Assembly: GCA_015654985.1 (NCBI GenBank)
Contig: JAATFW010000010.1
Span: 1 to 33,538, forward strand
Direction of reading: 5' to 3'
Origin: Sphingobacteriales bacterium
GTDB taxonomy: Bacteria; Bacteroidota; Bacteroidia; Sphingobacteriales; Sphingobacteriaceae
DNA: 33,538 nt
The notes below the pieces were generated by a model. The model had not been told where the DNA came from, made no database searches, and saw only the letters and a program-made list of their open reading frames with translations. Shown here one piece after another: positions 1 to 33,538 of this stretch (positions are counted from its first letter, which is position 1; each line of letters begins with the position of its first letter). Position numbers and translations under genes: made by a program.

Positions 1-2093
1 TATTTGCTATAAAATGCATAGTTGTCTTTCGGAGCATTTCCACTCTGCCCGTAACCGGCCCTTAAACTGAGATCGCTGATAAACTTAAAGCGCTGCATAA
101 AGGGTTCTCCGGAAACCCTCCAGCGGGTTGATATTGCAGGAAATAAGCCATACCTGTTATCAAGGCCAAACTTGGAATTTCCATCTACCCGCAGGGATCC
201 ATTAATGATATACCTGTCGAGATAGCTGTATTGCCCGTTTACCAAAGCTGCTACAGTCCGGGTTCTTCCCGCCGGAGCTGAGATATTTCTCTGGCGGGAA
301 GGATCCGAAGGATCCTGAAGTTCGACAGATGCAGAATTACTTGTTTGTTCCTGGTGCGTATTGCTTGTATTATCATTTGTCTGAAACATCAACAGGCCTG
401 AAAAGCTGTGTTTTTCAGACAATTTTGGTGTATACATAAAACTCGTCTTTGTCTGAATTCCAAATTTATCGGCATCTCCATCATACGCACTGTTAACCAC
501 AGTTTCGCTAATTGGCCTGCCTGTTGCAATTTGAGGTAAAAAGGACTTGTTCTTTGTACTCTTAATATCAAACTGCACGTCAAACATTGCTTTAAAAACA
601 CTGGGCTTAAGATCATACTGGATGGCAAATACCGGCATGATCCGTTCCTCTGTAACTCTGTTCTTTGCATTATTAAGCATTGCCACCGGATTATAAGTTC
701 CACTGTACGACCCCTGAATATTCTCAACAGGAGATAAATAAACTCCTGTATTATTTCCCTGGGCATCATATTCATACACACCCATATTCGGCATTTTTCT
801 ATAGGCTACATCCCTGGTCTCATCAAGGTAGGTTTTATCAGTGGCTGTATGTGTATAGGAAAGGTCCGTCCTGAATCTTATCCTGTCAGAAACATTATAA
901 TCCAGGTTAATCTTTGTCGAAATTCTACCCAATCCTGTTCCTATTGAGGTACCGGTTTCTCCGAGATATCCAACCGAGGCATAATACCTCGCCTTTTCTC
1001 CGCCCCCGTTCATTGATATGTTATGGTCCTGTTTATATCCCGTTCTGGTAATTTCCGAGATCCAGTTTGTATTATTACTGTAGTTATAGTAATAATATGG
1101 ATCGCTTGGATCATACTGAAATTCTTTTACAGTTTCAGTATTCAGGGGAACGCCATTACGGTTCATAAAAGCTTCGGGAATAAGCATAGAAAACTGGTTT
1201 CCAGTGAGCATTGGAATCGGACTTGGTTGTTTTTGCATCGTTCCCCTGAGCGTATAAGTAACCTGGGGTTTCCCCAGTCTCCCGCGCTTGGTATTTATTA
1301 TCAGCACACCGTTTGCAGCCCTTGAACCCCAGACTGCAGTAGCAGCGGCATCCTTGAGCACACTGATATCCTGTATATCTGCCGGAGAAATATTCAGCAG
1401 GGTTGCATATCCCTGTTCGTCGGCGGTTCCGAAATTGAAATCTTCGGGAACATCCGTATCATAAGGCATTCCGTCGACTACAATGAGAGGATCAGTAGCC
1501 CCGTTGATCGTTGAAGTCCCCCTGATCCTGATCTGCATGCCAGCTCCGGGATCTCCCGACATAGCGGCAATATCAACGCCGGGTAACCGCCCCTGCAAAG
1601 CCTGATCAATTGATGCTGAAGACATTTCCTCCAGATCTTTGGCATTAATACGTGCTACGGCAGAGGTTGAATTTCTGGCATCAATTTGTAAAAGACCATT
1701 ACCGGCTGGTTTCCGGGCGGTAATGGCTACTTCGGTTAACTCATTGCTGCTTGCTTCTAATTGTATATTGATGGTAGTCCTGCCGCTGATATTCAGCACT
1801 ACCGTCTTATATCCAATCAGAGAAAAAGATATTCTGTTGTTTGGATTAGAAATTTTCAGCACGTAATTCCCGTCAATATCAGTTGAAATTCCACCGATGG
1901 TACGCTTTTCATTGTCGAGTTCTACTACTGATGCGCCTATTACCGGCTGTTTATCTCCCTTGTCAGTTACCTTCCCTCTCACTACAGCTACTGCAGCCGG
2001 TTTTGTCTGCGCCCGGGCATTTTGAATACCGGATACTATCATCAATATAAAAACCAGGCAGCAGAGAGAAAAATCTGTCAATATTTTCTTCAT
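1..2093 (-). CDS. SusC/RagA-type TonB-dependent outer-membrane receptor, 3' end cut by window edge
   Basis: The ORF track omits this gene because it has no stop inside the window, but the minus-strand frame is open for 697 codons from the ATG at 2091-2093 down to base 1. It begins with a hydrophobic signal peptide (MKKILTDFSLCC...ARAQ). A carboxypeptidase-regulatory-like domain follows (VRGKVTDKGDKQPVIGASV), then the TonB plug (GRLPGVDI, IRIRGTSTINGATDPLIVVD, LKDAAATAVWGSRAANGVLI), then the start of the barrel. The SusC-typical motif GYGQSGNAP lies at the cut end. No STN domain is present, unlike the receptor at 8641-12063, so direct sigma/anti-sigma signalling through it is unlikely. SusC proteins import glycan fragments with a SusD lid; the SusD partner would be expected just beyond the left edge. 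It lies 24 nt after the fasciclin gene, so the two are probably co-transcribed. Confidence 0.93.
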   Translation of the reverse strand, partial: MKKILTDFSLCCLVFILMIVSGIQNARAQTKPAAVAVVRGKVTDKGDKQPVIGASVVELDNEKRTIGGISTDIDGNYVLKISNPNNRISFSLIGYKTVVLNISGRTTINIQLEASSNELTEVAITARKPAGNGLLQIDARNSTSAVARINAKDLEEMSSASIDQALQGRLPGVDIAAMSGDPGAGMQIRIRGTSTINGATDPLIVVDGMPYDTDVPEDFNFGTADEQGYATLLNISPADIQDISVLKDAAATAVWGSRAANGVLIINTKRGRLGKPQVTYTLRGTMQKQPSPIPMLTGNQFSMLIPEAFMNRNGVPLNTETVKEFQYDPSDPYYYYNYSNNTNWISEITRTGYKQDHNISMNGGGEKARYYASVGYLGETGTSIGTGLGRISTKINLDYNVSDRIRFRTDLSYTHTATDKTYLDETRDVAYRKMPNMGVYEYDAQGNNTGVYLSPVENIQGSYSGTYNPVAMLNNAKNRVTEERIMPVFAIQYDLKPSVFKAMFDVQFDIKSTKNKSFLPQIATGRPISETVVNSAYDGDADKFGIQTKTSFMYTPKLSEKHSFSGLLMFQTNDNTSNTHQEQTSNSASVELQDPSDPSRQRNISAPAGRTRTVAALVNGQYSYLDRYIINGSLRVDGNSKFGLDNRYGLFPAISTRWRVSGEPFMQRFKFISDLSLRAGYGQSGNAPKDNYAFYSK

Positions 2094-2117
2094 GTTCTGT
2101 TTATTAAATTTAGGTTA

Positions 2118-4304
2118 TTACAAATTGGGTTTCAGAAACCCGTCGATTTGGTGAATAACCGCATTATTAGAAAGGTTATTACTTTTGGAGACTATAACAT
2201 TTACTGATGCACCTGTCATATCTCTAACCTGCATATTATTCGGCTGATTCGTTACAGTCACCTGTGCAGTTTCTCCCCGCTCATTTTGAAATAAAGTAGT
2301 AAACCCACCATCTTTCTTACCATCAGGAACAACTATTGCTTTCTGAATGATATGGTACCTTATAAAATTGGTAACCTTGTCCTTATCCTCCTGAGCCGAC
2401 GGATTTTCTGCCGATGGAAGATATCCGAGAGCGACAGCCTGATTCATTGCTGCATTTGTGGGCACAAACAGAGTATAAAGGGATCCGGATGTAACGCCTA
2501 AAATCTCACCGGTGGTTTTATTATATCCGACTGAGTTATTGAGATAATTAAAGAATTTAGAAAAGTCGGATCCGCTTTGAGAGGCAAGCTCCTGAAGATC
2601 CAGGCCTATTCCTTTCGAAGCATCTAATAAAAGCCGGTCAATATAGTAAACGGTGCCATTAGATGCGGTCTTCTGTGAGGTGATTGCTGCCTGCTCGCTC
2701 TTTTCCTGGTTCCCTTTAGAATATACCGTATTATTATTATACTTGATATACTCTCCGCCGTAAGTTTCTGTTATTCCGCTTCCGCTGAGGCTTTTAATGT
2801 CATCATTAATAAGGTGCAGGTTGAGAATTCTGTTAAGTTTGGTCCACGCATTGGTACCTGTAATGGTGGTACCACCTCCTGGAGGTGCATATTCCCACCT
2901 GTTTGCATCGAGGTTATAAGTAAACCCAGCTGCTTTTACTGCATCATCTGATACGAGGAACAAGGTATATTTAAGATTTGTATTTATAACCGCGGGCTTA
3001 AGGGAAACTGATAAAGCGCGGGTCATTAAAGAATAGCTGGGATCCAGATAAGCTTTTCCGAAAACGGAACTGAAGACATTTGCTTCCTGCACTTTATTGG
3101 TTCCATAGAACACTCCGTTACTAAGTACCTTTTTGTCTACAACATCTGCGTCAGGATCAAATAAAGCTCCTTGCCCCTGACTGTTCAGTGTTGACGAAAA
3201 CTTGCTCGGCCATACCGTTGTAGCCCACATATGGGCATTCAGAAAATCATAAATAACTTCTGCGGGCAACTGGTCAAGAGAAATATAATGTTCGAGTAAA
3301 ACGTCATTAAGATACTTGGTCAGGGCATCATTGGTTGGAGCAAACATTGAGAAGCCATCGCCCTGAGCATCATTGTCAAAAAGCTTCAAAAAGTTCTCGT
3401 TGTTTGGGGAATAAGATAACCCTGCGTTAAATACTTTTACAAGTACATTTTCGGTGGTACCACTTATTTCCTGATATTTTGAAGTGGCGTCAGCATTGGA
3501 AAGATAAGAGACCATAAACTTGTCGTATATGTCCTTAAATTTTGAGTAGGCAGTATTTTGAGCCAGGTATTCGTCTATGTTAGGCAAGGGCTCTATAACA
3601 GAATTGATTTCGTGGATCACTCCATTCTCTGCTACAATATCTTTATTGACTACTTCTGATTGAGCAACATTAAAACCTGTATAATTAGACGAAGGATAGA
3701 AAAATTTATAATCGTACGATGAAAGACCCTTACTTGTGAAATATGAATCCATGAAGTAGGGCAAATATTTGTTATTGTTATCCGCCTTTACATAATACAG
3801 GCCCGAAGCATTATTATTCCTGTTAGAAGCCATTACCATCTGAGGCTGATTATTAACTTCCAATTGTTCTGCCCCTTTATAATAAGTAGTCCGTCTTTTA
3901 AATGCCTTTCCCGGGTCCCATCCAATGGGAGATTGAACATCAGCAAGATGGTCGGTCTTAAAGGCATTATATACCAGCGAATACTTTACAATGCCAGTGG
4001 CTTCCTCTTCTCCTATTTCACTTGCATTGTTTATGCCCTTTTGCTGAAAGTACTTTTGAAATGCTTCATCATTGGGAGCAAAGATGGTCCAGTAACCTGC
4101 CTGGCCCAGGATATCCTTGTATCCGGCTTTATCAATGCAGGTAAGAAAACTGTTAAAATTCTTTCTGGCTTGTAATTGTTGATATATTGGTTCAGCAAGC
4201 CAGTCGGGTCTTCCGTAAAAATCATCGAATTCTTTCTTGCGACAATCCGAGAACAGAAGAACTACTGATGAAAACACAGCAAGCATTAGTATAACTCTCT
4301 TCAT
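2118..4304 (-). CDS. Lipoprotein with four fasciclin (FAS1) repeats
   Basis: 728 aa. The N-terminus MKRVILMLAVFSSVVLLFSDC is a signal peptide with a loose Bacteroidota lipobox (Cys21), so the protein is probably surface- or periplasm-anchored. Four FAS1 repeats can be read from the paired motifs: TIFAPNDEAF/NGVIHEINSV (about residues 38-245), FSMFAPTNDAL/NGVFYGTNKV (about 250-415), YTLFLVSDDAV/NGTVYYIDRL (about 415-570) and YTLFVPTNAAM/NAVIHQIDGF (about 575-728). FAS1 domains generally act in adhesion or binding; in Bacteroidota such proteins are often encoded beside susC/susD pairs, where their role is not settled. It is the first gene of a unit with the downstream SusC (24-nt gap). The substrate cannot be deduced. 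Confidence 0.88.
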   Translation of the reverse strand: MKRVILMLAVFSSVVLLFSDCRKKEFDDFYGRPDWLAEPIYQQLQARKNFNSFLTCIDKAGYKDILGQAGYWTIFAPNDEAFQKYFQQKGINNASEIGEEEATGIVKYSLVYNAFKTDHLADVQSPIGWDPGKAFKRRTTYYKGAEQLEVNNQPQMVMASNRNNNASGLYYVKADNNNKYLPYFMDSYFTSKGLSSYDYKFFYPSSNYTGFNVAQSEVVNKDIVAENGVIHEINSVIEPLPNIDEYLAQNTAYSKFKDIYDKFMVSYLSNADATSKYQEISGTTENVLVKVFNAGLSYSPNNENFLKLFDNDAQGDGFSMFAPTNDALTKYLNDVLLEHYISLDQLPAEVIYDFLNAHMWATTVWPSKFSSTLNSQGQGALFDPDADVVDKKVLSNGVFYGTNKVQEANVFSSVFGKAYLDPSYSLMTRALSVSLKPAVINTNLKYTLFLVSDDAVKAAGFTYNLDANRWEYAPPGGGTTITGTNAWTKLNRILNLHLINDDIKSLSGSGITETYGGEYIKYNNNTVYSKGNQEKSEQAAITSQKTASNGTVYYIDRLLLDASKGIGLDLQELASQSGSDFSKFFNYLNNSVGYNKTTGEILGVTSGSLYTLFVPTNAAMNQAVALGYLPSAENPSAQEDKDKVTNFIRYHIIQKAIVVPDGKKDGGFTTLFQNERGETAQVTVTNQPNNMQVRDMTGASVNVIVSKSNNLSNNAVIHQIDGFLKPNL

Positions 4305-4555
4305 ATATAATTTGGTATTTTATTGGGTAATTATTGGTTACTTCTGTTAATATGATTCCCTTTATATTCCCGGAGTAATAAAACTCCATGAGATTATAAT
4401 GAAACACTTATGCATCTAATACATTAATCCAAACAGAATCCGGAGGAGGGAAAAAATGGCTGAGCGTAAATTTTCTTTTCATATTTTATTTAATAATTGG
4501 TTAAAACTTTCTTTCTGCTTTAACTACTGATATAGCAGATCAACTGGTTAATGAT

Positions 4556-4601
4556 CTAAGATATAAAGCGCCGAAACTGTCTGCAACCTGTGGCATCCTG
4601 C
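4556..4601 (-). promoter_or_regulatory. Putative promoter of the FAS1-susC unit with shared 21-bp element
   Basis: In transcript orientation the element GCAGGATGCCACAGGTTGCAG (4601-4581) contains a -33-type TTG (4586-4584), followed after exactly 20 nt by TATCTTAG (4563-4556), one mismatch from the Bacteroidota -7 consensus TAnnTTTG. CAGG occurs twice, 10 nt apart, on the same face of the helix. The same element precedes the PL22-like gene and the ECF sigma gene. The sequence match is directly seen; the regulatory role is inferred. Confidence 0.6.
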
Positions 4602-4892
4602 TTAACATAATATGTCAAAAAGACATTTAATTGCACTTAAACAGGGAAATCGGCCATTTATGATGTTGGAGCGCCCTTAAAGCCGGATACCTTAAGAATA
4701 GCAAACAAAATTGTTACAAAACAATATGTTCAAAAAAGCTTCAAACAATTTGCGCAATGTTATTTCATTTAAAAATCAACAGTTAACTGAAACCTCCGGG
4801 GCAGGCCTGCAGCATCGCGTTAATTTTCAGAAAACTTTTATTGCGCACCGGGAGGAACGTTTGGGATGTAAACGGGGGAAGAGGATATATAT

Positions 4893-4924
4893 AAGAGGCC
4901 GTCCAATATTTTGAACAGCCTCTT
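4893..4924 (-). terminator. Hairpin downstream of the PL22-like gene (weak terminator candidate)
   Basis: In transcript orientation AAGAGGCTGTTC and GGACGGCCTCTT pair over 12 bp (two G-U pairs) around the loop AAAATATT, about 120 nt after the PL22-like stop. No clean U-tract follows (ATATATAT), so a role as processing or transcription stop is only tentative. Confidence 0.4.
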
Positions 4925-5046
4925 GTTATTAATCCAGCTTCAGAAATGACAGGGGTTTAAGATATTTTCTAAAGTTGTTTAGTTATCTTATTGATCCGGA
5001 TTATATAAATCTGTTGCTTCTTAACCTGCTAAAGTTACTTCGGGTA

Positions 5047-6291
5047 TTATTTGTTAATACTAACAGCATAAATCTGTTCAGTGCCTTCAAAATTAGCCCT
5101 GAAAATAACCCATTTACCATCCGGCGAAAAATGGACGTTTGGTTCTAATTTATAATTATGCTTTTTCATATTCACCAGCCTCTCAGATTTAAACCGGTTT
5201 CCATCAGGCTTAAAAAGGTATATCCACATGCCATTTTCTGCTTTGGCAACCTGAGTAGGATTGCCGCCGTCTCCCGTAAATAAATTTCCGCCTTTAAAGA
5301 CATTGTAATGGATAGACCATTCGTCGCGGCTTAACTGAAATGAACGTTCTTTACCTGTATTAACATCGGTTCCTGCCAGGTAAAAAGTTTCTCCGCGGGG
5401 TTTCTGCAGGTCGAACCATATGACCGACCCATCGGGGCTGAAAAATTCATGGCCCGCTATTTCCATATCCATAGATCGCTTATGCATCAGTTTTACCTCG
5501 CCACTGGCAACATTGATGGTCCAGATACGGTCAACTTTATGCCAGGGTCCCTCATGACAGAACATAAGCAACGAAGGATTTACCGGAGAAAACTGGACAT
5601 GACCCAACCAGGTATTTTCTGTATGAATTTTTTTTAATTCACCTGTTTTAATAGTTACAGTAAATAAGGTGTTGGGTAAATGCGCATCATAAATCCTGTT
5701 AAAATAGTCATGTTTTTCGGGATATTGCTTAGATATGTTTTTTTGTTCATCCGTAGCGTATGTGCCCGCCAGCATACTGGCATCAGCATTCAGCGTTGTA
5801 ATATTGGCTTTGAAATCTGCAGGAAAAACGTATACCAGCCTTATTTTCTTAGTAGTAGCAGATACCGCAAATACACTATCCCCGGTTTGATAAAAAACCT
5901 CACCGGTTAAGGGGGAAACTATTTCTGCTCCCTTCCGTGAAGATGAATTGGTCAGGGCCGTTGTTTTCAGGGTATTCAGGTTAACGGTATAAACCTGCCT
6001 GTTCCCAGCCTCATCGGAGTGGAAAAAAGCCATCAGATCCGGCTTCAAAAAGGGGTTATTATGAAAATAGAAACTGGCGCTGCTTCCCGGTAAACGGGAT
6101 AAGCGGATGATCTTATGTCCGGTATCTTTATCAATCCACTCATTGGGCATTGGGCTCACGGAACCTGTTTCCAGTATTTTTTGTGATCTGGCAGCGCCGG
6201 CCAGCAATAACATGCCCGTCAGGCAGAGTACTAACTTATAATTTCTGAATGCTTTAGGGACTGCTGTCCTCCTGTTATTTTTAACTGTCAT
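5047..6291 (-). CDS. Secreted oligogalacturonate-lyase-like beta-propeller protein (PL22 type)
   Basis: 414 aa with an N-terminal hydrophobic segment (about 18-36, LVLCLTGMLLLAGAARSQ) that predicts export. The rest reads as a beta-propeller with repeated SPDG-type blade motifs. Signatures typical of oligogalacturonate lyases are visible: HVQFSP (231-236), CHEGPWHKVDRIW (245-257), GHEFFSPDG (280-288), IHYNVF (327-332) and LEPNVHFSPDGKWVIFRAN (382-400). PL22 enzymes cleave short unsaturated galacturonides by metal-assisted beta-elimination. The C-terminal ligand segment reads EPNVH here, and I cannot map the Gln/His ligands of characterised enzymes onto it with certainty, so substrate specificity is open. 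It is flanked by a terminator and its own promoter, hence probably monocistronic. The rhamnose operon nearby would fit a rhamnogalacturonan-like or other rhamnose-uronate substrate (inference). Confidence 0.75.
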   Translation of the reverse strand: MTVKNNRRTAVPKAFRNYKLVLCLTGMLLLAGAARSQKILETGSVSPMPNEWIDKDTGHKIIRLSRLPGSSASFYFHNNPFLKPDLMAFFHSDEAGNRQVYTVNLNTLKTTALTNSSSRKGAEIVSPLTGEVFYQTGDSVFAVSATTKKIRLVYVFPADFKANITTLNADASMLAGTYATDEQKNISKQYPEKHDYFNRIYDAHLPNTLFTVTIKTGELKKIHTENTWLGHVQFSPVNPSLLMFCHEGPWHKVDRIWTINVASGEVKLMHKRSMDMEIAGHEFFSPDGSVIWFDLQKPRGETFYLAGTDVNTGKERSFQLSRDEWSIHYNVFKGGNLFTGDGGNPTQVAKAENGMWIYLFKPDGNRFKSERLVNMKKHNYKLEPNVHFSPDGKWVIFRANFEGTEQIYAVSINK

Positions 6292-6330
6292 ACTTATGGA
6301 TATAATTGGTTTACTATCTTGAATCCTAAG

Positions 6331-6376
6331 TAAAGGTAATGGCGGGGCCTACCGGCTGCAACCTGCCGTATCCTGC
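6331..6376 (-). promoter_or_regulatory. Putative promoter of the PL22-like gene with shared 21-bp element
   Basis: In transcript orientation GCAGGATACGGCAGGTTGCAG (6376-6356) carries the -33-type TTG, then 20 nt, then TACCTTTA (6338-6331), one mismatch from TAnnTTTG. Transcription would start about 30 nt before the ATG at 6291. The element matches those at 4581-4601 and 14180-14200 at all fixed positions. Confidence 0.65.
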
Positions 6377-6543
6377 TTTTTATGTAACAATAATGAGTCA
6401 ATATTCAGCGATTTTATAGGGGCGATATTCTTTGAAGGTTCAGAAAAGGATAAGAGGTGCTTTTTATGGCTAAGAGCAAACTAAAAGCCCGAAGAATAAT
6501 ATACCATGAAACCATCATGGCTTTTGCGGATATTCAGACCAAA

Positions 6544-6590
6544 TGAAAAACAGTGCAATACCGGTATATAATATACCGGCATGCACTGTC
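6544..6590 (-). terminator. Intrinsic terminator after susD
   Basis: In transcript orientation ACAGTGCA-TG-CCGGTATA-TTA-TATACCGG-TAT-TGCACTGT forms two 8-bp stems with a small internal loop and is followed directly by TTTTTC. It sits about 25 nt after the SusD stop codon and ends the susC-susD transcript. Confidence 0.85.
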
Positions 6591-6611
6591 CAACAAACCT
6601 GGTTAACAACA

Positions 6612-8612
6612 CTACCAGTTAGGATTTTGTATTGCCTGCTTTTCGTCAGGAGTTAAAGCCTTTCCGTCTTTCTTTATTGCATCAAGGAAGCTTTGCGGGA
6701 TAGGCCGCAGATTATGTTTGTTTTCCAGCGGTTGCGCTTCATCATTAAATGCGGTGGCCCGGGCTACCAACGTTTTGCTACGGGCCAGATCTTCCCATCG
6801 CATCAGTTCTCCCATTAATTCCCTGGAGCGTTCGTTTAATATGAAATGAAGAAATTTATCTGCATCTGAAGATGCACCAACTTTATCGTAGAATTCACGG
6901 GTTGAATTGAAAATATCATTAGCACTGTTAATGTGGAGGTTAGGTAATGAACTTTCTGTTGTTGCCGTCATATTGTTAGATTCATAATAAGTATTTTTAT
7001 CAGAATATGAAACAAAGGCTGCAGTATTAGCTGCTGCATTATTCTTGTAAGCAACTCCACCGTCAACATACGCCGAACGATCCTCGCCTTCTTTATAAGA
7101 TGCACGATCACGAACCTTATTAATATAGGGTAAAGCTCTATCATATTGCCCCAAGCGCCCGTATGCTTCTGCTGCAATCAGATAAGTTTCTGCCAATCTG
7201 GCCAGAATTCCATCACGCCGGCCAAACTGGTTTGCCACATCGGCACGCGAGCCATCCATAAATTTAGAGAGAGCTACAAAACGGCTCACCACTGTGGGAT
7301 CTGTGGTGCTTATGTAACCAAAATTCCCATGGATACCTTTTAGACTTTCGCTCTGGCCACTGAAATATCTGACAAACATATGAGGCGCCCTATAATTAAT
7401 ATTGTCTGCAGTGTACCGGCTGTCGCCGGCGTTGTTCACAATATACAGAATTGATTCCTGCCCGCCGGCGAATTTAGGCTGCCCCACCAAAGCAGGAGTT
7501 GGAGCATATTGAGCAGTCCAGGCGGGAGCTGAAGCCGGCCTGTTACACAGATAGCGGGTTTTAAAACTCTTCCAAAAACGCGAATCATTAACACGGTCGT
7601 ATACATCCAGCGCATAATTGGTTGAGCGAAGACGCTGAAATTCCCTGTCGCCGGGAATATCACGCTGCATTCCGGCCATATTCTGGTATACCGAAGGATA
7701 GTATAAATGAACCTGGTTCCCATATCGTCCCTGGGTGGTAGTATTATCGGAAAACTGTGCCGACAAAATTATCTCGGGAAGTGTTTCGTTAGGACCATTC
7801 ACGGCTGTATAGTTCCACAGGTCACTGAAATTATCAGCTAATCGGTGGGGGCTGTTATTTATTACGTCATCGGCATATTTAATGGCATTTTCCAGATCGC
7901 TCTGCTTAGTAGCTCCATTCCAGTCGCTATATAACTCACTGGCACGATATAAGTAAACCTTTGCAAGAAAATGAGCAGCAGCCCATTTTGTAATCCGTCC
8001 GGTTTCTGCTGGTGCAGCAGGAAGTAAACCATACGCAGTAGTAAAATCACTTATAATCTGATCATAAACCTCCTGTGCAGTATTGCGGGGAAATTCAAAC
8101 TGAAGGGATGTAGATTGTGTTAGTTTTAAAGGAACGCCTCCAAATTGTTTTACCAGTTTAAAATAATCAAAAGCACGCATAAAATATCCCTCTCCCATAC
8201 GTGTATTTTTGTTTGCCCCATCTCCGTAATAAAGAGGGACATTCTCGATAACAATGTTTGCTGAGTTAATATTACCATACATGTTGTTCCACACAGAAGT
8301 AATGTCGCCCGTTTGGGAATTTAAATTAGCATCATACGAATTCCACATCTGCATGGTACGATCGCCACCCACACAAAACTCATCTACACCGTAGTTTGTT
8401 GTTGAGTAAGCCCACTCATAATTAAAATGAAACCTGAGGCTTTGGTACATCCCGGTTACCAACCCGTCAAGCCCCTCAGGAGTTTCGAAATCCTGTGTAC
8501 TCCTTGAAGTGACCAGGTCCTCCTTTAAAAAATCTTTTGTACAGGAAGATGGTAAAATCATACATCCTGCCAGTACGATAATGCTATATAATAATTTTGA
8601 AATACTGTTCAT
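6612..8612 (-). CDS. SusD/RagB-type glycan-binding lipoprotein
   Basis: The ORF track starts at 8654, inside susC, but the second Met (8612) gives a proper lipoprotein signal, MNSISKLLYSIIVLAGCMILPSSC (Cys24), and a 28-nt gap from the susC stop. The resulting 666-aa protein has the SusD N-terminal region (FLKEDLVTSRSTQDFETPEGLDGLVTG), the alpha-helical TPR-like core (GEGYFMRAFDYFKLVKQFGGVPL) and the C-terminal family motif (ILNERSRELMGELMRWEDLAR). SusD proteins cap the SusC barrel on the cell surface and bind the incoming oligosaccharide. Co-transcribed with the SusC at 8641-12063 and followed by a terminator. Confidence 0.95.
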   Translation of the reverse strand: MNSISKLLYSIIVLAGCMILPSSCTKDFLKEDLVTSRSTQDFETPEGLDGLVTGMYQSLRFHFNYEWAYSTTNYGVDEFCVGGDRTMQMWNSYDANLNSQTGDITSVWNNMYGNINSANIVIENVPLYYGDGANKNTRMGEGYFMRAFDYFKLVKQFGGVPLKLTQSTSLQFEFPRNTAQEVYDQIISDFTTAYGLLPAAPAETGRITKWAAAHFLAKVYLYRASELYSDWNGATKQSDLENAIKYADDVINNSPHRLADNFSDLWNYTAVNGPNETLPEIILSAQFSDNTTTQGRYGNQVHLYYPSVYQNMAGMQRDIPGDREFQRLRSTNYALDVYDRVNDSRFWKSFKTRYLCNRPASAPAWTAQYAPTPALVGQPKFAGGQESILYIVNNAGDSRYTADNINYRAPHMFVRYFSGQSESLKGIHGNFGYISTTDPTVVSRFVALSKFMDGSRADVANQFGRRDGILARLAETYLIAAEAYGRLGQYDRALPYINKVRDRASYKEGEDRSAYVDGGVAYKNNAAANTAAFVSYSDKNTYYESNNMTATTESSLPNLHINSANDIFNSTREFYDKVGASSDADKFLHFILNERSRELMGELMRWEDLARSKTLVARATAFNDEAQPLENKHNLRPIPQSFLDAIKKDGKALTPDEKQAIQNPNW

Positions 8613-8640
8613 GATATTTTCATTTAAATGTTTCCGTATA

Positions 8641-11600
8641 TTAAAATCCAACATTCAGCCCAAATACGAAGCCCCGGTTAAACGTCGAGCCTCCCAGATC
8701 GGGATCAATCCAGTTAATTTTAGAATAAATCAATCCGGGATTCATTACCTGTGCATAAATCCTTGCATTTGAGATGCGGAGCTTATTACTAAAGGACCGG
8801 GGGAGGTTATATCCCAATGAAATATTACGAAGTTTAATAAAAGAAGCCTCCTGGTAATTCATTGCACTTTTATAAGGATCGCCGGAGGCGCTGCCGTAGT
8901 TAGGTGCCGGATAATCGTTAGTAGGGTTGTCAGGAGTCCAATAATCCACTAAGCGCTGGGCAAAGCGCCCCTGCAGCGATTCGGCCCCGGTAGCTATTGT
9001 GAAGCCCCAGCGTGCATACAAGAAAAAGGAAAAATCCCAGTTTTTATAAGTAAATGTATTGGTAATCCCAGCCGTCCAGTCCGGATTTTCATGCCCAACA
9101 ATCCTCCGGTCATTATTTGCATCAATCTTATGATCTCCATTCAGATCTGCGACCCTAATGGTACCGGGAGCAAATTGATGCCCTCCGGTGGTATTAAATG
9201 TTTCCATTTCCGCCTTATCAGCGTCTGTATCCTGCCATATGCCCACTTTTACATAGTCATAAAATATATTAAGCCTTTCGTCTATAAACCATAAGTTATT
9301 GATATCGTCCTCATTTCCGTTAGCCAGACTCACAATCCGGTCTCTGTTGGCAGAAAAATTCAAAGTGGATGACCAGTTAAAATCTCTTTTCTTAATATTA
9401 ACCGTGTTGAGTGTTAAATCAATTCCTTTATTGGCTGTGGAGCCGATATTTGCAAGACTTGTTGTGTACCCCGTAGTAGAAGGAATACTCATTAACATCA
9501 ACAGATCATTGGTTTTGGTGGTATATGCGTCCAAAGCACCGCTAACCCTTCCTTTGAAGAAATCAAAATCAACACCCAAATTCCATTGTGTGGTATGTTC
9601 CCATCCCAGATCATAATTCGGCATCGAAATAACATTGGCGGCTGCAAGAGAAGGATCTGAAGACACATAACCGGGCTCTACAGTACTTCCCCAGGTATAA
9701 TATAAAGTTGACACAGGACCTTTTGTAGTATACGGGGAAACAGATGCATTCCCTGTACTGCCAAATCCAATCCTGAGCTTTAACAGATCTATCCACGACG
9801 TACCTTTCATAAAGTTCTCCTGATCCAAACGCCACGCAAGAGCAAGAGAAGGGAAGAAATCCCATTTATGCCCTTCGGCAAGCTGCGACGCCCCATCCCA
9901 GCGAATTGACGAAGTAAGCAGGTATTTGCTGTTAAAATCATAATTAAAACGGGCCATGTATGATGTCAGCGAGTTTTCCGTTAACCCCGATCCAAAAGAA
10001 TATAAACTGCTTACCGAGTTGAGACTGTTCCATTTCTGACTGGTCCAGGGAAGATTTCTCGCTACCATTGAAGATGTTTCTTCACGATAGGAGGAAGCGC
10101 TTTGGAGCAGGGTAACCCCCAGATGATGTTTTTCGGCAATAGTCTTATTATAATAGATCAGGTTGTCCAGCGTCCACGCTAAACGGGAACGCTGATTTAA
10201 CTGGGCTTCATTATAAGAACCCGCTTCTCCGGCCCCGGTATTAATAGAATTTTTGTCCGCCCAGCGTCCGTTTCGCCAGTTATAAAAATCCGGTCCGAAG
10301 TTGACCCGGTATTTCAGTCCGTCCATTATGTTAACTTCGGCATAAAGGCTTCCCATTGTTCGCAGCACTTTGCGCTCATTTATATTATATTTATCTTCAC
10401 CTATTGGATTTAGGATATTAATGTCGCCTCCCGGCAGATTAATGCGGTTACCATCATCATCATATGGGACAGCATAGGGAAGCATTCCCTGGGCTGCAAA
10501 GTAAAGATTTCCAGGCCCCGTAACATTGCTGGTTGCATATCCATAATTCTGAATACCATACGTAGCCGTTATATTTCCACCGAAAGAGAACCATTTTACA
10601 GGATTAACATCTACACTGAACTTTCCGCTGAAACGTTCATAATCCTGCCCAAGCTGGGTCCCCCCTTGGTTTAAATAGCCAAAGGAACCGTACCCTTTCA
10701 GCTTATCTGTACCACCGCTCGCACTCAGGTTATGATCATAGGTAATACCCGTTTTTAGTACCATATCCGTCCAATCAGTTGTAGGCACTAAACTACCATC
10801 CCAGGTACCGTTCTGCCAGCCTTTGACAATGTTTCTCCAAGCGTATCGATCCATAGAAAAAATAGCCGAATCAAGAGCCCTGGTAGGAGTGTAATATTTA
10901 TATGCATCACGACGAAATTTAACATATTGAGCTGAATTCATCATGTCCGTACGGTCATACATATTTTCAATGGTAGTTGTTCCAACATAATTTAATGACA
11001 GGCTCCCCTGTTTACCTTTCTTTGTAGTAATCAAGATCACACCATTTGCTCCCCGTGATCCATAAATAGCTGTAGCAGAAGCATCTTTTAGTATATCAAT
11101 AGTTTCTATATCGTTTGGATTAATGGCTTCAATTCCACCTGCAGCCAAAGGAATTCCATCAACGACGTACAATGGGTCACTTGTTGCATTGAGTGAACGC
11201 ACTCCCCTGATCAGAACTCTACCCATCTCGCCGGGACGTTCATTTGATGTGATGTCTACGCCCGCCGCCTTTCCCTGTACTGCCTGTAAAGCATTCTGTA
11301 CCGGTCGTGACCGAATTTCCTCTGCTCCAATGCTTACTACAGAACCTGTTACATCGGACTTCTTAACTATATTATAACCAACAACAACTACTTCATCTAA
11401 CGCTCTAACATCTTCTTTCAGTTGAATGTCAATATGGGTCCGGCCGTTAATGGGCAATTCCTGTGAAGCAAAACCAAGATAAGTGATCACAAGAGTGCCG
11501 CTTACATAGGCAGATGGTATGGTCAATTTATAATTTCCGGCTATATCGGTGGCTACACCCAGACTAGACCCCTTAATTTTAACACTTACACCAACAAGTG

Positions 11601-12063
11601 CCTCTCCGGAAGATGACGTTACCTTCCCGGCAACAATAATATCTGCAGCTTCGGATAATTGTGAGGTAAGTGCTTCCATCTTTTCCATCGCCTCCTTCCT
11701 TTTCATCTTACTCAGAACGATCTGGTTATTGACCACATCATACCTGATCCCTCTTTCATAGAACAGAGAATTCAGTATTTCTGATAACCGCTCCTCATCA
11801 GCTTTTACAGAAACTTCCTGCTCTATATTGATCAGGTTTCTGCTATATACGAATTTGACATTTGCAGATTTCTCTATTTCTGCCAATACCGTCTTCAGGT
11901 TAGACGATGTCAGGTCGATGCTGACTGTATTATTTAATATACCCTGCGCTTTGCCTGATCCCGCATAGGATGCTCCGCTCAGAATAAACAATACGACCAA
12001 CTGACTTAAGGTAATTCTCATAATATACAACAAGTCTTTAGGGAGTTGTAAATAAAATTTCAT
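8641..12063 (-). CDS. SusC/RagA-type TonB-dependent receptor with STN signalling domain
   Basis: 1140 aa, complete. After the signal peptide an STN domain (about residues 45-115, NNTVSIDLTSSNLKTVLAEIEK) follows, then a carboxypeptidase-regulatory-like domain (about 143-225, GKVTSSSGEALVGVSVKIKG), the LDEVVVVGY motif, the plug (GKAAGVDI, LIRGVRSLNATSDPLYVVDG, LKDASATAIYGSRGANGVILI) and a 22-strand-type barrel ending in NVGF. The STN domain contacts the FecR-type anti-sigma factor encoded just upstream, so this receptor probably reports glycan import to the ECF sigma factor as well as transporting. Met15 (12021) is an alternative start giving a more compact signal peptide (MRITLSQLVVLFILSG). 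An 11-bp inverted repeat lies in the 181-nt leader between fecR and this gene. Confidence 0.96.
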   Translation of the reverse strand: MKFYLQLPKDLLYIMRITLSQLVVLFILSGASYAGSGKAQGILNNTVSIDLTSSNLKTVLAEIEKSANVKFVYSRNLINIEQEVSVKADEERLSEILNSLFYERGIRYDVVNNQIVLSKMKRKEAMEKMEALTSQLSEAADIIVAGKVTSSSGEALVGVSVKIKGSSLGVATDIAGNYKLTIPSAYVSGTLVITYLGFASQELPINGRTHIDIQLKEDVRALDEVVVVGYNIVKKSDVTGSVVSIGAEEIRSRPVQNALQAVQGKAAGVDITSNERPGEMGRVLIRGVRSLNATSDPLYVVDGIPLAAGGIEAINPNDIETIDILKDASATAIYGSRGANGVILITTKKGKQGSLSLNYVGTTTIENMYDRTDMMNSAQYVKFRRDAYKYYTPTRALDSAIFSMDRYAWRNIVKGWQNGTWDGSLVPTTDWTDMVLKTGITYDHNLSASGGTDKLKGYGSFGYLNQGGTQLGQDYERFSGKFSVDVNPVKWFSFGGNITATYGIQNYGYATSNVTGPGNLYFAAQGMLPYAVPYDDDGNRINLPGGDINILNPIGEDKYNINERKVLRTMGSLYAEVNIMDGLKYRVNFGPDFYNWRNGRWADKNSINTGAGEAGSYNEAQLNQRSRLAWTLDNLIYYNKTIAEKHHLGVTLLQSASSYREETSSMVARNLPWTSQKWNSLNSVSSLYSFGSGLTENSLTSYMARFNYDFNSKYLLTSSIRWDGASQLAEGHKWDFFPSLALAWRLDQENFMKGTSWIDLLKLRIGFGSTGNASVSPYTTKGPVSTLYYTWGSTVEPGYVSSDPSLAAANVISMPNYDLGWEHTTQWNLGVDFDFFKGRVSGALDAYTTKTNDLLMLMSIPSTTGYTTSLANIGSTANKGIDLTLNTVNIKKRDFNWSSTLNFSANRDRIVSLANGNEDDINNLWFIDERLNIFYDYVKVGIWQDTDADKAEMETFNTTGGHQFAPGTIRVADLNGDHKIDANNDRRIVGHENPDWTAGITNTFTYKNWDFSFFLYARWGFTIATGAESLQGRFAQRLVDYWTPDNPTNDYPAPNYGSASGDPYKSAMNYQEASFIKLRNISLGYNLPRSFSNKLRISNARIYAQVMNPGLIYSKINWIDPDLGGSTFNRGFVFGLNVGF

Positions 12064-12144
12064 AATTTTAAATGTTTTATTTTAACGAATGAGACAATAA
12101 AAACCCTTTGCACGTGAGTGCAGTAGTTCCAACTATAGGTTTTG

Positions 12145-12177
12145 GTTAAGAAGTGCCGCACACTTCTTAACTTTTTT
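12145..12177 (+). terminator. Plus-strand intrinsic terminator between fecR and susC (possible antisense RNA end)
   Basis: GTTAAGAAGTG-CCGCA-CACTTCTTAAC is a perfect 11-bp inverted repeat with a 5-nt loop, followed on the plus strand by TTTTTT. On the minus strand the hairpin is followed by CCAAAACC, so it does not look like a terminator for fecR. No plus-strand gene precedes it. It could end an antisense RNA arising at the susC 5' end, or act as a palindromic operator or leader structure for susC. Confidence 0.6.
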
Positions 12178-12244
12178 AATACGGTTTCTTATTCTTATCT
12201 ATGTCATATATAAACTGGTTTTAATAATTGGATTAATTTGGTTT

Positions 12245-13249
12245 TTAATTGCTTTTAATGAGTATTTTTTTCTCAGTTATTTCATAGTTTACATCCAGAG
12301 ACCTGCTTATCATTTCCAGGATTGCCGGTAAATTCTGACCAGTAAAATCTGCCTTTAAAGTATAATTCCTGATTACAGGATCTTCAACATTAATTTTAAC
12401 ATTAAACCTGGCGTTCAGAGCTTCTGCAACTTTGCCTATCGGTTCATTTTCAAAAGAGATGCTCGTTTTTTCCCAAATCCTCAGGTCTTTGCTGGTTTCC
12501 TTAACCTGTATCATTGTTTTACTTTTCTGGTTGTACATTGCTTTTTGTGCAGACTGAAGAATGACACCTTTTTGCTCTGAAGAGCCTTTTTTCGGAATGT
12601 ATACATACACTTTTCCGGTAACAACGGAGATTTCGGCCAGACCTGAATGGCTCAATGCCTTCACATTAAAACTTGTTCCCAATACCCGTGTCCTTAATTC
12701 ACCTGTATAAATAATAAAGGGATGACTGGCGTCATGCTTCACATCAAAAAAGCATTCTCCCTCTAAACGGACTTCCCGGTACTTTTCTGAGTTTTGGAGA
12801 TAACTGATGTTCGTATGAGGCTTAAGCCATGCACTGCTGCCATCAGGGAGAATGTAATTCTTTAATTTATTCGAATTATTAGAAAAAGTGAGAATTCCTT
12901 TTGCATTAGTTGTTTCAGGCCTTAAAGAATCAATTTCCGGAAGAAAATAATGAACAATAGAAAATACAATGATAACCGTTGCGGCAATTAACGCTGCCGA
13001 ATAAAATAGTCTATGGACCTTATTTCCTGATTTTTTTACAGAAGAGGGTAAATTATATCCAAGATTACTCCGAATGCTTTTAAGCATTTTTTCTTTGATT
13101 TCTTTTTGCTGCGCCGGCGAAAGTGACTCAACAGGTTCGGGAATATCTTCGAACGATGCATACCAATCGTACAAAAGCTTTACTTCTTCTGCATTACACC
13201 TATTCATCAGATACTTTTCTATTAACTCAGGAGATATCTTTGTCCTCAT
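12245..13249 (-). CDS. FecR-type anti-sigma factor
   Basis: 334 aa. The N-terminal cytoplasmic part (1-80) would hold the sigma factor, followed by one transmembrane helix (about 82-104, FYSAALIAATVIIVFSIVHYF). The periplasmic FecR domain (about 115-240) includes LPDGSSAWLKPHTNISY, VRLEGECFFDVKHD and the TRVLGTSFNVKA motif. The C-terminal Bacteroidota-specific region (about 262-334, DUF4974 type) includes FENEPIGKVAEALN and resembles an STN fold. By family knowledge it relays a signal from the STN domain of the adjacent SusC and then releases or activates the ECF sigma factor. It lies 229 nt after the sigma gene and 181 nt before susC, the usual order for such trios. Confidence 0.95.
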   Translation of the reverse strand: MRTKISPELIEKYLMNRCNAEEVKLLYDWYASFEDIPEPVESLSPAQQKEIKEKMLKSIRSNLGYNLPSSVKKSGNKVHRLFYSAALIAATVIIVFSIVHYFLPEIDSLRPETTNAKGILTFSNNSNKLKNYILPDGSSAWLKPHTNISYLQNSEKYREVRLEGECFFDVKHDASHPFIIYTGELRTRVLGTSFNVKALSHSGLAEISVVTGKVYVYIPKKGSSEQKGVILQSAQKAMYNQKSKTMIQVKETSKDLRIWEKTSISFENEPIGKVAEALNARFNVKINVEDPVIRNYTLKADFTGQNLPAILEMISRSLDVNYEITEKKILIKSN

Positions 13250-13478
13250 ATATTGAACGTAAGCTTATAGTCAGTTTTATGTATAGTGAGTTAAAACAGG
13301 AATACCCCCTACGCAGGGAAAAAAATTCTTCAGATAAAGAAAAAGGGAATAATGACACAAATAGGCTACACAGAAATCTATTGTTAAATTATACGTAATA
13401 AGTCGTAAGGTACTAAGTGTAAATCGCCTGAAATCTTTTGTTTTATAAACGCAATAGCCAGTTTGTCTTAATATAACA

Positions 13479-14063
13479 CTAGAGCCAGGTATAAATCAGC
13501 AACCACAGAGAGGTGAGATATTTTAGGTTTACCCGCAATATTCTCAAAGCCTTTGTAAGCTGGTTTTCAACAGTCTTTTCTGAGATACCTAATACGGAAG
13601 CTATCTCTTTATTAGATTTATATTGTTTACGGCTAAGTTCAAAAACGGAGCGACACCTGCCGGGAAGATGACTGAGTTCAGCATCTAAATTTTTCCCAAG
13701 ATCGTGGAGGGCTATAACTTCTTCTGTAGAATTGTCATAAATACTTACCTTACCAAGAGCAAATTCTTCATAAGATTTCCGGCTATATTCTTTACTAAAA
13801 TAAGCAAAGACCAGATATCTCACCGAACTGTACAAATAATTTTGAAAAGAAGTATGAATAACAAGTTTTTCCCGGTTGAGCCATAAACTGGTAAAAAGTT
13901 CCTGAACTATTTCTTCAGCAACTTCTCTTACTCTGATCCTCTTAAAAGCACTTGAGTACAATTTGCACCAATACCTGTTATATAGTTCTTCGAATGCTTT
14001 AGTATCTCCCTCCCGGCAAAGATCTACCAGATTCTTATCAGATAATTCATCTAAGTGCCTCAT
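13479..14063 (-). CDS. ECF-type RNA polymerase sigma factor (FecI-like, Bacteroidota family)
   Basis: 194 aa, the normal length. Region 2 (about 20-90, DTKAFEELYNRYWCKLYSSAFKRI, VAEEIVQELFTSLWLNRE) binds core polymerase and the -10 element. Region 4 (about 125-180, LSHLPGRCRSVFELSRKQYKSNKEIASVLGISEKTVENQLTKAL) is a helix-turn-helix for the -35 element. The C-terminus is markedly hydrophobic (LTSLWLLIYTWL), common in this family. It is partnered with the FecR protein downstream and probably drives the STN-type susC-susD operon. Its own upstream region carries the 21-bp element shared with the PL22-like and FAS1 units. Confidence 0.95.
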   Translation of the reverse strand: MRHLDELSDKNLVDLCREGDTKAFEELYNRYWCKLYSSAFKRIRVREVAEEIVQELFTSLWLNREKLVIHTSFQNYLYSSVRYLVFAYFSKEYSRKSYEEFALGKVSIYDNSTEEVIALHDLGKNLDAELSHLPGRCRSVFELSRKQYKSNKEIASVLGISEKTVENQLTKALRILRVNLKYLTSLWLLIYTWL

Positions 14064-14153
14064 AGTATAAATCGTAGGATTAACATTTTAAAACGTATAT
14101 GAGGGCCCTGTCGTTAGTTCTCCCGCATTAGGTCTTATAATATTTTGGTCATC

Positions 14154-14200
14154 TAAAAATAAGTGTACCTTAGGCACTTCTGCAACCTGTACTGTCCTGC
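14154..14200 (-). promoter_or_regulatory. Putative promoter of the ECF sigma gene with shared 21-bp element
   Basis: In transcript orientation GCAGGACAGTACAGGTTGCAG (14200-14180) contains the -33-type TTG, followed after 21 nt by TATTTTTA (14161-14154). An imperfect inverted repeat, AAGTG...CACTT, lies in the spacer. Transcription would start about 85 nt before the sigma factor ATG. The element lies just past the lutC stop (14225), with no clear terminator between. Confidence 0.6.
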
Positions 14201-14224
14201 CCTGGAATAAGGAGGAAGGAATTT

Positions 14225-14809
14225 TTAATCTATCAAAAACACCGTCATACTTCTTGGCCCATGGGCTCCGAGCACCAGTGACTGTTCAATATCTGCTGTT
14301 TTGGAAGGCCCTGCGATAAAAGCACCGAAACCAGGGTTTCGGTTACCCAGAATCTGATAAGCTTCGTGCATGTTCCTTACTATATCCTTTTTGCTGACTA
14401 CCAGGGCCAGATGCTGACAGATAAAGGGAAGGATCCGTTGCATCATCTTGTCCTCCGGGAGCCATAAAGCTCCGTTTTCGGCAACTCCGAGTTCTGCCTG
14501 AAGAACAGCAAGATTAACATCGTTTAAAGAGTGCGGGTCGGGATCAGTTAACCGGATTTCTGCTATATCTGCCAATTCTGTAAATGAAGATACGATCCTG
14601 CCGGGTAAAAAAAGTTTTGCTATTGCCTCTTTTATTTCATCAAAACTGCTCACGGGGAATACCCTGCTTCCTATATTAGTAGCTATTAAAGTGAAGTTTT
14701 CCACGGGATCCAGATTAACGTCAACGGGGAGCTCCAGTTGAGGCAGTGGTTTTAAAGCCGGTTGATTAGCCTTTACCGATGATAGTATTTTTTCTCTGCT
14801 CGACGTCAT
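14225..14809 (-). CDS. lutC: LutC/LldG-type LUD-domain protein, L-lactate utilisation
   Basis: 194 aa, matching the LUD (formerly DUF162/YkgG) family. Visible conserved segments are the N-terminal SSREKILSSVKANQP, the central LAVLQAELGVAENGALWLPED and the C-terminal GPSKTADIEQSLVLGAHGPRSMTVFLID, which is a strong family signature. LutC is part of the cytoplasmic LutABC complex that oxidises L-lactate to pyruvate. It is the last gene of the rha-lut operon, 80 nt after lutB; the gap contains a heptad repeat. In this setting the lactate comes from rhamnose via lactaldehyde. Confidence 0.92.
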   Translation of the reverse strand: MTSSREKILSSVKANQPALKPLPQLELPVDVNLDPVENFTLIATNIGSRVFPVSSFDEIKEAIAKLFLPGRIVSSFTELADIAEIRLTDPDPHSLNDVNLAVLQAELGVAENGALWLPEDKMMQRILPFICQHLALVVSKKDIVRNMHEAYQILGNRNPGFGAFIAGPSKTADIEQSLVLGAHGPRSMTVFLID

Positions 14810-14814
14810 TTTTT

Positions 14815-14843
14815 GTTGCGGGTTGAATGTTGTGGGTTACGGG
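14815..14843. repeat. Degenerate 7-nt tandem repeat (GTTGNGG, four units)
   Basis: On the plus strand the lutB-lutC spacer reads GTTGCGG GTTGAAT GTTGTGG GTTACGG G, four units in phase starting 6 nt outside the lutC start codon. A second, unrelated 7-nt array lies in the rhaI-rhaB spacer. Confidence 0.65.
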
Positions 14844-14889
14844 ATAAAACAATATGCATATTCTATTTTATCTGTTCAAAATCCGTTTC

Positions 14890-16257
14890 TTATTTGCTGC
14901 CCCGGTTCTTAGCGTACCATTCCCTGAATGATTCCTTTGGAGGCACGGGCATTTCCCGCGATTTGTACCATGGGTTCAGCTTATTATTGACTAAAAAAGG
15001 CAGGGTCTTCATTACCCAGCGGCCGCTTTTGCCGGCAAAGGCAAATAAAGCAGGAAAAGAAAGCACCCACGTCATTGTTTTTATGCTTACCGATTTCACA
15101 TTGCTTACATACCCTTCCTTTACCAGTACCTGGCGCCATTTATACAACTGATCGTGAATATCTATTTTTACCGGACATACATTAGAGCACGAACCGCAAA
15201 GAGTTGAAGCAAAGGGCAGGTCGGCAAATTCCTTCATATCAAGGTTTGGGGCCAGGATAGAGCCTATAGGACCGCTGATGACAGAATGATAGCTATGGCC
15301 GCCGCTTCTCCTGTAAACAGGGCAGGTGTTCATGCACGAACCGCAGCGGATACATTTAAGGGAATTCCGGAAATCCTCCCTGCCTAACTGACGGCTCCGG
15401 CCGTTATCAACCAGAACGATGTGCATTTCCTGCCCCGGGCGGGGGCTTTTAAAATGGCTGGAATATGTTGTTATTGGCTGGCCGGTAGCGCTCCTGGTAA
15501 GGAGCCTCAGGAATACGCCTAAGTGCTTTCTTTCAGGAATAATCTTTTCAATTCCCATGCTCGCTATGTGCACCTCTGATAAATGGACTCCCATATCAGC
15601 ATTTCCTTCATTTGTACAAACCACAAATTCGCCGGTTTCGGCCACTGCAAAATTTACACCTGTAAGCGCCACCCTGCGGGTAAGAAAAGTATCCCTGAGA
15701 TGTTGCCTGGCTGCTTCAGTAAGTACCTGGGGATCAGACTCTCCTTCTGCAGTTCCAAGGTATTTATGGAACAGCTCGCCTATTTCCTCCTTTTTTTTAT
15801 GAATACAGGGGAGTACAATATGGCTTGGATGCTCTTTTCCCAATTGAACAATACGCTCGCCAAGATCGGAATCGATCACTTCTATTCCGTTCTCTGTAAG
15901 ATAATCATTCAGATGACACTCTTCTGTAAGCATTGATTTACTCTTCACCATTCTCTCCACCTGATGCTTCTTAAGGATTGAATGAATGATCTCATTATGT
16001 TCCTTTGCATCGGCGGCCCAATGAACGGTAATGCCATTGGCCAACGCGTTTATTTCGAACTGTTCAAGATAAGCGCTGAGATTTGAGAGTACATTGTTCT
16101 TTATCTGTGAGGCAGTTTCACGCAGCCACTCCCATTCGGGAATTCCATGAGCCATCCGGTCTCTTTTCTGCCTGATAAACCATAGTGTTTCATCATGCCA
16201 GTTGACTCTGGGCTCATCAATATTAAACTCTTCGGATAATGCCGCGTGATCTTTCAT
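14890..16257 (-). CDS. lutB: LutB/LldF-type iron-sulfur protein, L-lactate utilisation
   Basis: 455 aa. The N-terminal two-thirds is a LUD-type domain (TRRVALTGVNFAVAETGEFV, CTNEGNADMGVHLSEVHI). It is followed by two [4Fe-4S] ferredoxin-type clusters, CIRCGSCMNTCPVYRR and CGSCSNVCPVKIDIHDQ, and a hydrophobic C-terminal part (TMTWVLSFPALFAF). LutB passes electrons within the LutABC lactate dehydrogenase complex. It overlaps lutA by 4 nt (ATGA), which suggests translational coupling. Length and motif order agree with the family. Confidence 0.94.
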   Translation of the reverse strand: MKDHAALSEEFNIDEPRVNWHDETLWFIRQKRDRMAHGIPEWEWLRETASQIKNNVLSNLSAYLEQFEINALANGITVHWAADAKEHNEIIHSILKKHQVERMVKSKSMLTEECHLNDYLTENGIEVIDSDLGERIVQLGKEHPSHIVLPCIHKKKEEIGELFHKYLGTAEGESDPQVLTEAARQHLRDTFLTRRVALTGVNFAVAETGEFVVCTNEGNADMGVHLSEVHIASMGIEKIIPERKHLGVFLRLLTRSATGQPITTYSSHFKSPRPGQEMHIVLVDNGRSRQLGREDFRNSLKCIRCGSCMNTCPVYRRSGGHSYHSVISGPIGSILAPNLDMKEFADLPFASTLCGSCSNVCPVKIDIHDQLYKWRQVLVKEGYVSNVKSVSIKTMTWVLSFPALFAFAGKSGRWVMKTLPFLVNNKLNPWYKSREMPVPPKESFREWYAKNRGSK

Positions 16258-16988
16258 AAGCTATTTAAAATTTCAGCGATATGCATCACCTTCACATTAC
16301 TTTTCTGCCTGCGCAGGATCCCTTCCATATGCATCAGACAGGAGAGGTCAGCTCCGGTTATATACTCAGCACCGTTATGGATATGATCGGCAACGCGGTC
16401 TTTACCCATTTTGGAAGATACAGCCTCTTCAGCTACGCAAAACGTCCCGCCGAAACCGCAGCATTCATCCACCCGGTTGAGAGAAATAAGTTCTATCCCT
16501 TCAACCATATTCAAAAGCTGTTCGGGTTTTGAAAACGGGGGAGCAACCAGCTCACTCATTTGCGACAGATGGAGTCCTCTCAGCCCGTGACAGCTTTGAT
16601 GCACGCCAACCTTGTGCGGAAATCTTGCTTTCAGGTCTTTTACTTTTAAGATGTCTGTCATGAACTCTACCAGTTCATACACCCTGGTACGCAGGATCTT
16701 AGCATCGTCAGGATGCTTTTCCGAGTGAAGATGATCTTTAATATGAAGGGCACAACTGCCCGAAGGAACTACCACATAATCAAACCCTGCAAAATTCTCT
16801 GTAATAAGATCATCACACTCTTGTGTGAGATGAGAAAAACCCGAATTGGCCATTGGCTGGCCGCAACAGGTCTGCCGCGAAGGATAAACCACATCAACTC
16901 CCAGCTTTTCAAGAAGCTGTAGAGTTGCAATGCCTGCCTGGGGATAAAACTGATCTACATAACAGGGTATAAATAACCCAACTGTCAT
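16254..16988 (-). CDS. lutA: LutA/LldE-type CCG-domain protein, L-lactate utilisation
   Basis: 244 aa with two cysteine-rich CCG-type domains, as in LutA and heterodisulfide/glycolate oxidase Fe-S subunits: YPSRQTCCGQPMANSGF plus HQSCHGLRG, and VDECCGFGGTFCV followed by TGADLSCLMH. It begins MTVGLFIPCYVDQFYP, typical of LutA. It forms the LutABC complex that oxidises L-lactate to pyruvate. Its start overlaps the end of the upstream kinase gene by 4 nt (ATGA), tying lactate oxidation directly to rhamnose catabolism in one transcript. Confidence 0.94.
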   Translation of the reverse strand: MTVGLFIPCYVDQFYPQAGIATLQLLEKLGVDVVYPSRQTCCGQPMANSGFSHLTQECDDLITENFAGFDYVVVPSGSCALHIKDHLHSEKHPDDAKILRTRVYELVEFMTDILKVKDLKARFPHKVGVHQSCHGLRGLHLSQMSELVAPPFSKPEQLLNMVEGIELISLNRVDECCGFGGTFCVAEEAVSSKMGKDRVADHIHNGAEYITGADLSCLMHMEGILRRQKSNVKVMHIAEILNSL

Positions 16989-18370
16989 ATCGTTAATTCT
17001 GATGCTGAATAATATTTTAAATCTATAATACTTGAAGGAAGCGGACTAGAATTCCAGTGATTATGCAGGGCAAGGGCGGCGCCAATTGATGTCGCCTGAG
17101 CCACCGAGGCAGCAAAAACCTCCATTTCGGGAAATGCGACAGCCAGCAGATTCATATATACCGGATTCTTACTGAATCCTCCGTCAACAAATATACGCCT
17201 TACATCAGTGCCGTTCAGCACTAATTTTGTCGATTTTGTCTGCATTTTCAGCAAATCAATAATTAACTGGTGATAGGCTTCTTCCTTAGACGAGAAGGCG
17301 GAAAGATCGCGGTTTTCGAATCCGGAGGCGATGAGGTTATCAGAATGCCTTGAGGGTTCGATAATATCGCTGCCCGCCTGAAGCCGGGCGGCTGTTTCAG
17401 AATTATATTGTATCCGGTTATAAAACCCGGTTGCTGCATTAAAATGAGATGCTATTCTTTTACATTGCTGCTCATGTTCGTTTCCGGCGAACAAACGGGA
17501 GGCCTTTACAAAATCCTGCCGGAAGCTGATGTAACAAAGGCAATCGTTCTTCAGCTCTTCCTCAGTAAGCGGTGAAGAATTAAATGCATTTAAACTTACG
17601 CACCATGTACCGGTGGAAAGCAATACAAAAGGTTTCTGAAAGCTGGCAATAAAAGGAATGAAGGCAGCAGAGCTGTCGTGAAGACCTACTCCCGCAAAGC
17701 GCTTTCCACCCTCAACCGTCACTTCAAGTGCTGCATCTGAGGGATACAGAGGAGCAAGTTTCTCAACGATGCCCTCCTCCTTTACCCACTGGTGATAATC
17801 TCTTTTGGTAAAATCCCATAAACCCGTATGACAGCCAATACTTGTAATATCGCTGTATACTTTGCCTGTAATCAGATAGCTAAGATATTGCGGAAGGTGA
17901 AGCGAATATTTAATCTTTTTAAACAGTTCGGGCTTTTCATATTTTAACCGGTATAGCTGCATGCCTGAATTCAGGCTGCCAAGTACTGGCGAAGCGGTTT
18001 CGGCCGACACCTTTAATTCTCCGCCATACTGATCATAAAACTGCTTTTTCAGCTTTTCAGGGTAGGGCTTCAGATAATTATAAAGAGGGGTGACCGGATG
18101 ACCGTTTTCATCAATATGAACAAAACTGGCTCCATAAGCCGAAAAGTTGACGGCTTTCAGATCAAACTCCTTCAGCTTTGCCAACTCCTGAAGCCTTTCC
18201 CTGATCCAGGAGGAGAGAAGATTGAGGTCCTCGCAGGGATCACCATCTTCATCAGTTGTCTCTTCAAAACGGGCGGACCTTTCTAATACGATCTTATATT
18301 GTTCATTAAAGAAGAACACTTTCTTGTTGGTTTTCCCAACATCAAATACTGCTATAACCGGAATTGCCAT
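16985..18370 (-). CDS. rhaB: FGGY-family carbohydrate kinase, probable L-rhamnulose kinase
   Basis: 461 aa with the FGGY kinase architecture: N-terminal phosphate-binding VIAVFDVGKTNKKVFFF, a middle FGGY_N region (ITSIGCHTGLWDFTKRDYHQW), the glycine-rich LLSTGTWCVSLNAF and the C-terminal RRIFVDGGFSKNPVYMNLLAVAFP adenosine-binding part. On sequence alone fuculose, xylulose or rhamnulose kinase would be possible. The position between a RhaI isomerase and the downstream lut genes, together with RhaEW and RhaT, makes L-rhamnulose kinase (giving L-rhamnulose 1-phosphate) by far the best reading. Overlaps lutA by 4 nt. Confidence 0.83.
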   Translation of the reverse strand: MAIPVIAVFDVGKTNKKVFFFNEQYKIVLERSARFEETTDEDGDPCEDLNLLSSWIRERLQELAKLKEFDLKAVNFSAYGASFVHIDENGHPVTPLYNYLKPYPEKLKKQFYDQYGGELKVSAETASPVLGSLNSGMQLYRLKYEKPELFKKIKYSLHLPQYLSYLITGKVYSDITSIGCHTGLWDFTKRDYHQWVKEEGIVEKLAPLYPSDAALEVTVEGGKRFAGVGLHDSSAAFIPFIASFQKPFVLLSTGTWCVSLNAFNSSPLTEEELKNDCLCYISFRQDFVKASRLFAGNEHEQQCKRIASHFNAATGFYNRIQYNSETAARLQAGSDIIEPSRHSDNLIASGFENRDLSAFSSKEEAYHQLIIDLLKMQTKSTKLVLNGTDVRRIFVDGGFSKNPVYMNLLAVAFPEMEVFAASVAQATSIGAALALHNHWNSSPLPSSIIDLKYYSASELTI

Positions 18371-18379
18371 GTTAATTAG

Positions 18380-18459
18380 TTATGAGTGATGAGTTATGTG
18401 TTATGAGTGAAGCATGGATCTTATTCAGAAGCATTCATCACTCATAACCCATCATTCAT
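18380..18459. repeat. Inverted pair of degenerate 7-nt tandem arrays in the rhaI-rhaB spacer
   Basis: TATGAGT GATGAGT TATGTGT TATGAGT (18381-18408) faces CATTCAT CACTCAT AACCCAT CATTCAT (18432-18459). The two arrays are reverse complements in register: TTATGAGTGATGA (18380-18392) pairs perfectly over 13 bp with TCATCACTCATAA (18435-18447). The fold would lie between rhaI and the kinase gene in the operon mRNA and could act as a stabiliser, processing site or attenuator; the sequence alone does not decide. Confidence 0.75.
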
Positions 18460-18465
18460 CACTGC

Positions 18466-19740
18466 TTATAGTCCTGTCGCTACTGTCTTCAACCCTCTCT
18501 CGCCGATTAACTTTTCTCTCACTTTCAGTTCCCTGAACAGTTGAACGGGATTAATAGCGGCGTTACTGCGTAACCGGGCCTCAGATACCAGGGGACGTAC
18601 ATCTGTGCGGAAGGCACTCTGAAGAATTTCCTGGCAGCGCACCACATCGTTTTCCTGACGGGCCTGCTCCAATGCTGCGGTATCAACCAGAAGTGCCTGG
18701 GCATAAGCGATCATAATGGCTTCTACAGACTGCAGCAGATCTTCGAGCGGATCTTTTACATTATGTGAGGCATCGATCATCCAGCCTAAGCCTGTTGCAT
18801 GATCTATTCCTTTGGCATCCATTCCTGCCACCAGTTCATTAAAGATCAGGAACAACTGGTAGGGTTTTATACTTCCGGCGGTAAGGTCGTCATCACCGTA
18901 TTTTGAATCGTTAAAGTGGAAACCACCAAGCTTGCCTTCCATCAGCAGCAAAGAAACGATCTGCTCGATATTGGCATTGGGTAAGTGATGACCAAGATCT
19001 ACAAGAGTATACGCTTTAGGCCCAAGTTTGCTGGTGAACAACAAAGATTGCCCCCAATCTCCCACTGTTGTAGAATAGAAATTAGGCTCAAAGGCTTTAT
19101 ATTCAACAAATATCTTCCAGTCGTCGGGTAAAGCCGCATATACTTCCTGCAGGCTTTCAAGAGTATTCTGGAATGCCTTTCTGAAGTTTAGCTGACCGGG
19201 GAAGCATGATCCGTCTGAAAGCCACACGGTGAGGGATTTTGACCCCAGCTCAATTCCGTGCCTTATCACTTCTATATTATGGTCCACTGCCTGCTTACGC
19301 ACTGCCCTATCCACATGCTGCATGGAACCAAACTTATAGCTGAGTTCCTGTCCCGGCTGATCCTTAAAAGTATTGGAATTCATGGCGTCGAAACGCAGTC
19401 CATATTGCGCGGCAAGCACCTTTACAGACTGTGCATTTTCAGGAATATCCCAGGGAATATGGAGAGAAATGGCGCCGCTCGATTGGTTTAACTGGTGCAT
19501 CAACCCTATATCTTCCATTTTTTCCTCCAGGCTTCGCGGCTCGCCGCCGCCGGAGAATCTTCCAAAGCGCGTACCTCCGGTACCTAATGCCCAGCTTGGG
19601 ATAGCAATCTGAAACTTTATTAAGTTCTGAATAATTTCTTCTGCACGGGAAATATCCTGTGCCAGGAATTCGAATCTGCGCTGATGGCCCTGAGATAAAC
19701 TCCTGTTGTGCTCATCAATCTGATACCTTTCGATTTTCAT
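18466..19740 (-). CDS. rhaI: L-rhamnose isomerase, RhaI (Pseudomonas stutzeri) type
   Basis: 424 aa, a TIM-barrel of the xylose-isomerase-like superfamily. The catalytic and metal residues known from the P. stutzeri enzyme line up with a constant offset of six: Glu213 (VEYKAFEP), Asp248 and His251 (LVDLGHH), His275 (GGFHFNDSKYG), and Asp283 and Asp285 (GDDDLTAGS). Asp323 (MIDASHNVKDP) is the likely further ligand. It interconverts L-rhamnose and L-rhamnulose with Mn2+ or similar. RhaI is the non-orthologous alternative to E. coli RhaA and the usual form in Bacteroidota. It sits between rhaEW and the kinase gene in the rha-lut operon. Confidence 0.95.
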   Translation of the reverse strand: MKIERYQIDEHNRSLSQGHQRRFEFLAQDISRAEEIIQNLIKFQIAIPSWALGTGGTRFGRFSGGGEPRSLEEKMEDIGLMHQLNQSSGAISLHIPWDIPENAQSVKVLAAQYGLRFDAMNSNTFKDQPGQELSYKFGSMQHVDRAVRKQAVDHNIEVIRHGIELGSKSLTVWLSDGSCFPGQLNFRKAFQNTLESLQEVYAALPDDWKIFVEYKAFEPNFYSTTVGDWGQSLLFTSKLGPKAYTLVDLGHHLPNANIEQIVSLLLMEGKLGGFHFNDSKYGDDDLTAGSIKPYQLFLIFNELVAGMDAKGIDHATGLGWMIDASHNVKDPLEDLLQSVEAIMIAYAQALLVDTAALEQARQENDVVRCQEILQSAFRTDVRPLVSEARLRSNAAINPVQLFRELKVREKLIGERGLKTVATGL

Positions 19741-19864
19741 CTGTTTACTATTTATTTTTCAGTAGTGATGAAGCGATCATGAGAACTCTATCCGTCCGGA
19801 TTTGTGAACTTCTGTAAATGCTCATGACCGTTTCATTTTTATTATTGGTTATATCATTCTTTTT

Positions 19865-21982
19865 TTACCTGACAAAAGCCATTGCAACACCCCCGTCTAC
19901 ATTCAGCACATTGCCTGTCGACTTATCCATTAATCCCCCCACAAATGTAAAACAAGCGTTGGCTATGTCTTCAGGAAGAATGATCTGGTTCAGCAAAGTA
20001 CGTTTTGCATAATAAGCCGGGAGCTCGGAAACAGCAACGCCATAAGCTTTTGCTCTTCCTTCTGCCCAGCCGCTTTCCCAGATCTTACTGTCGGATATTA
20101 CAGCATCCGGATTTACTACATTGACGCGGATCCCATCCTTGCCTAACTCAGCAGCATTTAAACGGCTTAAATGTAACTGGGCTGCTTTGGCTGAGCCATA
20201 AGCTGCGTTATTGGGTCCTGAAACCAGGGCATTCTTACTTACAATATTCAATACGTCTCCTCCAAGGGCCTGTTTCCGCATTATTTCAATGCCCTTTTGT
20301 GTTACCAGGAACTGCCCTTTTACAAGTACATCATATAAAAGGTCCCAGTCTTTCTCCGTATGTTCCTCAATTGGTTTCGAGATGGAAAGACCGGCACAAT
20401 TGACAACAATGTCAACCCCTCCGAAAGCAAGTGCTGCTTCATCAAAGGCTGCTTTGATCTTACCTGTATCGGTAACATCTAAAAGCACTGCTGAAAAGGC
20501 ATCTTTACCGTAATGACCGTTGAAGTCAGTTTTAGCGGAATCCAGACGACCGGCATCATTATCATTGATAACCACGCAGGCACCTTCTTCAATGAACTTT
20601 TTGGCAATTGCTTTTCCGATTCCGCCGGCGCTTCCCGTTACAAGGGCTATTCTTCCCGACAATGGCTTTGGCTTTGGCATCCGCTGAAGCTTTGCTTCCT
20701 CGAGTAACCAATATTCTATATCGAATGCTTCCTGGCGGGGAAGAGAAGTATACTCTGAAATTGCCTCCGCCCCCTTCATTACATTAATAGCATTCGTATA
20801 GAACTCTGCGGCAACCCTCGCTGTCTGTTTGTCCTTGGAAAAAGTAAACATTCCTATTCCAGGGTAAAGAATTACAACGGGATTGGAATCGCGGATAGCA
20901 GGGCTATTTTCATGTTTACAGCTTTCATAGTACCCGGTATACATTTTCCGGTATGCTTCGAAGGCCGGCGCCAGTTTTTCCTTCAGTAGTTTCACATCTG
21001 AAAGATCAGCATCAGGCTCAAGCTCTAATACAAGAGGGCTGATCTTGGTGCGAAGGAAGTGGTCGGGACAACTGGTGCCCAGAGGGGCAAGCCTGCCAAG
21101 ATCATTAGAGTTAATAAATTCAAGCACCCGTACATCATCTGTAAAATGGCCTGCCATGTGCCGTTCGCTGGAACAGAATCCCCTTAATACAGGAGCAATG
21201 GCGGCCGCCTGTTTTCTGCGTGTTTCGGGATCCGAGCTTTCAATACGCTGTCCTCCAAACACAGGGCCTTTTTTTCCGTAGTTCTGTTCAAGATATTCGG
21301 CACAGGCTTCAATTACTTCAAGGCTGTTTACGTAACAGTCATAAGCAGTATCTCCCCAGGTAAACAATCCGTGAGAACCGAGCATTATTCCGCGGATACC
21401 AGGATTTTCTTCGAGACAGCGTCTTAGCTGCAGTCCAAGATCAAAACCCGGCCTTTGCCAGTCTACCCATCCGATAGCTCCTTCAAATAATTCTTCTGTG
21501 ATCTTCTTCCCGTCTTTTGCTGCTGCGATAGCAATAGCGGCATCAGGATGCAGGTGGTCTATATGCTTAAATGGTAAAAACCCATGTAATGGGGTATCGA
21601 TAGAGGGAGCTTTGGATTTAAGATCATAAATACAATGATTGAAAAGCTCAACCATTTCGTCTTCGTGCTCAATCCCCCGGTAAACATTTTCGAGGTTTCT
21701 CAGCCTTTCAACATATAATCCGGCAAGGCCGCTTCTTTTTAATGTTCCGATATCTCCCCCCGAGCCCTTAATCCACATTACTTCGGTTTCTGCTCCGGTT
21801 AAGGGATCTTTTTCAATAGTTTTACAGGAGGTATTCCCACCACCGTAGTTAGTAAGACGCAAATCGGCCCCAAGCAAATTTGAGCGGTAGATCAGCAAAG
21901 CTACCTCATCGCCTTCCAGGCGGGCAGCATCTGCTTCATTCCATAGATAATTGACGTGTTTAAAATCTGTTACAATTGACAT
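19865..21982 (-). CDS. rhaEW: Bifunctional L-rhamnulose-1-phosphate aldolase / L-lactaldehyde dehydrogenase
   Basis: 705 aa fusion. The N-terminal class II aldolase/adducin domain (about 1-400) shows NLLGADLRLTNYGGGNTS, zinc-binding histidines in THE segment DTPLHGFLPFKHIDHLHPDA, and GSHGLFTWGD. The C-terminal short-chain dehydrogenase domain (about 440-705) shows the NAD site VTGSAGGIGKAIA, VNCAGLS, the catalytic Tyr-Lys in AAYGSAKAA and VNPDAV. The aldolase half splits L-rhamnulose 1-phosphate to DHAP and L-lactaldehyde. The dehydrogenase half oxidises lactaldehyde to L-lactate, which LutABC then uses. It is often annotated simply as bifunctional aldolase/short-chain dehydrogenase. It is 23 nt downstream of rhaT. 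Confidence 0.94.
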   Translation of the reverse strand: MSIVTDFKHVNYLWNEADAARLEGDEVALLIYRSNLLGADLRLTNYGGGNTSCKTIEKDPLTGAETEVMWIKGSGGDIGTLKRSGLAGLYVERLRNLENVYRGIEHEDEMVELFNHCIYDLKSKAPSIDTPLHGFLPFKHIDHLHPDAAIAIAAAKDGKKITEELFEGAIGWVDWQRPGFDLGLQLRRCLEENPGIRGIMLGSHGLFTWGDTAYDCYVNSLEVIEACAEYLEQNYGKKGPVFGGQRIESSDPETRRKQAAAIAPVLRGFCSSERHMAGHFTDDVRVLEFINSNDLGRLAPLGTSCPDHFLRTKISPLVLELEPDADLSDVKLLKEKLAPAFEAYRKMYTGYYESCKHENSPAIRDSNPVVILYPGIGMFTFSKDKQTARVAAEFYTNAINVMKGAEAISEYTSLPRQEAFDIEYWLLEEAKLQRMPKPKPLSGRIALVTGSAGGIGKAIAKKFIEEGACVVINDNDAGRLDSAKTDFNGHYGKDAFSAVLLDVTDTGKIKAAFDEAALAFGGVDIVVNCAGLSISKPIEEHTEKDWDLLYDVLVKGQFLVTQKGIEIMRKQALGGDVLNIVSKNALVSGPNNAAYGSAKAAQLHLSRLNAAELGKDGIRVNVVNPDAVISDSKIWESGWAEGRAKAYGVAVSELPAYYAKRTLLNQIILPEDIANACFTFVGGLMDKSTGNVLNVDGGVAMAFVR

Positions 21983-22005
21983 ATATTCTCCAATTTTGGT
22001 ATTTA

Positions 22006-23082
22006 CTATTTTAATGAATTACCATACCCGACAATGAGTACTGATAATGTAATAACGAGTATTCCGGCAACCACCATACCATAGGTTTTACGGCTTACCG
22101 ATTTCCATTCCTTTAACACTAATCCCCAGATATTAGCTACCAGTATAATGAAAGCCATGTGAAGGATCCAGGAGCTCGCTCCGTTACCAAGCTTGCTCTC
22201 TCCCATTCCATAAAAAAAGAACTGCAGGAACCAGGTGGTGCCGGCAAGCGCACAAAAAATAATATTGCGAAGGATAGGCGTCTTTTTATTGGTATAATCC
22301 CCGAAGGTTTTATTTCTCGCATTCAATATCATGCACCAGATCAGGTTGGTGGTTAAGCCGCCCCAAAGTACTATTATATAGGTAACGTTATTCTGAAACA
22401 GAAACTCTCCCTGGCCGGAATGAGTGCTCTTCCAGATAGCATTGGCTACTTCGGCCATCGGCTTCCCGGCTTCCAGTCCGTAATTAAAGCAGGCGCTTAA
22501 CACACCCGAAATAATTGAAACAACTAATCCAAGGGTGATATTAAATTCTTTATTGCCGGTCTCGCGTTCATGCTGCGAAAGTTCTTTCTCCTTCATGGTG
22601 CCTGCCTTCCCGCAGATAATGATCCCGATAATACATACCACTATTCCAAGTAATACCAGTTGTCCCCACTGGGTATGTAATAACATGGAAAAGGTATCTT
22701 TCCCTTTCTGAGGAAAAAAGTCGTAATAAACAGAAGGAATGAGCGCTCCGAAAACAGAACACAGACCAAGAATAATTGAGCTTCCCAGTGAAACACCAAG
22801 ATATCGGACGCCGAGGCCATAAGTCAATCCGCCGATTCCCCAAAGCACCCCGAAGAAATAGGTAAGCCAGAGAATATTTCCGTTTGTTCCTTTAATAATA
22901 TCAGCAAATCCCGGAATAGTAAGATAAGCAGCAAGGGGGGGAACGATAAGCCAGGAAAAGATTCCGCCTACAATCCAATAACTCTCCCATGCCCATCCTT
23001 TAACTTTTTTATAGGGAATGTAAAAACTGCCTGAGGCAAAGCCTCCGATAAAATGAAAAATTACTCCAAAGATTACTTGCAT
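22006..23082 (-). CDS. rhaT: L-rhamnose/proton symporter RhaT
   Basis: 358 aa with about ten transmembrane segments. The N-terminus matches the RhaT family closely: GVIFHFIGGFASGSFYIPYK, then VKGWAWESYWIVGGIFSWLI. Other segments include GIGGLTYGLGVRYLGVSLGSS and YGMGESKLGNGASSWILHMAF. It imports L-rhamnose across the inner membrane with protons. It is the first gene of the rha-lut operon; its upstream region carries two CATGACAG direct repeats and a -7-like box, and a terminator of the preceding gene isolates the operon from the copper cluster. Confidence 0.95.
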   Translation of the reverse strand: MQVIFGVIFHFIGGFASGSFYIPYKKVKGWAWESYWIVGGIFSWLIVPPLAAYLTIPGFADIIKGTNGNILWLTYFFGVLWGIGGLTYGLGVRYLGVSLGSSIILGLCSVFGALIPSVYYDFFPQKGKDTFSMLLHTQWGQLVLLGIVVCIIGIIICGKAGTMKEKELSQHERETGNKEFNITLGLVVSIISGVLSACFNYGLEAGKPMAEVANAIWKSTHSGQGEFLFQNNVTYIIVLWGGLTTNLIWCMILNARNKTFGDYTNKKTPILRNIIFCALAGTTWFLQFFFYGMGESKLGNGASSWILHMAFIILVANIWGLVLKEWKSVSRKTYGMVVAGILVITLSVLIVGYGNSLK

Positions 23083-23115
23083 GGATCAGGAAATTATAAT
23101 TGTTGTTATGGAGGC

Positions 23116-23161
23116 CTAAAATAAAAAAGTGAAATTTCTAATCTGTCATGTACTGTCATGG
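23116..23161 (-). promoter_or_regulatory. Putative promoter/operator of the rha-lut operon
   Basis: In transcript orientation CATGACAGTACATGACAG contains CATGACAG twice with a 10-nt period (23160-23153 and 23150-23143). Counting from the position equivalent to the -33 triplet, 20 nt lead to TATTTTAG (23123-23116), the same -7 variant as at 4556-4563. The core GACAGTACA is shared with the element before the ECF sigma gene. Such 10-nt direct repeats overlapping the -33 region suit an activator of the AraC class, but no regulator gene is in the window. Confidence 0.5.
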
Positions 23162-23256
23162 GAATTAAGGGAAAATCTCAAAACAAACAAGGCCGGTAAA
23201 AAGCGGAGGGAGGCTTAGCTGGCATATACGGCAAAAAGGAACAGGAAGGTATTGCT

Positions 23257-23290
23257 AAAAAAGCAGGAAAAGCGCTTTGGCGCTTTTTCC
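23257..23290 (-). terminator. Intrinsic terminator after the DUF3347 gene
   Basis: In transcript orientation GGAAAAAGCGC-CAAA-GCGCTTTTCC (one bulged base) is followed by TGCTTTTTT, 11 nt after the stop codon at 23301. It separates the copper cluster from the rhamnose operon. Confidence 0.85.
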
Positions 23291-23300
23291 TTTCGAATAG

Positions 23301-23834
23301 TTATTTGATTTCTTCTACCACACGTCCGCAACTTAACATATCATCGCCGTAATAAGGGTTTTTGATCGTCGTTTCACTTGCAAGCCAATCGCCATCGGCC
23401 ATAGGGCAGTGCTGTCTGTAGACAGTGCCACTGGTAAGCTTAGTTGTTTTTATTACTTTTTCAACCTCTGCTGTCAGTGCACTTAAAGATGCTCTCTGTT
23501 CATCTATTGAACCGGCACCGGCAATTTTACCGGCCAGACCGGCACCCGTAGCATTACCGGCAGCAGTTAAAGCGCTTTGCAATGCTGCAGCGCCAGCCTT
23601 TGCTTCTTTAACATCCGCATTGATCAATGCATTTTTTACATGGATATAATGATCGTATACAGTCTTTACCTTGGCATCCTTAAATTCAGGGCCAACCGCT
23701 TTAGCTGCAGCCTGTCTGCTTTCAGAATGCTTCATCTGATGTTTGGCCCCGTCAGAAGAGCAGGCCATCACTATTGTAAAAATTAAAATTAAACTGCCTG
23801 CTAAAAGGCTTTTTATTCCTGGATTTTTCTTCAT
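23301..23834 (-). CDS. DUF3347-type lipoprotein of the copper cluster
   Basis: 177 aa. The signal peptide ends in a lipobox-like LIFTIVMAC. The helical middle (VKTVYDHYIHVKNALINADVKEAK) and the C-terminal motif TVYRQHCPMADGDWLASETTIKNPYYGDDMLSCG match the DUF3347 family, which is recurrently encoded with CusB-type adaptors in Bacteroidota. The conserved Cys/Met/His in HCPMA and DMLSCG could bind metal (inference; the molecular function of the family is not established). It follows the adaptor gene after 184 nt containing a possible promoter of its own, and ends at a strong terminator. Confidence 0.82.
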   Translation of the reverse strand: MKKNPGIKSLLAGSLILIFTIVMACSSDGAKHQMKHSESRQAAAKAVGPEFKDAKVKTVYDHYIHVKNALINADVKEAKAGAAALQSALTAAGNATGAGLAGKIAGAGSIDEQRASLSALTAEVEKVIKTTKLTSGTVYRQHCPMADGDWLASETTIKNPYYGDDMLSCGRVVEEIK

Positions 23835-23875
23835 GATTACTGATTTTAATTAGGAACCGGGCTTTACATACAAAA

Positions 23876-23883
23876 CAAATTTA
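23876..23883 (-). promoter_or_regulatory. Possible -7 box of the DUF3347 gene
   Basis: TAAATTTG in transcript orientation matches TAnnTTTG exactly, about 42 nt before the start codon. No TTG lies at the right distance upstream, so the assignment is weak. Confidence 0.35.
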
Positions 23884-24018
23884 TGCTTTATTTCTACCTG
23901 ATTCACGTACCTGTTATTTTTTGTTTTTCTATTTTTCTTTATTTCCGGAACCGGTGGGCTACTTCGCCTGTCATCGCCTTTCTTCTCACCTTCATTCTTA
24001 TTCTCTTTAACTTATCAC

Positions 24019-25221
24019 TTAATGATTATGCCCGGCCATAGGATCGGAGCCTTTCTTAAGAATATATTCAGAGGATAATAAATATCCTCCACTGACCACC
24101 ACCTCTCTGACACCTTCCAAACCAGAAGAGATCATGATCTTGCTGTCGTCTTCCGCACCGGTAGTAACCATTCTGGATGCGAATGTATTTTTGCCTGTTT
24201 TCACCCAAACCTGTGCTCCTTTACCATCCCTGATTACGGCATCAAGCGGCAAAGCAATCCCGCTTTTGATTTTTGCGGAAGATAACAGGACGGTGGCCTG
24301 CATCCCTGCCTGATAACTGCCGTTATTGGTGATAGGAGCCCTTACCTTAAGGATCTGACCGGAAGGATCAAGCTGCGGAGAAATAAAGTCAAGCCTGACC
24401 GTTTGCTCCTCCGGGAAGCCATTGATCCTGACTTTTACGGATTGCCCCGCTTTTACTTCTCCGGCTTCTTCCGGATAAACATCGGCTTCCACCCATAGCT
24501 GACTGAAGTTTTCAAGTGTGAGTACCGGCGAACCTTCGGAAATATACTGGCCTTCGGAAACGCTGATCTCATTGACTATACCTGATGAGGGAGCCCTCAC
24601 TGACACCAGCGGCGGGTGGGTACCTGATTTGGAGAGAGCCGCTATCTGAGCGTCTGAATAACCATATAAACGAAGCTTGTTTCTTGCTGCATCTCTCAGG
24701 GTCGCATAGATCTTTTCGCCGGGGAATGCCGATACCTGCTTTTGCTGCAAAAGATAATCCTGCTGAAGAGTCTGCATTTCTTCACTGTAAATCTGAAAAA
24801 GCACCTGGCCTTTGGTTACCGGAACCCCCGTTTCTTTTACATATAATTTCTCAATACGGCCGGCATATCTTGACGAGATAACATCCGTCAGCTTTGTATT
24901 AGTGACGAGCCGTCCATTGAGGGTTTTTGAGGTATTGAAGCCCCCGGCTGCAATCTCTATCGTTCTAATATTTGCGAGCTGAATCTGGCTTTCGCTCAGG
25001 GTAAGCTCGTTTTTACCCCCTGCAGACGTTACCGGAACCAGCTCCATACCACATATCGGACAGTTGCCTGGTTTGTCTTTCAGGATCTGGGGGTGCATTG
25101 GGCAGGTATACTTCAGAGCTCCTGCTGCTGCTGATTTATTTCTATCTTTACAGGAGGTAAATAACAGGGATGGCGCCAGGGCAATCATCGCTATGCTGAA
25201 TATAAATTTTTTCCTTTCCAT
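24019..25221 (-). CDS. CusB-type periplasmic adaptor with heavy-metal-binding domain (second copy in operon)
   Basis: The ORF track starts at 25278, within the previous gene, but the Met at 25221 gives a lipoprotein signal, MERKKFIFSIAMIALAPSLLFTSC (Cys24), 2 nt after the upstream stop. The resulting 400 aa carries an N-terminal heavy-metal-binding domain (about 36-63, YTCPMHPQILKDKPGNCPIC then GMELVPV). A membrane-fusion-protein fold follows: barrel-sandwich segments (GRIEKLYVKETGVPVTKGQV, VRAPSSGIVNEISVSEGQYI), a helical hairpin and a beta-barrel (VEADVYPEEAGEVKAGQSVKV). It links the RND pump to the outer-membrane channel and probably delivers Cu+/Ag+. The C-terminus DPMAGHNH is Met/His-rich. 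Confidence 0.9.
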   Translation of the reverse strand: MERKKFIFSIAMIALAPSLLFTSCKDRNKSAAAGALKYTCPMHPQILKDKPGNCPICGMELVPVTSAGGKNELTLSESQIQLANIRTIEIAAGGFNTSKTLNGRLVTNTKLTDVISSRYAGRIEKLYVKETGVPVTKGQVLFQIYSEEMQTLQQDYLLQQKQVSAFPGEKIYATLRDAARNKLRLYGYSDAQIAALSKSGTHPPLVSVRAPSSGIVNEISVSEGQYISEGSPVLTLENFSQLWVEADVYPEEAGEVKAGQSVKVRINGFPEEQTVRLDFISPQLDPSGQILKVRAPITNNGSYQAGMQATVLLSSAKIKSGIALPLDAVIRDGKGAQVWVKTGKNTFASRMVTTGAEDDSKIMISSGLEGVREVVVSGGYLLSSEYILKKGSDPMAGHNH

Positions 25222-25223
25222 GT

Positions 25224-26546
25224 TTATTGTTCCATTTTTTTCACTTTGACAAAGCTTTCGCTGTCTACCATGAACCATGCATTTACTGCTACTTCTGCAG
25301 ATGAATCGAGGCTGCCGCTTATATCAACCCAGTTGCCCGCCCGGCTTTTTACCGTTACATAAACAGTAACAAACGCGCGGTCCCTTTTTACAAAAGAGAT
25401 ATAGCGGGACCCAAGCTGAAGAACTGCTGACCGGGGTAGCCAGTTTCCGCTAAGCTTTCTGCTCGCGGTAGTTACATTTATAAGCTCTCCGGTTTTCCAT
25501 CTATTCCCGGAATTCGGAAGAGTGGCCCTGATGAGGGAAAAAGTGGCCCCTTCACTATAAAAAGGCTGAATAAGACTTATTGAGGCCCTGGCCGTTTTGG
25601 TACTATCATTAACGGATGTAATCTCTACCGGTGCAGCCTTCCTGAAAGATTTTAACTGCCCGGGAGTAACATAAAATTCGGCCCAAACCTTAGAGGGGTC
25701 TACGATGCTGAAAAGCTTTTCGCCCCGGGATACATACTGCCCTTCTCTTAAAAGTACAGGTGACGGTGTGCCGGATACAGGGACCGCAGGTGCCGATCCG
25801 GACTGAACGGAACCTCCCATATTGTCGCCCATCGAAGAGGATGAAGGCTGGGAAGCGGAACTGCTCCCACCTCCTGAAGGTATGCCATTTGGGATCTCTG
25901 TTATATAACCGGAATAGGGGCTGTAGATACTTAAAGTATATTCAGGTTTTCCGGAACGAAGGATGCGGCTGATCTGTTGGTCGGCTACTCCCAGCAAACT
26001 GAGTTTTCTCCTGGCTGCCTCCAGGAGCTCCGGTTCATTGTTCTCTTTCAGAAAGATGAGCTCCTGCTGAGCATTGAGCAATTCAGGGCTGTAAATATCC
26101 ATCAGCTTCTGCCCCCGGGAAACCGCTTCAAAATTATAGGTAACATAGAGCCTTTCGATGCGCCCTCCTACTCTCGCAGAAACAGCATTCACATTATTTG
26201 TATTATAGTTTATCACACCTTTTACCTGTTGTCCGGTAATCCGGCTTCCCCGCTGCGGACCAACTGTTTCAATATCGGATAAGACGAGCTCATCGGTTGG
26301 TTTGAGGATATCACCCAAACTATCATTGGTTTTAGAGTGCTGGTCATGAGCATGCAGCGGAACAAGTTCCATACCGCAAATGGGGCAGGTACCGGGAGCG
26401 TTCTTTATGATCTGAGGATGCATGGAACAGGTGTACTGCCTGTCGTCCTTATGCTCCGGCTGTTTATTTTTCTGATTGCAGCTAACCCATACCAGCAGAA
26501 AGCAAACCAGTACCGCAGGCAGGCTATTTTTCAATATTTTTTTCAT
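25224..26546 (-). CDS. CusB-type periplasmic adaptor with heavy-metal-binding domain (first copy in operon)
   Basis: Start chosen at 26546 (MKKILKNSLPAVLVCFLLVWVSC, lipid Cys23) rather than 26555; 440 aa. The N-terminal metal-binding domain reads YTCSMHPQIIKNAPGTCPIC followed by GMELVPLHAHDQH. Adaptor segments include GRIERLYVTYNFEAVSRGQK and IYSPYSGYITEIPNG. A Ser/Gly/Met-rich insertion (GGGSSSASQPSSSSMGDNMG) lies within the barrel-sandwich region, where the copy at 24019-25221 has none. It overlaps the TolC gene upstream by 23 nt. The two adaptors differ enough to be separate paralogues, so a mixed adaptor ring is possible. Confidence 0.9.
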   Translation of the reverse strand: MKKILKNSLPAVLVCFLLVWVSCNQKNKQPEHKDDRQYTCSMHPQIIKNAPGTCPICGMELVPLHAHDQHSKTNDSLGDILKPTDELVLSDIETVGPQRGSRITGQQVKGVINYNTNNVNAVSARVGGRIERLYVTYNFEAVSRGQKLMDIYSPELLNAQQELIFLKENNEPELLEAARRKLSLLGVADQQISRILRSGKPEYTLSIYSPYSGYITEIPNGIPSGGGSSSASQPSSSSMGDNMGGSVQSGSAPAVPVSGTPSPVLLREGQYVSRGEKLFSIVDPSKVWAEFYVTPGQLKSFRKAAPVEITSVNDSTKTARASISLIQPFYSEGATFSLIRATLPNSGNRWKTGELINVTTASRKLSGNWLPRSAVLQLGSRYISFVKRDRAFVTVYVTVKSRAGNWVDISGSLDSSAEVAVNAWFMVDSESFVKVKKMEQ

Positions 26547-27774
26547 ATTCTGCAATCATTTGATAAAACTTCTGTAACAAACCGGTATAATTTACCTGGG
26601 CCATATTTAATGTTTCCCATCCGTCGATAACCGTGTTCAGATCGAGCTTATTTTCCTGATAGGAGAGCATGGATACTTTTAAATTCTTACTCAGTGCAGG
26701 AAGGATCTTTGACTCATAATTATGTATCTGGTTTTGCATACTCAGAATATCGTTCTGCATCGACCGGACCATCCCCTGCATGTCAATCAGCATGGCTTCT
26801 TTTTGCTGCTGCATAGACTGACGTTCAAAGCTCATTGACTTTACCTCTGATTTATACATTTTGGACGACCACGGAGCAATGGGAACTGATACCATTGCCT
26901 CCAGGGTGTACTGGTTTGGCATCATCCCCGAACGGTTAAACATGTGCTCATATCTGACCCTGAAATCAGGTTTAGCTTCCTTTTTCATTTGTTCAATGTT
27001 TAACTGCATCGCCCTGACGGAGCGGTCCATCCGGACGATATCACTGCGATGCTCCGCCAGATATGCTGTATCAAGCGCCGCTACAGGATTAAACTGAACT
27101 TTGTAAGCAGTGTCGATACTGAGCTCTGAATCAGGGGAACGGTACATTAAAACATTTAAGGAAATTTTGGCCGACCGGATTTCCCCTTCACTCATCAGGA
27201 TCATGTTTTCGGCTTCGTAAATGCGGCCTTCGGCCTTAAAAACCTGGTTCAATTGTCCCTGATTATAGGGATAACGGATTTCTGCAAGTTTTTTCATGTT
27301 TTGCATAATAGCCCTGTTCTCCTTTTGAAAGGAGATTGTCCGGTACGTTACTAGTAACTTGTAATACAGCTCTTTTGCCCGTGCCCTGAGCTCATTTGCC
27401 GTTATCCCGCGTTCTGCCATCGTTACCGACGACTGTGCGGCAAGGTATTCTGCTTTTGCCCTGGTCCTGGCAGGATTAGGAATATTTTGTTCTGCCGACA
27501 GCATTACAGCGCCGCGATCATTTTCGTCCATAACCTTTGCCCCCGGATAAGGTGTCATATAATTTGCTGCCCCCACCATCGGGGCCATCCATGCCCGCGC
27601 TCCCTCAACCCTGGCATCCTGGCCTTTGGCCCGGCTGTCGTACGTCTTTAGCGCAGGATTATTATTTTGAATTTCCTGCAGGATCTGTTCGAGGTTAAGT
27701 ACCTCCTGGCTAAATGCTGTTACCGGGAAAAGCAGCGGCATAAGAAGGAAAATTTTCTTAATGTTTAACATCAT
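26524..27774 (-). CDS. TolC-family outer-membrane channel of the Cu/Ag efflux system (CusC-like)
   Basis: Start chosen at 27774 (MMLNIKKIFLLMPLLFPVTAFSQ, a clean signal peptide); 416 aa. Two outer-membrane efflux repeats are visible: LNLEQILQEIQNNNPALKTYDSR to the middle, then a second half with VRYEHMFNRSGM, MVSVPIAPWSSK and long coiled-coil helices rich in Met and Gln (SFERQSMQQQKEAMLIDMQG). The Met abundance in the helical tunnel part fits a copper/silver exporter. The gene overlaps the end of the second cusA part by 17 nt and the first adaptor gene by 23 nt, so the whole block is one operon. Confidence 0.9.
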   Translation of the reverse strand: MMLNIKKIFLLMPLLFPVTAFSQEVLNLEQILQEIQNNNPALKTYDSRAKGQDARVEGARAWMAPMVGAANYMTPYPGAKVMDENDRGAVMLSAEQNIPNPARTRAKAEYLAAQSSVTMAERGITANELRARAKELYYKLLVTYRTISFQKENRAIMQNMKKLAEIRYPYNQGQLNQVFKAEGRIYEAENMILMSEGEIRSAKISLNVLMYRSPDSELSIDTAYKVQFNPVAALDTAYLAEHRSDIVRMDRSVRAMQLNIEQMKKEAKPDFRVRYEHMFNRSGMMPNQYTLEAMVSVPIAPWSSKMYKSEVKSMSFERQSMQQQKEAMLIDMQGMVRSMQNDILSMQNQIHNYESKILPALSKNLKVSMLSYQENKLDLNTVIDGWETLNMAQVNYTGLLQKFYQMIAEYEKNIEK

Positions 27775-29707
27775 AGACCTCCAGTTTTCCAAATTTTGTC
27801 AGTTCGTATTCTTTTGTCATCAGGAAGATCAGCGGGGTTACCAGCAGAATGTGGGTCGAGGATGTTAATACTCCCCCGATCATTGGTAAAACAATAGGCA
27901 GCATTACATCACTGCCCACGCCGTCGGACCATAATACAGGTATTAAACCAAACAGGGCAACACAGACGGTCATGATCTTGGGTCTGAGTCTTTTAGCCGC
28001 GCCATGAATGACATATTCTTTTAAATCTTCCCTGGTGATGGTTTCTGCTGAATTTCCTTTTAATGCGATCAGTTGCTGCATGGCATCATTCAGGTAAATG
28101 ACCATCACCACCCCCGTTTCAACTGCTATACCAAAGAGAGCTATAAACCCGACTGCTACTGCGACTGATAAACTTACCCCCCAGAAGTAAATAATATAAG
28201 CCCCTCCGATCAATGCAAACGGAATGGTTACCAGGCTCAGGAAGGCTTCGCGTGCTGATTTAAATGCCAGATAAAGGGATATGAATATGATCACTAATAC
28301 GATGGGCAGAATATAAAGCAGGGTTTTCTGCCCGCGGATCAGGTTTTCATACTGACCGCTCCATTCTACAAAATAGCCGCCCGGCAGTTTCAGTCCGGCG
28401 TTCAGCTTTTTTATCGCTTCCTGTACCGTACTTCCAAGGTCCCGGTCCCTCACATTAAACATCACAGCTCCTCTTAACAAGGCATTTTCGGAAGTGATCA
28501 TGGGCGGTCCGTCTGAAAAACCAATATCAGCTACTGCCGACAGCGGGATCGTACCCGCATCGGGCGAAACCAGAGGGATCCGCCTGATCCTGTCCAGGCT
28601 GTTCCGGTATTCCTGACCGAGGCGGAGCTGGATATTAAACCTTCTTCTTCCTTCTATAGTGGAGGCAAAGGGAGCACCTCCGATAGCCGTTTCGACAGTG
28701 GCATTCACATCTTCAACAGATAATCCGTACCGCTCCAGTTGGTCGCGTTTTACCTTTATTTCCAGATATTTTCCTCCTGTTACCGGCTCTACATACAAAT
28801 CTTTCACTCCGGGGATATCTTTGAGTAATTCCCGGGCTTTTACGGATACAGAAGCGATCTTATTTAAATCCTGGCCATATACTTTTAGCCCGACATCCGT
28901 ACGAACGCCGGTAGAAAGCATATTTATCCTGTTTATAATGGGCTGGGTCCATCCGTTAACCACTCCGGGGATCTGAAGTTTGGCATCCAGTTCATTGATG
29001 ATATCCTTTTTGGTGACTCCCGGCCGCCATTCACTCTTTGGCTTAAGTGAGATAATCGTTTCGATCATACTTATCGGAGAATTGTCTGTTGCCGTATTTG
29101 CCCTCCCGGCTTTTCCCAGTACTTTTTCAACTTCGGGAACAGTTTTTATCAGCTTATCCTGAACCTGCAGGATCCGTTTCACCTCTGCATTACTTACATC
29201 GGGCAAAGTAACCGGCATAAAAAGAATTGACTGTTCGTCCAGAGGCGGCATAAACTCCCTTCCAAGGCTCATCACCAGGGGAATACTGATCAGAAGGGCA
29301 AGAATGTTGATCCCTAAAGTGGTTTTTCTATATTTCATGCACGAGCGGATAACGGGCTCATAGATCCTTTCCAGGAACCGGTTAAGGGGATGCTCCTGCT
29401 CAGACCTGAACCTTCCTTTCATAAAAAAAGATATCATCACCGGGGCGAGCGTTACTACCAGGAATGCATCGGCCAGCAGAATAAATGTTTTTGTATATGC
29501 CAGCGGGTGAAACAGTTTGCCCTCCTGTCCTGTCAATAAAAAGACTGGTAAAAAGGAAGTAATAATGATTACCGTAGAATAAAACACTCCTCTCGAAACC
29601 TGTTTGCAGGCTTTCTCAATAATATTTAATCTTTCTTCGTCGGAAAGCCGGATATAATCTTCCGGTTCATTTTTTCTCCCGAAGAAGTGTAAGAATTTAT
29701 TCCGCAT
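27758..29707 (-). CDS. cusA: CusA-type RND Cu/Ag efflux pump, C-terminal part (split gene)
   Basis: 649 aa, covering the pump from TM5 onward (VFYSTVIIITSFLPVFLLTG) through the second periplasmic lobe and TM8-12. The CusA copper/silver methionine triad is intact: Met164 (ILFMPVTLP), Met214 (PISMIET) and Met263 (RINMLSTG), spaced 50 and 49 residues apart exactly as Met573/623/672 in E. coli CusA. The relay Glu (Glu530, GIAVETGVVMV) and Lys (Lys577, RLRPKIMT) are also present. The gene starts within the end of the N-terminal part (11-nt overlap, ATGCGGAATAA) in another frame and has a perfect ribosome-binding site. It could be an assembled two-piece transporter or the product of an indel. Confidence 0.93.
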   Translation of the reverse strand: MRNKFLHFFGRKNEPEDYIRLSDEERLNIIEKACKQVSRGVFYSTVIIITSFLPVFLLTGQEGKLFHPLAYTKTFILLADAFLVVTLAPVMISFFMKGRFRSEQEHPLNRFLERIYEPVIRSCMKYRKTTLGINILALLISIPLVMSLGREFMPPLDEQSILFMPVTLPDVSNAEVKRILQVQDKLIKTVPEVEKVLGKAGRANTATDNSPISMIETIISLKPKSEWRPGVTKKDIINELDAKLQIPGVVNGWTQPIINRINMLSTGVRTDVGLKVYGQDLNKIASVSVKARELLKDIPGVKDLYVEPVTGGKYLEIKVKRDQLERYGLSVEDVNATVETAIGGAPFASTIEGRRRFNIQLRLGQEYRNSLDRIRRIPLVSPDAGTIPLSAVADIGFSDGPPMITSENALLRGAVMFNVRDRDLGSTVQEAIKKLNAGLKLPGGYFVEWSGQYENLIRGQKTLLYILPIVLVIIFISLYLAFKSAREAFLSLVTIPFALIGGAYIIYFWGVSLSVAVAVGFIALFGIAVETGVVMVIYLNDAMQQLIALKGNSAETITREDLKEYVIHGAAKRLRPKIMTVCVALFGLIPVLWSDGVGSDVMLPIVLPMIGGVLTSSTHILLVTPLIFLMTKEYELTKFGKLEVYDVKH

Positions 29708-31001
29708 CGGTTGTTCCTCCTTTCCGCTCTTCCTTTAGCTGCGCCTGCCTGATGGCAAGATTTTTATAAGAATTTTCGGCCATAATAATTCCGTTATCCA
29801 CAATTACCCCGATGGCAAGGGCAATACCGGTTAAAGACATGATATTAGAGGAAATATTAAAGGCGTTCAGAATAATAAAACTGGCAGCAATCGTTATAGG
29901 AATCTGTATGATAATACTGACGGCGCTTCTCCAGTGAAATAAAAAGATGATGACGATCAAAGAAACTACCACCATCTCCTCTATCAGGGTGTGTTTAATG
30001 GATGATATCGACTCCTCTATCAGCTTACCGCGATCATAAACAATATTGAATTTCATCCCCTGCGGAAGGCCTTTGCTTACCTCTGTCATTTTGGACTTTA
30101 CTTTTTTTATCACCTCATCGGCATTTTCGCCGTACCGCAATACCACAATACCGCCTACAGCTTCCCCTGTTCCGTTATAATCAAATATTCCAAGACGGCT
30201 TTCGCCGGCCATCTGGACAGTGCCCAGATCCCTGATTTTTATGGGGATAGAGTTCTGCGTGCGAACGGGCAGGTTTTCAATTTCCTCTACCGACCTGAGG
30301 TACCCGGTGGTCTTGATAATATAGCCGATGCTGCTCATCTCGAACTTTCTTCCGCCGGCTTCGTTGTTGTTAGCATTTACAGCTCTTTGTATATCCGAAA
30401 CCGTTAATTTATAATAGGTAAGCTTATTGGGGTCGATACTGATCTGGTACTGTTTCTGGAAACCTCCAAAAGAAGCGATCTCGCTTACACCCGGAACATT
30501 CTGAAGCGCGAACTTGACGTACCAGTCCTGTATAGCCCTCCGTTCTCCCAGATCCGTTCCCGGAGCTTCAAGGGTATACCACAGCACATGGCCTACTCCT
30601 GTTCCGTCTGGCCCCATCGTAGGGGTCACTCCTTTTGGCAGGGCATTCCCAATGGAACTCAGCCGTTCAAGCACTCTTGAACGGGCCCAGTAAGTATCTA
30701 CATTGTCTTCAAAAATGATGAAGATAAAACTCATTCCGAACATAGAGTTTGCCCTGACGTATTTTACTTTTGGAATTCCCTGAAGATTGGTAACCAAAGG
30801 GTAGGTAACCTGGTCCTCAATAATCTGAGGACTTCTTCCCATCCATTCAGTAAACACAATTACCTGATTTTCCGATAAATCGGGGATGGCATCGATTTTA
30901 CTGGTGCGGACCGAGTAAATACCCCAGCCAAAGATCCCTGCTGCCAGAAGCAGCACCAGGAACCTGTTGCGAAGAGAAAACCCAATTAATTTCTCAACCA
31001 T
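29697..31001 (-). CDS. cusA: CusA-type RND Cu/Ag efflux pump, N-terminal part (split gene)
   Basis: 434 aa, covering TM1 (about 12-30), the first periplasmic porter lobe (GMSFIFIIFEDNVDTYWARSR, MGPDGTGVGHVLWYTLE, GFQKQYQISIDPNKLTYY) and TM2-4 (about 338-415). The proton-relay Asp is Asp402 (IGVIVDNGIIMAEN), equivalent to CusA Asp405. An intact CusA/CzcA pump is about 1040 residues; here the stop falls in the cytoplasmic loop after TM4, and the rest is supplied by the next gene. The charged tail QAQLKEERKGGTTDAE encodes the Shine-Dalgarno of that gene. The start overlaps the HMA gene stop by one base (TAATG). Confidence 0.93.
   Translation of the reverse strand: MVEKLIGFSLRNRFLVLLLAAGIFGWGIYSVRTSKIDAIPDLSENQVIVFTEWMGRSPQIIEDQVTYPLVTNLQGIPKVKYVRANSMFGMSFIFIIFEDNVDTYWARSRVLERLSSIGNALPKGVTPTMGPDGTGVGHVLWYTLEAPGTDLGERRAIQDWYVKFALQNVPGVSEIASFGGFQKQYQISIDPNKLTYYKLTVSDIQRAVNANNNEAGGRKFEMSSIGYIIKTTGYLRSVEEIENLPVRTQNSIPIKIRDLGTVQMAGESRLGIFDYNGTGEAVGGIVVLRYGENADEVIKKVKSKMTEVSKGLPQGMKFNIVYDRGKLIEESISSIKHTLIEEMVVVSLIVIIFLFHWRSAVSIIIQIPITIAASFIILNAFNISSNIMSLTGIALAIGVIVDNGIIMAENSYKNLAIRQAQLKEERKGGTTDAE
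29705..29723 (-). promoter_or_regulatory. Perfect internal Shine-Dalgarno at the cusA split
   Basis: In transcript orientation AAAGGAGG, 8 nt, then ATG (29707-29705). Other starts in this window, such as rhaT, lutC and the N-terminal cusA part, have no recognisable Shine-Dalgarno, so this site stands out and supports true initiation of the C-terminal part. Confidence 0.75.
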
Positions 31002-31381
31002 TATTGTTGGGAATGAAGGTGTTTATGTCCAACAGAAACAGAGTCGCCTGTCATTTTTTTCCGTTCATACCGGCAGCATCCGGGAAGACTGCTATAAGCT
31101 TTTTCTTCGGCCATAAAAAGCTCTGTATCGTGACCTGCAAGAGCAATTTTTTTCTGAACAGAATCAAGTGTCACTTTTGAAGGATCATATACAACTTTTG
31201 CAATTTTTGTCTTAGTATCCCAGTCTATTGACGAAATGCCGGCAGTCTTTGCTGCTTTTTCAATCCGGCTTTTGCACATACCGCAATTGCCATAGACTTT
31301 AAATGATGATGTTTTTTCCTGAGCGGATACAATACCTGCTGAAAGACCAATCATGGCCAGCAGAAGAATGATAGTTTTCAT
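31001..31381 (-). CDS. Exported heavy-metal-associated (HMA) domain protein
   Basis: The ORF track starts at 31426, but Met16 (31381) gives a clean signal peptide, MKTIILLLAMIGLSAGIVSAQ; 126 aa. The HMA fold follows, with Cys33 and Cys36 in VYGNCGMCKSRIEKAAK, IAKVVYDPSKVTLDSVQKKI and AGHDTELFMAEE. The tail (SSLPGCCRYERKKMTGDSVS then VGHKHLHSQQ) adds Cys and His. Such periplasmic domains bind Cu+ and probably pass it to the pump. The stop overlaps the cusA start by one base (TAATG), so it is tightly coupled to the pump. Residues after about 95 have no assigned function. Confidence 0.9.
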   Translation of the reverse strand: MKTIILLLAMIGLSAGIVSAQEKTSSFKVYGNCGMCKSRIEKAAKTAGISSIDWDTKTKIAKVVYDPSKVTLDSVQKKIALAGHDTELFMAEEKAYSSLPGCCRYERKKMTGDSVSVGHKHLHSQQ

Positions 31382-31482
31382 TATATTTTTATTTATGATG
31401 TGAATTAGAAAAATTGATACAGGCATAGAAATGCCAGTTCATAAGACATGATAATGCCTTAGCAAGAAGAGCCTGGTTTAGT

Positions 31483-31875
31483 CTAAATACGGAAATTACA
31501 AAAACGAAGGAAAACGGGTACCGGTTGTCGGTCCGGAGGAGCATTTGAAACAGGCAACTCTTCCGGTATGGAAAAAGCAAGTGCTTTATACTGTTCGCTG
31601 TAAGGTGTTACAGGAAGAGCTGTACTAAAAACCTGCAATTGTACGGAGTTATCAGAAAGCCTCTGGGAACTATCAACTTTGAGCTTTTTGCTTTGATCCT
31701 GGCAGCAATTTTTGGACTTATTTATTTTCATCCCGCATTTGCTGCAGGAAGCAGGTTCTTTAAATTCAAGTCCCCATTTAACCAACCGCCCCATGCAATA
31801 GTGAAAATGCACGGTAGCTCCTGAGGAAACACTCAGGTAAAATACGGCCAATATGGTAACAAGAACCTTTTTCAT
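31483..31875 (-). CDS. Small Cys-rich exported protein, HYC_CC_PP type
   Basis: 130 aa. A signal peptide (MKKVLVTILAVFYLSVSSGA) is followed by the family hallmarks: VHFHYCMG, a CSKCGMKI pair, NCCQDQ, and a proline-rich C-terminal stretch (NAPPDRQPVPVF). Proteins of this type occur next to HMA and efflux genes in Bacteroidota; their role is unknown, but the CxxCGM and HYC motifs suggest copper binding in the periplasm. It is the first gene of the copper operon, 101 nt upstream of the HMA gene. The track ORF 31389-31580 on the same strand is a frame shadow. Confidence 0.82.
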   Translation of the reverse strand: MKKVLVTILAVFYLSVSSGATVHFHYCMGRLVKWGLEFKEPASCSKCGMKINKSKNCCQDQSKKLKVDSSQRLSDNSVQLQVFSTALPVTPYSEQYKALAFSIPEELPVSNAPPDRQPVPVFLRFCNFRI

Positions 31876-32212
31876 CTCTTTAACAAAACAAATATCAAAA
31901 ATTTACTGAGGAAAAAGTTATATAATTTCATAATTGTTTTATATAATTTCCGTGCGTTTCTTCCCTGTAAACTTTATTCTCACCAAAAAGAGTAAAATTC
32001 TTAATTTTGCCGCAGCATCTGTAAGCAGGACAATTACGCACCTGTTGCCTGAATGATAATCAGCAAAACAAATGTTAATAAATGTATTTTTGCAATATCA
32101 TTATATATAACAATTTCTGCAATGATACATATCAATCTTTTTTGTGCGATAACACAAGGATTGACATTTAAATTATAAGTTTGATCAGTTTTTAAGGTAT
32201 TTTAGTAGCAAA
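31876..32212. other. Divergent intergenic region between the copper operon and the kinase gene
   Basis: 337 nt, AT-rich. It must hold the promoter of the copper operon (minus) and of the kinase gene (plus). Plus-strand matches to TAnnTTTG occur at 32002 (TAATTTTG), 32085 (TATTTTTG) and 32176 (TAAGTTTG); none has a well-placed TTG upstream. I see no RNA gene or clear operator. Confidence 0.5.
32176..32183 (+). promoter_or_regulatory. Possible -7 box of the histidine kinase gene
   Basis: TAAGTTTG matches the Bacteroidota -7 consensus exactly and lies 29 nt before the start codon. The nearest upstream TTG (32161) is only 12 nt away, too close for the usual spacing, so this is tentative. Confidence 0.4.
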
Positions 32213-33427
32213 ATGAATGATGGTACCCTTTTAAAAGCGATAATAGAGAATGCTATTGACGGCATTATTACAATCAGCAACAGGGGACTGATCGAATCTA
32301 TTAATCCGTCGGCCTGCAGATTATTCGGTTATTCGCCGGAGGAAGTTATCGGGAAAAACATTTCTATATTAATGCCCAGTCCTGACCGGGAAAGACACGA
32401 CGGCTACCTGGAACGGTATCAGCATACAGGTGAACGACGGATTATTGGAATCGGCCGGGAAGTTAACGGGTTACGGAAGGATGGCGTCCTTTTTCCTTTC
32501 AGATTAGCAGTGAGCGAGGTTATACTGTCTGACAGGGTTATTTATACTGGTTTTATCAATGACCTTACCCGTGAAAAAGCAGCTGAAGAACGTCTCCGGA
32601 ATCATGCTTCCCAACTGGAAGAACTGGTAGAAGAACGTACTCTATCCCTCAGAAAAACGGTTAGAGCGCTTCAGGAAGCCAAAGAAGAAGTCAGTTTGTC
32701 GCTTGAAAAGGAAAAAGAACTAAATCAGTTGAAAAGCCGTTTTGTTTCCATGGCTTCCCATGAATTCAGGACACCCTTAAGCTCGGTGCAATTGTCGGCA
32801 TCGCTTATTGAGAAATACGCCGCTCAGGAAGATCAGCGTAATATTTCGAAACATATTAACAAAATAAAGAATGCTGTAGGAAATCTTACCACTATTCTGA
32901 ATGACTTCCTTTCTCTTGAACGTTTGGAAGCCGGCAGGGTAGAACCAACTTTTACTTATTTCGACCTGGTAAAGCTTTCAGAAGAAATAACGGAAGAAAT
33001 GCAAATGATCACCAAGCAGAATCAGAACATCATTTATGAGCACACCGGAACAACAAGCTCGGCGCTGCTTGATCCTAACCTTCTTAAAAACTGTATTATT
33101 AACCTGATCGCCAATGCAATTAAATACTCCGGAGAAAATACATTTATTGAATTTAATACTGAAATTACTTCCCGGCAATATATCATTACGGTAAAAGACA
33201 ATGGGATCGGGATCCCGGCAGCCGATCAGAAACATTTGTTTCAACCATTTTTCAGGGCACATAATACCGGCAATATTCCCGGCACCGGGTTAGGATTAAA
33301 TATTGTAATGCGATACGCAGGGTTGATGCATGGCAAAGTAGACTTTGAAAGTACAATTAATAAAGGCACAAAATTTAGTATATCTTTTTTGATCAAAGAT
33401 GAAAAAACCGACCATTCTAATAATTGA
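32213..33427 (+). CDS. Soluble PAS-domain sensor histidine kinase (FixL-like PAS)
   Basis: 404 aa with no transmembrane segment, so cytoplasmic. A PAS domain (about 4-118) contains MPSPDRERHDGYLERYQHTG and IIGIGREVNGLRKDG, closely following the oxygen sensor FixL. His62, Arg68 and Arg82 fall where FixL has its haem-ligand His and two key Arg residues. A coiled coil (about 120-175) leads to the HisKA box with phospho-acceptor His183 (SMASHEFRTPLSS) and an HATPase_c domain (NLIANAIKYSG, DNGIGI, GTGLGLNI). It phosphorylates the response regulator whose gene overlaps its 3' end. Many PAS domains share this motif without binding haem, so the ligand is uncertain. It is divergent from the copper operon; a link to copper is not shown. 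Confidence 0.93.
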   Translation: MNDGTLLKAIIENAIDGIITISNRGLIESINPSACRLFGYSPEEVIGKNISILMPSPDRERHDGYLERYQHTGERRIIGIGREVNGLRKDGVLFPFRLAVSEVILSDRVIYTGFINDLTREKAAEERLRNHASQLEELVEERTLSLRKTVRALQEAKEEVSLSLEKEKELNQLKSRFVSMASHEFRTPLSSVQLSASLIEKYAAQEDQRNISKHINKIKNAVGNLTTILNDFLSLERLEAGRVEPTFTYFDLVKLSEEITEEMQMITKQNQNIIYEHTGTTSSALLDPNLLKNCIINLIANAIKYSGENTFIEFNTEITSRQYIITVKDNGIGIPAADQKHLFQPFFRAHNTGNIPGTGLGLNIVMRYAGLMHGKVDFESTINKGTKFSISFLIKDEKTDHSNN

Positions 33428-33538
33428 AGATAACGACGATATCAGGGAAAGCACTACTGAGATCCTTGAGCTTGCTAACTATCAGGTACTGACAGCAGAT
33501 AATGGCAAAAGCGGTGTTGAACTTGCAGGAAAACATCA
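33399..33538 (+). CDS. Response regulator receiver domain, 3' end cut by window edge
   Basis: Absent from the ORF track because it runs off the window. The frame opens with ATG at 33399 and stays open for 46 codons: MKKPTILIIEDNDDIREST then TEILELANYQVLTADNGKSG. The hydrophobic first strand and the acidic cluster EDNDD are the start of a CheY-like receiver; the phospho-acceptor Asp would lie just beyond the edge. It overlaps the kinase gene by 29 nt, so the two are a co-translated two-component pair. The output domain cannot be seen. Confidence 0.88.
   Translation, partial: MKKPTILIIEDNDDIRESTTEILELANYQVLTADNGKSGVELAGKH

Follow-up and report, generated by a model that had tools for sequence, protein, structure and literature searches.

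A tandem direct-repeat operator ahead of sigma-A-type promoters, and its probable GntR-type regulator, in rhamnose and rhamnogalacturonan loci of Sphingobacteriaceae

Promoters of rhamnose and rhamnogalacturonan I (RG-I) genes in Sphingobacteriaceae carry an 18-bp tandem direct repeat at a fixed distance from a sigma-A-type -7 box. Based on sequence comparison, we propose that this element probably serves as operator for a GntR-type protein that has a LacI-like sensor domain and would bind head to tail and activate a sigma-A promoter. In the prevailing view, most glycan loci of Bacteroidota each respond to a local sensor (HTCS, SusR or ECF/FecR). In the system described here, one soluble regulator seems to bring numerous separate RG-I loci, an ECF system and the catabolism of monosaccharides together in one regulon, through an operator specific enough for the gene set to be found from sequence alone (2 reversed-control matches in 251 genomes). 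This makes it possible to predict RG-I breakdown in soil members of the Sphingobacteriaceae and Chitinophagaceae, and the system offers a simple setting in which to test activator action at the unusual Bacteroidota sigma-A promoter.

Operators and target genes in the window

A pattern search of the window, the whole stretch of 33,538 nt that we analysed, returned three mismatch-free copies of GCAGGA-N5-CAGGTTGCAG at 4601-4581, 6376-6356 and 14200-14180, all on the minus strand, confirming that the elements seen in a first-pass annotation are real and exact. With up to three mismatches allowed, four copies were found where 0.14 were expected from a dinucleotide shuffle. The distances from the TTG inside the element to a -7-like box, given earlier as 20, 20 and 21 nt, also held.

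All operators, boxes and target genes described in this section lie on the minus strand. Operator 1 (CAGGATGCCACAGGTTGC, 4583-4600) is upstream of a FAS1 lipoprotein-SusC unit and is followed after 19 nt by the -7 box TATCTTAG (4556-4563), with a predicted start near 4551. The unit comprises a FAS1 (Fasciclin) lipoprotein-like gene (2118-4304; PF02469) and, after it, a SusC-like TonB-dependent receptor gene (3-2093; Pfam) that is cut by the window edge. Operator 2 (CAGGATACGGCAGGTTGC, 6358-6375) precedes a PL22-like gene of the oligogalacturonate lyase family (5047-6291; PF14583, 89.5 bits against a cut-off of 30), again with a box 19 nt past it (TACCTTTA, 6331-6338; predicted start near 6326). 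Operator 3 (CAGGACAGTACAGGTTGC, 14182-14199) sits between lutC and an ECF sigma factor gene (13479-14063; PF08281/PF04545), and its box TATTTTTA (14154-14161) follows after 20 rather than 19 nt, with a predicted start near 14149; the predicted starts all fall about 5 nt past their boxes. A FecR-type anti-sigma gene lies at 12245-13249 (PF04773/PF16344), and a SusC gene (8641-12063) and a SusD gene (6612-8654), assigned by Pfam and gene order and together spanning 6612-12063, are presumably downstream of the ECF/FecR pair.

We identified a fourth, divergent site that the first-pass annotation had not included. It lies upstream of rhaT at 23160-23116 and has the CATGACAG form: operator 4 (CATGACAGTACATGACAG, 23143-23160) is followed after 19 nt by the box TATTTTAG (23116-23123), with a predicted start near 23111. 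The target run (14225-23082), annotated by Pfam and NCBIfam, consists of rhaT (22006-23082), rhaD (19865-21982), rhaI (18466-19740), rhaK (16985-18370), lutA (16254-16988), lutB (14890-16257) and lutC (14225-14809), whose spacing suggests a single rhamnose/lactaldehyde/lactate catabolic operon. This run lies upstream of the ECF unit and sets the theme of the locus, L-rhamnose and RG-I.

Two features of the window stand apart from the operators. The untranslated leaders of FAS1-SusCD units are unusually long, with operator and start codon about 150-320 nt apart (window 4551-4304; also L013, L036 and L079-L093), which may indicate leader regulation; the leader in the window carries a short ORF with an ATG near 4481. 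At 27758-31001 a CusA/AcrB-type RND gene is broken up over two ORFs that overlap (profile positions 2-422 and 415-1019), through a frameshift or an assembly error; it adjoins two HMBD/HlyD adaptor genes (24019-26555).

Operator structure and promoter geometry

We aligned 103 family sites; many are orthologous or come from related genomes, so they do not all count as independent. Conservation covers 18 bp, CAKGAYRS-N2-CAKGWYRS, in which two 8-bp half-sites (CAKGWYRS) form a tandem direct repeat with a 10-bp period, unlike the palindrome NyGTNxACNy typical of GntR operators. An earlier description of a 21-bp element with a variable central N5 stands as far as the exact copies go, but the conserved stretch covers only 18 bp: the outer G is partly conserved (G 49, A 40, T 14), the terminal AG shows no conservation, and the supposedly variable centre has a conserved Y-R-C-N-R. 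Conservation is equally high in the two half-sites. Half-site positions 3 and 8 co-vary in parallel, to an extent reached in 0 of 2000 shuffled pairings, as expected for two identical readers arranged head to tail.

The distance from operator to box is nearly invariant. TAnnnT begins exactly at +19 in 95 of the 103 exact CAGG-type sites, at +18 in one and at +20 in none, and the box at +19 to +26 has T (96), A (99), T (99) and G (88 of 103) in the arrangement TA-nnn-T-n-G. This corresponds to the sigma-A -7 box TAnnTTTG, with the penultimate position (the third T of TTTG) weak. The Bacteroidota sigma-A -7 box lies at -12 to -5 (PMC9723704); with the box so placed, the operator spans -49 to -32 and is centred at -40.5, which is the layout of a class II activator site, centred near -41, overlapping -35 and at fixed spacing. 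The ECF-type promoter motif of Flavobacterium has CGT (PMC9723704), whereas the box here is TAnnWTnG at +19 in place of a CGT-type -10 box.

We found TTG at -33 in the CAGGTTGC subclass, where the operator itself supplies it, and did not find it in rhaT-type and Chitinophagaceae sites. In rhaT orthologs and in Chitinophagaceae, ACA, ATA or similar replaces TTG and the 19-nt geometry is unchanged. Because rhaT sites keep this geometry without TTG, we interpret the TTG as part of the operator, dispensable as a -33 box, and, taking the class in its entirety, reject the idea that a TTG is essential at -33.

The CATG form of the operator had 53 matches in 47 of 251 genomes and none in the reversed control. 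Its positions 14-16 are ACA or ATA, and 38 of 40 CATG-type sites have TA at +19, with no TTG at -33. The operator-19 nt-box arrangement lies ahead of rhaT in most of the relatives examined, and the CAGG and CATG forms swap at orthologous rhaT promoters. Intermediate forms occur at rhaT itself (CAGGACAGAACAGGATAG, CAGGACAGCACATAACAG) and the CAGG form precedes rhaT and rhaD in Chitinophagaceae, so both forms belong to one operator class.

The regulon and its candidate regulator

To describe the distribution of the element we used the composite pattern CAKGWYRS-N2-CAKGWYRS-N19-TAnnnT. In the source genome, a fragmented assembly of 355 contigs that is 88% complete, the pattern gave seven exact and two one-mismatch matches and none in the reversed control; the one-mismatch matches are the ECF site, with its spacing of 20, and a site before a class II aldolase gene on contig C27. 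All of these matches precede genes that fit a role in RG-I or rhamnose use. A search with GCAGGA-N5-CAGGTTGCAG at up to two mismatches also placed the element ahead of a PL11 rhamnogalacturonan lyase operon (C198), a GH43-like gene (C311), another FAS1-SusCD unit (C250) and an esterase gene (C78), again with no reversed-control match.

Across 251 genomes, taken as Sphingobacteriaceae according to named relatives, the core CAGGAYNCNNCAGGTTGC had about 100 exact matches in 53 genomes (reversed control 0), and the composite pattern yielded 575 sites in 139 genomes (reversed control 2). Few copies fall inside genes: about four of the 103 family sites are well within large ORFs and the others are promoter-proximal. 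The targets of the 103 sites include FAS1-SusCD units (21), GH88/105 (16) and SusC (13) genes, as well as RG-acetylesterase-like, PL11, GH43 and other genes, and Pfam adds GH28, GH2, GH78-like and GH115 genes. The shared site, the sigma-A promoter and the coherent targets support the earlier proposal that the sigma/anti-sigma genes share one regulon with the FAS1-SusC unit and the PL22-like gene. There is support as well for extending this regulon to rhaT-rhaD-rhaI-rhaK-lutABC and to RG-I genes on other contigs.

Two target promoters showed further features. The one-mismatch operator on C27 lies directly ahead of the class II aldolase gene (PF00596; L355 1500-2870), which may also belong to the regulon. 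On C78 (L008, about 1330-1440, minus strand) a long near-perfect hairpin, AAAAAGUGGAUGCCAG...CUGGCAUCCACUUUUU, with a fold z-score of -6.3, separates the operator/promoter from the esterase gene; it may be an attenuator, a terminator or an inserted repeat.

One protein recurs near the sites. It has 343 residues, with an N-terminal GntR winged helix (PF00392, 31.4 bits against a cut-off of 27) and a C-terminal LacI/PBP-like (Peripla_BP_3) effector domain (PF13377, 34.5 bits against 26.5), and in a PDB sequence search it matched the AraR winged helix 4egy. Winged-helix residues 44-80 are highly conserved among 118 relatives from two families, with many positions invariant. In the source genome the gene (C198:22514-23542) lies on a different contig from the window, where it is the last gene of the PL11 operon, which itself begins with an operator, and adjoins rhaM and GH106. 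Many genera have an ortholog next to rhaT. In Niastella, Filimonas, Sphingobacterium and others, gntR neighbours rhaT or diverges from it and a site separates the two; Niastella and Filimonas are among those in which the operator lies between gntR and a divergent rhaT-rhaD-rhaM-rhaI-rhaK run. The regulator that recurs by rhaT is of GntR type and not a member of the published RhaR families (AraC, DeoR, LacI).

Linkage and co-occurrence together lead us to this GntR protein as the probable reader of the element. In 22 of the 30 motif genomes that were inspected, a CAGG site lies within 20 kb of gntR. Of the 575 sites, 573 fall in the 181 GntR-encoding genomes and two in the 70 genomes without the protein (Fisher P 1.6e-28), an association confounded by relatedness and lifestyle, as genomes without the GntR mostly lack rhamnose genes too. 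The GntR is present and the exact composite site absent in 44 genomes; four genomes (G443, G534, G076 and G177) have a single site and no GntR, which is about chance level. Outside the family, multi-site genomes also carry a GntR of the same type or a 36-43% paralog. The source genome encodes three other GntR/LacI paralogs at 34-38% identity, and some genera have two closer GntR co-orthologs, so that the individual operator sub-forms may be read by different ones of these proteins.

Divergent from the PL11 operon on C198 are a pyruvate-formate-lyase-like gene, a probable activase gene and an OFA-type MFS transporter gene (L094 2218-6755). This set is conserved beside gntR in Arcticibacter too and may represent a fermentative branch of rhamnose use.

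Mode of action and known systems

We propose a mechanism in which two identical GntR winged-helix domains would occupy the two 8-bp half-sites on the same face of the DNA, head to tail, so that the bound dimer would lie at -49 to -32, centred at about -40.5 and locked 19 nt upstream of the sigma-A -7 box. Rhamnose or an RG-I breakdown product would be the inducer bound by the regulator, which would stand in for the -33 element and recruit sigma-A RNA polymerase. Activation would turn on RG-I degradation (SusCD units, PL11, GH88/105, GH43, esterase and PL22-like genes) along with rhamnose uptake and catabolism. Sequence, geometry, gene content, linkage and co-occurrence are observations, whereas direct binding, the dimeric mode, activation, the effector and the cascade described below are what we infer here. 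The first-pass annotation had suggested a dedicated activator site and had named no regulator for it; a dedicated regulator site ahead of a sigma-A-type promoter is borne out, with activation as its likely mode.

The same GntR regulator could instead be a repressor that covers the -33 region until rhamnose or an RG-I fragment frees the polymerase, which we consider unlikely. The sites at -49 to -32 lie where a repressor would act. Most GntR proteins are palindrome binders and repressors, which counts against a GntR activator, and LacI-type sensor families are likewise mostly repressors. The AraR of Firmicutes has the same domain layout; it regulates arabinose genes (PMC4494728), and the PDB lists it under the name of a repressor. 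However, a repressor needs no locked spacing, and the spacing is exact in 95 of 103 and 38 of 40 sites; rhaT-type promoters also lack TTG at -33, so a replacement is needed. We regard activation as considerably more probable than repression, because a locked distance to the -7 box, even where there is no -33 element, suits contact between an activator and polymerase.

It is improbable that the tandem repeat is read by an unlinked protein from a different family, such as AraC, DeoR or the response regulators, and that its GntR neighbour is incidental. RhaR motifs of the DeoR type are built as direct repeats of 10-11 bp, the RhaR of B. thetaiotaomicron is an AraC activator (PMC3870299), and a 10-bp period also suits response regulators. 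In the rha neighbourhoods read, with ORFs partly profile-annotated, no DeoR or AraC gene was recognised next to the sites, whereas gntR recurs; one neighbourhood (G197) also has two HTCS genes. AraC sites show 21-bp periodicity (PMC3870299), and an AraC monomer reads its halves with different helices, a poor fit to the parallel variation of the half-sites that makes an AraC-type monomer disfavoured. An extended -35 recognised by a particular sigma factor, such as the ECF sigma factor encoded at 13479-14063, had been suggested as well. The fixed spacing and the element upstream of the ECF gene itself would suit this idea, but the -7 box TAnnWTnG is of sigma-A type and lacks the CGT of the Flavobacterium motif, the TTG is dispensable, both half-sites are equally conserved, and no ECF/FecR pair of the window type is among the targets of the site-rich PULs of G197 (120 kb) and G135 (60 kb). 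We therefore reject this reading as very improbable. Short elements are able to spread, but a dispersed repeat or chance similarity with no regulatory role is rejected as most improbable of all, given the unrelated flanks, promoter-proximal positions with about 4 of 103 sites inside genes, the geometry, the coherent target functions and near-zero reversed controls.

The proposed GntR regulator resembles several known systems in part. It shares its PF00392 + PF13377 chimera with the AraR subfamily, the Firmicutes arabinose regulator, which likewise has a sugar and plant-polysaccharide regulon (PMC4494728), but differs in its tandem direct-repeat operator at a fixed distance from the -7 box, its rhamnose/RG-I genes and its occurrence in Sphingobacteriaceae and Chitinophagaceae. 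NanR, NagQ, FarR and MocR-type GntR proteins also use direct repeats rather than palindromes (PMC4494728), but belong to other subfamilies with other motifs and no LacI-like sensor. FucR of Bacteroides thetaiotaomicron (BT1272), likened here by its description, is another Bacteroidota GntR regulator of deoxy-sugar (fucose) catabolism, described with a single target operon (PMC3878776). RhaR/RhaS control the same pathway (rhaT, rhaD, rhaI, rhaK), and in Erwinia RG-fragment genes belong to the rhamnose regulon; known rhamnose regulators are of the AraC, DeoR or LacI family (PMC3870299), in contrast to the GntR family here. Bacteroides RG-I loci use HTCS, and HTCS_Rgu and SusR control RG and glycan PULs through direct-repeat sites (PMC3878776), but these are AraC-type or SusR-type with spacings of about 21 bp or 67-77 bp and are mostly PUL-local, whereas here one soluble regulator would act across many loci. 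In the open-access literature we found no account of a rhamnose/RG-I regulon under a GntR protein in Sphingobacteriaceae or flavobacteria, and a regulon organised under a GntR/LacI class II activator is undescribed for Bacteroidota in the literature found.

The full reading is that the GntR/LacI chimera is a head-to-tail class II activator replacing the -33 element and heads a family-wide regulon of rhamnose/RG-I and ECF genes, with the ECF sigma/anti-sigma tier referring to this genus; we consider the chances for and against it evenly balanced. With the ECF sigma gene as a target, gene order points to a two-tier cascade in which the regulator would act on the sigma/anti-sigma pair and the pair in turn on its own SusCD unit. 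The 20-nt spacing at the ECF sigma promoter (window 14154-14199) is also found in two genus-mates (G002 and G004) and may lower sigma factor output.
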